Below the pieces are notes generated by a model. The model was not told the DNA's origin, ran no database searches, and saw only the letters and a program-made list of their open reading frames with translations. Shown one piece after another: positions 1 through 64,000 of a stretch of 64,000 nt of DNA. Every line of letters begins with the position of its first letter. Position 1 is the stretch's first letter. Origin of the DNA: Hymenobacter baengnokdamensis (GTDB lineage Bacteria > Bacteroidota > Bacteroidia > Cytophagales > Hymenobacteraceae); NCBI RefSeq assembly GCF_008728635.1, contig NZ_CP044285.1, positions 1,612,001-1,676,000 of the forward strand, in the 5' to 3' direction. Position numbers and translations under genes: made by a program.

Positions 1-487
1 CGGTAGCGACCAGCTCGCTCACCTGGTCGCCCGAGGCTTTTACCACATATTGGTAGGTAGCGGCTCCGCCATTCGAATTCACCAGTGAGGTGTAGCGCTC
101 GGCTTGCAGCAGGCCGCTCACTTCCTTATTGAGGCCCTCGCGTACGAGGCCCTGGGCACTGCCCGAGGTAGGCGTAAAGCTCATCACCCGTGCCGTACGG
201 ATACCCGTGATGGCATTCGTAAGGTCATTGCCACCCAGTAGCTTACCCACCCGCACGAGCGCCAGACGCTGTAGCAGGTCGGCCGACCACTCGGTGGTGC
301 GAAAGCCGGGCCGGTCGCGGTATTTGGCAAAAAAAGCCGATACGGTGCGGGCAGGCGTGCCCGGCCCTCCGGCGCGGCAGCCGCTCAGCATCAGCAGGCC
401 AATGGCGATGCCCAGGGCCAGCAGCTGAAGCCAGATGCGCGTGTTCAGGGGGCGGTGGCAGCTGGGGCTACTATCAAGGAAGTGCAT
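1..487 (-). CDS. DUF4252-like lipoprotein, 3' end cut by window edge
   Basis: The frame is open from an ATG at 485-487 to the left edge, so about 162 residues are visible and the C-terminus is missing. A basic N-terminus is followed by a hydrophobic stretch (about residues 18-33) and an LSGC lipobox with the lipidated Cys at 37. The mature part has the pattern of small Bacteroidota DUF4252 lipoproteins: an SAFFAKYRDRPGF-type opening, then an ITGIR segment. The family has no settled function; the protein should sit in a membrane facing the periplasm. Family assignment rests on overall resemblance only. It points in the same direction as the small ORF at 497-733. Confidence 0.6.
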   Translation of the reverse strand, partial: MHFLDSSPSCHRPLNTRIWLQLLALGIAIGLLMLSGCRAGGPGTPARTVSAFFAKYRDRPGFRTTEWSADLLQRLALVRVGKLLGGNDLTNAITGIRTARVMSFTPTSGSAQGLVREGLNKEVSGLLQAERYTSLVNSNGGAATYQYVVKASGDQVSELVAT

Positions 488-496
488 AAAGTGAGG

Positions 497-733
497 TTAG
501 CTATGCGCACCGGCCGAGTCACCTTTAAGGGGCGCGTCGTTTTCGCCCCGGCGCTGGCCCTGACTATCGACCGGCCCGTCGGCCCGGCTTATTTCGTCGG
601 CCTCGTCGGTCGAGATGTAGTCGTTGGTAATGGGGCCGAGGCCACCAGTCTTGGCAGCCAGGTCGGCTTCGGCCTGGGCAAACTTGAGGTTAAGCAGCGA
701 GTCGTCGGCGGGCTTTTGAGTCTTATCAGCCAT
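497..733 (-). CDS. small acidic hypothetical protein
   Basis: The ATG at 731-733 opens 78 residues rich in Asp, Glu, Ala and Gly with no membrane segment. The same frame stays open upstream to a GTG at 862, which would add a basic, Pro/Arg-rich 43-residue extension; I prefer the ATG because that extension looks non-coding. It ends ten bases before the lipoprotein gene at 487, so the two may be cotranscribed. I recognise no family, and the ORF could be spurious in this high-GC sequence. Confidence 0.4.
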   Translation of the reverse strand: MADKTQKPADDSLLNLKFAQAEADLAAKTGGLGPITNDYISTDEADEISRADGPVDSQGQRRGENDAPLKGDSAGAHS

Positions 734-869
734 AGAAGCAGGCCCGGTGGCCGGAAGGTGAGTGGCAGCCGGGCTAAGCGTAGTACGGCCCGGCTTGGCG
801 CGGGGTTTGGGCGGCCGGGCCGCCCGACGGGGGCTATTTTTGCCGGCATTCCACTTAGCCACGCGCCTG

Positions 870-1478
870 ATGACTTATTCGCAGCCCCCCGCTGACCTCG
901 ACGAAACGCACAACCCCTGGCAGACGCTAAGCTCGGAAGTGAAGTACCAGAATCCCTGGATTCGGGTGCGCGAAGACCAGATTATCAACCCCAAAGGCGG
1001 TCCTGGGGTGTACGGCGTGGTGTCCATGAAAAATAAAGCCATCGGAATTGTACCGCTCGACCCGGAGGGCAATACCTGGCTGGTAGGCCAGTACCGGTAC
1101 GCGCTCAACGAGTACTGCTGGGAAATACCGATGGGCGGCGGACCCGTCGAGCTCGACGTGCTCGAATCGGCCCGGCGCGAGCTGCGCGAGGAAACCGGCC
1201 TGCTGGCTGCCCGCTGGACGCGCATCGCCCGCCTGCACACTTCCAACTCGGTTACCGACGAAGAGGGCTTCGTGTTTCTGGCCGAAGACCTGACCCAAAG
1301 CGAGTGGGAGCCCGAAGAAACCGAAGACCTGCGCCTCTGGAAGCTGCCGCTGGCGCAAGCCGTTGAGCTGGTTATGGCCGACCGCATTACCGATGCTATC
1401 AGCGTGGCGGGCCTGCTGAAGGCGGAGCGGGTGCTGGCCGCCAGAAATGGTGCCCAGCCGCCGGCACAGGCCACTTAG
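870..1478 (+). CDS. Nudix hydrolase, ADP-ribose pyrophosphatase-like
   Basis: A 202-residue cytosolic protein with a Nudix box at about residues 88-111. The metal-binding core RELREETGL (103-111) is intact; the spacing before it is one residue longer than the textbook GX5EX7 pattern. Surrounding features (VRED, a WLVGQYRY strand, CWEIPMGGG) are those of ADP-ribose and nucleoside-diphosphate-sugar pyrophosphatases, which cleave ADP-ribose to AMP and ribose 5-phosphate. The start is the ATG at 870; the frame is open upstream to 762, but that part is Arg/Gly-rich and overlaps the divergent ORF. The true substrate cannot be read from sequence. Confidence 0.9.
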   Translation: MTYSQPPADLDETHNPWQTLSSEVKYQNPWIRVREDQIINPKGGPGVYGVVSMKNKAIGIVPLDPEGNTWLVGQYRYALNEYCWEIPMGGGPVELDVLESARRELREETGLLAARWTRIARLHTSNSVTDEEGFVFLAEDLTQSEWEPEETEDLRLWKLPLAQAVELVMADRITDAISVAGLLKAERVLAARNGAQPPAQAT

Positions 1479-1515
1479 CCGGCATAGGCCACGGGTAGTT
1501 ACGCCCTATTCGCCG

Positions 1516-1523
1516 TAAATTTG
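1516..1523 (+). promoter_or_regulatory. TAnnTTTG -7-like box before plsC
   Basis: TAAATTTG matches the Bacteroidota -7 consensus and ends five bases before the ATG at 1529, which would give an almost leaderless transcript. No clear -33 TTG is present at the usual distance. Confidence 0.35.
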
Positions 1524-1528
1524 CCCTT

Positions 1529-2302
1529 ATGCCTGCTTTTCTGCGTTACCTTGGCCATCGGCTCTACACTACATGGGCTACGCTGTGGTTTGTACTTCCT
1601 TTTTTTGTCACCTACCCGCTGCAGCTCATTCTGGTGCGCCGGCCGCAGTGGCGACCCTACCTGCACGCCATTAATCGCAATTGGGCTAAGTTCTCCATCC
1701 TGATGTGGGGCGTGCCGCTGGAAATTATCCACGAAAGCACCGCGCCGGTACCGCAGCCCTGCATCTACGTAGCCAACCACGGCTCTTACATTGATATTCT
1801 GGTGCTCTTCTACACCATCCCGGGCTTCCTGAATATGATGGGGAAAGACACGCTGGCAAAGTTTCCGCTCTGGGGACCGATATTCGGCAAAACTTATATT
1901 ACGGTTAATCGTCGCAGCGTGGTGAGCCGCGGCCGGGCCATGGCCCAGGCCCGGCAGGGGCTGCTCAATGGCCGGCCGCTGGCCATATTCCCAGAAGGTA
2001 CCATTGGGCCCAAACCCGGCGAGGAGCTGCTGCCCTTTATGGATGGCGCGTTTCAGCTGGCTATTGCTACCGGCGTGCCGATTGTGCCGGTGAGCATGCC
2101 CCTGAACCACAAGTTTATGCCCTCCGTTGCCGGCCTGCGGGTGCGTCACGCGCGGCTGCGCGTCGTGTTTCACGAGCCTATTAGTACCAAAGGCCTTACC
2201 CAGGAAGATGTACCCGCTCTGAAAGCGAAAGTGGCCGCTCAGATTGCCGATGACTTCGTGCCCGAAGGCCGGGGCATTCCGGAGCCCAGTAAGTTTTGGT
2301 GA
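1529..2302 (+). CDS. plsC: 1-acyl-sn-glycerol-3-phosphate acyltransferase family
   Basis: A 257-residue PlsC-family protein. These enzymes transfer an acyl chain to lysophosphatidic acid or a related lipid at the inner membrane. A hydrophobic N-terminal segment (about residues 13-36) is followed by the acyltransferase motifs: NHGSYID at 83-89 (the H-x4-D catalytic pair is H84 and D89) and FPEGT at 154-158. The start is the ATG at 1529. Length and motifs fit the family; a role on a lipid other than phosphatidic acid, for example aminolipids, remains possible. Confidence 0.9.
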   Translation: MPAFLRYLGHRLYTTWATLWFVLPFFVTYPLQLILVRRPQWRPYLHAINRNWAKFSILMWGVPLEIIHESTAPVPQPCIYVANHGSYIDILVLFYTIPGFLNMMGKDTLAKFPLWGPIFGKTYITVNRRSVVSRGRAMAQARQGLLNGRPLAIFPEGTIGPKPGEELLPFMDGAFQLAIATGVPIVPVSMPLNHKFMPSVAGLRVRHARLRVVFHEPISTKGLTQEDVPALKAKVAAQIADDFVPEGRGIPEPSKFW

Positions 2303-2399
2303 CAGGTAAGAAGGGATAGGTAGTTGTTTGGTATACTTCGACTTATCTGCCTGCTACTTCCTTTTTTCTCAGTATCCATTGCCTTATTACCCGTATTAC

Positions 2400-2687
2400 A
2401 TGAAAGCTGACCTCGAAACCCTGCGTGGCCTGGCGCACCTGGCCCGCCTCGAATTTGACCCGGCCCGCGAAGGTCAGATGCTCACCGACCTCAATAAAAT
2501 CTTGGATTGGGTGGCCCAGCTGGAGAAAGTTGATACCGAAGGCGTAGCGCCGCTCGTTCATTTGTCGCACGAAATCAACGTGCTGCGCGACGATGAGGCC
2601 CGCAATACCGTAAGCCACCAGGATGGCCTGCGCAATGCCCCGCGCAAGGATTCGGACTACTTCCGCGTGCCCAAGGTGCTGGATTAG
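2400..2687 (+). CDS. gatC: Asp-tRNA(Asn)/Glu-tRNA(Gln) amidotransferase subunit C
   Basis: A 95-residue protein with the GatC pattern: an N-terminal LAHLARLEF helix, then LNKILDWVAQLEKVDTEGV and LRDDE, ending in FRVPKVLD. GatC stabilises the GatA-GatB amidotransferase that converts Glu-tRNA(Gln) or Asp-tRNA(Asn) to the amidated form. I chose the ATG at 2400 because homologues begin at this point; the frame is open upstream to 2328, but that part is a Tyr/Phe/Pro-rich translation of the leader. gatA and gatB are not in this window. Confidence 0.93.
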   Translation: MKADLETLRGLAHLARLEFDPAREGQMLTDLNKILDWVAQLEKVDTEGVAPLVHLSHEINVLRDDEARNTVSHQDGLRNAPRKDSDYFRVPKVLD

Positions 2688-2739
2688 CGTGGGCAGGCGC
2701 CCGCGCCCTGTTGCTTTCTACCTGTAATGCTGCCAACTC

Positions 2740-5619
2740 TTGCCTGATTCTGCCTTTTTGCGCCGCTTGCCGGGGCTGCCCGCCCTTCTGGCCGGGCTGG
2801 CTCTGCTGGGGGTAGTATATTATTATGTGGCGGGCGACAATGCTGTGTTGCCCATCCGGCTGGTGCCGCACCTGGCCCCGGTGCCCCTCACCCTCGACTC
2901 GATAGCCGTAGGGCCGGCCCGGCTGCCTATGCCCGTCAACGGCTTTATTACTACGCTGACGCACGAGGTGAGCGGCCCCTACACGCAGCCGCTGGCGGCG
3001 GCGCTGTGGCTGGCGGTGCTGGGTATGGCGCTGGCCGGCTGGCTGGCCGTAGTGAGTATGCTGCGGCGGCCTGCCTTTCTGGCCGGTACGATGCCTGTCA
3101 TCTTCCTGCTCATGTCGCTTAATGCCGACGCGCTGGGCATTTTTGACGATACCCGGCAGTACTTTTTATACCTCATGCTGGCCGTGCTGGGCACGGCGGC
3201 CCTGGGGCTGCACGCTTTTGGCGAGCAAGTGCGGGCCGGGTGGCGGGTGGCGCTGTTTAGCGCCCTGTTGGCTGGGCTGGCGGCCCTCGTACTAATCCGT
3301 ACCAGACTGCCGCTGTCCGAAACGGTGCTGCACCTGGCTGCCTACGCTACGCCGGCCGGCGCGGCGCTGGTAGCGGCGCTGGTACTATGGGTAGGAGGGG
3401 AGAATATTCGTCTTTTGCTATGGTTTAACACCCAGGCCGAGCGCCCCGAAAGCCGGTTTGGGCTGCTGCCATTTCTACTGGCTAGTATGCTTTACCTGGG
3501 GGCTTTGGCGCTTTATTGCTGGAACGATAATACGCTGGCATTGGGTGCCGGCCTGCACCTCGACCCGCTGCTGTTGCTACTGCCGGCCGTGCTAATGGGC
3601 GGGCTGGGCCTGCGCGAGCGGGCGCCCAGCTACGCCGGCTGGCTGCCCTACGCGGCGGCCCGGCCGCTTTACTGGCTGCTGGTGGCTGCGGCCGCGGGCG
3701 CCCTGGGCTACGCCCTGGCCACGGCCAATACCCCGCTGCTCACCGCCGCCCGTGCCTTCAGCGGGCAGGCGCTACTGGCCGTGGGCGCGGCCTTCTTTCT
3801 TTATGTGCTGGTCAATTTTGGCGCCCTTATCCGGCAGCGGCTGCGGGTGTACCGGGTCGTATTTGAGCCGCGCCGGCTGCCCTTTTACCTGGTATATATA
3901 CTGGGTATCGGCGGCTTGTTTTTATATGAGCTGCGCAACAACTGGCCCCTGCTCAACCTGGTGCAGGCCGGGCAGTACAACCAGCTCGGCGACCTCACCC
4001 GCCAGCAGAGCGAGGCCCGGCCCGACGACCTGCCGCTGGCCCTGCTGGCCGAGCGCTACTACGCCGAAAGCGGCGACGTGCTTGACCGCTTCAACCGCCC
4101 AGCGCAGCTGGGGCGGGCCGCCCTGTACCGTTTTCGGAGCCAGCGCCAGAACGAGCTGAATGCGCTGCGCCGGGCGCTGCTTCGCGGGCCCGACGAAAAG
4201 GTATCGCTGCACCTGAACGCCCTGCTCAGCGAGCCCGCCGATTTTCTGGATGCGCTGGAGGTACTGCGCCAGGCCCGACGGGCCGCGCCGCACCGCTTTG
4301 CGCTCACCTCCGATATGGCGCAGCTGTTTACCCGCTCGGCGCTTACCGATTCGGTGGCGTTTTACCTTGATAAAGCCGAGCAGCTCAAGCCGGGCAGCTA
4401 CGTGAGCCGTACCAATCAGCTCGCCTTCCTGCTGAGCCAGGGCCTGGGACCGGCTGCCCAAAAGCTGGCCGCCAGCTCGCCAGCCACCCCAGATGAGCCG
4501 GCCCTGCTGGCCAACAAGCAGCTGGTGCAGCTCCTGACCCACGCGCCGGCCCCGCTGCCCGCGCTGCCAGCTCCTGCTGCTGACCTCGACGCGGCCAGCT
4601 TTGCCCAGCTCTATCAAACGGCCCTGCTAACCATCCGGGCAGCCAAGCCGGCCGATTGTCAGCATATGGTCCTGGCGCTGGTCCGGCTGTCTGCGCGGGC
4701 GGGCAACGAGGTCTACTACGAGCAGCTGCTTTTCCTGCAAGCGCTGCTGCGCCACGCGGCCGGCCAGGAGCTGGCTGCCCGCCAGACGCTGGCGCCGCTC
4801 ACGGTGGGCAGTACGCCTGCGGCCGGGTATTATCAGTATGTGCTGGGGCTGTGGCAGTTGCAGCAGCAGCAGTATGCCACGGCAACGGCGCAATTTGGGC
4901 GAGCAGTGCAAAGTGGCTTTAGAGAAGCCGTGCCAGCGCAGCTACTCGCTCGGTTCGTTATTCCTTTACCACCTGACTCTATCCTTGCCTTTCGCCAGGC
5001 TATGGCTTCGGTCCAAGACTCGGCCGCCAAAAAGCTTGTTAACAAACTACTTTATAAAGTTAATCAAGCGGAGAACTATGGTGAAGTAGAAACGTCACTT
5101 TGGCTAGCTAGAAAGTTAACTGACCTGGCCCAGACCAACCAACCCGAATTGATGGCGAATGAGGTAAGGCGAGCCGAAAACTGGGTGAAGAATAAAGACC
5201 CTTGGGCTTTGCCACAAGGTTCGCTGCTCTACGCCCAGGCTGCGCTCGCCGGGCTGCGCCACCAATCTGCCGTTGAGCGCAAGCTTTACACGCGCATTGT
5301 CAACGAAACGCCCTTCAACGAAACAGCCGTGCTGGCTGCCGCCCGCTACTTCACCGCCCAAAAAGCGTACACCGATGCCTACGACGCGCTCACTAAGGGC
5401 CTTACCGAAAACCCCGCTTCGCTACTGCTGCTGCAGGCCTATGCGCTGGCCGCCGCCGATGCGGGGCTGGCCGACCTTGGCCAGTCGGCGCTCGGCCAGC
5501 TGCGGCCGCGCCTTAGCCCCGCTGACTACGCTAACTTGCTGACACAATTTGCGGCGCACCAGGCAGCCCACGCCGCGGCAGGCGCGTCATTCGACCAGCC
5601 GCCGGTGCCCGCTCGCTGA
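2740..5619 (+). CDS. large polytopic membrane protein with C-terminal TPR-like region
   Basis: 959 residues from a TTG start; no in-frame ATG lies before the first hydrophobic helix (about residues 9-30), which supports the TTG. The first ~400 residues contain roughly ten hydrophobic segments; the last, around 378-395, is followed by a long Ala/Leu/Gln-rich alpha-helical region with TPR-like spacing (ALLAERYYAESGD, FALTSDMAQLF). The topology suggests a helical domain beside an inner-membrane bundle, as in TPR proteins of Bacteroidota envelopes. It starts 52 bp after gatC and is followed 15 bp later by the ABC ATPase. Codons between about 4925 and 5200 are richer in A+T than the rest. No named family recognised. 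Confidence 0.75.
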   Translation: MPDSAFLRRLPGLPALLAGLALLGVVYYYVAGDNAVLPIRLVPHLAPVPLTLDSIAVGPARLPMPVNGFITTLTHEVSGPYTQPLAAALWLAVLGMALAGWLAVVSMLRRPAFLAGTMPVIFLLMSLNADALGIFDDTRQYFLYLMLAVLGTAALGLHAFGEQVRAGWRVALFSALLAGLAALVLIRTRLPLSETVLHLAAYATPAGAALVAALVLWVGGENIRLLLWFNTQAERPESRFGLLPFLLASMLYLGALALYCWNDNTLALGAGLHLDPLLLLLPAVLMGGLGLRERAPSYAGWLPYAAARPLYWLLVAAAAGALGYALATANTPLLTAARAFSGQALLAVGAAFFLYVLVNFGALIRQRLRVYRVVFEPRRLPFYLVYILGIGGLFLYELRNNWPLLNLVQAGQYNQLGDLTRQQSEARPDDLPLALLAERYYAESGDVLDRFNRPAQLGRAALYRFRSQRQNELNALRRALLRGPDEKVSLHLNALLSEPADFLDALEVLRQARRAAPHRFALTSDMAQLFTRSALTDSVAFYLDKAEQLKPGSYVSRTNQLAFLLSQGLGPAAQKLAASSPATPDEPALLANKQLVQLLTHAPAPLPALPAPAADLDAASFAQLYQTALLTIRAAKPADCQHMVLALVRLSARAGNEVYYEQLLFLQALLRHAAGQELAARQTLAPLTVGSTPAAGYYQYVLGLWQLQQQQYATATAQFGRAVQSGFREAVPAQLLARFVIPLPPDSILAFRQAMASVQDSAAKKLVNKLLYKVNQAENYGEVETSLWLARKLTDLAQTNQPELMANEVRRAENWVKNKDPWALPQGSLLYAQAALAGLRHQSAVERKLYTRIVNETPFNETAVLAAARYFTAQKAYTDAYDALTKGLTENPASLLLLQAYALAAADAGLADLGQSALGQLRPRLSPADYANLLTQFAAHQAAHAAAGASFDQPPVPAR

Positions 5620-5622
5620 TTT

Positions 5623-5630
5623 TACCTTTG
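5623..5630 (+). promoter_or_regulatory. TAnnTTTG -7-like box before ABC ATPase
   Basis: TACCTTTG matches the -7 consensus exactly and ends four bases before the ATG at 5635. No -33 TTG is obvious upstream, where the previous gene is still coding. Confidence 0.35.
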
Positions 5631-5634
5631 CTGT

Positions 5635-6375
5635 ATGCCCCTCACCGACCCCACACCCCTCGTTATCCAGACCACCAACATCGCCAAGGAATACGTGATG
5701 GGGACCGAGCACATCCACGCGCTGCGTTCGGTGAGTATCGATATCAAGCGTGGCGAGTACGTGGCGTTTATGGGCCCTTCGGGCTCGGGCAAGAGTACGC
5801 TCATGAATATTGTGGGCTGCCTCGATACGCCCACCCAGGGCCAGTATATCCTTAATGGCCAGGATGTGAGCCGCATGAGCGACAACCAGCTGGCCGAGGT
5901 GCGTAACAAGGAAATCGGCTTCGTTTTCCAGACTTTTAACCTGCTGCCGCGCTCCACCTCGCTCGAAAATGTGGCCCTGCCGCTCATCTACGCCGGCCTG
6001 AGCAAGCGCGAGCGCAACGAGCGGGCCCTGGAAGCGCTGCGCTCGGTAGGCCTGGCCGACCGCGCCGGCCACCGCCCCAATGAACTGAGCGGCGGCCAGC
6101 GCCAGCGCGTGGCCATCGCCCGCGCGCTCGTTAATAACCCCAGCGTGCTGCTCGCCGATGAGCCTACGGGCGCGCTCGATTCCAAAACCAGCTACGAAAT
6201 TATGGGGCTGTTTGAGGCGCTTTATGCCAAGGGCAATACCATTATTATGGTAACCCACGAAGAAGATATCGCGCACTACGCCCACCGCATTGTGCGCCTG
6301 CGCGATGGCCTCATCGAAACGGACGACTCTAATCATAGTGTGACGCAGCCGGCTATCAATTCCTACAGTCATTAA
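5635..6375 (+). CDS. ABC transporter ATP-binding protein, LolD/MacB type
   Basis: A 246-residue ATPase with Walker [10 protein letters not shown] (47-55), Q-loop in FVFQTFNLL (about 97-105), signature LSGGQ (151-155), Walker B VLLADE (171-176) followed by PTGALDS, and the H-loop in VTHEE. The GCLDTPTQG and [13 protein letters not shown] segments are typical of the LolD/MacB/FtsE-like group that powers lipoprotein release or peptide and drug efflux. No permease of that type is adjacent, so the substrate is unknown. The preceding gene encodes a membrane protein without FtsX-like features that I can see. Confidence 0.9.
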
Positions 6376-6506
6376 CAGCCTTTAGGGCAAGGCCGCCAGC
6401 ATTGTCTTTCATCTTGTAGGGAAGAAGTAGGTAGGTTGTTTACCTGGTATATTTAAGATATATTAAATAATAAATAAATTTTAAATAATAAAATCCTGAT
6501 TATTAA

Positions 6507-7058
6507 ATGAAAATATACACCAAAACCGGCGACCAGGGCCTTACCTCACTCATTGGCGGTACGCGGGTGCCTAAGTCGAGCCTGCGCATCGACTGCTACG
6601 GCACGGTAGATGAGCTGAACTCGTACATCGGACTGCTGCGCGACCAGGAAGTGAATGCGCCGCACCGCGATTTCCTGAAGGAAATCCAGGACCGCCTCTT
6701 TACCATCGGCTCGCACCTGGCCACCGACCCTGGCAAAGACCCGCGCCAGCGCCTGCCCGACCTGCACGCCGCCGACGTGGCCCTGCTCGAAACGGAGATG
6801 GACCGCCTGAACGAGGTGCTGGCTCCGCTGCGCGAGTTTGTGCTGCCGGGCGGTCATGCATCCATCTCGTTCGGGCACGTGGCCCGCTGCGTATGCCGCC
6901 GTGCCGAGCGGCTGGTTATTCACCTGCGGGAAGAGTCGCCGGTGGAAGACCTCGTGGTAATGTATCTCAACAGGCTTTCCGATTACCTCTTTGTGCTCAG
7001 CCGCGCCATGGCCCACGCGCTCGGTGTGGCCGAGGTTACCTGGAAACCGCGCGTCTAG
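6507..7058 (+). CDS. cob(I)alamin adenosyltransferase, PduO type
   Basis: 183 residues. The N-terminus carries the ATP-binding motif TKTGDQGLTSLIGG (5-18), followed by GTVDELNSYIG, and the C-terminal half carries the RRAERLV and LNRLSDYLFVLSR helices of PduO-type enzymes. These transfer the adenosyl group of ATP to reduced corrinoid, making adenosylcobalamin. The 130 bp before the gene are extremely A+T-rich, with several TAAATAATAAA-type runs. No other B12 genes are nearby, which suggests salvage rather than synthesis at this locus. Confidence 0.93.
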   Translation: MKIYTKTGDQGLTSLIGGTRVPKSSLRIDCYGTVDELNSYIGLLRDQEVNAPHRDFLKEIQDRLFTIGSHLATDPGKDPRQRLPDLHAADVALLETEMDRLNEVLAPLREFVLPGGHASISFGHVARCVCRRAERLVIHLREESPVEDLVVMYLNRLSDYLFVLSRAMAHALGVAEVTWKPRV

Positions 7059-7158
7059 GTTAGCAGTTGCTTACGTATACTACACTCTTCTCTCCCCATC
7101 CCACCCACTGACGGCCCGTTGCCGGGCCGCCGATTTTTAGCTTTTTTCCCGATTCGCT

Positions 7159-8223
7159 ATGCTGGATACCTTAACCATCGACGTACAGCCCACCACCGCG
7201 TCGCGGCTCACCAAGCTCGACCCGGCCAATATGGAGTTTGGCAAGCTCTTCGCCGACCATATGCTGACGGTAGAGTTTACCGGGGGCGAATGGCAGCAGC
7301 CGCGCATCGTTCCCTACGGTCCGCTGCAAATCAGCCCCGCCAACTCGGCTCTGCACTACGGGCAGGCCATTTTTGAAGGCATGAAGGCTTACCGCCAGGC
7401 CGACGGCAGCGTGGCTCTGTTCCGGCCCCTCGACAACTGGCAGCGCCTCAACGCCTCGGCCGAGCGCATGGCCATGCCGACCATTCCGGAAGATATTTTT
7501 ATGCAGGGCCTGCGCGAGCTCGTGAAGCTCGACGCCGCCTGGGTACCCGACATGAGCGGCAGCTCGCTCTATATCCGCCCCTTTATGTTTGCCACCGACG
7601 GGGCGCTGGGCGTGCGGCCCTCCGATACCTACCACTTTGGCATCATCACCTGCCCGGTAGCGGCGTTCTTCACCAAGCCGGTGCGGGTGCGCTTCGAGCA
7701 GAAGTATGTGCGGGCCGCCGCCGGCGGCGCGGGCTACGCCAAAAATGCCGGCAACTACGGCGCGGCCATGCTCCCCAGCAAGCTGGCGCAGCAGGAAGGC
7801 TACCACCAGCTTATCTGGACCGATGCCTCCGAGCACCAGTACGTCGAAGAGTCGGGCGCCATGAACGTAATGTTTGTTATTGACGGTAAAGTGATTACAC
7901 CCGGGCTTTCTACTTCCATCCTCGACGGCATCACGCGCCGCTCGGTGCTGCAGTTGGCCCGCGACTGGGGCCTGCCCGTGGAAGAGCGCCGCGTATCGGG
8001 CCGCGAAATAATTGACGCGCTGACCGCCGGCCGCCTCACCGAAGCCTTTGGCGTAGGCACGGCTGCTACCATTGCCACTATTGCCACTATGGGCTACGAA
8101 GGCCACGACTACGACCTGCCCGCACTGACTGATGCCTCCTTTTCGCGCCGGGTAGGAGCGGCCCTCGACGCCATTCGCAATGGCCAGGCCCCCGACCCGC
8201 ACGGCTGGATGGTGGCTGTATAA
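7159..8223 (+). CDS. ilvE: branched-chain amino acid aminotransferase
   Basis: 354 residues, the size of fold-type IV BCATs of the long (BCAT2-like) group. Seen: LHYGQAIFEGMKAYR (65-79), the PLP lysine K195 in GYAKNAGNYGAAM, and the EESGAMNVMFV segment near 230-240. It should transfer amino groups between 2-oxoglutarate and Leu, Ile or Val, the last step of branched-chain amino acid synthesis and the first of breakdown. The stop codon overlaps a palindromic terminator-like sequence. Confidence 0.95.
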   Translation: MLDTLTIDVQPTTASRLTKLDPANMEFGKLFADHMLTVEFTGGEWQQPRIVPYGPLQISPANSALHYGQAIFEGMKAYRQADGSVALFRPLDNWQRLNASAERMAMPTIPEDIFMQGLRELVKLDAAWVPDMSGSSLYIRPFMFATDGALGVRPSDTYHFGIITCPVAAFFTKPVRVRFEQKYVRAAAGGAGYAKNAGNYGAAMLPSKLAQQEGYHQLIWTDASEHQYVEESGAMNVMFVIDGKVITPGLSTSILDGITRRSVLQLARDWGLPVEERRVSGREIIDALTAGRLTEAFGVGTAATIATIATMGYEGHDYDLPALTDASFSRRVGAALDAIRNGQAPDPHGWMVAV

Positions 8224-8248
8224 TATAGTATTAATACTATATTTTTTG
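8222..8248 (+). terminator. terminator-like palindrome after ilvE
   Basis: An 11+11 bp perfect palindrome with arm AATATAGTATT, followed by a run of six T. It overlaps the last two bases of the ilvE stop codon. The stem is all A+T with a single G:C pair per arm, so it would be weak. Confidence 0.5.
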
Positions 8249-8360
8249 TCCTTGCGAGCGCCACGAAGTGAAGCGCGGCAATCCTTCCTTGGTCGTTAGG
8301 AGAAATAACCTGGCGATGAGGAAAGATTGCCGCGCTTCACTTCGTGGCGCTCGTAAGGAC
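8248..8360. repeat. long inverted repeat (REP/MITE-like hairpin)
   Basis: Arms 8248-8283 and 8325-8360 are 36 bp each and pair with a single mismatch; a 41 bp loop separates them. The arms contain CACGAAGTGAAGC, similar to cores in the hairpins at 30182 and 47217. It lies between ilvE and prfB, and there is no T-run on either side as a terminator would have. Confidence 0.75.
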
Positions 8361-8425
8361 AATCGCTTTCTGCCGACCTTTGCGATGGCAGCTGTTTCCA
8401 GCGCTTTACATTACCCATACACTAT

Positions 8426-9503
8426 ATGACCCAAGACCAGATAAAGGACTTGAGGGGCCGCGTCGAGGCTCTGAGGAGGTATCTTTGACTACGACAATCG
8501 TAAAGAGCAGGTAATCAAGGCAGAAGCCGAAACAATGTCCGCCGATTTCTGGGACGATTCCAAGGCCGCCGAAACCAAGCTGCGCGAAATCAAAGGCCTC
8601 AAAACCTGGACCGACGACTACGAGGCCGTGCAGCAGGCCATGACCGATGCCGAAGTGCTCTACGACTTCTACAAGGAAGGCGAGGCCACGGAGGCTGAAG
8701 TGCAGGCTGAGTACGACGCCACGCAAAAGAAGGTGGAGGCGCTGGAGTTTAAGCGCATGCTTTCTGATGAGGAAGACCAGCTGCCGGCTATCATCGACAT
8801 AAACCCCGGCGCCGGCGGCACCGAAAGCCAGGACTGGGCCGAGATGCTCATGCGCATGTATATCATGTGGGGCGAAAGCAAAGGCTTCACGGTGAAGCAA
8901 TTGAGCTACCAGCCCGGCGAAGGCGCGGGCATCAAGTCGGCCTCGCTCGAAATCGACGGACCGTTTGCCTATGGCTATCTCAAGAGCGAAATCGGGGTGC
9001 ACCGGCTGGTACGCATGTCGCCCTTCGATAGCAGCGGGCGGCGGCATACATCATTTGCCTCCGTTTTCGCCTATCCGGTGGTCGATGATACAATCAACAT
9101 CGAGATAAACCCGGCCGACATCTCCTGGGATACCTTCCGGGCCGGCGGTGCGGGCGGCCAGAACGTGAACAAGGTCGAAACTGCTGTGCGCCTCTCCCAC
9201 GCGCCCAGCGGCATTATCATCGCCGTGCAGATTGAGCGCTCCCAGCTAATGAATAAAGAACATGCGCTACGCATGCTCAAGTCGCGCCTCTACCAGCAGG
9301 AGATGGACAAGCGCAACCTGGAGCGCGATAAAGTGGAAGCCACCAAAAAGCGCATCGACTTCGGCTCCCAGATTCGCAACTACGTGCTACATCCCTATAA
9401 GCTCATTAAAGACCTGCGCACCGGCATCGAGCGCACCGACGTGCAGAATGTGCTGGATGGCGATTTGGATGAATATATTAAAGGATTTCTGATGCAGAGT
9501 TAG
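8426..9503 (+). CDS. prfB: peptide chain release factor 2, programmed +1 frameshift
   Basis: Reading starts at the ATG at 8426, runs 20 codons to CTT (8483-8485), and meets an in-frame TGA at 8486-8488; a +1 shift continues at GAC 8487 to the stop at 9501-9503. The product is about 358 residues, normal for RF2. An internal AGGAGG (8474-8479) lies three bases before CTT TGA C, as in the classical autoregulatory site. RF2 hydrolyses peptidyl-tRNA at UAA and UGA; the SPF tripeptide (about 198-200) reads the stop codon and GGQ (about 243-245) catalyses release. Scarce RF2 would favour the shift at UGA and restore its own synthesis. Confidence 0.95.
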
Positions 9504-9533
9504 TCGAACTAATTACTTCATAATAAATTCATT

Positions 9534-9569
9534 AAAAAATCCTCACCCTATCGGTGAGGATTTTTTTTT
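9534..9569 (+). terminator. rho-independent terminator after prfB
   Basis: Stem with arm AATCCTCACC, a five-base loop, the complementary arm, then nine T. The A-run on the left pairs with part of the T-run, so it could act in both directions. Confidence 0.85.
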
Positions 9570-9570
9570 G

Positions 9571-9852
9571 CTTGAGCAGAGGTCGGGTTTTGCTGGGATT
9601 ACTGAGAAAATAGTAGGCATGCATCTCAACCTGTAATTTTTTGCCTAGCCAGAGCCAATATTCTGTACGTTTTATAATCGGCTGTAAGTACTTGGTTTAC
9701 TTGCCGAAATGCTTGGTATTGATAAATTAACAACTCCGTAATGATTAGGATGTCCGGTTCGAGCTACCCTCCCGGCTATTGTTTTTTGCTTATACTTGCC
9801 TCATCCGTTTCACAAAATCAAACTTTGAGACACTCACTAACACTTTTCCACC
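9571..9852 (+). promoter_or_regulatory. leader region of first SusC, possible promoter
   Basis: A gene-free, A+T-rich stretch. A TTG at 9796-9798 is followed after 21 bp by AAACTTTG (9820-9827), a fair match to the Bacteroidota -33/-7 pair; the ATG of the SusC gene is 25 bp further on. I see no coding sequence or other structure here. Confidence 0.35.
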
Positions 9853-12800
9853 ATGAGTAAACACTTATTCTGGGTCATTCTGCTCCTTGCTGGTTTTTGT
9901 CAGCAAGCCTGGGCACAGGACCGAAACATTTCGGGTAAGGTAACCGACCGTTCTACGGGCCAAGGCTTGCCAGGGGTTACCATCATCGTGAAGGGCATGC
10001 CTACCATTGGCACTTCGACCAATGCTGATGGGGCGTATTCCTTAAGTGTGCCTTCGACGGCCACTACGCTGGTGTACAGCTTTGTGGGTTACGCTACCCA
10101 GGAAGCCACTATCACGGGCGTAAATACTGTTTCGATAGCGCTTGCTACGGACACCAAACAACTCAATGAAGTTGTAGTAACGGCCCTCGGCGTGGAGAAG
10201 AACCGCAACCAGCTGGCTTTTGCTGCCACCCAGATTGAAGGCGGCGAAGTGACGCAAGGCCGCAACCCGGACGCCGTACGGGGACTGGAGGGCAAAGTAG
10301 CCGGTTTGGACATTGTGCAAAGCAACGCCCTGGGCGGCTCCAGCAACGTTGTCATTCGTGGTATTAAGTCGCTGGGCGGTAATAACTCGGCGTTGTTTGT
10401 GGTTGACGGGGTGCCGATTAGCAACAGCAACACAAGCACCGGCGGCGGCTCGGCTACTGGCTACGACTACGGTAACGCGGCCTCGGACGTGAACCCCGAC
10501 GATATTGCTACCGTGACCGTGCTTAAAGGTTCGGCTGCTACGGCCCTTTACGGCTCGCGTGGGGCGCAAGGCGTTATCCTGATTACGACTAAGCGGGGCC
10601 GTAAGACGGGGCTGGGGGTAACGGTTAACACGACCACAACGGTTGGTCGGGCTGACCTAAGCACCTTTATACATTATCAAAAGCAGTATGGCGCCGGCTA
10701 CGGTCGCTATTACTCGAATTCCAGCACTGACCCGAATCTAAATCACCGCTTCGATGTGGCCGGCAGCGACTTGGTTGTACCTACCTACGAAGATGCCTCC
10801 TACGGGGCCGCCTTCAACCCGAACCTGATGGTGCGGCAGTGGGATTCCTATGTGCCGGGCATGGCCAATTTTGGTAAAGCCACGCCGTGGGTTGCAGCGG
10901 CTAACGACCCGACTACTTTCTTCCAGACCGCCGTTTCGACCCTGAACAGCGTATTTGTGGACGGGGGTGACGACCGCGGTACGTTCAAGATTGGCTTCAC
11001 CGACAACAATGACAAAGGCTACCTGGCGAATAGCGATGTTCGTAAGGACCAGCTCAATTTCGCCGGTACGCTCAACGTGTCGTCTAAGTTGACAGTCAGC
11101 ACCAACCTTAACTTCTCGCGCACGGCTGGCCTCGGCCGCTATGGCACGGGCTACGGCTCCGAAAACCTGATGACCAACTTCCGCCAGTGGTGGGAGATGA
11201 ACGTGGACATGAAGCAGCTGAAGCAGGCGTATGACATGGGGCAGGTCCCTAACAGCCCAGCCAGCGGCATCAATAACGGCAACGTAACATGGAACTTCGC
11301 CAATCCTTCGGGCGGCGACCTGTCGGCTATCTACTGGAACAACCCTTACTGGGTGCGCTACCAGAACTACGAGCAAGACACGCGCTACCGCACCTTCGGC
11401 AACGTAGTGGCTACTTATAAATTCGCCAACTGGTTTAATGTGCTGGGCCGCGTAACGGGTGACAGCTACGACCAGCTACAGGAAGAGCGCTCGGCCGTAG
11501 GTAGCACGCAGGCTTCTTACGTGCCTTACTATAGCCGTTTCAACGCTACCCGTCGCGAATTCAACTACGACCTGATTGGTAATTTTAAATTTGACCTGTC
11601 GCCGACCTTCTCGCTTAACGGTCTAATTGGCGCCAATATGCTGCGTATCAGTTCGACAAGTATTCAGGGCACCACTAACGGGGGGTTGATTATTCCTGGA
11701 CTTTATTCGCTCAACAACAGCGCCACCCCTATCCCGGCCATTCCTGAATCGCAAACCAACTACGGAGTAGATGGTATTTATGCCAACGCCACGCTGGGCT
11801 TCAAGAATCAAGTATTCCTGGATCTGACGGTGCGCCGCGACGTGGCTTCGACGCTGCCTGCCGGCAATAATATTTACTATTATCCCTCGGTAGCGCTGGG
11901 CTATGTGTTCTCGGAAGCGCTCAAAGACAAAACCCCGTGGCTGTCCTACGGTAAGGCCCGTATCAACTACGCGGAGGTGGGTAACTTCGCCCCCCGCTGG
12001 ATGTAAACTCTACCTACACGTCGCAGCCGGTGTTTGGTACCAGCCCGGTGTATCGTTTGCCTAACACGCGTAACAACGCTGAGCTGCGGCCAGAGCGCAC
12101 CCGCAGCTACGAAGCTGGTCTGGAATTGGCTTTCCTGCAGAATCGCTTGGGCTTCGACGCCACGGTGTATCAGCAAAGCTCGTTCGACCAGATTCTGCCC
12201 GTGAACGTACCCGCCACTACTGGCTACCTGTATCAGATAGTGAACGCCGGCGAGATTCGTAACCGTGGGGTGGAGGTAGGCGCCTTCGTTACGCCGGTGC
12301 AAACCGAAGGCTTTAAGTGGACGGTGAACGCCAACTTTACTCACAACCAGAACATACTGCTCTCACTGCCCACCGGCTTCGATAACCTCCAGCTCGCTAC
12401 TTACCAGCAAGGGGTGTCGCTAAACGCGACCGTAGGGCAGCCCGTAGGGCAGCTGCGCGGTACCGACTATATCTATACGAACGGGCAGCGCACGGTAGGC
12501 GCTAACGGGCAGTACCTGCAAACGACGACAGCTAATGCCAACATCGGCAATATTAACCCGCGCTGGCGGGCGGGCATCACCAACTCGTTCACCTATAAGG
12601 CGGTGACGCTGCGCTTTCTGATTGACATGCGTACCGGTGGACAGATATACTCGCTTGACCGCGCCTATGGCCTGGCCACCGGCCTGGCCGCCGAAACTGC
12701 CGGTAACAACGACCTGGGCAACCCCTCGCGCAATACCCTGGCTACCGGCGGCGGCATTATCCAGCCCGGCGTAATGGCTGATGGTACGCCTAATACAGTT

Positions 12801-13145
12801 CGCGTTAACAACGCCGACTACGGTTTGTATGGCTACGTGCACAACCCGAACGCTGGGTTTGTATATGATGCGAGCTTCGTGAAACTTCGGGAGGTGGCAC
12901 TGACGTTTGCCTTGCCGAGCGCCCTGCTCAGTAAAATTGCCGTGAAAGGTGTTGATTTCTCTATCGTGGGCCGGAACCTGTGGATTATCCACAAGAATCT
13001 GCCCGACGCCGACCCCGAAGACCTGGCTACCGGTGGTGGCGGACTGACGACCGGAGGCAGCAATGGTCTTGCTGGCCAAGGTTTCCAGTCGGGAGCTTAC
13101 CCGGCTATGCGCACGATAGGAGCCAACATTCGTCTCAGCTTTTAA
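9853..13145 (+). pseudogene. SusC/RagA TonB-dependent receptor, frameshifted
   Basis: A signal peptide (about residues 1-22, ending AWAQ) precedes a carboxypeptidase-regulatory-like domain (GKVTDRSTGQGLPGVTI), the plug (LFVVDGVPI, TALYGSRGAQGVILITTK) and a TonB-dependent barrel. These receptors import glycans or peptides bound by a SusD partner. The first frame ends at a TAA at 12004-12006, while the barrel continues in another frame, ending at 13145 with the usual terminal aromatic (IRLSF). Adding one C to the six-C run at 11990-11995 joins them (NFAPPLDVNSTYTSQ). Without that base the receptor lacks its last third. It may be a sequencing error, a real mutation, or phase variation. Confidence 0.9.
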
Positions 13146-13163
13146 TCTTCCTTGCTATCTATC

Positions 13164-14636
13164 ATGAAGAAATCTTTAATTCTAGCCATCCCGGCATTGT
13201 TATTGGCCTCGTCCTGCGCCGATACACTGTCTAACGTTGACTTGAAAAATCCAGGTCAAGGCGCGGTGCCGGGGGTGTACTTCGTAACCTCGGCCGAGCG
13301 CAGCTTGGCTCGCTCCCTGAGCAGCACCAATCAAAACGGCTACATTTCCCGGCTGCTGGTGCAGTACTGGACGGAGACAACCTACAACGACGAGGCTACT
13401 TATAACCTGGCCAACCGTACCATTCCGGATAACGTCTGGACTGCCTACTATCAAGGCGCGCTTGGTAACCTTAATGAGGCGAAGCGACTGATTTCAGGAA
13501 ATCCTCTTATTGATGCTGGTACCAAAGCCAATCAGTTGGCTTGTGTGGATGTACTGGCTGTTCACGCCTGGCACAACTTGGTGGATACGTTTGGAAACGT
13601 GCCCTATACGCAGGCGTTGGATATAAACAATAAAACGCCGGTGTATGATGACGCCGCTACTATCTATACCGACTTGCTCAAGCGTCTCGATGCCGATATC
13701 GCCGCGCTTAAAGCGAATACTAGCGCTGGCAGCCTGGGTTCAGCCGACCTTATTTACAATGGGGACATTCCGAGCTGGATTAAGTATGCCAATTCGCTCA
13801 AGTTGCGCTTAGCCATGACGACCTACGATGTAGACCCGGCTCGGGCTACTACCTTGGTTCAGCAGGCTGCTCCGAATGTGTTTCAATCGAATAGTGACGC
13901 TGCCCAACTGGCTTTTCAGACCACTAACCCCAATACAAACCCGCTTTATGAGGATTTGGTGCAGAGTGGTCGCTACGACTATGTAGGTACGAATGTTTTC
14001 ATTCAAAACCAGTTATTGCCTACTAAAGACCCGCGGCTGCCGATTTACTTCCAGCCAGTAGGTAGGACTGATACTGTTACTTATTACGCAGGAGCACCTT
14101 ACGGGCCTGCCACTAACTACAGCTTGTGGTCGAATCCTGGCGTGGTTTTGCGTAAGCCTACCTTTCCCGCAATGTTCCTGTCCTATTATGAAGTGCAGTT
14201 TTTGCTGGCTGAGGCTGCCGCCCGTGGCATCAGTGTCGGCGGCTCTGCCTCTGATTTGTACAACAACGCTGTTACGGCTTCCATCACTTATTGGGAAAAC
14301 ATAGCTGGTGTGGGCAACCCGAGCGTAGATGCTCCGGCTTATTTAGCTCAGCCCAGCGTGACCTATAGCTCTGCAACGGGTAATTTTAAACAAAAAATTG
14401 GAATTCAAAAGTGGATTGCTCTCTACAACCAGCCTACCCAGGCCTGGACGGAGTGGCGTCGCCTCGATTATCCTAAGCTGCAAGCGCCAGCTGTGACCTA
14501 TCAGAGCTCGGGCATTCCGCTGCGCTATTTCTACCCGAATAGCGAGCAGAACCTGAACAACGCTAACCGTCAGGCGGCCGCAACGGCAATTGGGGGCGAC
14601 GTAGTTTCTACCAAGATTTTCTGGGATAAGTACTAG
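13164..14636 (+). CDS. SusD/RagB family nutrient-binding lipoprotein
   Basis: 490 residues. The ATG at 13164 begins a lipoprotein signal with lipobox ASSC; an in-frame upstream codon at 13152 is less likely. The helical mature protein has SusD-like features, including a region rich in Asn/Tyr (YWTETTYNDEATYNLANR), PSWIKYANSLKLRLAM and a final IFWDKY. SusD-like proteins sit on the cell surface as lids over the SusC barrel. The gene follows the frameshifted SusC by 18 bp and ends before a strong terminator, so the two form a transcription unit. The ligand is unknown. Confidence 0.92.
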   Translation: MKKSLILAIPALLLASSCADTLSNVDLKNPGQGAVPGVYFVTSAERSLARSLSSTNQNGYISRLLVQYWTETTYNDEATYNLANRTIPDNVWTAYYQGALGNLNEAKRLISGNPLIDAGTKANQLACVDVLAVHAWHNLVDTFGNVPYTQALDINNKTPVYDDAATIYTDLLKRLDADIAALKANTSAGSLGSADLIYNGDIPSWIKYANSLKLRLAMTTYDVDPARATTLVQQAAPNVFQSNSDAAQLAFQTTNPNTNPLYEDLVQSGRYDYVGTNVFIQNQLLPTKDPRLPIYFQPVGRTDTVTYYAGAPYGPATNYSLWSNPGVVLRKPTFPAMFLSYYEVQFLLAEAAARGISVGGSASDLYNNAVTASITYWENIAGVGNPSVDAPAYLAQPSVTYSSATGNFKQKIGIQKWIALYNQPTQAWTEWRRLDYPKLQAPAVTYQSSGIPLRYFYPNSEQNLNNANRQAAATAIGGDVVSTKIFWDKY

Positions 14637-14655
14637 CTTTCTGCTAGCCCAGCAC

Positions 14656-14694
14656 AAACCCCTGCTTCTGAGCTCAGAAGCAGGGGTTTTTTTT
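14656..14694 (+). terminator. rho-independent terminator after first SusD
   Basis: A perfect palindrome with arm AAACCCCTGCTTCTGAG and no real loop, followed by eight T. Confidence 0.9.
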
Positions 14695-15057
14695 GACCAA
14701 TCCAGAGGAAGCCAGCTGAACGGTTTGCAATTATCCAACTTGAAAAACACGGGTGGGGCAGTCTGGCCGGCATTGGGCAGTGAGCTAACGTAGTTAACTC
14801 AGGAGGTTTGTTTCAGGTTGGTGCGGCGAGTAAGCAAAGGCGGAGCGACGGCGGATACCCTATCTGCAAGCTCAGTTCGCCTTCTAATAGCCATATGACG
14901 AGCAGAGCATTAATAGCACTAACTACGCTGCTGCTATTGGAGGAGATAAAGAAGCTATTTAGGAAGTTGGGGCTGAAGCGGACTGCCGGCGATACCGCCC
15001 AGCTCCACTTCCTAAACCGCTTCTAAGTGACCACAAGGATTTTCTGGGATAAGCTTC
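14695..15057. other. gene-poor spacer with remnant of a SusD 3' end
   Basis: No convincing gene. At 15037-15053 there is GATTTTCTGGGATAAG, nearly the same as the last codons of the SusD gene above (AGATTTTCTGGGATAAG, encoding IFWDK). A second inverted repeat, around 14957 and 15014 (arms TTTAGGAAGT and ACTTCCTAAA), lies inside a 72-codon ORF (14808-15026) that I do not believe is expressed. The stretch could be what remains of a deleted SusC/SusD unit or of a small mobile element. Confidence 0.4.
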
Positions 15058-15126
15058 AAATACAGCTCCTAAACAAAAAAGGCGCTGCTCAACCAAGCAG
15101 CGCCTTTTTGTTTAGGAGCTGTATTT
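15058..15126. terminator. long hairpin, terminator or mobile hairpin element
   Basis: Two arms of about 30 bp pair with one bulged A around an 8-base loop; inner stem GGCGCTGC, middle A/T run, outer stem AAATACAGCTCCTAAAC. The inner part with its T-run looks like a normal terminator, but the outer extension is far longer than termination needs. Confidence 0.7.
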
Positions 15127-15308
15127 AATCAATATAAATAATTTATCAAATAATATAAGATATATTATACAAGATTGTTGCTTCAAGCCCGCCACTTACC
15201 CAGGCTAAATGCTTTTTTATGAAAAAAAAATGAACTGCACAGCATTGAGGCATGCAAAGGTTTTTTTTGATGCCCTGAAATTATATTTATGAAAGTCAAT
15301 GACTTGTG

Positions 15309-15338
15309 TTTGCGTGTGGCAGTTATTATTTAACTTTA
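15309..15338 (+). promoter_or_regulatory. possible promoter of second SusC operon
   Basis: TTTG at 15309-15312, an 18 bp spacer, and TAACTTTA at 15331-15338 resemble the Bacteroidota -33/-7 pair. It would leave a leader of about 115 bases before the ATG at 15459. The rest of 15127-15458 is A+T-rich and holds nothing else I recognise. Confidence 0.4.
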
Positions 15339-15458
15339 TGGCAGGGGCATAGAAAATATCTTACGTACTTTGACGCTGCCTGATTAACTTGCCACACCAA
15401 TTTTTCCGTGCCGTACAGCACAAAGCCTTTTTTATCTTTTTCACCTTCTTTATTTTCA

Positions 15459-18400
15459 ATGAAAAAAACCTTACTCATGAGCTTGCTGCTCATGCTTACC
15501 CTCTTCCATACGGTGCTGGCTCAGACGCGAACGGTATCGGGACGGGTAACTGACCGACAGACCGGTGAAGGCTTACCGGGAGTAACAGTACTGCTGAAAG
15601 GAACTACCAACGGCACCTCTACCAATTCGGAGGGCTCCTTTAGCCTTACGGTACCGGAAACGAATGGCACGCTGGTATTCAGCTCTATCGGCTACGTGCC
15701 GCAGGAGAGCATTATCGGCAAAGAAACCCAATTCAACATTGCTCTGGGTGCCGATGTAAAGCAGCTGAACGAAGTAGTAGTAACGGCTTTGGGTATTGAG
15801 AAAGATACCCGCTCGCTGGGCTATGCAACGCAGCAGATTAATGCCGACCAGCTGTCGCAGAAATCAGAGCCTAACGTGTTGAGCGCCCTGCAGGGCAAGG
15901 TGTCGGGCGTAACTATCCAGACGGCAAGCGGCCTGCCGGGTGCTTCTACCAACATCAACATCCGCGGCGTAACCTCGTTTTCGGGTACCAACCAGCCGCT
16001 GTTCGTAGTGGATGGTATTCCGATTAGTAACACAGTTGACCTCGGCGCAGCCGGTGGCTACGGCTCGCTGGGCGCAGCCCAGACCTCCAACCGGGCACTG
16101 GACATTGACCCGGAGAACGTGGCCAGCGTCAGCATTCTGAAAGGCCCGGCGGCGGCGGCTCTCTACGGCTCGCGGGCAGCTTCCGGGGCTATCATCATTA
16201 CAACCAAGGGTGGGCATGGCGCATCCAACAAGAAAACGGAAGTAACGGTGACTTCGGGCTATACCCTGCAAAACGTATATGGCCTGGCGAAGCTGCAGAA
16301 CAACTATGGCCAGGGTACTGGTGGACGTAACATCATGACTTCACCCGGCGACCCGAACTTTGGCTCCTCTGCCTCGTTCGGCCCGGCTTACGGTACTACG
16401 CCTACGCTGTTCAACGGCCTGCTCGCCGGCTCGGCTTCGGGCCTGGCCCTGGATGCTAACGGCAATCCTATTCCGATTAACTATCAACCCTACAACAACA
16501 TCCAGGACTTCTATCGCCAAGGTCACGTATTCACCAATGGCGTAAACATCCAGGGTGGTACTGCTGAGCAGAACGTATCGCTCAACGTAGTAAATACGAC
16601 CCAGGCCGGTATCACGCCGAACTCTTCGCTCAACCGGACGAGCGTACAGCTGGGCGGCAACACTACGCTGGCCAACAAGCTGCGTGCTGGTGGTTCGGTC
16701 AACTTCATTCAGACTACCCAGAACGGCCCGCAGCAGGGTAATGGTGGCTCGGCTTTCGCCAGCCTTTCCAGCTTGCCGCGCAGCTACAACCTGCAAGGTC
16801 TTCCTTATGTAAACGCCAACGGCTACAACTTGTTCCTGGGCTCCAACTACACGGGTGCTTCGCCCGTCTACGGTACGGAAAACCCTTACTTCAGCGTTTA
16901 TTCCAACTCGTTTAATTCTAACCTGACGCGCTTCATCAACACGGCCAACCTGAGCTACGATGTTGCTCCCTGGATGAGTATCCAGTATCGCGCAGGTTAT
17001 GACGTGTACACCGACCGGCGTAAGACGGTGTTTGCTATTGGTGCAACGCGGGTACCATCCGGTGAGGTGCAGGATGCCTCGTTCTTCCGTAGCGAACTCA
17101 ATGGTGACCTGCTCATCAACCTCAAGAAGGATAACATCTTCACCGAGGGCTTCAATGCAAACCTGCTGTTGGGCCAGAACATCAACCAGCGTCGTAGCCA
17201 GACTATCGTGTCGCAGGCCGATAACCTGGTATTTGGGGGCTTCCCCAACTCCAGCGTAGCCACGGTATTCTCGAACGGTACGGGTGAGAGCTCGTCGCTG
17301 CGTCGTCTGCTGGGTTACTATGGTCAGCTGTCGTTGTCTTACAACAACTACCTGTTTCTGGAGCTGACCGGCCGCGCCGACCAGTCGTCGACGCTGCCGA
17401 TTGCAAATAACACCTTCTTCTACCCTTCGGCTACCCTGGGCTTTGTGTTCACGGATGCGCTTAAGATTCAATCGAAGTTCTTCACCTACGGTAAGGTTCG
17501 CGCCAACTACGCCAAAGTGGGTAAGGATGCTCCGGTGTATGACCTGAACACGCCTTACGTAGTAGGGGCATATGGCAACAACGTTGCTAACGTAAACTTC
17601 CCTTTCACGACCAGCCCGAACAACTCCAGTGCTTCGAGAACCTACGCTGGCTACAGCCTCAGCACCGTAGCCGGTGGTGGCCAGACGCTCCAGCCCGAGT
17701 TCACCCGCTCGTATGAGTTTGGTACCAACCTGGGTTTCTGGAACAACCGCGTAACCTTCGACCTGACGTACTTCAAAACCATCAGCGAAAACCAGATTTT
17801 CCAGGTAACTACTGCTGGCTCGACTGGTCTGGCTGCCCGTGTTACGAACGTGGGCCGCATGGACAACCAGGGCTACGAAGCCCTGGTAAACATCAACCCG
17901 GTACGTGCGGGAGGTTTCCGCTGGGATATCACGGGTAACTTCACCCGCATTCGCAACAAGGTAGTTTCTATTGCGCCCGGTGTTACCCAGTCCGGCATCA
18001 ATACCGACTACTTCACGGGTATTCAGCCTTCTATCGTAGTAGGCCAGCCTTACGGCATCATTCTGGGCTCGGCCGTTACTCCCCGCGTAACGGATGTAAA
18101 CAGCCAGTACTACGGCCAGTACCTCATCAACCCGGCTACCGGCGCATTTGCTTCGAGCACCGGCCTCTCGCCCATCTGCGACCCCAACCAAGCCTGGACG
18201 GCTGGTATCACGAACAGCTTCTCTTACAAAGGCCTTGGCCTGTCGTTCCTGATTGATACCAACCAGGGTGGTGGCATTTTCTCTTATACCAACTACGTAG
18301 AGAAAATCCGGGGTATGCTCTACGAAACGGCAGTTAACGACCGCAACCTGCCCCGTCAGCTGCCGGGTGTGATTGCAGTGAAGAATGCAGATGGCACTAC

Positions 18401-18758
18401 GGGCTACGTACCCAACAACATTCAAATCGATGCGCAGACGTACTGGGCTTCGTTGTCGAACGGCTCGGGTAGCGAGAATAACGTGTACGATGCCACGGTT
18501 TACCGTCTGCGCGAAGTAACGCTGAGCTATTCGCTGCCGAAGTCGCTGCTCGAAAGCACTCCTTTCGGCAATGCCAGCCTCTCGCTCACGGGTCGTAACC
18601 TTTTCTACTACGCCCCGAACTGCAACTTCGACCCAGATGTTAGCACTCAGGGTGCTGGCAACGGTGGCAGTGCCAGCGGCAGCACAGTACGCGGCCTCGA
18701 GCTGCAAGGTGCGCCCAATACGCGCAACTATGGCGTAAACCTGCGCCTTACCTTCTAA
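15459..18758 (+). CDS. SusC/RagA TonB-dependent receptor
   Basis: 1099 residues from the ATG at 15459; the frame is open to a GTG at 15408, but the signal peptide (MKKTLLMSLLLMLTLFHTVLAQ) starts at the ATG. Order: carboxypeptidase-regulatory-like domain (GRVTDRQTGEGLPGVTV), plug (NINIRGVTSF, LFVVDGIPIS, AALYGSRAASGAIIITTK), long beta-barrel and a terminal NLRLTF. It imports an unknown ligand through the outer membrane with TonB energy. It is intact, in contrast to the paralogue at 9853, and is followed 20 bp later by its SusD partner. Confidence 0.95.
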   Translation: MKKTLLMSLLLMLTLFHTVLAQTRTVSGRVTDRQTGEGLPGVTVLLKGTTNGTSTNSEGSFSLTVPETNGTLVFSSIGYVPQESIIGKETQFNIALGADVKQLNEVVVTALGIEKDTRSLGYATQQINADQLSQKSEPNVLSALQGKVSGVTIQTASGLPGASTNINIRGVTSFSGTNQPLFVVDGIPISNTVDLGAAGGYGSLGAAQTSNRALDIDPENVASVSILKGPAAAALYGSRAASGAIIITTKGGHGASNKKTEVTVTSGYTLQNVYGLAKLQNNYGQGTGGRNIMTSPGDPNFGSSASFGPAYGTTPTLFNGLLAGSASGLALDANGNPIPINYQPYNNIQDFYRQGHVFTNGVNIQGGTAEQNVSLNVVNTTQAGITPNSSLNRTSVQLGGNTTLANKLRAGGSVNFIQTTQNGPQQGNGGSAFASLSSLPRSYNLQGLPYVNANGYNLFLGSNYTGASPVYGTENPYFSVYSNSFNSNLTRFINTANLSYDVAPWMSIQYRAGYDVYTDRRKTVFAIGATRVPSGEVQDASFFRSELNGDLLINLKKDNIFTEGFNANLLLGQNINQRRSQTIVSQADNLVFGGFPNSSVATVFSNGTGESSSLRRLLGYYGQLSLSYNNYLFLELTGRADQSSTLPIANNTFFYPSATLGFVFTDALKIQSKFFTYGKVRANYAKVGKDAPVYDLNTPYVVGAYGNNVANVNFPFTTSPNNSSASRTYAGYSLSTVAGGGQTLQPEFTRSYEFGTNLGFWNNRVTFDLTYFKTISENQIFQVTTAGSTGLAARVTNVGRMDNQGYEALVNINPVRAGGFRWDITGNFTRIRNKVVSIAPGVTQSGINTDYFTGIQPSIVVGQPYGIILGSAVTPRVTDVNSQYYGQYLINPATGAFASSTGLSPICDPNQAWTAGITNSFSYKGLGLSFLIDTNQGGGIFSYTNYVEKIRGMLYETAVNDRNLPRQLPGVIAVKNADGTTGYVPNNIQIDAQTYWASLSNGSGSENNVYDATVYRLREVTLSYSLPKSLLESTPFGNASLSLTGRNLFYYAPNCNFDPDVSTQGAGNGGSASGSTVRGLELQGAPNTRNYGVNLRLTF

Positions 18759-18778
18759 TCTGCTTTGCTTTTTATTTC

Positions 18779-20350
18779 ATGAAAAAACATAATTATAAAC
18801 TCTTAACGCTGGCCGCTGCTTTGGTGGTGGCCAGCACGGGGTGCAAGGTTAACTCGTTTCTGGATGTAAACCAGAACCCGAATAGCTTTGAAACGGCTCC
18901 TCCCGGTGTAATCCTTACTAACCTGGAAGTAGTAAACGCTTTCAACACCGGCAACGACGTAGACCGGACCAGCTCCGTACTGATACAGCACTATGCAGGT
19001 GTCGGCAACCAGATTGCGAACGTTGATAACTATCAGCTGCAGCAGTCGGGCTTTGCGGATGCCGCCTGGAACCTGTACTATCAGGGCACGATATACAATG
19101 CCAATGGGTTGATTACGGTTGCTACCAACACTTCCAGCCCCGCTTACTCCGGTATTGCCAAGCTGCACAAGGCGTACGCTTTTGCTGTCCTCACCGACCT
19201 ATGGGGCGATGTGCCGTATTCGCAGGCAGGCCTGGCACTTAACAACCTCTCGCCACGCTTCGATGCCCAGCAGGACATCTACCAGGGTAACGCTACACTA
19301 GGCATCCAGAGCCTGTTTGACCTGGTGCGCGAAGGCCTGGCCGACCTGGCCAAAACCTCGGCTGTAACGCCTTCGGCGGTCGATGACCCGGTTTATTCGG
19401 GTGACCTGGCTAAGTGGAACCGTATGGGAAACACCCTGCTACTCAAGCTGGCTAATACTATCAGCCGCAAAAACCCTACACTGGCCAATGCAGTTATCGC
19501 CGAAGTGCTGGCGAAGGGTACCAATGCTTACATCACGTCGAACACCGACGACTTCCAGGTTCCTTTTGGCAGTGCAGTTGGTAACCAGAACCCGATTTAC
19601 TACTTTAACTACGTAAACCGGCCGGCTGACCAGTTCCTGAGCCAGCGCCTGCTTGATAGCATGAACGTGAAGAGCGACCCACGCCTGCCGTTCTTCTTCA
19701 CGAATACGCCGACGCAGACTGCTACGGTAAATACTTCGGGCACGAACACCAAGATACCGGTTAACCCCCTTGTGCCCCCGGCTACCGCCGGTGCTACCTT
19801 CTATACCTTCACCGGCTATCAGAATAACAGCGGTGCCGGGACTCCTGTACAGGCCAACCGCTCAACGGCTGGCGTGTACCAGATTGCAACGAAGGGAGAA
19901 GCGCCCATCCGGATGATAACCAACTTCCAGCGGGCGTTTATTCTGGCTGAGTACTACCTGAGTCAGAACGACGTAGTTAACGCCCAGCGGTACTACACCG
20001 AAGGCATTACTGCCTCGATGACCAAAGTAGGCTTAACGGCTGCTCAGGTAACTGCTTATCTGGCAGCTAACCCCACCATTGCTACCTTACAGGGAGGTAA
20101 TGCCCGAATGCTCGACCAGATTATCACGCAAAAGTGGATTGCCTGGGTAGGTAATGGGTACGAAGCCTATAACGACTATCGTCGTACCGGCTACCCGCGC
20201 CTGGCAGTGGTTCAGCCCAATGCCAGCCCGGACGACCAGAATACGATTCCTTCGCGTTTCCCGTATCCTACCTCCGAGCTCAGCAACAACGCGGCCAACG
20301 CTCCGGCTTTCGTAAAAACCAACGTGCATGTATGGTGGGATGTGCGCTAA
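18779..20350 (+). CDS. SusD/RagB family nutrient-binding lipoprotein
   Basis: 523 residues with a lipoprotein signal and ASTGC lipobox, then FLDVNQNPNSFETAPPGVIL, typical of the SusD-like group that pairs with long SusC receptors. Near the C-terminus, the IITQKWIAWVGNGYEAYNDY and RRTGYPRL segments match SusD-type folds. It should cap the receptor encoded just upstream at the cell surface. It is the middle gene of a three-gene operon ending at 21013. Confidence 0.93.
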   Translation: MKKHNYKLLTLAAALVVASTGCKVNSFLDVNQNPNSFETAPPGVILTNLEVVNAFNTGNDVDRTSSVLIQHYAGVGNQIANVDNYQLQQSGFADAAWNLYYQGTIYNANGLITVATNTSSPAYSGIAKLHKAYAFAVLTDLWGDVPYSQAGLALNNLSPRFDAQQDIYQGNATLGIQSLFDLVREGLADLAKTSAVTPSAVDDPVYSGDLAKWNRMGNTLLLKLANTISRKNPTLANAVIAEVLAKGTNAYITSNTDDFQVPFGSAVGNQNPIYYFNYVNRPADQFLSQRLLDSMNVKSDPRLPFFFTNTPTQTATVNTSGTNTKIPVNPLVPPATAGATFYTFTGYQNNSGAGTPVQANRSTAGVYQIATKGEAPIRMITNFQRAFILAEYYLSQNDVVNAQRYYTEGITASMTKVGLTAAQVTAYLAANPTIATLQGGNARMLDQIITQKWIAWVGNGYEAYNDYRRTGYPRLAVVQPNASPDDQNTIPSRFPYPTSELSNNAANAPAFVKTNVHVWWDVR

Positions 20351-20392
20351 GCGCACATCTTCCTACCCACTCCTTCTTTCTTAGCTCTTGAT

Positions 20393-21013
20393 ATGAAGAA
20401 TAATTTAATTAAAGTAGTCACGTTGTTGCTTCTGGCTGCAAGCTCATTTTCTTGCAAAAAGAAGTACGACAGCATGAACATCAACCCCCTGGGCGACCTG
20501 GTGGCGACCATTCCGGTAACGGTGACCAACTACGATTACTTCGAGCGTTTCCCTATCGTGAATGCCTCCATTAGTAATGGTGGGGCCTTCCATTTCGATT
20601 TCCAGATTCCGGCCGGTGGGCCTACCATCAAGGAAATCACGAAGGTGACGACCACTGCCGTTGCGGCCGGCAGCTCGCTGACCCAGCTCAATAACATTAC
20701 CATGTCGGGGGCAGGTGCTGCGTTCGCTTATAATGCTACGGGTACTGGTGCTAACCGGGTTGTGACCCCCATTGCTGGTAATAACACCAACACGATTACG
20801 TTCAGCTCTACCCTGGCACAGTATCTGGCCTTCCGGCAGGCCAACGGGGCTTCCGCTGGTCCGGCTACCACTACCACTACTCCGGTTAGCCTGCCTGCGC
20901 CTACTACCACTGCTTCGCAAACGCCAACGGAGATTCAGTTCTACTTTCTGATGACTTTGTCGGACGGTACGACTATCATTCCGCAGCCGGCGCGGGTACG
21001 CGTGCAGCCCTAG
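20393..21013 (+). CDS. hypothetical surface lipoprotein of SusCD operon
   Basis: 206 residues; lipoprotein signal with lipobox SFSC followed at once by KKK. The mature part is rich in Thr, Ala, Gly and Asn and looks all-beta, with a Pro/Thr-rich segment (about 160-180) before a final strand region (IQFYFLMTLSDGT). It is the third gene of the SusC/SusD unit, 42 bp after SusD and before a strong terminator. By position it could be an accessory ligand-binding or surface protein, but I recognise no family. TAGCTCTTG ends two bases before the start. Confidence 0.7.
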   Translation: MKNNLIKVVTLLLLAASSFSCKKKYDSMNINPLGDLVATIPVTVTNYDYFERFPIVNASISNGGAFHFDFQIPAGGPTIKEITKVTTTAVAAGSSLTQLNNITMSGAGAAFAYNATGTGANRVVTPIAGNNTNTITFSSTLAQYLAFRQANGASAGPATTTTTPVSLPAPTTTASQTPTEIQFYFLMTLSDGTTIIPQPARVRVQP

Positions 21014-21030
21014 TCGGTAGCAGCTTTCCC

Positions 21031-21094
21031 TTAGCAGCTAGCTGCTAAATGCAAAAAAAAGGCCCCCACCTATATGCAGGTGGGGGCCTTTTTT
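21031..21094. terminator. two tandem hairpins, second a bidirectional terminator
   Basis: An 18 bp perfect palindrome (arm TTAGCAGCT, 21031-21048) precedes a strong hairpin (21053-21094; arm AAGGCCCCCACCT) flanked by A-run and T-run. It lies between the convergent SusCD operon and hslU and can serve both. Confidence 0.85.
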
Positions 21095-21145
21095 GGTGGA
21101 GATAATATATATAAAATAATATATTTATTACGCACGCATAACTCT

Positions 21146-22564
21146 TTATAAAATATACTGATTTATATCGCTGTTTTTAACCATGCTACGCAGGCGCTCC
21201 TCCACCAGTTGCGGCGTAATGGTGAGCTGCGTACCGGCGGGCAGCTTGTCGGGCACATCGAAGAGCAGCTCGTTGAGCAGGCGGCTCATAACAGTGTGTA
21301 GCCGGCGGGCACCGATATTCTCTACTTCGCTGTTGACTTCGAAGGCAATTTCAGCCAGCTTGAGTAAGGCCTCGTCCTCGAAGTCGAGCTGCACGTCTTC
21401 GGCGGCCAGCAGGGCCTGGTACTGCTTGGTAAGCGCGTTTTTAGGGTCTTTGAGAATGCGGTAGAAGTCGTCCCTGGTCAGGCTTTGGAGCTCGACGCGG
21501 ATGGGAAAGCGGCCCTGCAACTCGGGGATAAGGTCGCTGGGCTTGGAAACGTGGAAGGCCCCGGCCGCGATAAACAGGATGTGGTCGGTATTTACGATGC
21601 CGTATTTGGTGTTCACGGCCGAGCCTTCGACGATGGGCAGCAGGTCGCGCTGCACGCCCTGGCGGCTCACGTCGGGGCCACCGCTTTTACCGCTGCCGCT
21701 GGTGGCCACTTTGTCAATCTCATCAATGAAGATGATACCCGAATTTTCGGCCTGCCGGATAGCTTCTTCCTTTATCTCGTCCATATCGACGAGCTTGGCA
21801 GCTTCTTCTTCGAGCAGCAGCTTACGGGCCTCGGCCACCGATACCTTGCGCTTGCGCGATTTTTTGGGCAGCATAGTGCCCAGCATATCCTGCAGGCCCG
21901 ATATAGTAGCCTCGTCCATCATGCCCGGCGCCCCCATAATGCCTACGTTGGGGCCACTTTGCGCCAAGCTGATTTCGATGCGGCGGTCTTCCAGCTCCCC
22001 ATTGCGGATTTTCTGGCGGAAGCGCTCGCGGGTACGCTCGTTCAACTCCTGGTCCGAGTCGGGCAGGGCGCTGGCGGCACTGCTTTCGCTGCTGAAACCC
22101 AGGCCCGTGCGGCCAGCGGCCTCTTTCGTATAGCCTTTGATGGGCGGAATGAGCGCGTCCAGAATAAGGTCTTCGACTGCCTGGGCAGCCTGGGCTTTCA
22201 CTTCTTCCTGGCGGCGCTGGCGCAGGCGGCTGACGGCCTGCTCGGCCAGGTCGCGCACCATGCTCTCCACGTCGCGGCCTACGTAGCCGACCTCCGTAAA
22301 CTTACTGGCCTCAACTTTCACGAAGGGTGCATCGGCCAGGAAGGCCAGCCGGCGGGCAATCTCGGTTTTGCCCACGCCGGTAGCCCCAATCATCAGGATG
22401 TTGTTGGGAACAATTTCCTTTTGCATCTCGGCTGGGGCGTGCAGCCGGCGCCAGCGGTTGCGTAGCGCGATGGCCACATGGCGCTTGGCTTCGTGCTGGC
22501 CAATGATGTATTTATCGAGCTCGGCTACAATCTGGGCCGGCGTAAGAGAGGTGGTATCTAGCAT
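21146..22564 (-). CDS. hslU: ATP-dependent protease ATPase subunit HslU
   Basis: 472 residues. N-terminal LDKYIIGQHEAKRHVAIALRNR, Walker A GATGVGKT (60-67), VGYVGRDVESMVRDL, an inserted domain with low-complexity Ala/Glu segments, Walker B IIFIDEIDK, and the C-terminal IGARRLHTVMSRLL sensor-2 helix ending in INQYIL, the tail that docks into HslV. HslU unfolds proteins and feeds them to the HslV peptidase. hslV is not next to it here. The gene is convergent with the SusCD operon. Confidence 0.96.
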   Translation of the reverse strand: MLDTTSLTPAQIVAELDKYIIGQHEAKRHVAIALRNRWRRLHAPAEMQKEIVPNNILMIGATGVGKTEIARRLAFLADAPFVKVEASKFTEVGYVGRDVESMVRDLAEQAVSRLRQRRQEEVKAQAAQAVEDLILDALIPPIKGYTKEAAGRTGLGFSSESSAASALPDSDQELNERTRERFRQKIRNGELEDRRIEISLAQSGPNVGIMGAPGMMDEATISGLQDMLGTMLPKKSRKRKVSVAEARKLLLEEEAAKLVDMDEIKEEAIRQAENSGIIFIDEIDKVATSGSGKSGGPDVSRQGVQRDLLPIVEGSAVNTKYGIVNTDHILFIAAGAFHVSKPSDLIPELQGRFPIRVELQSLTRDDFYRILKDPKNALTKQYQALLAAEDVQLDFEDEALLKLAEIAFEVNSEVENIGARRLHTVMSRLLNELLFDVPDKLPAGTQLTITPQLVEERLRSMVKNSDINQYIL

Positions 22565-22587
22565 TCGGTTTTGAGCGCGAGGTTTCG

Positions 22588-22651
22588 CAAGGGTAAAAGA
22601 GGTTTCGCAGCGTTTGGTTCGGCTTACTTTGCGAAACCTCTTTTGCCCTTG
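22588..22651. repeat. inverted repeat between hslU and porQ
   Basis: 22 bp arms (22588-22609 and 22630-22651) pair with one mismatch; the element GAGGTTTCGCA also occurs twice in direct orientation at 22579 and 22599. It lies downstream of porQ and just upstream of hslU, so it may be a terminator of porQ, a regulatory hairpin for hslU, or a repeat element. Confidence 0.6.
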
Positions 22652-22663
22652 TAAAACCCCGCG

Positions 22664-23689
22664 TTATTTTTTCTTGGAAGAGCTATCGAAGCGCCGGCTC
22701 AGCGTAAAGTAATTGCTGCTGCCGGCCGCCTGTAGCGTAGCATACGTATAATCGAGCTGGAACTGCGAAATCTTCAACATAGCTCCGAAGCTGAAGCCGG
22801 CTCCGCCGCCCACGTTATCGAGGCGCAGCTCACGGGCTTGCAGGTGGTTGTAGCCCATGCGCAGGCTCAGGCCTTTGCCCAGCAGCAACTCGGCCCCCAG
22901 GGTGAGGTGGCGAGCCAGGTTGTCGCCGAAGTTTTTCTTGGCCCGGACGGTATCACCGTTGGCATTCGTGGTGCTGGCGTTGGGGTCGAGGTACTGGATA
23001 TCCCACTGCTGCAAGTGGTGGGCCGTAAACGTGAAGCGCAGCGGCATGTGCTCGGGCTTAATAGTAGTGCCCAGCTGCACATCGAGCGGCAGCGGCTCGC
23101 GGGCCGCGGCGGTGTAGGGCTTTAGCATGTAGCCCGCGTTCTTCACCACCAGGCCCACCGTAAAGTCCTGCTCGCTGGGCTTATAGAGCACGCCGGCATC
23201 GGCGGCGAGGCCCACGGCGCGGTTGCCGGCAATGCCCGACACGGCCAGCTTGCCGGTGAGGCCAAAGGTGAACTTGCCTTTGGTATAAGAGTCGGCGGCG
23301 GCCAGGGCATACTCATTCACCGAAAACGTGCTCAGCACGTTGCCGGCCGCATCGTAGCTGTCAAAGCTACCGTAGTTGAGATAGGTCAGCCCCAGGCCGA
23401 AGCGGCCGTGCTTCTCGGTATTAAAAGCGTAGGCAGCGGTGCTCTGCTTGATATCAGTTACGTAGCTCACGTAGCTGACGGCGGCCGCGTGGTCCATATC
23501 GGCACTGAGCAGCGCCGGGTTGGCAAAAAACTGCGTGGGGTCGCTGCTACGGGTAGAGGCAGTCATGCCACCTAGGGCAGCCACCTGCGCCGAGGGTGGC
23601 AGCTCCAGAAATGGAAAGGCCGAGCGGCCACCCAGCTGGGCCTGGGCGGCAAAAGGCAGGAGCAGCAAAAAGGCGGAGAGATGCTTCAT
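22664..23689 (-). CDS. porQ: type IX secretion system protein PorQ
   Basis: 341 residues from the ATG at 23687-23689; the frame is open to 23782, but a signal peptide (MKHLSAFLLLLPFAAQAQ) begins at this ATG. The mature start LGGRSAFPFLELPPSAQVAALGG, the NPALL motif and the repeated amphipathic beta strands fit PorQ, an outer-membrane barrel related to PorV/FadL and needed for type IX secretion in several Bacteroidota. A substrate with a type IX sorting domain is encoded at 61786-64000. The gene ends with a basic KKK. Confidence 0.85.
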   Translation of the reverse strand: MKHLSAFLLLLPFAAQAQLGGRSAFPFLELPPSAQVAALGGMTASTRSSDPTQFFANPALLSADMDHAAAVSYVSYVTDIKQSTAAYAFNTEKHGRFGLGLTYLNYGSFDSYDAAGNVLSTFSVNEYALAAADSYTKGKFTFGLTGKLAVSGIAGNRAVGLAADAGVLYKPSEQDFTVGLVVKNAGYMLKPYTAAAREPLPLDVQLGTTIKPEHMPLRFTFTAHHLQQWDIQYLDPNASTTNANGDTVRAKKNFGDNLARHLTLGAELLLGKGLSLRMGYNHLQARELRLDNVGGGAGFSFGAMLKISQFQLDYTYATLQAAGSSNYFTLSRRFDSSSKKK

Positions 23690-23783
23690 CGTTCTAAAGT
23701 AACGAGCATGGTGCAAGCTTTCGCCTGCCGGAAGCTGAAAAATGGTTTTCTCGCTGCCGGCAGGCCCACGCTTACCCCACACG

Positions 23784-26291
23784 CTATTGTACCTCTACGC
23801 TGGGGCCGGCAGGAGCCGGGGGCTCGTCGCGCACGGGCAGCTTTTGGGGGCGGGCCACCAGCTCGGGCAGCAGCGCCACGGCCAGCACGTCGTCGACGCG
23901 CTCGGCGTAGTGAATGTGCACCCCCTTGAGGTAGTCGGCTGTAATTTCCTCCACATCCTTGCGGTTTTTGGGCGAGAGAATAATCAGGTCGATGCCCGCC
24001 CGCCGCGCGGCCAACAGCTTTTCCTTAATGCCCCCAACCGGCAGCACCCGCCCACGCAGCGTGATTTCGCCAGTCATGGCCATTTTAGGACGCACTTTAC
24101 GCTGGGTGTAAGCCGAGGCGATACTGGTAAAGATGGCAATGCCCGCGCTGGGGCCGTCTTTCGGAATGCCGCCTTCCGGGAAGTGAATATGTAGGTCGTA
24201 CTGCTCAAACAGGCGGTAGTCGATACCCAGCTCATCGGCCCGCGAGCGCAGGTAGGAGAGGGCCGTAATGGCCGATTCCTTCATCACGTCGCCCAGCTGG
24301 CCCGAGAGCGTCAGCTTGCCCCGGCCCCGGCTCAGCAGGCTTTCCACAAACAGAATATCGCCGCCCACACTGGTCCAGGCCAGGCCCGTAACCACCCCGG
24401 CCGTGTCGTGGTCCTGCTCCTTGTCGCGGTCGAAGCGGGGCGAGCCCAGGATTTTGAGCACGTCGCCGGGCTCAAGCTGAGCGGGCAGGGGCTCTTTGCC
24501 GGCCTTGCGACGAGCCAGGTTGCGGGTAAGGGCCGCCAGCTGGCGCTCAAGGCTGCGCACGCCGCTTTCGCGGGTGTAGTCGTCGGCCACGCGGTGCAGG
24601 GCCGGGTCGCTGATTTTAACCTCGGTCTCGCCCAGGCCGTGCTCGCGCAGCTGCTTGGGCCAGAGGTGCTTTTTGGCAATCTGGACTTTTTCTTCCTGGG
24701 TATAGCCGGTCAGGTCGATTATCTCCATGCGGTCGCGCAGGGCCGGCTGAATGGTATCGAGCGAGTTGGCGGTAGCGATAAAGAGCACCTTGCTCAGGTC
24801 GTACTCCACCTCCAGGTAATTATCGGTAAAGGTGGAGTTTTGCTCGGGGTCGAGCACTTCGAGCAAGGCCGAGCTGGGGTCGCCGCGGAAGTCGCTGCTC
24901 ACCTTGTCAATCTCGTCCAGAATAATAACCGGGTTGCTCACGCCGGCCTTCTTAATCTGCGAGATAATACGGCCCGGCATGGCCCCCACGTAGGTTTTGC
25001 GGTGCCCGCGAATCTCGGCTTCGTCGCGCACGCCGCCCAGGCTCAGGCGCACGTACTTGCGGCCCAGCGCCTGCGCAATGCTGCGGCCCAGCGAGGTTTT
25101 GCCCACGCCGGGAGGTCCGTATAAACACAATATAGGCGCTTTCAAATCCTGCTTTAGCTTGAGCACGGCCAGGTACTCGATGATGCGCTCCTTTACCTTT
25201 TCGAGGCCAAAATGGTCGGCATCGAGGATTTTGCGGGTGCTCTTGAGGTTGAACTTATCCTTGGTAGTTTCGCCCCAGGGCAAATCCAGCAAAAACTCCA
25301 CGTAGTTGAGCGTGACCGGGTAGTCGGGCGACATCTGGTTGAGGCGACTCAATTTGCCCAGCTCTTTATCGAAGTGCTTGGCCACGGTTTCGGGCCATTT
25401 TTTATCCACGGCGCGGGCGCGCATGGCGGCCACGTCACCTTCGGCACTGCCTTCGCCCTGGCCCAGCTCATCTTGCAGGGTTTTGAGCTGCTTGCGCAGA
25501 AAATACTCGCGCTGCTCGGCGTCGATGCCGGTGTGCACCTTGGTGCGGATATCATTCTTGATTTCGAGCAGCTCTACCTGGCGCAGCAGCGCTTCGAGCA
25601 GCTGGCGGCCCTGGGCCTCGGGGTCGGCCAGCTCCAGCAGCTGCTGCTTGGCCGGCAGCTCCAGCTGCACGTTCGACGACAGAAAGTGAATCAGAAAAGC
25701 CGGCGACTGAATGCCTTCGAGCATGGTGCGGGCCTCCATCGGTATCTCGGGCGTAAGCTCCAGCACCTTGCTGGCTGCCTCGCGCAGGCTTTGCAGCAGC
25801 ACCAGCTCGCTGTCGACCTCGGCATCGAGGGCCCGCTCGGTGAAATAAGCGGCCCGCGCCGTGAGCTGGGGCGTAAAGGTGAGCTGCTCGCCCACCTGAA
25901 ACCGCACCTGTCCCTGGATAATGATGGTGACCGTATCGTCGGGCTGGTCAATAATTTTGAGGATGCGGGCCAGCGTACCCACCGGAAACAGGTCGTCGGT
26001 AGTAGGCTCGTCGGCATCGGGCTGGCGCTGGGCCACTACGCCCACCAGCTTATCGTTTTTAGCGGCCAGCTTGCGCACCAGCCGGATGCTTTTCTTACGC
26101 GTGACGGTCACGGGCAGCACCACGCCGGGGAAGAGCACTGTATTGCGCACCGGCAGAATAGCCAGCACGTCGGGCGCATCCGCGCCCGGCATCAGGTGGT
26201 CGGGGTCGGCGGCCATAATGGCAATGGCTTCGGGGGGTGAATCGGTGCCGCCGGCGGCCAGGCGGCCGGGGTGAGTCAAATCAAACGACAT
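23784..26291 (-). CDS. lon: ATP-dependent protease Lon
   Basis: 835 residues from the ATG at 26289-26291, which fits the family better than the open extension to 26351. Order: N-terminal LON domain ([16 protein letters not shown]), coiled region with the [17 protein letters not shown] motif, AAA+ module with Walker A GPPGVGKT (about 392-399) and Walker B ILDEIDK, and a C-terminal peptidase with the Ser-Lys dyad S715 (GPSAG) and K756 (GGIKEK). Lon degrades misfolded and regulatory proteins. It is divergent from the two-component system at 26575, with two hairpins in between. Confidence 0.97.
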
Positions 26292-26354
26292 AGAAAAGGC
26301 TGTTAGCGAATAGCTATCAGATACTAGCTGAAGCAAATAGCCGGCTAGCAAGCA

Positions 26355-26451
26355 ATTGGGCGGCTGCCACGGTGGCAGCCAGCTCCCAATCAGCTAAGGT
26401 AAGCCCCGGCAGGGCTGGCACTGGCGCAAGGGCCGTGCCAGCCCTGCCGGG
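26355..26451. repeat. two adjacent hairpins in lon/response-regulator intergenic region
   Basis: First hairpin 26355-26390: outer ATTGGG/CCCAAT and inner GGCTGCCAC/GTGGCAGCC. Second hairpin: 17 bp perfect arms 26405-26421 and 26435-26451 (CCCGGCAGGGCTGGCAC). Both are G+C-rich and sit between divergent starts, where a terminator is not expected. Confidence 0.6.
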
Positions 26452-26562
26452 CCGGCCAAAGCGGCACCCTGCGGCGCACGCACAGGTGATTAATAATAAA
26501 ACTATTATATATATTATATATTTAATTAATTGGTGAATGTATCGCACTTTCGTAAACCTGCC

Positions 26563-26570
26563 GACCTTCG
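26563..26570 (+). promoter_or_regulatory. -7-like box before response regulator
   Basis: GACCTTCG, a degenerate form of the box seen at several genes here, ends four bases before the ATG at 26575. An A+T-rich tract at 26490-26531 lies upstream. Confidence 0.3.
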
Positions 26571-26574
26571 CGCT

Positions 26575-27249
26575 ATGAGAATTCTGCTGGTGGAAGACGA
26601 GGTGGTCGTCACTTACTTTATTCAGAAAGGCATTGAGGCAGAGGGGTACGACCTGCGGGTGGCCTACGATGGCCTAATGGGCCAGGCCATGTTCGACCAG
26701 CACCTCTACGACGTAGTAATTCTGGACGTGAACCTGCCCGGCCTGAACGGCTTCGAGCTGTGCCGCTACATCAAGCAGCACTCGCCCCGGCAGCCCGTAC
26801 TGCTGCTCACCGCCCTCGATGGCATTCAGGATAAGGAAAATGGCTTTGGAGCCGGGGCCGACGACTACCTGGTCAAGCCCTTCGAATTCAGAGAGCTGCT
26901 GCTGCGCATCCGGGCGTTGGCCCGGCGCGGCGCAGCCTATGCGGGCTTGCACCACGTGCTGCACGTGGCCGACCTAGAGCTGGATGTGAACGCCCGCACC
27001 GTACGCCGCGCCGGCCAGCCCATCGAGCTGACCACCCGCGAATACTCGCTGCTCGAATACCTGATGACCAACCAGAACCGCACCGTGAGCCGGGTAGACA
27101 TTGCCGAGAAGGTCTGGAACCTGAACTTCGATACCAGCACCAATATCATCGATGTATACGTCAACTACCTGCGCAACAAGATTGACAAGCCCTTCGGGCA
27201 AAAGCTGCTGCACACGATAATAGGCACGGGCTATATGATGCGGGGTTGA
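26575..27249 (+). CDS. OmpR/PhoB-family response regulator
   Basis: 224 residues. Receiver domain with acidic pocket E7-D8, phosphoacceptor D51 (VILDVNLPG) and K in LVKPFEFRELL; C-terminal winged-helix DNA-binding domain with LTTREYSLLEYL and INYLRNKID-like end (VNYLRNKIDK ... GTGYMMRG). The ATG at 26575 is the family start; the open extension to 26530 is untranslated leader. It overlaps or abuts the histidine kinase gene that follows, and probably regulates the TolC/RND/adaptor genes downstream, as CusR-type regulators do. Confidence 0.95.
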   Translation: MRILLVEDEVVVTYFIQKGIEAEGYDLRVAYDGLMGQAMFDQHLYDVVILDVNLPGLNGFELCRYIKQHSPRQPVLLLTALDGIQDKENGFGAGADDYLVKPFEFRELLLRIRALARRGAAYAGLHHVLHVADLELDVNARTVRRAGQPIELTTREYSLLEYLMTNQNRTVSRVDIAEKVWNLNFDTSTNIIDVYVNYLRNKIDKPFGQKLLHTIIGTGYMMRG

Positions 27250-27260
27250 GCAGGCGCGCG

Positions 27261-28643
27261 ATGCAGATTAAACACAAGCTCCTGCTCTGGTTTGCCGCCC
27301 TGGTTATTGCGCTTTTGCTGGTGCTGGCTGCCTACGTGTACGTGAGCACGGCCCGCTTCCGGGCCCAGACGTTTACCGAGCGCCTGGCGCGCAAAGCAGC
27401 CATTACCCAGCAGGTACTGGCGCTGGGCGACTCCGCCGCCGGGGCTATGCTGGCTTCGCTGCCCGAGCAAAGCGAATACGTGTATGCGCCCGACGGCAAG
27501 CGGGTGTACTCGGGGGGACTGAACCCGGATTTTTACCCCTCTGCAACGTGGCTGGCGCAGGCACGCGGACTGGATTCGCTGGCCTTTACCTACGCAAGCC
27601 CTGGCCATGAGGAGCGAAAGGAAGGGGTGGCGCTCACTTATTATCGAGCGGGCACCGCTGGCCGCTACGTAGCGGTAGCAACGGCCTACGACCAGCAGGG
27701 CTACGACCAGCTGCACCGGCTGCGACAGGTGCTGGGGCTCGGAATCCTGGGGGCCGTGGCCGTGGTAGGAGCGCTGGGCTGGCTTTTTGCGGTGCGTGCT
27801 CTGGCTCCGCTCACGCTGGTTATCGGGCAGCTGCGCACCTCGCAGGCCGGGGCGGCCGGCTTTCGGCTGCGCCCGGCTAACACCCGCGACGAAGTAGGCC
27901 AGCTGGCGGCGGCTTTCAACGCCCTGCTGGCCCGGCAGGAAGCCCTGGCCGAGAGCCAGAACGCGTTCATCTCGCACGCCTCGCACGAGCTGCGTACGCC
28001 GCTCACCACCCTTAAGGGGTGGCTGGAAACCTCGCTGGCCTACGACCAGGATGCTGATAGCCTGCGCGTGGGCCTGGGCCGGGCCGTGCGGGAACTGGAC
28101 CGCCTCACGGCCCTGACAAACGGCCTGCTTTACCTGGCCCGGCTCGATGGCCCCGACCCCACGCTGCCCACTGCCCCGCTCGACCTGGTAGACGTACTGC
28201 TGGAGGTGGTAAGTACGGCTCAGCGCCAGCACCCCGGCCGCGTACTCAACCTCGACCTGAGCGAGGGCGTGCAGCAGCAGCAGCACGCCCCTTCGCTGCG
28301 CGGGCACGCCTCCCTGCTGCGCACGGCCCTGGGCAACCTGGTTGATAATGCGGCTAAGTATTCCAATGGGCAGCCCGTGGACGTGTGCCTCGAGATGGAT
28401 ACCGAAATGGCCGTACGCATTCGCGTTGAAGACCGGGGCCCCGGCATTCGCCCGGAGGAAGCCGAGCGCTTGTTTGAGCCCCTGACGCGCGGCCGCGACG
28501 TATCGGCCGATGTGCCGGGCTTCGGCATTGGGCTGACGCTGGCGCGACGCATCATTCAGCGGCACGGGGGCACGCTGCGGCTGCGGCCCCGGCCCGGCGG
28601 CGGCACCAGCGCCGAGGTAAGCTTGCCGCTGGCTGGAAGGTGA
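27261..28643 (+). CDS. sensor histidine kinase (two-component partner)
   Basis: 460 residues from ATG 27261; a TTG at 27246 overlapping the regulator stop would add five residues. Two membrane helices (about 6-27 and 154-179) enclose a periplasmic sensor region of about 125 residues, followed by HAMP, the HisKA box SHASHELRTPLTTLKG with phosphorylated His at about 242, and a HATPase domain (N-box NLVDNAAKYS, G1 DRGPGI, G2 GFGIGLTLA). It would phosphorylate the regulator encoded directly upstream. The signal is not evident; the operon context suggests a toxic compound or metal. Confidence 0.93.
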   Translation: MQIKHKLLLWFAALVIALLLVLAAYVYVSTARFRAQTFTERLARKAAITQQVLALGDSAAGAMLASLPEQSEYVYAPDGKRVYSGGLNPDFYPSATWLAQARGLDSLAFTYASPGHEERKEGVALTYYRAGTAGRYVAVATAYDQQGYDQLHRLRQVLGLGILGAVAVVGALGWLFAVRALAPLTLVIGQLRTSQAGAAGFRLRPANTRDEVGQLAAAFNALLARQEALAESQNAFISHASHELRTPLTTLKGWLETSLAYDQDADSLRVGLGRAVRELDRLTALTNGLLYLARLDGPDPTLPTAPLDLVDVLLEVVSTAQRQHPGRVLNLDLSEGVQQQQHAPSLRGHASLLRTALGNLVDNAAKYSNGQPVDVCLEMDTEMAVRIRVEDRGPGIRPEEAERLFEPLTRGRDVSADVPGFGIGLTLARRIIQRHGGTLRLRPRPGGGTSAEVSLPLAGR

Positions 28644-28733
28644 GGCGCCACGCAGAGAGCAGCAGAAGCTTCTTCTAATAACTTCTAATTTCATCTTAAT
28701 CCCAGTCTAATACCACCACCGGAGGTTTGCAGC

Positions 28734-30167
28734 ATGAAGCTGAGAATCTTCCTTTGCCTGAGCTGGCTGGGCCTGCTGACAGGCCCCGGCTTATTGGTAG
28801 CCCGGGCGCAGCAGCCCCGCGAGCTGCCCCAGCTGCCCCGACCCATTACCCTGCCGCAAGCCTTGCAGGTAGCCCAAGCCAAGTACCCGGCGCTGCGTGC
28901 CCGGCAGGCGGCCGTGCGGGCTGCTGAGGCCGATGTGCGGACCAACCGCTCCACCTTTTTGCCACAGGTTACGGCGCAGGCGCAGGTTCTCAATGCCACT
29001 GCCAACCAGGTGCGGGGCGCGTATTTGCCGGGCGTCGCCTTTTCGGAGTCGGGGGCAGTAAAATCGACCGGGCCGGATGGGCGCACCAACTTTTCGAGCC
29101 TCGGGGTGCTGGCCATTGAGTGGCCGGCCGTGACGTTTGGCCGCTACCGGGCCAGCGAAAACCGTTCGCAAGCAGCCGTGTCGGCGGCCCAGGCCGATTA
29201 CGACCAGGCGGTATTTGAGTACCAGGCGCAGGTGGCCGATGCCTATCTGCTGGCCCTGGGAGCTGAGAAGGCGGTAGCCTTGCAGCAGGCTAACCTGGCG
29301 CGCGCCCAGCAGCTGGCGGTGGTTATCCGGGCGGGTACGCGCTCGGGCATCCGGCCGGGTATCGACTCTTCCACTGCCAATGCCGGGCTGGCCCGCGCCC
29401 GGCTGCAAGTGCTGGCGGCCCGGCAGCAGGCCCGCACGCAGCGCACCCGCCTGGCGGGCCTGCTGGGCCAGCCCACCCAGGACGTGCAGCTCGACTCCAT
29501 GCAGTTTTATTCGCGCCTGCCAGTGGCCGGCGCTGCCGCGCCCGATACTACCCGCGCTACCAACCCGCTGCTGCGGGCCTACCGCCAGCGCATCGTGGCC
29601 AGCCAGGCGCAAGCCTCATTGCTTAATGTCAATAAACGTCCCAGCCTCAACTTATTAGCTTCGAGCTGGGGCCGGGGCTCGGGCGTGCGCGACGCCGTGG
29701 ATGACAAAGGCAATTTTGTCATCGACTCATCGCCGGGCGCCGGGCTGCCCTTCAAGGCTTATAACTATATGGTGGGCGCTACCCTCACGTGGCGGGCCAC
29801 TGAGCTGATTCACTCGGGGCGGGCGGTGCAGGCGCAGCGCATTCGCAGCGAGCAGGCCCGTGCCGATTATGACCAGCAGGCCCTACAGCTCGAAACCCAG
29901 CTCCAAAACGCCGGCCTGCAAGTTGAGCTGGCCCGGCAAACGGCCCTGGCGGCGCCCGCGCAGCTGGCCGCCGCCCGCCAGGCCTACACCGCCGCCCGCG
30001 CCCGCTACGACGCCGGCCTCGACAACCTGCTCGTGCTCACCCAGGCCACCGAGGCGCTCAACCGCGCCGAAACTGACCAGGCCCTGGCCACCAACAACCT
30101 CTGGCGCGCCGTGCTGCTGCAAGGCGCGGCCGGCGGCAACCTAGGCGGGTTGCTGGGACAATTATAG
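28734..30167 (+). CDS. TolC-family outer membrane efflux protein
   Basis: 477 residues with a cleavable signal (ending VARAQQ) and the duplicated long-helix architecture of TolC-family channels: ITLPQALQVAQAKYPALRARQAAV at the start of the first half and AAPAQLAAARQAYTAARARYDAGL near the end of the second. It should form the outer-membrane duct for the RND pump and adaptor encoded next. It starts 90 bp after the kinase gene. A long hairpin separates it from the pump gene, which may lower or stabilise downstream transcript. Confidence 0.93.
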   Translation: MKLRIFLCLSWLGLLTGPGLLVARAQQPRELPQLPRPITLPQALQVAQAKYPALRARQAAVRAAEADVRTNRSTFLPQVTAQAQVLNATANQVRGAYLPGVAFSESGAVKSTGPDGRTNFSSLGVLAIEWPAVTFGRYRASENRSQAAVSAAQADYDQAVFEYQAQVADAYLLALGAEKAVALQQANLARAQQLAVVIRAGTRSGIRPGIDSSTANAGLARARLQVLAARQQARTQRTRLAGLLGQPTQDVQLDSMQFYSRLPVAGAAAPDTTRATNPLLRAYRQRIVASQAQASLLNVNKRPSLNLLASSWGRGSGVRDAVDDKGNFVIDSSPGAGLPFKAYNYMVGATLTWRATELIHSGRAVQAQRIRSEQARADYDQQALQLETQLQNAGLQVELARQTALAAPAQLAAARQAYTAARARYDAGLDNLLVLTQATEALNRAETDQALATNNLWRAVLLQGAAGGNLGGLLGQL

Positions 30168-30181
30168 AACTAGAATAAGAA

Positions 30182-30271
30182 CGTCGTGCTGACGAAGGAA
30201 GCATCTCTACCGCTTCGTTGCTATAGCCATGATTACTAAGAGGTAGAGATGCTTCCTTCGTCAGCACGACG
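30182..30271. repeat. long perfect inverted repeat (REP/MITE-like)
   Basis: Perfect 30 bp arms 30182-30211 and 30242-30271 with a 30 bp loop. The arms contain GACGAAGGAAGCATCTCT, close in pattern to the hairpins at 8248 and 47217. It interrupts the efflux operon between the TolC and RND genes; there is no T-run. Confidence 0.8.
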
Positions 30272-30303
30272 GACGACTTTAAAGAAGCTAACAGCTTAAA
30301 AAT

Positions 30304-33300
30304 ATGCTCAAAGCTGCCCTTGCCAAACCCATCGCCGTTATCGTGGCCCTGCTCGGCGTACTTGTCTTTGCGGGGCTGGCGCTGGGTCGCATTCCGGTCG
30401 ATATTTTCCCCCGGCTCAACCTGCCGACCATTTATATTGCCCAGCCCTACGGCGGCATGACGCCGGCCCAGATGGAAGGCTTTATTGCCACGCGCTACCA
30501 GAACCAGATGCTCTACGTGTCGGGTATTAAGGCCGTGGAAGTGAAGAACATCCAGGGCTTGTGCCTGGTCAAGTGTACCTTCTACGAAGACGTGAACATG
30601 GCCCAGGCCGCCGGTGAGGTAGCCAGCCAGGTGAGCCGCGTGATGAGCTACCTGCCGCCCGGCTCGGTGCCGCCCACGGTAGTACGCTTCGACGCCAGCA
30701 GTCTGCCGGTGGGCGAGCTGGTGTTCAGCTCGGCCAGCGCGTCGCTGGGGCAGATGCAGGATTTGGCCTCGACCAAAATCCGGCCGCTGTTTTCGCAGAT
30801 TCCGGGCGCGTCGGCCCCGCCGCCTTTTGGCGGCAACGAGCGCACGGTGGTGGTGCGCGTCGACCCCGAGAAGATGAAAAGCTACGCCCTCACGCCCGAT
30901 GAAATCGTGTCGGCCATCGTGAAAAACAACCAGGTTTCGCCGGCCGGGGCCGTGGGCATGGGCGACTACATGGTGATGACCCCGAGCAACACGGTGCTGG
31001 ATAAAATAGCTGATTTTTTGAATATTCCGCTGCGGCAGGGCGTAGGGCCCAGCGTCTTCATCCGCGACATTGCCACGGTGGAAGACGGCACCGACATCCC
31101 GGTGGGCTACGCCCTCATCAACGGCAAGCGCTCGGTGTATATCCCCGTCACGAAATCGGCCGATGCCTCCACCATGAGCGTAGTAAGCGCCCTCAAGGCC
31201 AAGCTGCCCGAGATGCGCGCCCTGCTGCCCTCTACTATTCAGCTCAGCTACGAGTTCGACCAGTCGGTGTACGTGACGCAGGCCGTGCATAGCCTCGCCT
31301 TTGAGGGCGGGCTCGGCGCGCTGCTCACGGGCCTGGTGGTGCTGCTGTTTCTGGGCGATTTGCGCTCGTCGCTTATCGTGATTCTCACCATTCCGGCCTC
31401 CATTTTGTCGGCCATTCTGCTGCTTCAGCTCTTCGGGCAAACCATCAACCTGATGACGCTCTCGGGCTTGTCGCTGGCCATCGGTATCCTGGTCGACCAG
31501 GCTACGGTGGTGATTGAAAACATTCACCAGCACCTGGAAATGGGCAAGCCCAAGGCTCGGGCCATTCTGGATGCCAGCCAGGAAGTGTCGTTTCCGCTGC
31601 TGCTCATCACGCTCAGCATTCTGGCCGTATTTGCGCCGGCGTTTCTGATGAGTGGGGTGCCGCGGGGCATGTTTATTCCGCTTTCGCTCTCGGTGGGCTT
31701 CTCGATTATCGTCTCGTATGTGCTCTCGCAAACCTTTGTGCCGGTGGTGGCCAACTGGTGGCTGAAAGGCCACGCTCACCCTGGCCCGCACGACCTGAGC
31801 CTGCTACCCGACCTGAGCGAGCCGCGCGACGAAGCCCAGGAAACCTACGAGCTGCACCACCCCGAAAAAGTCACCGGCTTCGAGCGGGTGAAGCTGCATT
31901 ATCTGGCTTTGCTCGACCGGCTGCTGCGCCACCGGGCGCTGGTGGCTACTGTGTATGGCGTGGTGTGCGCCGCCATTATCGGCACGTGCTTCTACTTCAT
32001 CGGGCAGGATATGATGCCCAAAATCACGCACTCCAAGCAGTTTCAGGTGCGCCTGGTGGCGCCCGAGGGTCTGCGCATCGAGCGCACCGAAGAGCGCACT
32101 AAACAAATTATCAAAATTATTCAGACTATTGTAGGGCCGCAGAATGTGGCCATCACCTCGGCCTTCGTGGGCATGACGCCCAGCTCGTATGGCACGAGCG
32201 CGCTCTACGTCTTCAACGCCGGCCCCAACGAGGCCGACTTGCAGGTGAACCTGGCCGAGGACTACAAGGTGCAGAACCTGGACGCGCTGAAGGATAAAAT
32301 CCGCCAGGCCGCCGCCCGCCAGGTGCCCGACGTGCAGCTCAGCTTCGAGCCCATCGAGCTGACCGACAAGATTATGAGTCAGGGCGCGCAAACGCCCATT
32401 GAGGTGCTGGTAGCCGGCAAAAGCCTATCTGATGGTAAAGGCTACGCCGATAAGCTCGTGGCCCGCCTCAGGCAGATTGCCTACCTGCGCGACGTGCGCA
32501 TCAATCAGCCCCTGAGCTACCCCACGGTGCAGATTACCGTAGACCGCGAGCGGGCGGCGCAGTTTGGCCTCACCCCCGACCAGATTGCCAGGTCGCTGGT
32601 GGCGGCTACGTCGAGTAGCCGCTTCACGGCCAAAAACCTGTGGCTCGACCAGAGCAAGGGCTTTGCCTACCAGGTGCAGGTGCAGCTCGCCTCGCAGGAC
32701 ATGAAAACTGAGAACGACATGCGCAATATTCCGCTCGTGCCGGGCCAACTGCGCCCCACCCTGGGCGACGTGGCCACGCTGCGCACGGCCACTGTGCCCG
32801 GCGAGTACGACCGCATCGGGCCGCGCCGCATCGTCACGGTTTCGGCCAATATCGACCATAAAGACCTCGGCACCGCCACCCGCGCCGTGCAGCAGGCTAT
32901 CAGGGAAGTGGGTGCGCCGCCCAAGGGCTCGGTGGTGCAGGTGCGGGGCTTGTCCCAGCTGCTCGAAGAAACCCTGAGCAGCCTGCAAACTGGCCTGGCA
33001 CTGGCCGTCGTGGTCATTTTTCTGCTGCTGGCCGCCAATTACCAGTCGCTGAAAGTGGCCGGTGTGGTGCTCGTGACGGTGCCGGCGGTGCTGGCCGGCT
33101 CGCTACTGCTGCTGCTAGTCACGGGCCAGACTCTGAACCTGCAATCGTACATGGGTATCATCATGTCGGTGGGCGTGTCGGTGGCTAATGCCGTGCTGGT
33201 CGTCACCAACGCCGAGAGCCTGCGCCTGCGCTACCGCGATGCCACGGCCGCCGCCCGCCTGGCCGGCGCCGCCCGCCTGCGCCCCATCCTGATGACGAGC

Positions 33301-33570
33301 ATTGCCATGATTGCGGGTATGCTGCCAATGGCCTCGGGCCTGGGTGAAAGCGGCGAGCAAACTGCCCCGCTGGGCCGGGCCGTGATTGGCGGCCTGCTGG
33401 CCTCCACGATTGCTGCCCTGCTGATTCTGCCAGTGGTATTCGCGGCTGTGCAGCGCAAAACCGGTTTCGTATCTGTCTCGCTCGACCCCGACAACCCGGA
33501 AAGTGCCGACTACGACCGCGCCACTGCACCCCTGGCCGAGCGCCCCCCGACCGAGCCAGTGCTGGCTTAG
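30304..33570 (+). CDS. RND efflux transporter permease
   Basis: 1088 residues, the size of AcrB/HAE1-type pumps. Twelve membrane helices in the usual 1+5 and 1+5 pattern are visible, with large periplasmic loops after helices 1 and 7. Helix 4 has the proton-relay segment SGLSLAIGILVDQATVVIEN. The N-terminus (MLKAALAKPIAVIVALLGVLVFAGLALG then IPVDIFP) is typical. It would expel a drug, metal or lipid from the periplasm through the TolC channel encoded upstream, linked by the adaptor encoded 28 bp downstream. The substrate is not predictable; no Met/His metal cluster stands out. Confidence 0.95.
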   Translation: MLKAALAKPIAVIVALLGVLVFAGLALGRIPVDIFPRLNLPTIYIAQPYGGMTPAQMEGFIATRYQNQMLYVSGIKAVEVKNIQGLCLVKCTFYEDVNMAQAAGEVASQVSRVMSYLPPGSVPPTVVRFDASSLPVGELVFSSASASLGQMQDLASTKIRPLFSQIPGASAPPPFGGNERTVVVRVDPEKMKSYALTPDEIVSAIVKNNQVSPAGAVGMGDYMVMTPSNTVLDKIADFLNIPLRQGVGPSVFIRDIATVEDGTDIPVGYALINGKRSVYIPVTKSADASTMSVVSALKAKLPEMRALLPSTIQLSYEFDQSVYVTQAVHSLAFEGGLGALLTGLVVLLFLGDLRSSLIVILTIPASILSAILLLQLFGQTINLMTLSGLSLAIGILVDQATVVIENIHQHLEMGKPKARAILDASQEVSFPLLLITLSILAVFAPAFLMSGVPRGMFIPLSLSVGFSIIVSYVLSQTFVPVVANWWLKGHAHPGPHDLSLLPDLSEPRDEAQETYELHHPEKVTGFERVKLHYLALLDRLLRHRALVATVYGVVCAAIIGTCFYFIGQDMMPKITHSKQFQVRLVAPEGLRIERTEERTKQIIKIIQTIVGPQNVAITSAFVGMTPSSYGTSALYVFNAGPNEADLQVNLAEDYKVQNLDALKDKIRQAAARQVPDVQLSFEPIELTDKIMSQGAQTPIEVLVAGKSLSDGKGYADKLVARLRQIAYLRDVRINQPLSYPTVQITVDRERAAQFGLTPDQIARSLVAATSSSRFTAKNLWLDQSKGFAYQVQVQLASQDMKTENDMRNIPLVPGQLRPTLGDVATLRTATVPGEYDRIGPRRIVTVSANIDHKDLGTATRAVQQAIREVGAPPKGSVVQVRGLSQLLEETLSSLQTGLALAVVVIFLLLAANYQSLKVAGVVLVTVPAVLAGSLLLLLVTGQTLNLQSYMGIIMSVGVSVANAVLVVTNAESLRLRYRDATAAARLAGAARLRPILMTSIAMIAGMLPMASGLGESGEQTAPLGRAVIGGLLASTIAALLILPVVFAAVQRKTGFVSVSLDPDNPESADYDRATAPLAERPPTEPVLA

Positions 33571-33598
33571 TTCTTTTTGCCGACCTAATGGTACACCC

Positions 33599-34732
33599 AT
33601 GACCTGTTTCCTTTGTTATTTCCGTACAGCCCGTCTTCTGACCCTGGCAACCTACCTGGCGGCTCCGGCCCTTTTGCTGAGCAGCTGTGGCTCGTCCGAC
33701 GTGGCTGACCAAGCCGCTCAGAAGGCCCCGGCGGCTGCCGGCCCCGCCACCTATGCGGCCGTCCGGGTGACGGCCGCGCCCCCGGCCCAGGCCCTGACCT
33801 TGCCCGGCGAGCTGGAAAGTTTCTATCAGACCGACATCACGCCCCGCGTGAGCGCCTACGTGCGCCGGGTAAACGTAGACATCGGTGACCACGTACGGGC
33901 CGGCCAGGTGCTGGCCGAGCTCGACGCGCCCGAATTGACGGCCGCCCTCAACGAAGCGCTGAGCAAGCAGAAGGCTGCCGAGGCCACCGCCCAGGGTAGC
34001 CAGGGCAGCTACCGCCGCCTGCGTCAAACGGCCCGTACTGCCGGGGCCGTGTCGCCTCTTGCCGTAGACCAGGCCCGCACTCAGGCCACCAGCGACAGCC
34101 TGAACGTGGTAGCGGCCCGCGCGCATTACCGGGCCGCTGCCCAGATGGCGGCCTACCTGCGCCTGACGGCCCCCTTCGCCGGCACTATCACGGAGCGCAA
34201 TGCCGCCCCCGGGGCCATGGTAGGCCAGGGCACGGGCGTGCCCTTGTTCCGGCTCCGGCAGCTCGACCCGCTGCGCCTTCGCGTAGCCGTGCCCGAGGCT
34301 TACGTGGGCGAAATCAAAAATGGCAACCCGGTGCAGTTCACGGTGCGGGCCTTTCCGGGGCGCACCTTCACTGGCAAGCTTACCCGCACGGCCGGCAGCG
34401 TGCAGGCCGCCACCCGCTCCGAGCAGGTCGAGCTGGATATTCCCAACCCGAAAGAGGAATTGAAGCCCGGCATGTTCGCCTCGGCCAGCCTGCCGGTGAA
34501 AGTCTCGGCAAACAGCCTGTTCGTGCCCAAATCGGCGGTGGTGAACACTGCCGAGCGCACCTACCTCATCCGCGTGGCCGACGGCCGTACCGAGCTGGTA
34601 GACGTGCAGCTAGGTGATGAGAACGCTGGCCAGGTGCAGGTGTTTGGCCGGCTCCAGGCCGGCGACGTAGTGCTGAAGGCGGGCAATGAAGAGCTTGTGG
34701 CCCGCCAGCCAGTGCGCGTAACCCTGCATTAG
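33599..34732 (+). CDS. RND efflux periplasmic adaptor (HlyD/AcrA family) lipoprotein
   Basis: 377 residues from ATG 33599; the in-frame start at 33503 lies within the pump gene and is rejected. A long signal ends in lipobox LLSSC (Cys at about 34). Then come the barrel-sandwich half (VRRVNVDIGDHVRAGQVLAELDAPEL), an alpha hairpin rich in Ala/Gln, the second lipoyl half (LRLTAPFAGTITERNAAPGAMV), a beta-barrel and a membrane-proximal domain. It couples the pump to the TolC channel. Gene order is channel-pump-adaptor, the reverse of the common adaptor-first order. Confidence 0.93.
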   Translation: MTCFLCYFRTARLLTLATYLAAPALLLSSCGSSDVADQAAQKAPAAAGPATYAAVRVTAAPPAQALTLPGELESFYQTDITPRVSAYVRRVNVDIGDHVRAGQVLAELDAPELTAALNEALSKQKAAEATAQGSQGSYRRLRQTARTAGAVSPLAVDQARTQATSDSLNVVAARAHYRAAAQMAAYLRLTAPFAGTITERNAAPGAMVGQGTGVPLFRLRQLDPLRLRVAVPEAYVGEIKNGNPVQFTVRAFPGRTFTGKLTRTAGSVQAATRSEQVELDIPNPKEELKPGMFASASLPVKVSANSLFVPKSAVVNTAERTYLIRVADGRTELVDVQLGDENAGQVQVFGRLQAGDVVLKAGNEELVARQPVRVTLH

Positions 34733-34995
34733 CCGGCAAGGCAGCAGTTCTTACAGAGCAGGTTAGCACGCTGCGCACAGCCAGTCCCCGCCTTCGTCTG
34801 AAGCCGGGCTACGAAGTGCTGCCCGGCTGCCAGTTCGTTTACCAGGCATTCGGCTTGGATAAGCCCCGGCAATGACTAAAAGCGGCTGAGCCATTGTAGC
34901 TATCAGGCACCCCGACGCCGAAACTGCGCTAGTGATTTGATAATAATGGCTATTATGTAAGAACTTGCAGCCCTGTTCTGCCCTGCTGCCTGCCC

Positions 34996-37080
34996 ATGCG
35001 CCACCCGCTACTTTTTTGTTTTATTTGCTGCTGGCTGGTTTTGCTGGGTGGGGCGCGGCCGCTAAAGGCGCAACCGGCACCGCATGCGGCGGCGAAGGCG
35101 GATAAAGCGGTGCCCCCCCCAGCCACTCCCAAAGCGGAGGCCTCGCCCCGGCCGGCCTACCAGCAACGGGCGCTGAAAGGGCGCATCAGCCGCCACCTGC
35201 GCGTACGACCCGATGGAACTCCCGACTTTCCCAATATCAATAAAATCCCGTTCTTTGAGGATAAGAAAGCGCTGAAGGCCATCCAGAAAGCCGAGCGCCG
35301 CCACCACTATGCCGAGGCCCGGGTTTTGCTGGAAAAATACGTTGGCCAGTTCGGTATCGAAAACTTTTACCGTAATACCGACCTGCTCTGGCACCTGGGG
35401 CAGCTGTTGCAGCGCGATAGCTCGCGGCAGGAGCTGGCCAAGGCGTATTTCCGGCTGGCGCTCAAGCATCATCGCACCGATATCAGCCGGGTGCAGCTCT
35501 ATTACGATTCGCTGGAGGAGAAGGGCGCGCTGCTTTACGTGCCGCTCAAGGTGTACTACGACGTGGTGGAGTACCGCAAGAGTATCAACACGTTTCATCC
35601 GCCCAAGAACGTGTATACCAACATGGGCGATGCCGTGAACTCCAGGTTTCCGGACTACGGCCCCACCCTGGGCGCGGGCGACACCGTGCTGCTCTTTACT
35701 TCGAAGCGCCAGCAAGGCAAGGGGGTGCGCGCGAAAGTAGATGAAAATCTCTATGTTTCGCACAAGCAAGGCCCCAACTACTGGTCGGATGCCGAGCCGC
35801 TGCCCAAACCCATCAACTCGCCCTATAACGAAGGCTCGGCGTGCTTCTCGCACGATGGCCGCACCATTTTCTTTGCCCGCTGCGAATGCCCGGTGTGCCA
35901 CGGCAACTGCGACCTGTTTACGGCTTCGCTGGGCAAAGATGGCAAGTGGAGCACGCCCAAAAGCCTCGGTCCGCTGGTCAATTCTCCGGCCTGGGACTCG
36001 CAGCCTACTCTTTCGCCCAAGGAAGACACGCTGTATTTTGCCTCCGACCGCCTCGGTGGCTTTGGCATGAGCGACATTTATTACACTGTGAAGGGCAAAA
36101 ATGGCCAGTGGGGCAAGGCCCTGAATATGGGCCCCGTCGTAAACACCCGCGAAAGCGAGGTGAGCCCGTTTTTTCATCCCTTGTACCAGGTACTGTATTT
36201 CAGCTCGCGGGGGCAGTTGCTGAATTTTGGCGATTTTGATATATATAAAACTTACCGGGTAAATGGCCGCTGGCAGGAGCCGCGCAACATCGGCCCGCTC
36301 GTAAACGGCAAGGGCTCAGAGTATTACTTTACCATCGATAGCCAAAGCAAAAACCTGTACTACGCCCGCTCCGAGCCGAAGGACATCGAAAACCTCGACC
36401 TGTATTCGTTTCCGCTCCCCATGGAGGCCCAGCCCATGGCTACCACCCAAGTGGCGGGCACGCTCCTCGATTCGGTGAGCAACCGCCCGCTGAAAGGTAT
36501 GGTCAGCATTATCGACCTCGACAACGGAATTGAGGTGGCCAGCAAGTACTTGCGTGCCGATGGCTCGTTCGATTTCGAGCTCATGGATGGCTCGCACTAC
36601 GCCATGCTTATTCAGAGCCCCGATGCGTTCACGGTGGAGCGGCAGTTTGAGCTGAAAGGCGATACGGTGATGGCGATGCTCACCAACAGCATCAACTACA
36701 AGCTGCCGCTTATTTTCAAAAATATTGAGTTTGAGGCTGGTAAGTCAAACATTTCGCCGGCCATGCACCCCACCCTCGACCGCATCACGCTGTTTCTGGC
36801 CGACCATCCTACGTACCGGCTCAGCATCGCGGGCCACACCGATGGCCGCGGCGACCCCGAAGTAAACGAAAAGCTCTCGCAGGACCGCGCCGAGGAAATC
36901 CGCCGCTACATCGAGCGCAAAGGCAAGCTTAGTCCCAACCGCATCGAAAGCTTCGGCTACGGCTCCAGCAAGCCCCTCAAAGACGAGCTAACCGATGCCG
37001 ATGCCCGCATCAACCGGCGGGTAGAATTCCGCCTGATTAAGCCCGAAGGCGACAAGGGCGCGGGGGGCGACTGGAAGTAG
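34996..37080 (+). CDS. OmpA-family protein with PD40 propeller (PorE-like architecture)
   Basis: 694 residues: signal peptide (about 1-25), helical TPR-like region (about 95-165), PD40/WD40-like propeller strands (NEGSACFSHDGRTIFFARCECP, TLSPKEDTLYFASDR and similar, about 270-470), a carboxypeptidase-regulatory-like domain (GTLLDSVSNRPLKGMV, about 490-545), and a C-terminal OmpA domain with GHTDGRGDPEVNEKLSQDRAEEI, where the Asp and Arg that bind diaminopimelate are kept. It should tie the outer membrane to peptidoglycan. The same domain order is found in PorE of the type IX system, but other OmpA proteins share it. Confidence 0.85.
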   Translation: MRHPLLFCFICCWLVLLGGARPLKAQPAPHAAAKADKAVPPPATPKAEASPRPAYQQRALKGRISRHLRVRPDGTPDFPNINKIPFFEDKKALKAIQKAERRHHYAEARVLLEKYVGQFGIENFYRNTDLLWHLGQLLQRDSSRQELAKAYFRLALKHHRTDISRVQLYYDSLEEKGALLYVPLKVYYDVVEYRKSINTFHPPKNVYTNMGDAVNSRFPDYGPTLGAGDTVLLFTSKRQQGKGVRAKVDENLYVSHKQGPNYWSDAEPLPKPINSPYNEGSACFSHDGRTIFFARCECPVCHGNCDLFTASLGKDGKWSTPKSLGPLVNSPAWDSQPTLSPKEDTLYFASDRLGGFGMSDIYYTVKGKNGQWGKALNMGPVVNTRESEVSPFFHPLYQVLYFSSRGQLLNFGDFDIYKTYRVNGRWQEPRNIGPLVNGKGSEYYFTIDSQSKNLYYARSEPKDIENLDLYSFPLPMEAQPMATTQVAGTLLDSVSNRPLKGMVSIIDLDNGIEVASKYLRADGSFDFELMDGSHYAMLIQSPDAFTVERQFELKGDTVMAMLTNSINYKLPLIFKNIEFEAGKSNISPAMHPTLDRITLFLADHPTYRLSIAGHTDGRGDPEVNEKLSQDRAEEIRRYIERKGKLSPNRIESFGYGSSKPLKDELTDADARINRRVEFRLIKPEGDKGAGGDWK

Positions 37081-37124
37081 TAGTTGCCAGCGCCTGCGCC
37101 GGCTAACGGTTCCGGGCGGAGGTT

Positions 37125-38093
37125 CTAGGCCGGCCACTCCCGCGCCAAATCCTGGTTGCGCATGCACTTAAAATGCCCCTGCGGGCACTGGGCAAAGCCA
37201 ATCTTCGAGCAGGGCCGGCAGGGTAGGCCCGGCACTTCCAGGGTTTCGAACTGGGTGCGGTAGGGGTACATCCCAAACTGCGGCACCGTGTTGCCCCACA
37301 CGCTGTAAATCTCTTTCTTAAACGCCGAGGCAATGTGCATCAGCCCGGTATCGTGGCTTATAACAAAGTGCGCCTGCCGCAGCAGAGAAGCCGACTGATG
37401 CAGGGAAAAACGCCCGCAGCCATTAAAAACGAGCGAGGTTGCCGCCAGCTGGATAACGTGGCCGGTGCTTTCGTCCTCGGGGCCGCCGAGCAGCACTACC
37501 GGGCGCGGGGCCAGGTTTTGCACCAGCTCAATGAGCTTTTCGACCGGCAGGCGCTTGGTGGCGTGCTGCGCGCCGATAGCCACGGCCACGTATTCCCAGG
37601 GCTGAAAGCCAGCCGGCAGCTCGGTAGCCAGGTCTACTTCCGCTCCGGGCGGAATAAAATAATCGAGCCCCTCGCCATCATCGCGAATACCGAGCGGCGC
37701 GGCGGCCGCCCGATAGCGGTCTACGATATGCACGGGCGGTAAGCGGTTGATTTTGAACTGCACCAGCAGGTATTTTTGCCAGTTGAGCTTATCGAAGGCC
37801 TGGCCCGGCACGCCCGGCAGTTGCAGCCGAATGAGCCGGGAGCGCAGGTTATTATGTAAATCAACTATATAGTCAAAGCGCTCGGTCCGTAGCTCGCGCA
37901 CCAGCTGCGAAAGGCTGCCACTCAGCAGGTGCAGCTTATCGACGTAAGGGCTGGCTTCAAACAGCCTGGCAAATGCCGGCTTGGTAGCAAAATGTACTTG
38001 TGCCCCCGGCAGTTGGGTTTTCAGCTGTCGCACCACCGGCGTAGTCAGCACAATATCGCCGATGGAAGAGAAGCGCAGAACCAGGATTTTCAT
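37125..38093 (-). CDS. glycosyltransferase family 9 (heptosyltransferase-like)
   Basis: 322 residues from the ATG at 38091-38093, where the GT9 start MKILVLRFSSIGDIVLTTP lies; the open extension to 38174 comes from the adjacent hairpin. GT-B fold: N-terminal acceptor half, then VVLLGGPEDE and HFVISHDTGLMHIASAF, the nucleotide-sugar-binding half with the conserved DTGLMHIA. The C-terminus has a Cys-rich PCRPCSKIGFAQC segment. Such enzymes add heptose or another sugar to the lipopolysaccharide core at the inner membrane; the exact sugar is unknown. Confidence 0.92.
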   Translation of the reverse strand: MKILVLRFSSIGDIVLTTPVVRQLKTQLPGAQVHFATKPAFARLFEASPYVDKLHLLSGSLSQLVRELRTERFDYIVDLHNNLRSRLIRLQLPGVPGQAFDKLNWQKYLLVQFKINRLPPVHIVDRYRAAAAPLGIRDDGEGLDYFIPPGAEVDLATELPAGFQPWEYVAVAIGAQHATKRLPVEKLIELVQNLAPRPVVLLGGPEDESTGHVIQLAATSLVFNGCGRFSLHQSASLLRQAHFVISHDTGLMHIASAFKKEIYSVWGNTVPQFGMYPYRTQFETLEVPGLPCRPCSKIGFAQCPQGHFKCMRNQDLAREWPA

Positions 38094-38099
38094 AAGTAA

Positions 38100-38180
38100 T
38101 GTAGCGTGGACTCTGCGAGTCCGCGCGTTGAACGGACCGCCTTGTATACCTATGCGCGGACTCGCAGAGTCCACGCTACA
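38100..38180. repeat. long perfect inverted repeat overlapping PolX stop
   Basis: Perfect 27 bp arms 38100-38126 and 38154-38180 with a 27 bp loop; the arms contain GTGGACTCTGCGAGTCCGC. The right arm supplies the TAG stop (38176-38178) of the PolX gene, and the left arm begins seven bases upstream of the glycosyltransferase start. Confidence 0.8.
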
Positions 38181-39891
38181 GCTTCGCCTTCCGGGCCGCG
38201 AAATACGCTGCGGCCTCGTCTACCGACTTGGCGTTAAACGTCATCTCCTTGGTTAGCATACCTTTGCGGCCGGCCAGCACGCCGTAGCGCATATCGGCGT
38301 AGCCGCTGGTGTGGTGGGCATCGGGGTTGATGCTGAGCTGCACGCCCTGGGCCAGCGCATAGCGCACCCAGCGCCAGTCGAGGTCGAGCCGCCAGGGGTT
38401 GGCGTTGATTTCGATAATCACCTGGTGCTGGGCGCAGGCATCAATAACGGCTTTAAAATCAATGGGGTAGCCGGCCCGGCGCAGCAGCAGGCGGCCAGTG
38501 GGGTGGCCCAGCATGGTGGTGTGGGGGTTGGCAATGGCCCGCAGCAGGCGCTCGGTGGCCCGTGCCTCATCCATTTTCAGGTTGGAGTGAATGGAGGCCA
38601 CGATAAAGTCGAACGAATCGCGCAGCGTCTCATCGTAGTCGAGGCTGCCATCGCCCAAGATATCGGCCTCAATTCCCTTAAAAATGCGAAACGGTGCCAG
38701 CTCGGCATTTAGCTCGTCAATTTCGCGCTGCTGCTGGCGCACGCGCTCGGGGCCCAGGCCGTTGGCATAGTGCGCCGCCTGCGAGTGGTCGCAGATACCG
38801 AGGTACTCGTAGCCGGCATCGCGCAGAAAGGTAGCCATCTGGCGCAGCGAGTGGCTGCCGTCGGAGTAGGTGCTGTGGTTGTGCAGCGAGCCGCGCAAGT
38901 CGCTGTCTTGCAGCAAAGCCGGAATTTTATGCTCGGCGGCCAGCTCAATTTCGCCCAGCCCTTCCCGTAGCTCAGGCGCTATATATTGCAAGCCTGCTTT
39001 TTCGTACAGCGCCTCTTCACTGGCAAAGCGCTCACGCTTAGCCCACTGCCGCAGCGTGTTTGGCTGGCCGGGACCGGCCTGGGGCAGCGCGGTAGTCAGG
39101 TGCGCGTCGTTGCCGGTGGCTACAAAAAGCTGATTGATAAAGTCTTCGGGCGCTGTCAGGCGTACCGTTACGCCCACGCCCGAATCGGTAGCCGTGCCGC
39201 ACCAGGCCCAGGGGCCCGAGCGGCGCACCTCGTGCCGCAGGCCGGGGGCCGCATTGAGCAGCGCGTGGATGGGGGAGGGGTCGGGGGTAGCCACGATAAT
39301 TTCCACTGTCTCCACAATTTCGAGGGCGCGGCGTACTTCGCCGGCCGCGGCCGCCGCCGTCACGCCCGGCACCTGGCGCAGGTGCTCGAGGAGGGTATTA
39401 GCCAGCTCTTCCGCCTGCGAAAAAAGCAGCTTGCCCGCGCTTTGGTCCGTAAATTCGAGGGCGGCCAGCAGGGTTTCCTGGGTTTTGGCCCCAAAGCCTT
39501 TAAGCTTGGCTACGAGGCCGGCTTCCGCAGCCTCGCGCAGCTGGTCGGGGCTCTCAATGCCCGCGTCGCGCCACAGCGCCCGCACCTTTTTGGGGCCGAT
39601 ACCTTTGATATTCAGAAGCTCGACTACCCCGGCGGGTGTACTGTCGAGCAGGCGCTGCAGTTCCTCAAACGTGCCCGTGTCGAGCAGCTCCGCTACTTTG
39701 GCGGCCTGGGTCTTGCTCAGGCCGGTGCGGTCGGGCAGCCCCGCGCGCTCTATCTCCGACACCGGAAACTCCAGCTGCTCCAGGGCCGTGACAGTGCCCT
39801 CGTACGCCCTGATTTTAAATGGGTTTTCGTCGTGCAGCTCCATGAGTTGAGCCGTGAGCCGGAAGGCTTTAATAAGGGCGCGGTTATCCAT
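38176..39891 (-). CDS. polX: PolX-like DNA polymerase/PHP phosphoesterase, polymerase site degenerate
   Basis: 571 residues. N-terminal 8-kDa-like and fingers helix-hairpin-helix regions (LLNIKGIGPKKV, LVAKLKGFGAKTQ), a palm, and a C-terminal PHP domain with HNHSTYSDGS (337-346), GICDHSQAAHYANGL, EADI and NPDAHHT metal ligands. Bacterial PolX fills gaps and has 3'-5' exonuclease activity in the PHP domain. In the palm the usual GDxD pair reads E194-T195-V196-E197, so the first carboxylate is missing and polymerase activity is doubtful while the PHP site looks intact. The gene is divergent from the lipoprotein at 40067. Confidence 0.9.
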   Translation of the reverse strand: MDNRALIKAFRLTAQLMELHDENPFKIRAYEGTVTALEQLEFPVSEIERAGLPDRTGLSKTQAAKVAELLDTGTFEELQRLLDSTPAGVVELLNIKGIGPKKVRALWRDAGIESPDQLREAAEAGLVAKLKGFGAKTQETLLAALEFTDQSAGKLLFSQAEELANTLLEHLRQVPGVTAAAAAGEVRRALEIVETVEIIVATPDPSPIHALLNAAPGLRHEVRRSGPWAWCGTATDSGVGVTVRLTAPEDFINQLFVATGNDAHLTTALPQAGPGQPNTLRQWAKRERFASEEALYEKAGLQYIAPELREGLGEIELAAEHKIPALLQDSDLRGSLHNHSTYSDGSHSLRQMATFLRDAGYEYLGICDHSQAAHYANGLGPERVRQQQREIDELNAELAPFRIFKGIEADILGDGSLDYDETLRDSFDFIVASIHSNLKMDEARATERLLRAIANPHTTMLGHPTGRLLLRRAGYPIDFKAVIDACAQHQVIIEINANPWRLDLDWRWVRYALAQGVQLSINPDAHHTSGYADMRYGVLAGRKGMLTKEMTFNAKSVDEAAAYFAARKAKL

Positions 39892-40066
39892 TGCGAGCTT
39901 TGCGGAGTGCGTTGTTCGTTACCCGTTATTCGTTGAGCAGCCCGCTGATAAGCCAGTTGCTGACAACGAACAACTGCCAACAGGCAACGAAAAAAGAGTT
40001 ACTGAAACCAAAAGTACGGCCCAACCCTGCGGTGGGATGCCCAAAATGCGCGTACTATTGCCCGCT

Positions 40067-40516
40067 ATGTTGTCATTGAAACGTCTGCGGCTGCCAGGCG
40101 GCGTGCTGCTGGCCCTGCTGGCCGCCTGCCAGCCCCACCATCCAAGCGGGCTGCCGGGCGGCTCGCTGGCAGCCTTGCAGGGCACCTGGCTGCTGGTGCC
40201 CGAAGCCAGCCGGGCCGATACGCTCACGTACCGGCGCAACACGTTTCGCTTTCGTTACCGGCCGGAGGGCCGGCCGGGCTTTAAGCTGGGGCCGGATGGC
40301 CGCTTTGTGCGTTACGACGTGGCCCCCGGCGGCGGGCTGCTGGCTCAGGAGGGCACCTGGACCGAAACCACCACCGGCCATCTGCTTATTCACTTGCCCG
40401 AGCTGGAGCCCGCCGCGCCCGACTACGAGCTGGAGCTGTTGGCCTATAAGCAGGGGGTGCTGATGCTGCGCCGCCTGAGCGAGCGGCCGGCCATCGAGAT
40501 TATTCGCCATCCCTGA
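40067..40516 (+). CDS. hypothetical lipoprotein
   Basis: 149 residues from ATG 40067; ATG 40046 is possible, and the frame is open far upstream across the PolX start, which I reject. The hydrophobic segment ends in lipobox LLAAC. The mature domain resembles a small lipocalin-like or META-like barrel (LAALQGTWLLVPEASRADTLTYRRNTFRF, then FVRYDVAPGGGLLAQEGTWTE), as in Bacteroidota proteins that start with a GTW motif. TACTATTG ends six bases before the ATG. Function unknown. Confidence 0.65.
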   Translation: MLSLKRLRLPGGVLLALLAACQPHHPSGLPGGSLAALQGTWLLVPEASRADTLTYRRNTFRFRYRPEGRPGFKLGPDGRFVRYDVAPGGGLLAQEGTWTETTTGHLLIHLPELEPAAPDYELELLAYKQGVLMLRRLSERPAIEIIRHP

Positions 40517-40563
40517 GCCTTGCCCGCCGGCCCGGCCTGTACCGACCTGTACCGGCTTATACC

Positions 40564-40571
40564 GACCTTTG
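40564..40571 (+). promoter_or_regulatory. -7-like box before EVE gene
   Basis: GACCTTTG ends five bases before the ATG at 40577. The bases before it repeat a TACCG unit three times (40540-40563). Confidence 0.3.
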
Positions 40572-40576
40572 TGGGC

Positions 40577-40984
40577 ATGAATCACTGGCTCGTTAAATCC
40601 GAACCCGAAGCGTATTCCTGGGCCGATTTTGTGCGCGACGGCGGCACCGACTGGACGGGCGTGCGCAACTACCAGGCCCGCAACAACCTGCAAGCCATGC
40701 AGCCCGGCGACCTGGCCCTGTTTTATCACAGCGTGAGCGAAAAGGCCGTGGTAGGGGTGGCCATCGTCCATGCCGCCCACCGGCCCGATACCACCGCCGA
40801 GGCCGGCAGCCCCTGGGTGGCGGTGCACCTGCGGCCCCATGTACCCCTGAGCCGCCCCGTATCGTTAGCGGCGCTGAAGGCCGAGCCCCGGCTGGCCCAG
40901 CTGGCCCTGCTGCGCCAGTCGCGTTTATCGGTCACGCCCGTGCGGCCCGAAGAGTTTGACCTGGTGCTGGGGCTGAGCGAATAA
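40577..40984 (+). CDS. EVE domain-containing protein
   Basis: 135 residues. MNHWLVKSEPEAYSWADF, WTGVRNYQARNNLQAMQPGDLALFYHS and VVGVAIV are the signature of the EVE (PUA-like) fold, a small domain that in other contexts reads modified bases in DNA or RNA. It is here a single-domain protein of the usual length. The ATG at 40577 fits the family start; the open frame upstream to 40520 is leader. No restriction genes are adjacent. Confidence 0.92.
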   Translation: MNHWLVKSEPEAYSWADFVRDGGTDWTGVRNYQARNNLQAMQPGDLALFYHSVSEKAVVGVAIVHAAHRPDTTAEAGSPWVAVHLRPHVPLSRPVSLAALKAEPRLAQLALLRQSRLSVTPVRPEEFDLVLGLSE

Positions 40985-41122
40985 GCCCGCTTGCTGGAGC
41001 TGAAGCAAGCCGGAGAAAAATTAGTTGTCCGGCTCGCTTTACCCTTCTATTCCGCAGCGGCTTGCTTATCTTCGTAAAGGCCCGCCACCAATCTGGCGCG
41101 GGGTTGCGTTGCGGAATTAGCT

Positions 41123-42730
41123 ATGAAACACCTCTTCGCTACAGTGCTGAGCTGCTTGCCCTTACTGGTAGCGGCTCAACGGCCGGTGCCGCCCCCGCCC
41201 GATGCCCCGGCCCAGCTGGCCCGCACCGAGCTGCTGCTCGACCCGGCCAACGATGAGGTGCAGGTGCAGCCCCTGCCCGCCGATACGGCCGTGGTAGTGC
41301 TGATACGCCACGAAGCGCCCGGTATTCGCAAGCAGCCAAGCTACGTGCTGCAGCAATACGGCGCCAACCTGCACCTGCGCCGCGAAACGCCCGTCGAGAT
41401 ACCCGCCGGGTTTGAGGTGCAGCGCCTGTGCGCCGAGCCGGGCATCGCCTACGCCCTGTTTCGCAACCCTGATGTATCGGGCCGCTTGCTGGTAGTAGCC
41501 TACGATGCGCACGGCGGGCAGGTGCACGTGCAGCCCTTCGATACCAAGCTCAGCCGCGAGGTAGTGGGCCTTAAGGCCATGGCTGGCCGGCTGCTGGTTA
41601 ATGTGACGCTTGCCGACCAGCTGCACCAAACCGTGCTGCTGCTCGATGTTGCCAGTGGGCAGTTTCAGTTTTTGCCCGCACTCTACGAGCCCCTTGATAC
41701 GGAGCTGACCAGCGTAGCCGACCGCCCGGCCGGCCGCGCCGAGTTTGTGCTCAGCCAGAGCAACGGCCGCAAGCAGCGCCTGTTGCTCAAGCGCCTTTCG
41801 GCCGAGCAGGGCCAGGTGCTCAACTCCGAAATGGTGCAGACCGAGAGTGAGCGCAGCTTGCTCACGGCCCAGCTTAGCCCGCTCGAAGACACTACTACGC
41901 GCCTGCTGGCCGGCACCTACGGCCTGCGCGACCTGCGCTACGCGCAAGGACTATTTGCCACCGACCTTACCAGGCGGGCAACCCCCGCCCCCGACGACCA
42001 CCCGGCCTTGCGCTTCTACGATTTTAAGCGCTTCCGGCATTTCTTCGATTACCTGGCGCCAAACCACTCGGCGCGGCTACAGGCCCGCGCGGCCCGGCGC
42101 GAGGCCCGCAAGGCCAGCCCTTTGCGCTGGCACTATCACCTGCTGCTGCACGAGCTGCTGCCCCAGCCCGACGGCGGCTATACCCTGGTGGCCGAGGTGT
42201 ATAACCCTCAGTATAGCTATTCGACCTATGGCAACATGATGCTTAACCCGTATAGCCTGCCTGGGCACAACTCCTACAGCCCCTACAATGGCTTCGGGCC
42301 CTATAATCGTTATGGCGGGTCGAACCGCTCTTTTACGGGCTTTCGTACGTCGCACGTACTGGTTTGCGGGTTCGATAAGCGTGGCAATCTATTGTGGGAT
42401 AATAACTTCGTGCTCAGTGACGATGTAGTGCGCTCGGAGCTTGAAGAAGCCGTGCAGGCCCTGGCCCTGGCCGATGGCCATTTGGTACTGGCCTACCTGC
42501 TCGACAATGAGCTGCACTATAAGCGCATCAGCCAGAGCGAGCCCAGCGCAAACGACAGCAAGGTAGAGCTGCTCACCTCCACCGGCGCGCCCGAAAAAGT
42601 AACCGAAGTGCGCCAGCCTGAGTTGATGCCCTGGGCCAACAATACCTTTGTAGCCAGTGGCTTTCAGCGTATTAAACCCGGGCACGCCTCCGAGCGGCAG
42701 GTTTTTTTTCTGCAGCTAGTGCAGTTTTAA
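41123..42730 (+). CDS. hypothetical exported protein
   Basis: 535 residues with a signal peptide (MKHLFATVLSCLPLLVAAQ). The mature protein alternates short strands and looks like a beta-rich, propeller-like fold. Between about residues 355 and 400 there is a Tyr/Asn/Gly/Ser/Pro-rich segment (NPQYSYSTYGNMMLNPY, YSPYNGFGPYNRYGG), after which the beta pattern resumes (VLVCGFDKRGNLLWDNNF). No cysteine pattern or sorting domain is seen. I recognise no family; it stands alone between the EVE and RNase HII genes. Confidence 0.75.
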   Translation: MKHLFATVLSCLPLLVAAQRPVPPPPDAPAQLARTELLLDPANDEVQVQPLPADTAVVVLIRHEAPGIRKQPSYVLQQYGANLHLRRETPVEIPAGFEVQRLCAEPGIAYALFRNPDVSGRLLVVAYDAHGGQVHVQPFDTKLSREVVGLKAMAGRLLVNVTLADQLHQTVLLLDVASGQFQFLPALYEPLDTELTSVADRPAGRAEFVLSQSNGRKQRLLLKRLSAEQGQVLNSEMVQTESERSLLTAQLSPLEDTTTRLLAGTYGLRDLRYAQGLFATDLTRRATPAPDDHPALRFYDFKRFRHFFDYLAPNHSARLQARAARREARKASPLRWHYHLLLHELLPQPDGGYTLVAEVYNPQYSYSTYGNMMLNPYSLPGHNSYSPYNGFGPYNRYGGSNRSFTGFRTSHVLVCGFDKRGNLLWDNNFVLSDDVVRSELEEAVQALALADGHLVLAYLLDNELHYKRISQSEPSANDSKVELLTSTGAPEKVTEVRQPELMPWANNTFVASGFQRIKPGHASERQVFFLQLVQF

Positions 42731-42823
42731 CGTTGGCCGCCCGCAGGCTTCGGCAAGGGTAGCGCGGCCCAGGCCCAGGATGGAGGCGAGCCTTTGCCGA
42801 CCTTTGCGGCTGGTTCTGGCTCA

Positions 42824-42831
42824 TTGCTTTG
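42824..42831 (+). promoter_or_regulatory. -7-like box before rnhB
   Basis: TTGCTTTG ends four bases before the ATG at 42836; a second box, GACCTTTG, lies upstream at 42799-42806. Confidence 0.3.
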
Positions 42832-42835
42832 TACT

Positions 42836-43453
42836 ATGTCATCCATCGTTTCCCGGTCTGCCGCTACTATTTCGCCCGGCTTGCTGGCTACCCACACCGG
42901 TCATCCGCACGAGGCTGGCCTCGATGAAGCCGGGCGCGGTTGCCTGGCCGGGCCGGTTTTTGCGGCGGCCGTTATCCTGCCGCCCGATTTTAACCCGCCT
43001 TTTCTCAACGACTCGAAGCAGCTAACGCCGCGTCGGCGCGAGGTGCTGCGCGAGGCTATCTGCGCCGAGGCGGTAGCCTGGGCAGTGGGCTCGGCTACCA
43101 TAGAAGAAATAGAAACGCATAATATAGCGCAGGCGAGCTATCTGGCTATGCACCGGGCAGTGGCCGCCCTGCACGTACCAGCTGCGCACCTGCTCGTCGA
43201 CGGCAACCGGTTTCGGCCCTATCCGGGGGTGGCACATACCTGCGCCGTGGGCGGCGATGGCCGCTACCGCCACATTGCCGCCGCGTCGGTGCTGGCCAAA
43301 ACCTTTCGCGACGCGCACATGCTGGAGCTGGACAGGGAATTTCCGCACTATGGCTGGGCCCGGAATGCAGGCTATCCTACAGCGGCCCACCGCACGGCGC
43401 TGCGTGAGCACGGCCCCACGCGGCACCACCGCATGGGCTTTAGATTATTATAA
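42836..43453 (+). CDS. rnhB: ribonuclease HII
   Basis: 205 residues from ATG 42836. HEAGLDEAGRGCLAGPVFAAAVIL contains the catalytic D30-E31 pair; LNDSKQLTPRRRE, LLVDGNRF and YRHIAAASVLAKTFRD complete the RNase HII signature. The enzyme cuts the RNA strand of RNA-DNA hybrids and single ribonucleotides in DNA. The in-frame TTG at 42794 is rejected, as it lies in the promoter-like stretch. A short A+T-only tract (43452-43490) separates it from the convergent response regulator. Confidence 0.95.
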   Translation: MSSIVSRSAATISPGLLATHTGHPHEAGLDEAGRGCLAGPVFAAAVILPPDFNPPFLNDSKQLTPRRREVLREAICAEAVAWAVGSATIEEIETHNIAQASYLAMHRAVAALHVPAAHLLVDGNRFRPYPGVAHTCAVGGDGRYRHIAAASVLAKTFRDAHMLELDREFPHYGWARNAGYPTAAHRTALREHGPTRHHRMGFRLL

Positions 43454-43489
43454 ATATAATATATATTAAAAATATTATCAATATAATAT

Positions 43490-43948
43490 TTATTCGTTAT
43501 TCTTCATCTTGAGCAAATCGAGAAACAGGCTGAAGCTGTCTACCGTGCCCCCACCCTCGCTGCCAAAGGAGTCGAAGGTGAGCGGCTTGATAATATAGCC
43601 GCTGATGCCCAGGTCGCTGGCCCCGATACGGTCTGTATCCAGGTCCGAAGTGGTCATGACGAATACGGTCAGGTCTTTAAACTCAGGGTCGGCCCGTAAA
43701 ATCTTGAGCATTTCCAGGCCATTGAGCCGCGGCATATTTAAGTCAAGCATCACCAGGCTGGGGCGACTTATTTTGGTTTCGCCATTTTCGCCGCGCAGCA
43801 GGTTCAGGGCCTCCCGGCCGTTGCGGGCATGGATTAGCGGTACGGTAATATTCTGCTTGCGAAGCTCCCGCTGTACATTCATGACGTCCATCTGGTCGTC
43901 TTCTACAAGTAGGATGCTAGGCGCTGCAGGCGAGGAAAGGGGGGGCAT
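43490..43948 (-). CDS. single-domain response regulator (Rcp1-type)
   Basis: 152 residues from the ATG at 43946-43948: ILLVEDDQMDVMNVQREL with acidic pair E16-D17-D18, phosphoacceptor D69 (LVMLDLNMPRLNG), T in MTTSDLDTDR and K in YIIKPLTF. No output domain. The DQMD and NVQREL features are those of regulators paired with phytochrome-like kinases in Bacteroidota. It lies 75 bp after the histidine kinase gene on the same strand and is its probable phosphorylation target. Confidence 0.9.
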   Translation of the reverse strand: MPPLSSPAAPSILLVEDDQMDVMNVQRELRKQNITVPLIHARNGREALNLLRGENGETKISRPSLVMLDLNMPRLNGLEMLKILRADPEFKDLTVFVMTTSDLDTDRIGASDLGISGYIIKPLTFDSFGSEGGGTVDSFSLFLDLLKMKNNE

Positions 43949-44023
43949 GAGTAGTGAAGAAGGCAGGCTTACCAAAATAGGGGTTCTCTATTAACGGTAA
44001 AAAAGACGTGAAGGATGCTTGAA

Positions 44024-45583
44024 TTAGGTAGCCAGCGCCTTTAGCTGGCCAGCGGGTACGGCCTTTATGGTGCCTGAGCTGGGCTTGGCGACGGGTTTTT
44101 TAGGCCAGGTAAAGAAGAAGGTAGCGCCCTTTCCCTCGGCCGACTCGACCCAGATGCGGCCGCCCTGCCGCTCCACAATTTTTTTGACGATGGCCAGCCC
44201 TACGCCCGTACTTTCAAGGGTGTCGCGCTCGACCAGCGTTTGAAAAATGACGAAAATGCGCTCGTGGTATTCCGGCGCAATGCCGGGGCCATCGTCCTGC
44301 ACCGAAAAGCGGTAGAAGCTGTCGTTCAGGTCTTCGCAGCCGATGCGCAGCGTGCCGGTTTCGGGATGGTCGTGGTACTTGATAGCGTTGGAAATCAAGT
44401 TGGTAAAAACTTGTTGCAGCTGCGTGCGGTTGGTTGGCAGCGTAGGCAGAAAGAAGGGCAGCTCCAGGTGCATACCTTCGGGCAGGCCCACCGTGTCGGT
44501 AATTTCGCGGAGCAGCTGCCGCACAAATACGGCCTCGTTGGCTTCGGCCACCCGGCCCACCCGCGCCAGGTCCAGAATGCCCGTAATGAGGTTTTCCATG
44601 CGGTGAACCCGCTGGCGCATCAACCCCAGAAACTCTTGGATGTGGGGCGGCAGGGTGTCTTTGCCCATGTCTTCCTCAATCCAGCGCGAGGCGCTTTCAA
44701 TGCCGCGCAGCGGCGCCTTCAGGTCATGCGATACTACGTAGGCAAACTGGTCCAGCTCCTGGTTGCGGCCCTCGAGCTGGCTGATGTTCTGGTCGATAGT
44801 CCGGGCCATGGTATTGAGCGCCGCCGTCAGTTCGCTCACTTCATCATGTTCATTATCTAGCAGCTGCATCTTGTAGTCGCCATCGGCCAGGTGGCGGGCC
44901 ATCTTTATCATGCTGCGCAGGCGGCGCGAGAGCAGGCGGACCAGGTACACGGCCCAAAGCAGGCCAAATACCAGCGCCAGGCCCGTTATCAGGCCCGACA
45001 GTTGCTGGGCGCGGGCGATGCTGCTGGCCAGGCGCTGGCGCTGCTGCTGGCGGCCGGCGTTCTCCGTGGCGTCGAAGTTGGCCATCTGAAAGCGGATAGC
45101 GTCCATTATCTGCTTGCCCGACATCCCCGCGACCAGGCTGCCGTGGGGCATTTCCATCAGGCCGGTTAGCTGCGCATTGCGGTTGTGCACGGCGCGCTTC
45201 TCGCTTATCATCAGGTGCGTATACTCCGACCACTGCCGAAACAGGTGCTCAGTTGTGTCGAGGCGGGCGCGCTGCTGGGGCTCGTCGGCCAGCTCCTGGC
45301 GCAGGGTGTTGAAGCGGTGCAGCAGGTCGCGCTCGCCCGAGTAATAGGGCTGCAGCATCTGCTCATTGCCCAGCAGCAGGTAGCCCCGAAAGCCGGTTTC
45401 CATGTCGATGATGCTCCGTAGCAGCGTAGTGCCATCGGCAGAAGTGCGCTGCGAGGCTTCCATGCGCTGCGAATTGCGCAATACCTGCTCGGCCAGGCGA
45501 TAGTTGACAATTACCACGGCGGCAAATAAGCCCAGCAGCAGTAAGAAGCCGGCAAACAGTTTGGTGGTAAGGTTACTCTTCAT
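44024..45583 (-). CDS. sensor histidine kinase with CHASE3-like sensor and HAMP
   Basis: 519 residues. Membrane helices at about 8-26 and 196-216 enclose a helical CHASE3-type periplasmic domain (TLLRSIIDMETGFRGYLLLGNEQMLQPY). HAMP follows (about 217-270), then a HisKA box VVSHDLKAPLRGIESASRW with H286 and a HATPase domain (NLISNAIKYHD, DDGPGI, GVGLAIVKKIVE). This domain set matches phytochrome-like kinases that signal to Rcp1-type regulators. It ends the middle position of a three-gene operon; the upstream gene is a CZB domain protein. Confidence 0.93.
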   Translation of the reverse strand: MKSNLTTKLFAGFLLLLGLFAAVVIVNYRLAEQVLRNSQRMEASQRTSADGTTLLRSIIDMETGFRGYLLLGNEQMLQPYYSGERDLLHRFNTLRQELADEPQQRARLDTTEHLFRQWSEYTHLMISEKRAVHNRNAQLTGLMEMPHGSLVAGMSGKQIMDAIRFQMANFDATENAGRQQQRQRLASSIARAQQLSGLITGLALVFGLLWAVYLVRLLSRRLRSMIKMARHLADGDYKMQLLDNEHDEVSELTAALNTMARTIDQNISQLEGRNQELDQFAYVVSHDLKAPLRGIESASRWIEEDMGKDTLPPHIQEFLGLMRQRVHRMENLITGILDLARVGRVAEANEAVFVRQLLREITDTVGLPEGMHLELPFFLPTLPTNRTQLQQVFTNLISNAIKYHDHPETGTLRIGCEDLNDSFYRFSVQDDGPGIAPEYHERIFVIFQTLVERDTLESTGVGLAIVKKIVERQGGRIWVESAEGKGATFFFTWPKKPVAKPSSGTIKAVPAGQLKALAT

Positions 45584-45597
45584 GGCTTTCGGGCCTG

Positions 45598-45972
45598 CTA
45601 TTGGGCCCCGGCAGTACGCAGTTTGGCTTCTATAGTTTGGAGCAGCGTGGTAAGGGCATCGGCCAGCGCCTGCACCTCGCCAAAGCCAGCTAGTGCCTCT
45701 TCTCCCCGATTAGCCAAGCGCAGGTCCATGAGGCGGTTAGCCTGCTTATGGATGAGCCGGTGCTGCCGGTCGAGCTCGCTCATTTCGGGCAGGTGATGGT
45801 AAGCTCCCTCGCGGCGCTCCTTTATCCAAACGCCCAGCCCGCACTGCTCGGGGTCGCGCAAGGGGCCTTCTTCCGTACCATTGCCATGCAGGAAAGAGCG
45901 GAGGCGCGCCTTAAAAGAGAAATGCTTAATTAAAGCGGACTCAAAATCCTGTTTGATAGCTTCGGGCGACAT
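45598..45972 (-). CDS. stand-alone CZB (zinc-binding sensor) domain protein
   Basis: 124 residues, almost all one CZB domain: H17, the C44-G-L-G-V-W49 motif, H71 and H75 are the expected zinc ligands. CZB domains are usually attached to chemoreceptors or diguanylate cyclases, where the zinc-thiolate senses zinc or hypochlorous acid. Here the domain is separate and its stop lies 14 bp before the histidine kinase gene, so it may act as a soluble sensor on that kinase. A TACCTTTG box precedes the start by four bases. Confidence 0.88.
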   Translation of the reverse strand: MSPEAIKQDFESALIKHFSFKARLRSFLHGNGTEEGPLRDPEQCGLGVWIKERREGAYHHLPEMSELDRQHRLIHKQANRLMDLRLANRGEEALAGFGEVQALADALTTLLQTIEAKLRTAGAQ

Positions 45973-45976
45973 GGCG

Positions 45977-45984
45977 CAAAGGTA
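45977..45984 (-). promoter_or_regulatory. TAnnTTTG -7-like box before CZB operon
   Basis: On the minus strand TACCTTTG, an exact match to the -7 consensus, ends four bases before the ATG at 45972. Confidence 0.4.
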
Positions 45985-46075
45985 GGCAGCCGGCCGGGGT
46001 ATTGCCTTAGTACGAAGTAGCTTTGCAAGTGCTCAGCCCGGCTGGGTAACTGCTCTGCCCACCCTCGCATTCTTT

Positions 46076-47188
46076 ATGGAAGATACTTCACTTAAAACCG
46101 TTGCGTTGCACGCCACCCACCAGCAGCTGGGGGCCAAAATTGTTCCGTTTGCCGGCTACGCCATGCCCGTGCGCTATTCCTCCGACCTGGAAGAGCACCA
46201 CACGGTGCGCCGGGCGGTAGGCATTTTCGACGTGTCGCATATGGGCGAGTTTCGGGTGCGCGGCCCGCAGGCGCTCGACCTTATTCAGCGCACTACCTCC
46301 AACGATGCCAGTAAGCTGCAGCCCGGCAAGGCCCAATACTCGTGCCTGCCCAATGCCGCAGGCGGCATCGTGGATGACCTGCTGGTGTACATGATGGGCG
46401 ACGAAGACTATTTCCTGGTAGTCAATGCTTCCAATATTGATAAGGACTGGAGCTGGCTGCAACAGCACAACACGAATGGTGCCGAGCTGGAGAATGTCTC
46501 CGACCAGCTGAGCCTCTTTGCGGTGCAGGGCCCGAAGGCCGCCGAGGCACTGCGCGCCCTAACGGAAGTCGACCTGACGGCCATTCCGTACTACAGCTTT
46601 GTAAAAGGGACGTTTGCCGGCGCCCCCGACGTTATTATATCGGCCACGGGCTATACTGGCGCGGGCGGCTTCGAGCTCTACATTCCCAACGAGTATGCTT
46701 CCAGCGTGTGGGATAAGATAATGGAAGCCGGTAAGCCATTCGGTATCAAGCCCATCGGGCTGGGCGCGCGCGATACGCTGCGCCTCGAAATGGGTTTTTG
46801 CCTCTACGGCAACGACATCGACGACACCACGTCGCCCCTCGAAGCGGGCCTGGGCTGGATTACCAAGTTTACCAAAGACTTTACCAACAGTGAAGCCCTC
46901 AAGGCCCAGAAAGCCGCCGGCGTACAGCGCAAGCTCGTGGGCTTTGTGATGGATGGCCCCGGTGGCCTGCCCCGCAGCCACTACCCGCTGGTAGCGGCCA
47001 GCGGCGAAGCCATTGGGGAAGTTACGAGCGGCGGGCAGTCGCCCAGCCTCAGCAAAGGCATTGGCCTGGGCTACGTCAAAACCGAGCTGGCCGCGCCGGG
47101 TACGCAAATCTTCGTGCAGGTGCGCGGCAAAAACCTGCCTGCCACGGTGCATAAGCTGCCGCTGGTGCCCGGTACGGAGGAGGTATAA
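46076..47188 (+). CDS. gcvT: glycine cleavage system T protein (aminomethyltransferase)
   Basis: 370 residues, the family length. [48 protein letters not shown] and [22 protein letters not shown] are GcvT signatures, including the folate-binding region and the Asp-containing loop. It passes the methylene group from the lipoylated H protein to tetrahydrofolate and releases ammonia. The other glycine cleavage genes are not in the window, as is common in Bacteroidota where gcvT stands alone. Confidence 0.96.
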
Positions 47189-47216
47189 CACTTCAACAAA
47201 TTCACCACCTTCTATT

Positions 47217-47298
47217 ATTGCGCGCAACGCGAAGCAATCGCATCAGAACGAGCCGTACGGGTGTCGTTCCGGTGCGATTGCTTCGCGTTGCGCGCAAT
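47217..47298. repeat. long perfect inverted repeat (REP/MITE-like)
   Basis: Perfect 26 bp arms 47217-47242 and 47273-47298, with a partial inner stem GAACGA/TCGTTC. The arms contain CAACGCGAAGCAATCGCA, similar in pattern to the hairpins at 8248 and 30182. It lies between gcvT and comB, with no T-run. Confidence 0.8.
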
Positions 47299-47335
47299 GG
47301 CGGACGGCTGGATTATCAAACTGCCCTTTGATTGT

Positions 47336-48055
47336 ATGAAACTCGACGTTTGCTTTTCGCCCGACCTGCTGCCGCTCTACGACCTGCGCGGCAAGGTGGC
47401 CGTTATCGTGGATGTGCTGCGGGCTACCAGCACCATCGTGACGGCGCTGGCCCAGGGCGTGACCGAGGTTTACCCGACCGCCACGCTCGATGAGTGCGCG
47501 GCGCTGGGCCGCGAGCAGGGCTGCATTACGGCTGCTGAGCGCGATGGGGTCGCCGCCGCCGGCTTCGATTTGGGCAATTCGCCCTTTGGCTTTCTAGATG
47601 GCAAACTGGCGGTGCAGGGTCGCGCCCTGGCCATCAGCACTACCAACGGCACGCAGGCCCTGCGCCGCTCGCTGGCGGCCCAGGCCATCGTGTGCGGCGC
47701 GTTTCTCAACCTAAGCGCCGTGGCCGACTTTGCCGTAGCGCAGGGGCGCGACGTGCTGGTAGTGTGCGCCGGCTGGAAAGGGCAGTTCTGCCTCGAAGAC
47801 AGCCTCTTCGGCGGCGCGCTAGCCGAGCGCCTGGCTACGTTTGGCTTCGATATTGCCTCGTCTGATGCGGCGCTGGCCGCCCTGCATCTGTGGCAGGACG
47901 CCAGGCCCACCTGGCCCCACTACTTACTGCAATCGGCCGCCGTGCGCCGCCTCAACGCGCTCGAAGCCCACGATGACTTCACGTTTTGCATGAATGTCGA
48001 TACCCACCCCGAGATATTGCCGCTGTGGCGGGGCGATAGGCTGGTGCGGGGGTAG
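47336..48055 (+). CDS. comB: 2-phosphosulfolactate phosphatase (ComB family)
   Basis: 239 residues from ATG 47336; an in-frame start at 47261 lies in the hairpin and is rejected. VAVIVDVLRATSTIVTAL, GFDLGNSPFGF, ALAISTTNGTQAL and VVCAGWKGQFCLEDSLFGGAL are ComB signatures. The family removes phosphate from 2-phosphosulfolactate in sulfolactate/coenzyme M-type pathways; in bacteria lacking coenzyme M the real substrate is uncertain. The last ~145 bp have a diverged second copy at 49842-49990. Confidence 0.9.
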   Translation: MKLDVCFSPDLLPLYDLRGKVAVIVDVLRATSTIVTALAQGVTEVYPTATLDECAALGREQGCITAAERDGVAAAGFDLGNSPFGFLDGKLAVQGRALAISTTNGTQALRRSLAAQAIVCGAFLNLSAVADFAVAQGRDVLVVCAGWKGQFCLEDSLFGGALAERLATFGFDIASSDAALAALHLWQDARPTWPHYLLQSAAVRRLNALEAHDDFTFCMNVDTHPEILPLWRGDRLVRG

Positions 48056-48092
48056 CCGGGCGGCGCCATTAAGCCTGTCCGCGCCGCTCGCA

Positions 48093-49034
48093 TTATTTTG
48101 GGCTACTCAGCACCTCGATACTTACCGTGTCGAAAAAAGTATTGTAGCCATTGTCATAGTCCATATGGAAATAGTGCGGGTATTTGCCCGATATGACGCC
48201 GATGCCGGGCTTGAATTTAAGGTCCACCGCGCCAAAATATACAATCTGAGGCTCTACGTCGAATATTTTGAGTGGAATAGACCAGAACGTGTAAATCTGC
48301 TGCTCCTTACTGCTCAGCACCAGTTTGCATCCGGCTACCTGCCAGGCTACGGATGGCTGGTCGGCGGGCTTGGGAAAGGTGAGCACGAGGCGTTTTTGCA
48401 GCGCCGCGAGGTCGGCTGGCGCAAAGGGCTGGGCCCCGCAGTTGAGGGTAACGTTGTCGGCAGTGCCAGGAAACCAGACGGGCTGCCGGCGCACCAGAAA
48501 ATATTCCGTCAGTACTTGATTGGAGGTAGTATAGTAGCGACCGCCGCGTTTGATAATGGGCTGCCAGCCCAGATGACGCGTCAGCAGGTTTACAACTGGC
48601 AACTGCCGTTTGTAGGCCAGTAGTTTCTCCACGCCATTCTGGAGCACCGTTTCCAAGGACACCCTGGCCCGGCTGTTCAGCGTGTCGATATCTATCGCGA
48701 CCCATGTCACCTGGCCAGTCTGCTCGTCGGGCAGTACGGCCAGGGTTACTAATAGCTTATCGCTGTAATAATAGCCGTTTGTCCTAATGGTTGCAGCATC
48801 ATCGTAATGAGGCAGGAAATAAGTGCTGTCGGCCAGTATATTAACGATGTCCACCTGCTCAGGCTTGCCCAGCCGCGTGCGCTGCGTGCGAACGTAGGTA
48901 ATGCGGTTTTTGGCTGATTCGAGTAGGATGTAGGATTTAGGCATAACCAACTGCTGGCCAAACGCTTCCTTAGCCGGGCCAGCCAAGCTGATGAAGCAAA
49001 ACAAAAGCAGTGCTGCTCTGATAAGTAAATTCAT
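48093..49034 (-). CDS. exported hypothetical protein, cassette partner family (copy 2)
   Basis: 313 residues with a signal peptide (about 1-27, ending EAFGQ). It is a clear paralogue of the protein at 50321-51253: both contain VLTEYFLxRxxPxWxP, DNxTxNCxAxPFxPAD, IYTFWSxPxKIFD and a C-terminal ISGKYxxYF followed by FFDxxSI. No known family or catalytic motif recognised. It lies 27 bp after a degraded HExxH module (49062-49844), as its paralogue follows an HExxH module directly. The pairing suggests that the two products work together, for example as enzyme and inhibitor or chaperone, but this is inference. Confidence 0.8.
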   Translation of the reverse strand: MNLLIRAALLLFCFISLAGPAKEAFGQQLVMPKSYILLESAKNRITYVRTQRTRLGKPEQVDIVNILADSTYFLPHYDDAATIRTNGYYYSDKLLVTLAVLPDEQTGQVTWVAIDIDTLNSRARVSLETVLQNGVEKLLAYKRQLPVVNLLTRHLGWQPIIKRGGRYYTTSNQVLTEYFLVRRQPVWFPGTADNVTLNCGAQPFAPADLAALQKRLVLTFPKPADQPSVAWQVAGCKLVLSSKEQQIYTFWSIPLKIFDVEPQIVYFGAVDLKFKPGIGVISGKYPHYFHMDYDNGYNTFFDTVSIEVLSSPK

Positions 49035-49061
49035 AATAAAAGACGAGCTAAAAAATTATAC

Positions 49062-49844
49062 CTACGGACATGCTTGGCTGCCCTGCGCCTTAATGATAAG
49101 GCCATTGCTGGGATTTGGGTAAGATGTGTTGTGCTGCTCTGCCTGCGTTTCTCTATCGATTAAGTCTTTGCGGGTAGGCGAAAAGCTTTGGTAGGTAGTG
49201 GTTCCCTGCAGGCCGCCCCAAAACAGGTCTTCTGCCAATTGATGGTCTAATAGAATGCCCTGGCTGGCAGCGTAGGCTTGCAAGGCATCAGCCATCTGAC
49301 TGATAATAGAACTCATAAGGTCATGCTGCTCCGCCTCTTTTAAATCCATCGACCCTACATACCTGTCAAGCAAGTCGTCTATTGTCGCATTCGAGTCCAG
49401 ATTTTTACCCTGCCCCCACTTTTCCAGGTAGGCGTGGAGAGACTCGTGAATTAACGTTCTGGCTACAGCAAGATTAGTTGCTTGCGAAGTAAAGGTCAGG
49501 TCAACAGTAGTAGTAAATTGAGGCGGGTTACTATTTGCGCTTTCCGTCCGTGCGTTTATGCTTCCTGCTGGATACTTAGGGTCAACAGGAATATTGCCAC
49601 TCGTAATCGTCCAGGTGATAGCTATATTGTTCCCTAACAGGGAAAAAATGCCCGCTATGTCATTGCCTTTCAACCCCTGCAGAGCCGCAAGGATGGGTTG
49701 AATACAAGGTTAAGGCCATCACTTACGATAGTCGTAATTGCCGTCGGTGCACTGCCGCCAGGCAATGGCCCCTGAGGCCCGCTGCCGGGGTCATTAGGGC
49801 TGTTGCCGCCGTTGCCGGGAGTGCCGCCGTAGTCGCCGGGGCCA
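49062..49844 (-). pseudogene. HExxH metallopeptidase-like module, truncated and frameshifted (copy 2)
   Basis: The module starts inside the Gly/Pro/Asn linker (about 49844) and lacks the N-terminal domain and lipoprotein signal found in the gene at 52580. A one-base loss near 49710 breaks the frame: the first part ends at 49670, while the rest restarts in another frame (ATG 49673). Restoring one C gives LNPCIQPILAAL, matching the paralogues. The domain keeps TLIHESLHAYL and, 41 residues after the first zinc His, the conserved QH, then a final QACP. It is a remnant or silent cassette fused at its 5' end to a comB fragment. Confidence 0.85.
49747..49844 (-). repeat. linker homology block, third copy
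   Basis: Encodes the GDYGGTPGNGGNSPNDPG-type linker and differs from the block at 51900-51997 by only three bases over almost 100. It also shares the next residues (LPGGSAP) with that copy but not with the full-length gene. Confidence 0.85.
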
Positions 49845-49990
49845 CCTGACCTCACTACTTGTTACAGTCGGCCGCCGTGCGCGGCCTCAACGCGCTCGAA
49901 GCCCACGACGACTTCACTTTTTGCATGAACGTCGATACCCACCCCGAGATTCTGCCGCTGTGGCGAGGGGATAGTTTGGTGCGGGGGTAA
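49842..49990 (+). pseudogene. comB: displaced 3' fragment of comB
   Basis: The fragment matches the last ~145 bp of comB (47908-48055) with about 17 mismatches, nearly all synonymous: it would encode HYLLQSAAVRGLNALEAH and so on to a TAA at 49988-49990, with only two substitutions (Arg to Gly and Arg to Ser). The first codon of the match, Trp in comB, is TGA here. It abuts the linker of the truncated HExxH module at a shared CCA. The pattern suggests DNA from a related strain's comB, not decay after a local duplication. Confidence 0.9.
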
Positions 49991-50320
49991 GAGAATTATT
50001 TACGCGCTATAGTCTAAGTATGAGCGCTGCTCAGTTAGGATAACTAAACGTGGCTAACTTGCAGAGTTATTAGCTGACGCTAGGAGCAAAATTGTCGCTG
50101 CAAACATACACGCGGATAAAACCCATGCGAACTAGTATAGGTCTTTCATAAGAAATGATATTAATAAAAAATCCTAGTGCATTCATCTTTAACTATTTAC
50201 TACCATAGCTTATTGTTAAAAATAATAACTTTCATGAATAATTATTCAATATTAAAGTATTATAATTTAAATATTATACTTATTGATGATTTTATATAAT
50301 AATGAGCATTATCAACTTGG
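49991..50320. other. A+T-rich gene-free spacer
   Basis: Very rich in A+T from about 50110 on. I see no gene, terminator or repeat; it lies downstream of the cassette partner gene (minus strand) and of the comB fragment (plus strand). Confidence 0.5.
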
Positions 50321-51253
50321 TTATATTTTTTGTATAGAGATTAAATCAAAAAATATATTATGCATGTCGTTGCTATCAAGCCCGAAATATTGAGAGTATT
50401 TCCCGCTTATTAGGCCAATCTCAGGTTGGAATTTTAGTTCTCCTGCTCCAAAAGAAGCAATATTTGCATCAAAAATTTTAGGTGGCAGTGACCAAAAAGT
50501 ATAAATGTTGTTCTCTACTTTTTGCAGCAATAACTTTGTCGTAAGCTCTCCACGAAGCCGCGGTACTTCCTGCCCTTTCAGTATCGAATCTGTTATGCGC
50601 ATTGATTCAGCGGCGTAATCGGCAGGTGTAAAGGGGTGAGCTAAGCAGTTAATTGTTGCATTATCACCGCTAGTTGGATACCAGGTAGGCATATTGCGCA
50701 ATAAGAAATATTCTGTTAGCACTGTCTGGTTCGTAGTGAAATACTGATTACCTTTTTTAATTACAGGGCGCAAATCCAAACGCCTTCGAGACCAGTCAAT
50801 AGCTGGCCCGCCCAGTGCCTCATAATTAAACAGCCGGGTATAACAGTCATCAGCTATGTCGCGCCAGGCAACTTGCCTTGATGCTGGAACAGAGTCGGGG
50901 CTAAATGGTACCCACGTTACATTCCCAGTGCGTAAATCAGGTAAAACCGCAAAGCAAATAAGTAGCTGGTCATGTGTAAATAATCCTGTGTCACCTATGT
51001 CTTTAGTGTCAACCAGCTTATTTCTGACGAAGTCGTTTGGAAGTATAATGTTTATTAGGTCTACGTATTGGGTGGTATTCAGTGCATTTCGTTTCGTTTT
51101 TACAAGAGTTGCTTTTAATTCCTGGGCGGGAATTGTTACGTACACATTAGCAAGGAATAAATGCAGCGGCTGCGTCTTAGACTGCGCAAGGTGTTGCGCG
51201 TTGCTAATGCCAATATTTAGCATCAGTAAATAAAAAATAAATGACTTTTTCAT
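50321..51253 (-). CDS. exported hypothetical protein, cassette partner family (copy 1)
   Basis: 310 residues from the ATG at 51251-51253; its signal peptide is MKKSFIFYLLMLNIGISNAQ. The ATG begins one base after the TAA of the HExxH module (51255-51257), so translation is probably coupled. It shares with the protein at 48093 the VLTEYFLLRNMPTWYPTSGDN region, NCLAHPFTPADYAAES, IYTFWSLPPKIFD, and ISGKYSQYF near the end. Two Cys are conserved or semi-conserved. No family recognised; codons are richer in A+T than the flanking chromosome. Confidence 0.82.
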   Translation of the reverse strand: MKKSFIFYLLMLNIGISNAQHLAQSKTQPLHLFLANVYVTIPAQELKATLVKTKRNALNTTQYVDLINIILPNDFVRNKLVDTKDIGDTGLFTHDQLLICFAVLPDLRTGNVTWVPFSPDSVPASRQVAWRDIADDCYTRLFNYEALGGPAIDWSRRRLDLRPVIKKGNQYFTTNQTVLTEYFLLRNMPTWYPTSGDNATINCLAHPFTPADYAAESMRITDSILKGQEVPRLRGELTTKLLLQKVENNIYTFWSLPPKIFDANIASFGAGELKFQPEIGLISGKYSQYFGLDSNDMHNIFFDLISIQKI

Positions 51254-51254
51254 C

Positions 51255-52127
51255 TTAGTTACATGCTTTACTGCCTTTGGCCGAAGCTTGACTATAAGTC
51301 TCCGCAGCATTTGCGGAAGCTATAACTGACTTTTGGTCATCAGAGAGAGTATTGTAAGCTGCTGTTTCGGTCAGACCCGCCCAAAATAAGTTTTGAGCAT
51401 AATTTAAATCAAGGTTAGGGAATTTAGCTTGTAATGCAAGTGCCATTTGGTTGATAATATTAGCCATTGCGTCATGTTGAGCGGCGATGTCGTTGGGACT
51501 CAGGCTTCCTAAGTATCCATCTACTAATTGAGCCATTGTCGTATTAGCATTCATCCCCTGCGAATATCCCCACTGTATAAGATATGCATGTAATGATTCA
51601 TGAATCAATGTTCTTCCTACTGCAACATCAGTAGCATTGTTTACGAAAGTTGTGTTAAGAGTAGTGCTTAAGTAGTCAGAAGGCATCCCATCCCATTGGC
51701 TAGTTAAAGCATTCACTTGTCTGCCATTCGTGTCATTTGGGATGTAAGCATTTTGTATATTCCAAATGATTGATGACTTCGTGAAGAAATTAAAAAGCCT
51801 ACCTATATCATTTCCATTCGCTCCTTGCAATGAAGACAGAATGGTTTGGGCACAGGGCTTTAAATTAGTGCTTATTATAGTGTTAGTTGAGTTAGGTGCA
51901 CTGCCGCCAGGCAATGGCCCCTGAGGCCCGCTACCAGGGTCATTAGGGCTGTTGCCGCCGTTGCCGGGAGTGCCGCCGTAGTCACCGGGGCCAGTAGGGG
52001 AGCCATCGCCACTGTTATAGCCGCCGCTATCATCGGAGAGCCCACATCCAGCCGAAGAGCCTAAGTACTCGCCCGTGATTGAATTGTAATAGAGCAGGCA
52101 ACTGTTTGCCTTGCCTGGTTGGCTAAG
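51255..52127 (-). pseudogene. orphan HExxH metallopeptidase-like module without N-terminal domain (copy 1)
   Basis: An open frame of 290 codons begins after a TGA (52128-52130) with no ATG or GTG near its start; the first usable codon is a TTG at 51914 after the linker. It aligns with the gene at 52580 from about residue 208 on (NSCLLYYNSITGEYLGSSAGC), through the linker, into its own C-terminal domain: LKPC, TLIHESLHAYL, QH 42 residues later, FWAGLTETAAYNTLS, and a final KACN. It is intact as a module but lacks signal and N-terminal domain, like an orphan C-terminal cassette. It could be read from the TTG as a cytosolic protein. Confidence 0.8.
51931..52076 (-). repeat. 146 bp linker repeat, second copy
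   Basis: Identical base for base to 53271-53416. Sequence diverges on both sides (one mismatch, then a further 14 matching bases on the downstream side). Confidence 0.95.
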
Positions 52128-52175
52128 TCAATGCCTCCCAATTTATGCGCTTAATTAAACTCAGTAGCCCCTTAC

Positions 52176-52571
52176 TTAATGGATATAATCTCGCGGACCA
52201 TCCGATTGTTTCCGACTCCATTGCATATGAAACAGACACACGATTGAGTCTCCCTGCTGAATGCGTAATGTTTGAGTACAAAAAGCATAGGTAAAAGCCT
52301 TTGCCACTACTTCATGCTTTCCCGACCTTACCTCTGTATAAGTACGCCCCTTTTTATCAGTTCGCACGACTACGCCATCAATTACTAATGCGCCTACGCT
52401 CAGCGGTTTTCGGGAGGCGCTGTCCTGTAGAACACCTACTATACAAGGTAAAATACTTTTCTTCCTATGATAGACCATTTTCTCGCACTGGCAGGGCGGG
52501 GTGTGGCGGAAGCCGAAGCTGGAAAGTGCGCAGACAGCGACGGCAAGAGAGGAAAATGGTATAGCTCTCAT
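52176..52571 (-). CDS. small exported protein, carboxypeptidase-regulatory-like
   Basis: 131 residues from the ATG at 52569-52571; an in-frame TTG at 52586 overlaps the preceding stop. A signal peptide (about 1-20) is followed by a CxC (PPCQCEK) and a beta-sandwich pattern (IVGVLQDSASRKPLSVGALVIDGVVVRTDKKGRTYTEV) resembling carboxypeptidase-regulatory-like domains. It follows the full-length HExxH lipoprotein gene by only 8 bp, in the place where the other modules have the 310-residue partner, so it may be the partner of that protein. This role is inference. Confidence 0.65.
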   Translation of the reverse strand: MRAIPFSSLAVAVCALSSFGFRHTPPCQCEKMVYHRKKSILPCIVGVLQDSASRKPLSVGALVIDGVVVRTDKKGRTYTEVRSGKHEVVAKAFTYAFCTQTLRIQQGDSIVCLFHMQWSRKQSDGPRDYIH

Positions 52572-52579
52572 AGTATAAC

Positions 52580-54073
52580 TTAACAACCACTCGGTTTAAG
52601 GCCCAAGGCATTCACACCACCTAATTCCTGATTGATAGCGGCAGCGATACGAGTTTTTTCTTGCTGTGAGAGGGCTTGGTAAGCGGAAGTCCTTCCCAAC
52701 CCATTCCACGCCAAATCCTGGCAATACTGCAAACTAACATTGTAGCCTAATTGGGTACCGTATATATAAAGGACTTGGCCGATATCGTTTTTAAAGCTCG
52801 TTACTATTTGATTGTGCTGCGTGTTATTCTGCCCTGAAGGAGATTGGTAGATGAATGCATCTATCAAGTCTGGGTACTCCATGCCAAATTTAGTCGGGTC
52901 GTTTGAATAATAGGCAACTAGATAGGCGTGTACCGACTCGTGCATCATCGTTGCCATAACACTTAAATCAGTCGCGTTTTGTAACTGTTGAGCATCGAAG
53001 GTCGTTGTAACGGTATTATTTGGATAAGAAGAAATGGTGCTACCGAGCCAGCCAGGCGGGAGAGTGCCAACGTTAAGTTGCCAATTATCAGTTAAACTAT
53101 TGAAATAAGTAATTGGTAGAAAAACGGAGTTAGTGCCATTGATAGATGTTTGACTGCTATATAATAAAATGGCACCCTTTAATGAATTATATGATTGAGT
53201 AAGGCATGGTGTTAAGTTATTGATAACTGCTAAGCTGTTTGTAGGGCTGTTCGGTGGCCCCTGAGGCCCACTACCAGGGTCATTAGGGCTGTTGCCGCCG
53301 TTGCCGGGAGTGCCGCCGTAGTCACCGGGGCCAGTAGGGGAGCCATCGCCACTGTTATAGCCGCCGCTATCATCGGAGAGCCCACATCCAGCCGAAGAGC
53401 CTAAGTACTCGCCCGTAATAGCGTTGTAATAGAACATACAGCTATTTACTTTATTAGTACTTGCTCTTTTCTGCTTATCGGTTGCAGCGGTAGAAGCTTT
53501 AGCAGTACTAACCTCCACCCCTTGAAACCATAGCTTAACCTGGCCCGGCAGTAGGGCTCCATCACTAAACCTGCGTCCATTTAGATAGTGATAACCAGCC
53601 GAATAGAGTAAAAATATTCCAGCTGCGTGAGTGGGAATAGCCAAAGATGGCTGTTGATAGCCGTGGTAGAGGCTGGTAAGTAAGGCCAGCGTATCGACCG
53701 GCATACCAGCTGGCTTCAATAGAAGCTCGGCAATGCTACCATGCAGAGCTTGGTCAGGCGTTCGGGCTATAAATAGGTAGCGAAAGCCTTGCCAGGGATT
53801 ACCAGTGAAGGCTCCGGGGTCATTGGCCATTGGCACAACTAGCAGCGGAGTAGTCTGCGTCCCAATGCTTACTGCTTTTGTCCAAAGCAGACGCGTGCTT
53901 TTAGGGATTGCTGTTGGATAAGTACTTTGGTACCATGCCTGTGCCTCTACGATAGTCAGCCCGAGCGTTGAGGCCGCCGGGTTTGGCTCAATGTGTTGTT
54001 GAGAGCAGGAGGCCAGTATAGCCACCAAAAAACTTGCTAAAATTCTTGCGAGAGAAGTAGAATGTATTCGCAT
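52580..54073 (-). CDS. modular lipoprotein with C-terminal HExxH metallopeptidase-like domain
   Basis: 497 residues. Lipobox LASC with Cys at 23; an N-terminal domain of about 200 residues (with WLxT-type segments and Cys 212 and 230); a Gly/Pro/Asn/Ser linker at about 237-275; and a C-terminal domain with C290, zinc motif HESVH (378-382), a conserved QH at 419-420 as possible third ligand, WNGLGRTSAYQALSQQEK, and a Cys as last residue. C290 and C497 recur in the other modules and could form a disulfide. It should be anchored to a membrane outside the cytoplasm. HExxH implies a zinc peptidase, but no known peptidase family is evident. Confidence 0.8.
   Translation of the reverse strand: MRIHSTSLARILASFLVAILASCSQQHIEPNPAASTLGLTIVEAQAWYQSTYPTAIPKSTRLLWTKAVSIGTQTTPLLVVPMANDPGAFTGNPWQGFRYLFIARTPDQALHGSIAELLLKPAGMPVDTLALLTSLYHGYQQPSLAIPTHAAGIFLLYSAGYHYLNGRRFSDGALLPGQVKLWFQGVEVSTAKASTAATDKQKRASTNKVNSCMFYYNAITGEYLGSSAGCGLSDDSGGYNSGDGSPTGPGDYGGTPGNGGNSPNDPGSGPQGPPNSPTNSLAVINNLTPCLTQSYNSLKGAILLYSSQTSINGTNSVFLPITYFNSLTDNWQLNVGTLPPGWLGSTISSYPNNTVTTTFDAQQLQNATDLSVMATMMHESVHAYLVAYYSNDPTKFGMEYPDLIDAFIYQSPSGQNNTQHNQIVTSFKNDIGQVLYIYGTQLGYNVSLQYCQDLAWNGLGRTSAYQALSQQEKTRIAAAINQELGGVNALGLKPSGC
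53271..53416 (-). repeat. 146 bp linker repeat, first copy (in full-length gene)
   Basis: Identical to 51931-52076. It covers the linker and the end of the N-terminal part, exactly the border between constant and variable halves. Confidence 0.95.
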
Positions 54074-54227
54074 CTGCTTGTGCTTAGAGACTGTAGGCTA
54101 TCCAAGTGCAAACATATAAATAATTGACCAAGAATGTTAAAAATTATACTGGAGTTAGATGCTATTTAGTAAGTGTGTGGAGTCGGGCGGCTGATAGCAG
54201 CTACGCGTGTTATAGCCCGTAATTATA

Positions 54228-55601
54228 TTAGCTGTTCGCTGGCGCAAACTCCGTCACGGCCTCGCCCAGGTCCAGCACTTCCAGGCCCGGCAGCGCCGCC
54301 TGAATGATGCTGGCCCCGGCCGCCGAGCGGTAGCCGCCGGCGCAGTGCACCAGCACAGGCTTATCGGTCGGAATCTCCCTTATGCGCTCGCGCAGCTCGG
54401 GTAGCGGAATGAGCAGGGCGCTGGGGAAGAGCTTGCCGTGCGCCTCGGTGCGGTTGCGAATATCGACAATAGTGAATGTTTCGGGGTGCTGGCGCACAGC
54501 CGCAACCTCGACGGTGGGGCTGGTGGCGGGCTGCACGCTGGGCGCCAGCAGGGCGCCCTTAATATTGCCTTCGTAGCCGATTTTAGCCGTCTTCCGAATC
54601 ACCGCGTCGAGCTGAATCTGGGTATCGGCCAGCAGGTAGAACTTTTCCTGGGGGCCAACGATGGAGCCCAGCCAGGTTTCGAACTTGCCGCCATCCTGCA
54701 GGTTGATGGCGCCGGGCAGGTGGCCGGCGCGAAATTTGGCGGCCGGCCGGGTGTCAATCACTAATACGCCGGGCTGGAGCGCCGCGTGAGGATTGAGGCG
54801 TGGCACGGCCCGCACGCTGTCTTCAAAATTGGGGGCGCCTAGTTTGTTAAGCTGCACGCCGTGGCCGAAATATTTGGGCACAAAGGGCTGGTCGGCCAGC
54901 AGCACCTTCACAAACTCCTGCTCCGACATGGGTTGCAGCGCGTAGTTGGTAGCCAGCTCCTTGCCAATGGTACTGTCGAGGTCGGGGCTGGTGGCTTTGC
55001 CGCAGAGCGAACCGGGGCCGTGGGCCGGGTACACGCGCGTAGTGGGCGGCAGGGCCATCAGCTTCTGGCGGGTGCTGCGGTAGAGCTGGGCCGCCAGGGC
55101 CTCGCGGGCATGGCCGCCCACGGCCTCGTTCTCGCGCAGGTCGGGCCGGCCCACGTCGCCCACAAACAGCGTGTCGCCGGTAAACACGGCGCGGGTTTGG
55201 GCCAGCTCGTCGATAAGCAGCACGCTGATGCTGTCGGGCGAGTGGCCGGGGGTATTAATGGCGTGCAGCTCCACGTTGCCCAGCCGGAGGCGGTCGCCGT
55301 CGTCAAAATTTTTGTGCAGGTAGCGGGCCCCCGTGAGCTTGCTGCAATAAATGGTAGCGTCGGTTTCCTGGGCTATTTCCAGGTGGCTGCTCACGAAGTC
55401 GGCGTGGGGGTGCGTCTCAATCACGGCCACAATCTCGGCCTCGTGCTCGTCGGCAAAATCGTAGTAGGGCTGCGGGTCGCGGCCGGGGTCGATAACGGCA
55501 ACCTGCCGGCCGCAGCGAATGGCGTAGGAGGCGTGGGCCAGTCCTTTATCGTAAAACTGTTGAATTTGCACCGCGGGGGTGCTACTACTGGGAAGCGGCA
55601 T
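54228..55601 (-). CDS. MBL-fold persulfide dioxygenase-like protein with two rhodanese domains
   Basis: 457 residues from the ATG at 55599-55601. The metallo-beta-lactamase domain has ETHPHADF (H64, H66, D68), TPGHSPDS and a GDTLFVGDVGRPDL loop, as in persulfide dioxygenases and CstB-type fusions. Two rhodanese domains follow: the first (about 285-370) has a degenerate active loop with no Cys, the second has CAGGYRS with the catalytic Cys at about 420. The likely role is oxidation of persulfide sulfur to sulfite or thiosulfate. It stands alone next to the island. Confidence 0.9.
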   Translation of the reverse strand: MPLPSSSTPAVQIQQFYDKGLAHASYAIRCGRQVAVIDPGRDPQPYYDFADEHEAEIVAVIETHPHADFVSSHLEIAQETDATIYCSKLTGARYLHKNFDDGDRLRLGNVELHAINTPGHSPDSISVLLIDELAQTRAVFTGDTLFVGDVGRPDLRENEAVGGHAREALAAQLYRSTRQKLMALPPTTRVYPAHGPGSLCGKATSPDLDSTIGKELATNYALQPMSEQEFVKVLLADQPFVPKYFGHGVQLNKLGAPNFEDSVRAVPRLNPHAALQPGVLVIDTRPAAKFRAGHLPGAINLQDGGKFETWLGSIVGPQEKFYLLADTQIQLDAVIRKTAKIGYEGNIKGALLAPSVQPATSPTVEVAAVRQHPETFTIVDIRNRTEAHGKLFPSALLIPLPELRERIREIPTDKPVLVHCAGGYRSAAGASIIQAALPGLEVLDLGEAVTEFAPANS

Positions 55602-55732
55602 GGGGTGGAGTGGCAGCTGTTGAGCTAAAGGCCTGATTATCGGGCTGCCGGGGTAGGTGTCAGGGTCAAATATAAACAAGCCGGCCTAACATTGCTGCGC
55701 TGGCGGCGGCGGTCCGCCGGGCATCGGGCACG

Positions 55733-55763
55733 AAAAAACCCCGGCCGTCGGACCGGGGTTTTG
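55733..55763 (-). terminator. terminator after Spy-like gene
   Basis: G+C-rich stem (arm AAAACCCCGG) with A-run and T-run on the two sides, directly downstream of the minus-strand gene ending at 55786. Confidence 0.8.
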
Positions 55764-55785
55764 CCAAGGAAAAGGACGCGGAAAA

Positions 55786-56211
55786 CTAGCTTTTGGCTTT
55801 GCTGCCGGGCTCGCCTTTCTCTTTATGCTGATGCTCCTGGCGCATGGCTTGCAGCTTGCCAAACTGCTCGGCACTGAGCACGCCTTGCAGCTGGGTCTGG
55901 TACCTGGCCTGGCCGGCTTCCATTGCCTGGTGCATGGCCTGGCGCTGGGCTTCGGCCGGGTACTTTGCCCGGATGGTAGCAGCTTCCTGCGCCTGGCTCA
56001 GCAGTATCTGATGTACTTTGGCTTGCTGGTCGGCACTGAGACTGAGCTTTTTGGTGAGCATAGCCGTGCGATGGTCGGCCCGCTGCTCGGGCGTTTTATG
56101 ACGCTTGCCGTGGTGTGCTGTAACTGCGGTAGTAGCGGTAGCAGGCGTAGTTTGAGCAAAGCTGGCGGTAGCAAAGGCCATAGAAGCCAGCAGAAGCAGG
56201 GACTTTTTCAT
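55786..56211 (-). CDS. small periplasmic Spy/CpxP-like protein
   Basis: 141 residues: signal peptide (MKKSLLLLASMAFATASFAQ), a His-rich stretch (AHHGKRHKTPEQRADHRT), then helices with LSLSADQQAKVHQILLSQAQEAATIRAKY and a C-terminal LSAEQFGKLQAMRQEHQHKEKG. This LTxxQ-like repeat pattern is that of Spy/CpxP-type periplasmic chaperones or metal-responsive proteins, though the family in Bacteroidota (DUF4890-like) is not characterised. A similar gene follows on the same strand. Confidence 0.7.
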   Translation of the reverse strand: MKKSLLLLASMAFATASFAQTTPATATTAVTAHHGKRHKTPEQRADHRTAMLTKKLSLSADQQAKVHQILLSQAQEAATIRAKYPAEAQRQAMHQAMEAGQARYQTQLQGVLSAEQFGKLQAMRQEHQHKEKGEPGSKAKS

Positions 56212-56324
56212 AAGGATAACAAATTTTTTAAGCAGAAAAAAGAAGAGAAAAGCAGGAAGCGCGGCCGCGCTGGCTCCGGATGCCTGGTCGTTTGCAAGGA
56301 GTAAGCCAAAAGAACCACAAGCCC

Positions 56325-56363
56325 AAAAAAGCCCTCTCCACGCCGATGGAAAGGGCTTTTTTG
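56325..56363 (-). terminator. terminator after second small exported gene
   Basis: Stem with arm AAAAAAGCCCT, a bulged inner part, then the complementary arm; downstream of the minus-strand gene ending at 56379. Confidence 0.75.
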
Positions 56364-56378
56364 CCGACCAACAAACTA

Positions 56379-56747
56379 TTACCGGCCTACCTGGCTGGTA
56401 CTGTGCAGCTGCCCGATGCGGGCGGCCTTGTACTGCTGGTAGCGCACATACTGCGCGGGCGTGAGCACTCCGCGAATCAGCTCGTCTGATTTGGCGCGGT
56501 CGAAGGCCATGGCGGTGCGCAGGGCCGCGGGGTCGTCGTGGTGGGCGGTCAGGTCGGCATCCAGGTGCTGGCGGGTCAGCAGCAGCACCTGGCGCAGCCG
56601 GGCGTGCTGCTCGGGCGAGAGGCCCAGCTCCTGCGCTAGGCGTTGGGCCTGGCTGGCCACGGCCGCCTGCACGGCCGGCGTAGGCTGGGCCTGGGTGCTG
56701 GCCACTACCAAGCTAAAGAGAGCGGTAAGAATAAGGTTATTTTTCAT
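56379..56747 (-). CDS. small exported helical protein, Spy-like
   Basis: 122 residues from the ATG at 56745-56747; the longer frame to 57059 would run over the permease start and is rejected. Signal peptide MKNNLILTALFSLVVASTQAQ, then helices with LGLSPEQHARLRQVLLLTRQ and GVLTPAQYVRYQQYKAARI, the same S/T-x-x-Q logic as the neighbour at 55786. The two may share a function or arise by duplication, but the sequence similarity is slight. Confidence 0.7.
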   Translation of the reverse strand: MKNNLILTALFSLVVASTQAQPTPAVQAAVASQAQRLAQELGLSPEQHARLRQVLLLTRQHLDADLTAHHDDPAALRTAMAFDRAKSDELIRGVLTPAQYVRYQQYKAARIGQLHSTSQVGR

Positions 56748-56825
56748 AACAGCTTCAAGAAAAGCAATTCGGTAAAAGTAGGTTCCCCGGCCTTGGGCGG
56801 CGGGCAAAACGGGGGCGCCGCGCCG

Positions 56826-56863
56826 CCAGGCGGGGGCTACCCGGCCGGGTAGCCCCCGCCTGG
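56826..56863. repeat. 38 bp perfect palindrome
   Basis: Two 19 bp arms (CCAGGCGGGGGCTACCCGG) meet with no loop. It is G+C-rich, lies upstream of both the permease and the small exported gene, and lacks a T-run, so it is not a terminator. A further copy of CAGGCGG follows at 56871. Confidence 0.75.
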
Positions 56864-56993
56864 CCAAACCCAGGCGGAGGCTGGTCGCGAAGTTTAGCGT
56901 ATTTTCGGCCCGGCTGATTATCGCTCGGCCCTTCTTAAACGTGAAAAAATAGTTACTATTACCTCCCCCACCCGTTCTTTTACCTCCTTTTGC

Positions 56994-58574
56994 ATGGCTA
57001 GTATTTTTGCCAAAAAACCGCTCGCCCAACTTCTGGGTGAAGCTAACTCGACCGGCCACGGTGCCCTGAAGCGCACGCTGGGAGCCGGTAACCTCGTGGC
57101 CCTGGGCGTGGGTGCTATTATCGGGGCCGGCCTGTTTGTGCGCACCGCCGCCGCCGCCGCGCAGGCCTCGGGGCCGGGCGTGACGTTGGCTTTCGTGCTG
57201 GCGGCCTTCGGCTGCGTGTTTGCGGGTCTCTGCTACGCCGAGTTTGCGGCCATGATTCCCATCGCCGGCTCGGCCTACACCTATGCCTACACCACCATGG
57301 GCGAGTTTGTGGCCTGGATTATCGGCTGGGCGCTGATTATGGAATACGCGCTGGGCGCGGCCACCGTCAGCATTGCCTGGAGCGAATACCTAAACAAGCT
57401 ACTGGAGGTCTTTCATACCAGTATACCGTATAATCTGAGCCATTCGCCCTTCGAGCACGCCGTCATCAACGGCGTGTCGGAGCAAGGCTTTATCAACCTG
57501 CCGGCTCTGCTCATCATTGTGGCCCTGAGTTTGCTGCTGGTGAAAGGCACCCAGGAGTCGGCCCTGTTCAACGCTATTGTGGTGGTGCTGAAGGTGCTCA
57601 TCGTTATCATTTTTATTGCCGTAGGCTGGCAGTTTATCAACCCCGCCAACCACACGCCTTATCTCATTCCGGACCACGCCGTAGTGAAAAATGCGGCTGG
57701 CGAAGTGGTGCGCACCTACGATGGCTTGTTTAAGCACGGCTGGGGCGGCATTATCGGCGGCGCCGGCATTGTATTCTTCGCCTTTATCGGGTTCGACGCC
57801 GTGAGCACGGCCGCGCAAGAGGCACGCAACCCCAAGCGCGATATGCCCATCGGTATTCTAGGCTCGCTAGCCATCTGCACAGTGCTCTACATCCTGTTTG
57901 GGCACGTGCTGACGGGGGTGGCCAACTGGCGCGAGTTTGCCGACCCGGCCCTGGGCGGCGAGGCCAGCGTAGCTTATGCTATCCGGGCGCACATGCCCGG
58001 CTATGGCTGGCTGGCTACGGCCGTCACGCTAGGTATCCTACTAGGCTTCACCTCGGTTATCCTGGTTATGCTGATGGGCCAGAGCCGGGTTTTCTTTTCC
58101 ATGGCCAAGGACGGCCTCATGCCCAAAGCCTTCTCCGAACTGCACCCTCGCTTCAGCACCCCGTATAAATCAAATCTCATGCTGATGGTCTTTGTGGGGC
58201 TGTTTGCAGCCTTCGTGCCGGGCTCGTTGGCCGGCGACCTCACCTCGTTTGGCACGCTGCTCGCCTTCGTGCTCGTGAGCCTTGGCGTATGGATTATGCG
58301 TAAGTCTGACCCCGACCAGCCGCGTCCGTTCCGCTCGCCGCTTTCCACGCCCAGCTTCCCGCTGGTGCCCATCATGGGCGCTATCGTGTGTACGCTGCTG
58401 ATTGTGGGCCTCGACTCGTTTACGCTGCAAGTAGCTTTTGGCTGGATGCTGCTCGGCTTTATAGTGTATTTCCTATATGGTAAGCGCAACTCAATGCTTC
58501 AAAAAGGTATCGTAGTAGTACCTACGGAGATGGACGAGGAAGCTTTTATCAAGCCTGACCCCAACAACCGGTAG
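56994..58574 (+). CDS. amino acid permease (APC family, cationic type)
   Basis: 526 residues with about 13 membrane helices. GAGNLVALGVGAIIGAGLFVRTAAAAA and AGLCYAEFAAMIPIAGSAYTYAYTTMGEFVAWIIGWAL in the first helices are the APC signature; FFAFIGFDAVSTAAQEARNPKRDMPIGI is typical of the cationic amino acid transporter (CAT/YhdG) group. It would import an amino acid across the inner membrane by symport or exchange. The cytosolic tail is acidic. The gene ends before a strong terminator shared with the convergent DUF2945 gene. Confidence 0.95.
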   Translation: MASIFAKKPLAQLLGEANSTGHGALKRTLGAGNLVALGVGAIIGAGLFVRTAAAAAQASGPGVTLAFVLAAFGCVFAGLCYAEFAAMIPIAGSAYTYAYTTMGEFVAWIIGWALIMEYALGAATVSIAWSEYLNKLLEVFHTSIPYNLSHSPFEHAVINGVSEQGFINLPALLIIVALSLLLVKGTQESALFNAIVVVLKVLIVIIFIAVGWQFINPANHTPYLIPDHAVVKNAAGEVVRTYDGLFKHGWGGIIGGAGIVFFAFIGFDAVSTAAQEARNPKRDMPIGILGSLAICTVLYILFGHVLTGVANWREFADPALGGEASVAYAIRAHMPGYGWLATAVTLGILLGFTSVILVMLMGQSRVFFSMAKDGLMPKAFSELHPRFSTPYKSNLMLMVFVGLFAAFVPGSLAGDLTSFGTLLAFVLVSLGVWIMRKSDPDQPRPFRSPLSTPSFPLVPIMGAIVCTLLIVGLDSFTLQVAFGWMLLGFIVYFLYGKRNSMLQKGIVVVPTEMDEEAFIKPDPNNR

Positions 58575-58595
58575 TTTTTAAGCGTCGACTATCCT

Positions 58596-58631
58596 AAAAG
58601 CCCCGCCGGCAGTAACGCCGGCGGGGTTTTT
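58596..58631. terminator. bidirectional terminator, permease/DUF2945
   Basis: Perfect stem with arm AAAAGCCCCGCCGGC and loop AGTAAC, followed by T-run; lies between convergent genes. Confidence 0.9.
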
Positions 58632-58657
58632 GCTTTCCGGCGGAAGCCAGAACTGAA

Positions 58658-58867
58658 TCAGCCGGCCGTCGTTACCTCGCTCCGGAGCTTAAGGACCCGG
58701 TCGCCATTTTGCTGCACGATAAGCAGGGCCGGATTATCGGCCGAGCCGGCGCGGTGGATGTCGCTGCCCTTTAGCTTACGCGTAATGGGCTCTTTGTGAA
58801 CAGATTCAATTTTGCCGGTTGCGGTGCCGGTGCCGTATTTCCAGCTAACTTGGGTGCCTTTGCGCAT
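58658..58867 (-). CDS. DUF2945 / HVA1-type TUDOR-like small protein
   Basis: 69 residues: KGTQVSWKYGTGTATGKIESVHKEPITRKLKGSDIHRAGSADNPALLIVQQNGDRVLKLRSEV is the whole family pattern in miniature, with the WKYGxGxATGKI opening and a closing VLKLRSE. These small SH3/TUDOR-like proteins are widespread in bacteria and fungi; their biochemical role is not settled. The length is normal. It is convergent with the permease gene. Confidence 0.88.
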   Translation of the reverse strand: MRKGTQVSWKYGTGTATGKIESVHKEPITRKLKGSDIHRAGSADNPALLIVQQNGDRVLKLRSEVTTAG

Positions 58868-59029
58868 ACGTGAAGCGAAGTTAAAATAGTGTCTTTTTAA
58901 CGCTGCCGGCGGTCAGAAGATTCGGACCACGCGGGTTTATTGGGGTAGCGGCACCAGGATGGCCCTGGCGGCCGGCGGGGTTTTTACGTAAGCAAACGGC
59001 TCGTAAAAAAGCATTAGCGCTTATTGCCC

Positions 59030-59037
59030 GACCTTTG
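59030..59037 (+). promoter_or_regulatory. -7-like box before ricin-OmpA gene
   Basis: GACCTTTG ends four bases before the ATG at 59042. Confidence 0.3.
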
Positions 59038-59041
59038 CCGC

Positions 59042-61078
59042 ATGGTTAGAGTACTTTTCCTGTGTCTGCTGGCACTTTCAGCCGTTGCCCAAACCCCCCT
59101 CTCGCCCGACAACCGGGCGCTGTACGGCATCATCAACCGCAGTAGCGGGCGCTGCCTCGATGTGGCGCGGGCTGCCACCACGAGCGGGGCGGCGGCCGTG
59201 CAGTGGGAGTTTACCCACGCGCCCAGCCAGCAGTGGCACCTGGTTAGTATTCGGGAAGGCGGTGAATATTACCGCCTCGAAGCCAAGCACAGCGGCCAGT
59301 GCCTGACGCTGGAAGTAAACGCCACGGCGCCGAGCGGGGCCAATACGCCGCTGGTGCAGCGGCCCTTTACGGGGGGGCTGGGCCAGCAGTGGCGGCTGGT
59401 GCCCACCGGCCCCCCCGGCTCTTTTCAGCTCGAAAACCGGCTCGATGGGCGGGTAGCCACGCTGGCTACCAACGACAAATTCAATAATACGGCTATTGTG
59501 GCGGCGCGTGGGCTGGGGAGGGTTAGTCAGCAGTGGCGCTTGTTTCAGCTGCAGCTAAAGCTGGCTGCCGGCCCGCCCTACTTTGCCGCGCCTGAGCCGC
59601 TGACTGCCCTTAGCTCACCTGCCGGCAACGAGCTGCAGCCGGTGCCGGCTCCCGATGGCAAAACGCTATACTTCACGCGCACCCGCTTTGCCGGCAACGT
59701 GGAGGGCGTGGCCGAGAGCGGTGATATCTGGTTGAGCCAGAGCGCCGACCAGGGTCGCACCTGGGCAGCCCCCACCCACCTCGACAGCCCGCCCGGCCTG
59801 AATACGGCCCAGAACAATGCCGTGCAGGCCGTAGTAGGCGCGGCTGGTAGCCCGGTGCTGCTGCTGCGCGGGGCTTATGACGGCGCTGGCTTTCACGATG
59901 AGGGAACCTCGCGGGTGGCGGTGGCGGGTACTGCCCGGCCCGTGCCGCTACGCATTGCGGGGTATTCGTCGAGCAGCCCAGCCACTGGCTTTTATATGAC
60001 GCCGGATGAGAAAATTCTGCTGCTGTCGCTGGAGCGGGAAGACTCGCAGGGGGCCAACGACCTGTACCTCAGCCGGCCCGATGGGGCCGGCGGCTATACC
60101 ACGCCCCAGAGCCTGGGCGCAGTAGTAAACTCGCCGGGCTATGAGTTCGCGCCCTGGCTATCGGCCGATGGCAAGGCCCTCTACTTCAGCTCGTATGGCC
60201 ACCAGGGCTATGGCTCGGCCGATATATTCGTGAGCCAGCGCCTCGATGAGAGCTGGACGAAGTGGAGCCAGCCCGAAAACCTGGGTCCTCGCTTCAACGG
60301 GCCGGGCTACGACGCCTTTTTTGCCCTGGGGCCCGATGGCACGGCGTACTATGCCAGCACCGGCGCCCGCGATACCTCACCCAAAAAGCTATTTCGTACT
60401 CCGCCGGGCCCGCCGCCGGTCATAGACTCCACGGCCATCATCGCCGCCGCGGCCGACCCCATGAGCCAGCCGCGCGCCATGCTTACGGGCCGGGTGCTGG
60501 ATGCCCGCACCAGCCAGCCGCTGGCCGGCGGGGCCGAAGTGCAGGCCCTGATGATACGCGGGCCGATTGATTTCCGCAGCACGGCCCACGCCGACCAGGT
60601 AGGCTTCCAGATGTCGCTGGCCCCCGGTCGCTACCGCCTCACTACTACCGCCGGCCTGCTTACGCGTGTCGATACCCTTACGGTGCGGGCGGGCGAGTCG
60701 CGCCGCTACGAGCCGCGCCTGACGCCCGCCACCGTAGGCTCGCGCCTCGACCTGCCCGACCTGCTGTTTGTGCAAAGCCAGGCCAAGATGCTGGGCTCGT
60801 CGTACGCGACGCTCAACCGGCTGGCCGAGTCGCTGAAGGATAATCCGCAGCTGGAGATTCGCCTGGAAGGCCATACCTCAAATGAACCGCCCGCCGATAA
60901 AAATCAGGTGCTCAGCGAGCAGCGCGTAGCCGAGGTGAAACGCTACCTGGTCAGCAAGGGCGTGGCCGCCAGCCGTATCACTACCGTTGGCTACGGTGGC
61001 TCGCGGCCCAAGTTCTCCAACGACCGCGAGGAAACCCGCAAGCTCAATCGCCGGGTGGAGCTGGTTATAACCAAGTAA
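59042..61078 (+). CDS. ricin-type lectin / PD40 propeller / OmpA fusion protein
   Basis: 678 residues: signal peptide (about 1-16), a ricin-type beta-trefoil (about 20-175) with three QQW repeats (QQWHLV, QQWRLV, QQWRLF), PD40 propeller strands (about 190-450), a carboxypeptidase-regulatory-like domain (LTGRVLDARTSQPLAGGAEV, about 475-560), and a C-terminal OmpA domain. In the OmpA domain the usual GHTD reads GHTS, so the Asp that contacts diaminopimelate is absent; the Arg in SEQRVAEV is kept. It may bind a carbohydrate with its N-terminus while held in the envelope. ATG 59042 gives the signal; the open frame starts at 59024. Confidence 0.88.
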   Translation: MVRVLFLCLLALSAVAQTPLSPDNRALYGIINRSSGRCLDVARAATTSGAAAVQWEFTHAPSQQWHLVSIREGGEYYRLEAKHSGQCLTLEVNATAPSGANTPLVQRPFTGGLGQQWRLVPTGPPGSFQLENRLDGRVATLATNDKFNNTAIVAARGLGRVSQQWRLFQLQLKLAAGPPYFAAPEPLTALSSPAGNELQPVPAPDGKTLYFTRTRFAGNVEGVAESGDIWLSQSADQGRTWAAPTHLDSPPGLNTAQNNAVQAVVGAAGSPVLLLRGAYDGAGFHDEGTSRVAVAGTARPVPLRIAGYSSSSPATGFYMTPDEKILLLSLEREDSQGANDLYLSRPDGAGGYTTPQSLGAVVNSPGYEFAPWLSADGKALYFSSYGHQGYGSADIFVSQRLDESWTKWSQPENLGPRFNGPGYDAFFALGPDGTAYYASTGARDTSPKKLFRTPPGPPPVIDSTAIIAAAADPMSQPRAMLTGRVLDARTSQPLAGGAEVQALMIRGPIDFRSTAHADQVGFQMSLAPGRYRLTTTAGLLTRVDTLTVRAGESRRYEPRLTPATVGSRLDLPDLLFVQSQAKMLGSSYATLNRLAESLKDNPQLEIRLEGHTSNEPPADKNQVLSEQRVAEVKRYLVSKGVAASRITTVGYGGSRPKFSNDREETRKLNRRVELVITK

Positions 61079-61279
61079 TAATCAGGGCAGTATAAACTAG
61101 TCAGGCTTCGTAACCCGCGCGCGTTACTACACGTTGAAAACGTAGCTGGCAGGCTGCTGGCTACCTAGGCAGGCCGGGCGGGTAACTATTGCGCACCGCC
61201 GCCAAGTCGGGCCGGGCTACCGGTTTTTGGCGCTGTGTTGGTGGCGGGCGGGCCGGCCTGAGTAGCTTTACAATTCGTT

Positions 61280-61708
61280 TTGCTTCATACTTATGCCCCC
61301 CGCGCTCAGGAAAAACTTTATTTCGAAAACCAAGCTGGGCAGTTGTTCTATCATCCGGCTGGGTATGTGCGGCTGGCGTGGAGCAGCGAGCGAACAACGA
61401 CGGAAATCGTTAAGGCTTATTATGAGCAGGCGCTGGCGCTGCTCCTGCGCACTACCTCGCACCTTATCTTATCTGACCACGGCCAGCGGGTTCCCTTGCT
61501 ACCCGAAGCTCAGAGCTGGCTTACAACCAACTGGATACCTCGCGCTATCAGCCAGGCACACGCCTACCACTGCGCGATTGTAGAGGGCGTCAACCCCATG
61601 CACCGCCTTTCCACGCAAAGTGTGGTGAGTGCCGCGCCACCCGGCTTTATATTCAAGCGCTTCGATACTATTGCCGAGGCCGAAGCCTGGCTGCTTAGTA
61701 TTGCGTAG
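61280..61708 (+). CDS. hypothetical protein, STAS/SpoIIAA-like
   Basis: 142 residues. No ATG lies upstream in frame after the TGA at 61259-61261, so the start is taken as the TTG at 61280. LYFENQAGQLFYHPAGYVRLAWSS, then EIVKAYYEQALALLLRTTSHLILSDHGQRVPLLPEAQSWLTTNWIPRAI and a C-terminal RFDTIAEAEAWL resemble a group of Hymenobacter proteins with a STAS or SpoIIAA-like fold. No function can be stated. It is convergent with the M4 peptidase gene. Confidence 0.6.
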   Translation: MLHTYAPRAQEKLYFENQAGQLFYHPAGYVRLAWSSERTTTEIVKAYYEQALALLLRTTSHLILSDHGQRVPLLPEAQSWLTTNWIPRAISQAHAYHCAIVEGVNPMHRLSTQSVVSAAPPGFIFKRFDTIAEAEAWLLSIA

Positions 61709-61725
61709 ATAGTAAATGGCCTTAA

Positions 61726-61762
61726 CCAAACGAAGCCCGGCCGATTGGCCGGGCTTCGTTGG
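61726..61762. terminator. bidirectional terminator between 61708 and M4 peptidase gene
   Basis: Stem CGAAGCCCGGCC with loop GATT, extended by CCAA/TTGG; lies between convergent genes. Confidence 0.85.
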
Positions 61763-61785
61763 TAAAAAGCGCTGGGTAGCTTCGC

Positions 61786-64000
61786 TTATTGCTTGGTGAA
61801 GCGCTGCACGAAGCTGTGCTGGCCATCGCTGGCCCGCAGCAGGTAGAGGCCAGCCGCCAGGCCCGAAACGTCGAGCTGGCCGTTGCCCTGGTAATGAGCC
61901 GCGGGCACGATAGCCCCACGCACGTCCAGCACTTCTACTTTCGTCAGCTCGGCGTTTGAGCTGAGCGAGAGCGTGAGCAGGGAAGTAGCCGGGTTCGGGT
62001 AAGCGCTGAGCACGGCATCGCCGCTGATGGCCGTGGGGCCCGCGAGCGAAGCCGGCGTGGCCGCGATAGCCGCGCCACCGGTAATGGTGAGGCTATAGTC
62101 CTCCGTTTCGCCATAGGTGTAGCTGCCGCAGCTGGTGGTAGCCGAGTTGTCGCTCATCACTACGCGCATCCGGGTAGTACCATTCTTGGCCGTAGTGGGC
62201 ACCGTAAACGTGCTGGCCAGGGTGCCGCTGCTGCTGCTGCTGCCGCTTACCACCAGCTCACCGGTATCGGTGAAGACGCCGTTCTGGTTGTAGTCGATGT
62301 AAATCTTCCAGTACTCGGTATAAGCCGAGCCCGTGAAGCCCGCCGAGAAATTAATGGTCTGGCTTGAGCCGGCTGCCACGCTCGTGCTGCTGGCCGAGCC
62401 GTCGTAGTAGCCACCATCGGCCCCGCTGGTGCGGTTAATGGTGCCCAGCTTCACGAGGTCAACGTACTCGTAGCTCTGGGTGCTGCCTTTGCTGGTGCAG
62501 TACGTAGTGCCGGTGGGGGGAGGCGTAGTGCCACCGTAAGCCGCGCCCACGCCCACGGCGTACCAGGCGTTGGTTACGGCCTGCACCTGCGTCGAGCCCG
62601 CGCCATACAGGTCGGTAGCGGCCTGTATAGAGTAGCTGCGGGCGTTGGCGTAGGTTGAAGAGGCCGTCATGTACACGCTTTCGGTACGGAAGAGAATCTT
62701 CGCCGCGGCAGTAATGCCCAGCGCGGCCACCGAGTAGCTGCTGCCTGCTTCATTAGTGCCGGTTTTGCCCACGCTGATGAGGTAGTACCAGTAGTTGAGC
62801 ACGCCCGAGTTGGTGTGCACCCCACCATTGTCGCTGGTGCCGGTGTACCAGTATTTGCCTTTGTACAAAGCCGGCTGGCTATACAGGTTAGGATTGCTCA
62901 TCGAGCGCAGCGCGCCGCCGGCCTTCATAATGTCCTCGCCAATATCCCAGGTCGATTTGGTGAGGCCCAGGTTGGCGCAGGTATACTGCTCTACGCTGGC
63001 GCCCCAGCAGTCGGAGAGGCCCTCGTTCATAGCGCCCGACTCGTTGGAGTAAGTCAGGTTGGCGGTGCTCTGGCACACGGCGTGGCCAATCTCGTGGCCG
63101 CACACGTCCAGCGCCGTCAGGGGCTTAAAGGTCGTCGCCCCGTCGCCGTAGGTCATTTCGGTGCCGTCCCAGTAGGCGTTCTCGTAGCTGGTGCTGTAGT
63201 GCACGTAGCTCCTGATTTTGGCGCCCGCATTGTCGTAGCTGTTGCGGCCGTGTACGCCCTTCCAGTAGTCGTAGGTACTTTGGGCGCCAAAATGCGCGTC
63301 GCCGGCTACGTTGTCGTAGTTCGAGTTGTTATACTCAGCGGCCGTCCAGTTATTGTCGGCATCCACAAAGTCGACGGCAGCCGTGTAGCTGGTGCCTTTC
63401 TTCATGTTGTACGTTTCGATGCCCTGGCCGCGGGTGTACTCGCGCAGGTGGTAGCCGCCGGTGGTAGTTTCATCGGCCAGCGAGCGGGTGCCGCTGTAGG
63501 CGGTGGCAAACGTGGCCGTGCCGCCGGTAGCGTGCTTAATGATGGCATCGCGCAGCACCACGTCGCCCGTATTGGCATTTACGTAGTAGTAGGCGCGGCT
63601 CACCGGCTGCTGGGCGTACACGTTAAATTTCCAGGCCAGCACCAGCGGGCCGGTGTTGTCGGTGCTGGTGCGGTTGTCGCGCACCAGCACCAGCTCACCC
63701 TGGGGCTTGTAGGTGGCGGCCGGGTTGCTGTCGCGTACCTTCAGGCCGGCTTCTTCGGCGGCATCCTGCCACATATACTTCGGGGCCCCGATGGCGGCCA
63801 GCGCCCGGCTCAGGGCTGCCTCGGCGCTCAGGGTGGGCTGCACGCTCAGCTCGGGCACGGCCTCAAAGTCGCCGCTGAGGCTTTCAATCTGGCCGCCGCG
63901 CGAGTGGGCGGTGTACGTAGCGTGCTCCACCTTCACGCCTTTGTAGTACTGCTCAAACTTCTGGTGGCTGAAGCCAAGCTGGTCGGTTTCGACGCGGGCC
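61786..64000 (-). CDS. M4-family metallopeptidase with GEVED and type IX sorting domains, 5' end cut
   Basis: The frame is open from the right edge, so the signal peptide and the start of the propeptide are missing. Order: FTP/PepSY-like propeptide (QKFEQYYKGVKVEHATYT), thermolysin-like peptidase with zinc motif HEIGHAV and the third ligand in NEGLSD, a GEVED domain (YIDYNQNGVFTDTGE to GETEDYSLTI), and a type A C-terminal sorting domain (AYPNPATSLLTLSLSSNAEL to YLLRASDGQHSFVQRFTKQ). It should be secreted through the type IX system, of which PorQ is encoded at 22664, and act as an extracellular protease. Confidence 0.95.
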   Translation of the reverse strand, partial: ARVETDQLGFSHQKFEQYYKGVKVEHATYTAHSRGGQIESLSGDFEAVPELSVQPTLSAEAALSRALAAIGAPKYMWQDAAEEAGLKVRDSNPAATYKPQGELVLVRDNRTSTDNTGPLVLAWKFNVYAQQPVSRAYYYVNANTGDVVLRDAIIKHATGGTATFATAYSGTRSLADETTTGGYHLREYTRGQGIETYNMKKGTSYTAAVDFVDADNNWTAAEYNNSNYDNVAGDAHFGAQSTYDYWKGVHGRNSYDNAGAKIRSYVHYSTSYENAYWDGTEMTYGDGATTFKPLTALDVCGHEIGHAVCQSTANLTYSNESGAMNEGLSDCWGASVEQYTCANLGLTKSTWDIGEDIMKAGGALRSMSNPNLYSQPALYKGKYWYTGTSDNGGVHTNSGVLNYWYYLISVGKTGTNEAGSSYSVAALGITAAAKILFRTESVYMTASSTYANARSYSIQAATDLYGAGSTQVQAVTNAWYAVGVGAAYGGTTPPPTGTTYCTSKGSTQSYEYVDLVKLGTINRTSGADGGYYDGSASSTSVAAGSSQTINFSAGFTGSAYTEYWKIYIDYNQNGVFTDTGELVVSGSSSSSGTLASTFTVPTTAKNGTTRMRVVMSDNSATTSCGSYTYGETEDYSLTITGGAAIAATPASLAGPTAISGDAVLSAYPNPATSLLTLSLSSNAELTKVEVLDVRGAIVPAAHYQGNGQLDVSGLAAGLYLLRASDGQHSFVQRFTKQ

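Follow-up and report, generated by a model that had tools for sequence, protein, structure and literature searches.

An island at 48.1-54.1 kb of a 64,000-nt stretch of Hymenobacter baengnokdamensis NZ_CP044285.1 (hereafter the window, in whose numbering all positions are given) is likely a polymorphic toxin locus, in which a lipoprotein-anchored metallopeptidase toxin would act outside the cytoplasm and exported proteins would provide immunity. Comparison with a close relative, Hymenobacter sp. BRD67, shows an enzyme end swapped jointly with its adjacent exported protein, the genetic hallmark of weapon-and-antidote systems between neighboring bacteria. Polymorphic toxins as a class are already known. 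A literature search, which covered few subscription papers, found no title or abstract describing this N-domain or the pairing of C-domain and partner.

Organization of the island

The minus strand of the island holds one full lipoprotein gene, two HExxH modules that lack an N-terminus, and three genes for exported partners. The main features are listed below.

47336-48055 (+): ComB-like gene bounding the island; Pfam 2-ph_phosp, 225 bits
48093-49034 (-): exported partner 1, ~310-aa family; 27 nt after module 1; AlphaFold2 model made
49062-49709 (-): orphan module 1 HExxH C-domain; off-frame from its own linker; 88% identity with the C-domain encoded by BRD67
49722-49844 (-): module-1 linker copy; 90% identical to the linker of module 2
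49834-49989 (+): displaced 3' end of ComB-like gene, 156 bp, joined directly to the module-1 linker; copy of 47899-48054
50321-51253 (-): exported partner 2, ~310-aa family (III310); ATG at 51253, 1 nt after the module-2 stop; longest ORF reaches 51310
51255-52127 (-): orphan module 2, open stop to stop; N-tail and linker precede the HExxH C-domain (51258-51881); lacks a signal peptide
51915-52107 (-): displaced copy of N-domain tail and linker ahead of module 2, 193 bp; 95% identical to 53255-53447
52176-52571 (-): small exported partner of the full-length gene; 131 aa from ATG 52571, 136 aa as listed ORF
52580-54073 (-): full-length lipoprotein toxin candidate, 497 aa; signal peptide and lipobox ASCSQQ, N-domain, Gly-rich linker, HExxH C-domain
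52583-53248 (-): C-terminal HExxH domain of the full-length gene, with HESVH at 52928-52942; included in alignments A1 and A5
Residues ~24-239 of the full-length lipoprotein (-): N-domain, followed by the Gly-rich linker at ~53249-53356

This layout largely agrees with an earlier note on the same DNA. The note had described a complete lipoprotein gene with N-domain, linker, and HExxH domain, a small exported protein starting 8 bp after its stop, and a member of one exported ~310-residue family behind each orphan module, and all of these are present. All three modules likewise carry HESxHAYL, a QH further on, WxGLxxTxxY, and a Cys at or near the C-terminus. The LxPC motif reported for all three is incomplete in module 1. 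There, the linker stretch 49670-49855 and the HExxH domain occupy different reading frames, which breaks the copy and leaves the L of LxPC out of frame. The note also had both orphan modules begin within the shared linker, which needs correction: module 2 starts inside the 193-bp copy of N-domain tail and linker, and the linker copy of module 1 is broken and off-frame. The A+T-richness that it described is clear, with a GC content of 0.38-0.55 in the island's 1-kb blocks against 0.638 and 0.584 in the flanking blocks. The length and near-identity of the repeats in the island, and the presence of the arrangement in further genomes, place it beyond chance.

The six proteins of the window gave no match to curated family models above cut-off. 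For the full-length gene, Pfam and NCBIfam gave nothing above cut-off, and PDB yielded no firm match; the nearest kin of its C-domain, by pairwise comparison and tree, is L032/G161 at 63% identity. The small exported partner has no Pfam match of its own and was grouped as carboxypeptidase-regulatory-like (CPD-like) via its similarity to other members. Partners 1 and 2 are 38% identical. Both orphan modules lack a signal peptide, yet their partner genes stay open. Elsewhere in the same genome there is a second full-length copy with partners, which the earlier note overlooked; partner 1 is 66% identical to a partner in this second locus and 81% identical to that of BRD67.

Cassette exchange relative to Hymenobacter sp. 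BRD67

The genome of BRD67 is collinear with the window on both flanks, with 91.7% identity over 44001-49844 and 96.0% over 53255-58000. Between them, 49845-53254 is extra DNA in the window, sited inside the linker. The N-domain of BRD67 is 93% identical to that of the window, but it is fused to a C-domain of the orphan-1 type (88%), followed by the corresponding partner (81%). The nearest kin of the window's current C-domain and its differing partner adjoin an N-domain that belongs to this family but is distant (33%). Since the BRD67 N-domain carries the types of the orphan pair and kin of the current pair stand beside a distant N-domain, C-domain and partner were swapped jointly. Synonymous divergence (dS) between the two strains is 0.107 for the N-domain and 0.104 for comB, against 0.376 for C-domain 1 and 0.582 for partner 1. 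Taken with the repeats, this comparison shows what is seen in polymorphic toxins, C-terminal cassettes displaced by recombination with orphan tips left behind.

A 156-bp ComB-like copy beside the module-1 linker was missed in the earlier note. This displaced comB end is 95% identical to the comB end of BRD67 (over 49844-49989) and 88% identical to the window's own. It thus appears that the 3' end of the window's ComB-like gene was replaced during an import.

The island might instead be a horizontally acquired region in decay, with no present function. Its A+T-richness, the broken frame of one orphan, and the in-frame stop in the toxin gene of BRD67 would fit. This stop, and the split or truncated state of several other relatives, also weigh against the toxin reading. 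Nevertheless, the reading frames of the full-length gene and of three partners are open, and dN/dS between the strains is 0.16-0.28 for the N-domain, C-domain 1, partner 1, and comB. We regard decay as the least plausible explanation, with hardly any weight.

One N-domain, many C-termini

We found the N-domain in 11 of 120 Hymenobacter genomes. Seventeen genes (19 N-domain matches minus two fragments) form one N-domain cluster and seven clusters of C-termini, one of them with a single member, L042, that is cut short. The C-termini on the shared N-domain include non-HExxH ones, several with their own exported neighbors. A constant N-terminal region with variable C-terminal domains is characteristic of polymorphic toxins, and the swappable C-terminal domains proposed earlier are borne out both by these clusters and by the other C-domain and partner pair on the same N-domain in BRD67. 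Rather than an N-domain always joined to the same C-domain and without partner linkage, we see the opposite, as partner type mostly tracks C-domain type.

The HExxH C-domain

HExxH C-domains occur across Bacteroidota. In alignment A1, whose 16 rows were picked without regard to the HExxH motif, HExxH, one Glu, and two Cys are invariant in 16/16 rows, and a later His is conserved at 90% or more. Forty-six named loci were collected by the pattern [MIL][LMI]HES[VIL]HAY, so motif invariance in A5 is by construction. Of 38 C-domains, 21 matched SprT-like PF10263 weakly (E<=0.1). Among ten C-domains scanned singly, nine match PF10263, one of which exceeds the cut-off of 25.6 bits (L093, 31.0); the C-domain of the window's full-length gene gave no PF10263 match. 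A match of the C-domain to Spartan was also weak (E=0.025). The conserved HExxH, later His, and Glu, together with the weak SprT-like profile matches, support a predicted metallopeptidase. A zincin would need a third metal ligand besides HExxH, for which the later His or the Glu would be candidates.

Silent-cassette antigenic variation would explain the orphans as donors copied into one expressed surface lipoprotein, altering its exposed face. The orphans do have linker and N-tail in common with the full-length gene, and the family bears surface-type signals. We nevertheless consider it very unlikely, as catalytic residues remain conserved, every cassette in the window comes with a partner gene, and, as a rough impression, few loci have a second C-domain nearby.

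Partner genes and putative sorting signals

The linkage of an exported partner to the HExxH domain, as the earlier note proposed, holds across loci. Using a hydropathy rule rather than SignalP, the first downstream ORF (100 aa or longer, in a chain whose gaps span at most 350 bp) is export-like in 53 of 56 C-domain loci, compared to 48 of 141 control ORFs, which may contain false ORFs. The exceptions are L063 and L094, with no downstream gene within 350 bp, and L117, with a partner below the export cut-off. This set counts the three window modules and retains the near-duplicates L058/L069 and L074/L075/L077; it leaves out L052, L053, and L079 (the same loci as L032, L039, and L043) and L050, which was missed by the motif filter and is followed by a gene (160 aa) that begins with a signal-like stretch. 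Our intactness rule scored 31/56 toxin ORFs as intact, but it misses true lipoproteins such as L032 and is therefore not taken as a measure of decay.

The partners comprise several unrelated families, four groups and singles, that mostly follow C-domain phylogeny. On a quick C-domain tree (SH-aLRT only; 51 of the 56 loci, each at least 170 aa), partner families change 15 times, compared with 24.7 on average after shuffling; 0/200 shuffles were as low. III310 forms one branch of this tree. IV240 does not cluster on it (118/500 shuffles as low). We ourselves separated IV240 from the CPD-like group, and one pair links both. Distances between C-domains and partners correlate at 0.46-0.98 in four families, uncorrected for common species history. 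With the exception of IV240, a cognate downstream gene therefore co-varies with the C-domain as in polymorphic toxins. Tandem paralogs of the first partner are found at 9/56 loci.

Surface lipoprotein enzymes are frequent in Bacteroidota, and the lipoprotein could be a surface protease for nutrition or matrix contact, its coupled exported neighbor serving as a dedicated chaperone or activator (a foldase or propeptide-like partner) and its variation reflecting substrate choice rather than conflict. This is improbable in our view, because one N-domain bears seven C-terminus clusters, non-HExxH ones with their own exported neighbors among them, and partners are unrelated between several C-domain clades. 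The tandem partner duplications and the open partner genes beside the window's two signal-less orphan modules also speak against it.

Toxin candidates and partners further differ in their putative sorting signals. The number of D/E residues at positions +2 to +7 after the lipid Cys averages 1.92 in 24 C-domain lipoproteins and 0.22 in 18 partner lipoproteins (Mann-Whitney p=2e-6), with the lipid Cys probably miscalled in L066, L068, and L070. According to PMC5080379, acidic stretches after the lipid Cys are surface-export signals in Capnocytophaga. Such acidic, surface-export-like signals are thus a tendency of the C-domain lipoproteins that the partner lipoproteins do not share; against this trend, the full-length gene of the window has a single acidic residue in this interval (CSQQHIEPN).

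Proposed mechanism

As a toxin locus, the island may work as follows. The lipoprotein N-domain would take the toxin, a metallopeptidase at the C-terminus, to the outer membrane and probably on to the cell surface. Upon contact with a neighbor, or through shed vesicles, the C-domain would cleave a target in the periplasm or envelope of the recipient. The linkage of the partner to the C-domain suggests that it is an inhibitor; the directly downstream exported protein would provide immunity by neutralizing the matching C-domain in the periplasm of the producer and its sister cells. New cassettes of C-domain and immunity gene would recombine in via the N-tail and linker at one end and the ComB-like gene at the other, displacing older ones as orphans. 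Orphan toxin modules would thereby lose their start with the signal peptide, one also being frame-broken, while the immunity genes remain open. Several of these elements are inferred: that the C-domain is a protease and toxic, that the partner inhibits it, that the lipoprotein sits at the surface and is delivered by contact or vesicles, where its target lies, and in which order the cassettes were imported. No delivery gene was recognized near the locus on inspection by eye.

More tentatively, and at somewhat less than even odds, this may extend to a Bacteroidota-wide class of surface-lipoprotein polymorphic toxins. These would combine diverse N-domains with swappable enzymes (SprT-like metallopeptidases, NlpC/papain-like, JAB-like, DUF6973, and others), all acting extracytoplasmically and reaching their targets through contact or vesicle fusion, with no need for dedicated secretion machinery. 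Immunity would come from exported or periplasm-facing lipoproteins, and an acidic signal on the toxin, with none on the guard, would separate both in the producer. If the toxin reading is true, environmental Bacteroidota would gain a surface-anchored weapon class working in the envelope, an HExxH toxin family would acquire immunity proteins, several exported families with few or no Pfam matches would become likely immunity proteins, and the acidic signal would offer a testable sorting rule.

Comparison with known systems

Pfam scans at E<=1 detected neither filamentous-haemagglutinin-type repeats of CDI (CdiA) in the 497-aa lipoprotein nor Rhs core or YD repeats. SprT-like metallopeptidases (PF10263; Spartan) share with the C-domains a helix with HExxHAYL, besides the weak profile match. 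SprT proteins described so far are intracellular, whereas the window C-domains are predicted to be exported and have a near-terminal Cys that is invariant in the alignment.

In PMC3482391, the zincin-like Tox-MPTase1-5 domains are HExxH modules of polymorphic toxins that occur with RHS repeats and have a distant relationship to Wss1-like peptidases; the table rows consulted give no immunity protein. The window family shares the HExxH domain, probably also as part of a polymorphic toxin, but is carried on lipoproteins and comes with four partner groups and singles. No match named Tox-MPTase appeared in our Pfam scans, although Pfam may not hold all five models. The same source presents the lipoprotein effectors APD1/APD2 (Amoebophilus), MAFB-N (Neisseria), and Microscilla-N as lineage-specific constant N-domains with variable C-termini and proposed surface anchoring. 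These belong to other organisms and are likened here by description, not N-domain sequence; for APD effectors, action on a eukaryotic host and parallel deployment rather than serial displacement were proposed (PMC3482391). Periplasm-acting Lipocone toxins (PMC12419801) are likewise paired with immunity proteins of more than one fold that reside in the periplasm or membrane, as transmembrane proteins or lipoproteins, but form another toxin superfamily with lipid-linked targets proposed.

A close parallel in architecture is SitA/SitI of myxobacteria. According to PMC5562445 and PMC8546572, SitA carries nuclease C-termini directed at the cytoplasm and is transferred by outer membrane exchange. 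The window differs in that its C-domain is a predicted metallopeptidase and its partner is exported. In architecture alone, the two systems agree: both have a lipoprotein with a family-specific N-terminal domain, a polymorphic C-terminus, and an adjacent cognate gene.

Island architecture

At the level of sequence, the island has the features of a polymorphic toxin system and is predicted to work like one, with a toxic domain and a neutralizing partner. It comprises the following features, with a ComB-like gene alongside:

52580–54073, minus strand: full-length lipoprotein gene (N-domain, linker, HExxH C-domain)
52176–52571, minus strand: small partner
51255–52127, minus strand: contains module 2
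50321–51253, minus strand: partner 2
49062–49709, minus strand: module 1
48093–49034, minus strand: partner 1
47336–48055, plus strand: ComB-like gene

The three HExxH modules and three exported partners described in the earlier note were all found, as were the motifs common to the modules, and the low GC content was borne out. A repeat search placed a 193-bp copy of the N-tail and linker (95%) before module 2, and a 123-bp linker copy (90% to that of module 2) before module 1. The ComB-like gene, too, has its 3′ end duplicated, as a 156-bp copy (88%) joined to the module 1 linker. In module 1, linker and HExxH domain are out of frame with each other. Partners 1 and 2 share 38% identity, and the small partner was sorted into another similarity cluster.

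Upstream of the ComB-like gene lies an imperfect palindrome (47217–47298), presumably resembling a REP-type element, with 16 matches in the genome (both strands counted), one between the two partner genes of L030, a second locus of this genome. Elsewhere in the window, a TonB-dependent receptor is possibly frame-broken, as it is split over two ORFs (9853–12006, 12030–13145), with the plug match in one and the barrel match in the next. A single ORF at 59024–61078 matches ricin-type lectin, beta-propeller (PD40), and OmpA.

Swap relative to Hymenobacter sp. BRD67

The genome of the window, a single contig of 4.43 Mb, has a near relative in Hymenobacter sp. BRD67. Window 44001–49844 aligns end to end with positions 170–6014 of the BRD67 locus L031 (91.7%), and window 53255–58000 with 5936–10671 (96.0%). 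The BRD67 segments of these alignments overlap in the linker only, and the 3410 window bases between the flanks are absent from this BRD67 stretch, except for repeats and a related C-domain. The BRD67 gene fuses a window-type N-domain (93%) to a module 1-type C-domain (87.5%), and its partner is also of the module 1 type (80.5% identity). The C-domain of the window's full-length gene is 63% identical to that of L032, a locus in genome G161, where the N-domain is 33% identical to the window's and the next gene again encodes a small-type partner (39%). From the BRD67 and L032 pairings, we infer that C-domain and partner move as one unit.

In 200-bp blocks, identity to BRD67 is 70–95% at about 47.8–49.8 kb and 88–99% outside. 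Between window and BRD67, dS is about 0.10 in the N-domain and comB but reaches 0.38 in C-domain 1 and 0.58 in partner 1; dN/dS is 0.16–0.28. The displaced ComB end (49844–49989) is 95.2% identical to the BRD67 ComB end but shares 88% identity with the present end of the window's ComB-like gene, which suggests that the present end was probably imported with the partner 1/module 1 stretch.

One N-domain, many C-termini

The N-domain profile gave 19 matches in 11 of 120 genomes of the genus. We cut 17 of these into N- and C-parts, omitting two G106 fragments; the N-parts all group in a single cluster, the C-parts in seven.

C-part clusters among the 17 genes
HExxH: 7
'VGHAF...NC': 3 (NlpC/papain-like by eye)
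DUF6973: 2 (Pfam)
Unnamed type: 2
Singles: three (L042 shortened by its frame)

Among 10 such proteins or pieces scanned with Pfam (E ≤ 0.1), only the DUF6973 pair matched. Several of the non-HExxH genes precede their own exported or lipoprotein-like genes, and at locus L037 a membrane protein (by eye) comes next downstream. At L034 (8364–10476), a non-HExxH gene with an N-domain of this family is followed by a row of three exported ORFs of 149–168 aa, alike by eye, much like a polyimmunity array.

Searching 299 genomes of Flavobacterium with the N-domain of a gene from that genus, L061, gave 7 matches, spread over 6 genomes. One, L123, has a JAB-like C-terminus (Prok-JAB, E = 0.026, below the cut-off), and the next gene encodes a DUF6705 protein (E = 5e-34). 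With L125 outside the count, the C-termini of the other five, read by script, are near or distant HExxH domains.

HExxH domain and possible sorting signal

A search with the window C-domain returned 13 proteins, and one with an alignment of 16 C-domains reached 46 loci in named Bacteroidota genomes. All 16 sequences share the HExxH motif, a Trp, WxGL, a Glu, and two Cys, and at least 90% share a later His. The pair of Cys points to a disulfide and hence to an extracytoplasmic domain. SprT-like (Pfam, E ≤ 0.1) was matched by 21 of 38 members; of 10 scanned singly, nine matched and one fell above the cut-off. In the PDB, the top profile hit is Spartan (E = 0.025), confined to the HExxH helix.

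An acidic stretch after the lipid Cys is sufficient for surface export in Capnocytophaga canimorsus, whose periplasm-facing lipoproteins are described as having no highly conserved residues there; Bacteroides fragilis and Flavobacterium johnsoniae carry similar stretches on their surface lipoproteins (PMC5080379). We counted D/E within six residues after the Cys of lipoboxes recognized by script. At least two were present in 16/24 C-domain lipoproteins versus 0/18 partner lipoproteins, and at least one in 21/24 versus 4/18. This contrast suggests a toxin outside and a guard inside. The window's own lipoprotein has a single E in these residues, so for this strain such sorting is tentative.

In build, the closest likeness is to the SitA lipoprotein toxins (PMC5562445, PMC8546572), and the idea of a lineage-specific anchor is common to APD1/APD2, MAFB-N, and Microscilla-N (PMC3482391). 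Unlike in these, the tip here is a predicted metallopeptidase and the partners are exported. Table rows for Tox-MPTase1–5 in PMC3482391 carry no immunity protein, and Imm65 is described there as the sole lipoprotein among its immunity proteins.

Exported partners

At 56 C-domain loci, we took the first ORF downstream that spans 100 aa or more; at 53 it was export-like by a hydropathy rule, versus 48 of 141 control ORFs (100–350 aa) from the same named loci.

First partners at 54 loci
CPD-like: 25
II180: 8
III310: 7
IV240: 7
Singles: seven

On a tree of 51 C-domains, partner labels change 15 times versus a shuffled mean of 24.7 (0/200 as low). The III310 group is one branch (SH-aLRT 98%). The CPD label changes 6 times versus 16.7 (0/500 as low) and II180 3 versus 6.7 (0/500); IV240 is not clustered on this tree (5 versus 5.7; 118/500). 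C-domain and partner distances correlate within CPD (r = 0.54, n = 20; 0/5000 permutations as high), II180 (r = 0.79, n = 7; 86/5000), III310 (r = 0.98, n = 6; 25/5000), and IV240 (r = 0.46, n = 6; 169/5000). A paralog of the first partner is repeated at 9/56 loci.

We scanned 52 downstream proteins with Pfam, covering first partners from HExxH loci and from others, as well as some further genes, one of which is itself toxin-like. CarboxypepD_reg matched 7, CarbopepD_reg_2 matched 6, and eight further families matched one each.

At L030 (G000:C1:800000-815000, 4980–8172), a full-length gene 54% identical to the window's is followed first by a CPD-like partner, then by one of the III310 group that shares 66% identity with partner 1. 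The latter stands without a C-domain of its type and looks like an immunity gene left behind. At L091 (5333–7218), an HExxH gene with a partner of its own is followed by three exported proteins in tandem that look DUF6705-like by eye. Since DUF6705 was matched by 1/52 downstream proteins and also follows the JAB-like C-terminus of L123, these may form a mixed immunity array.
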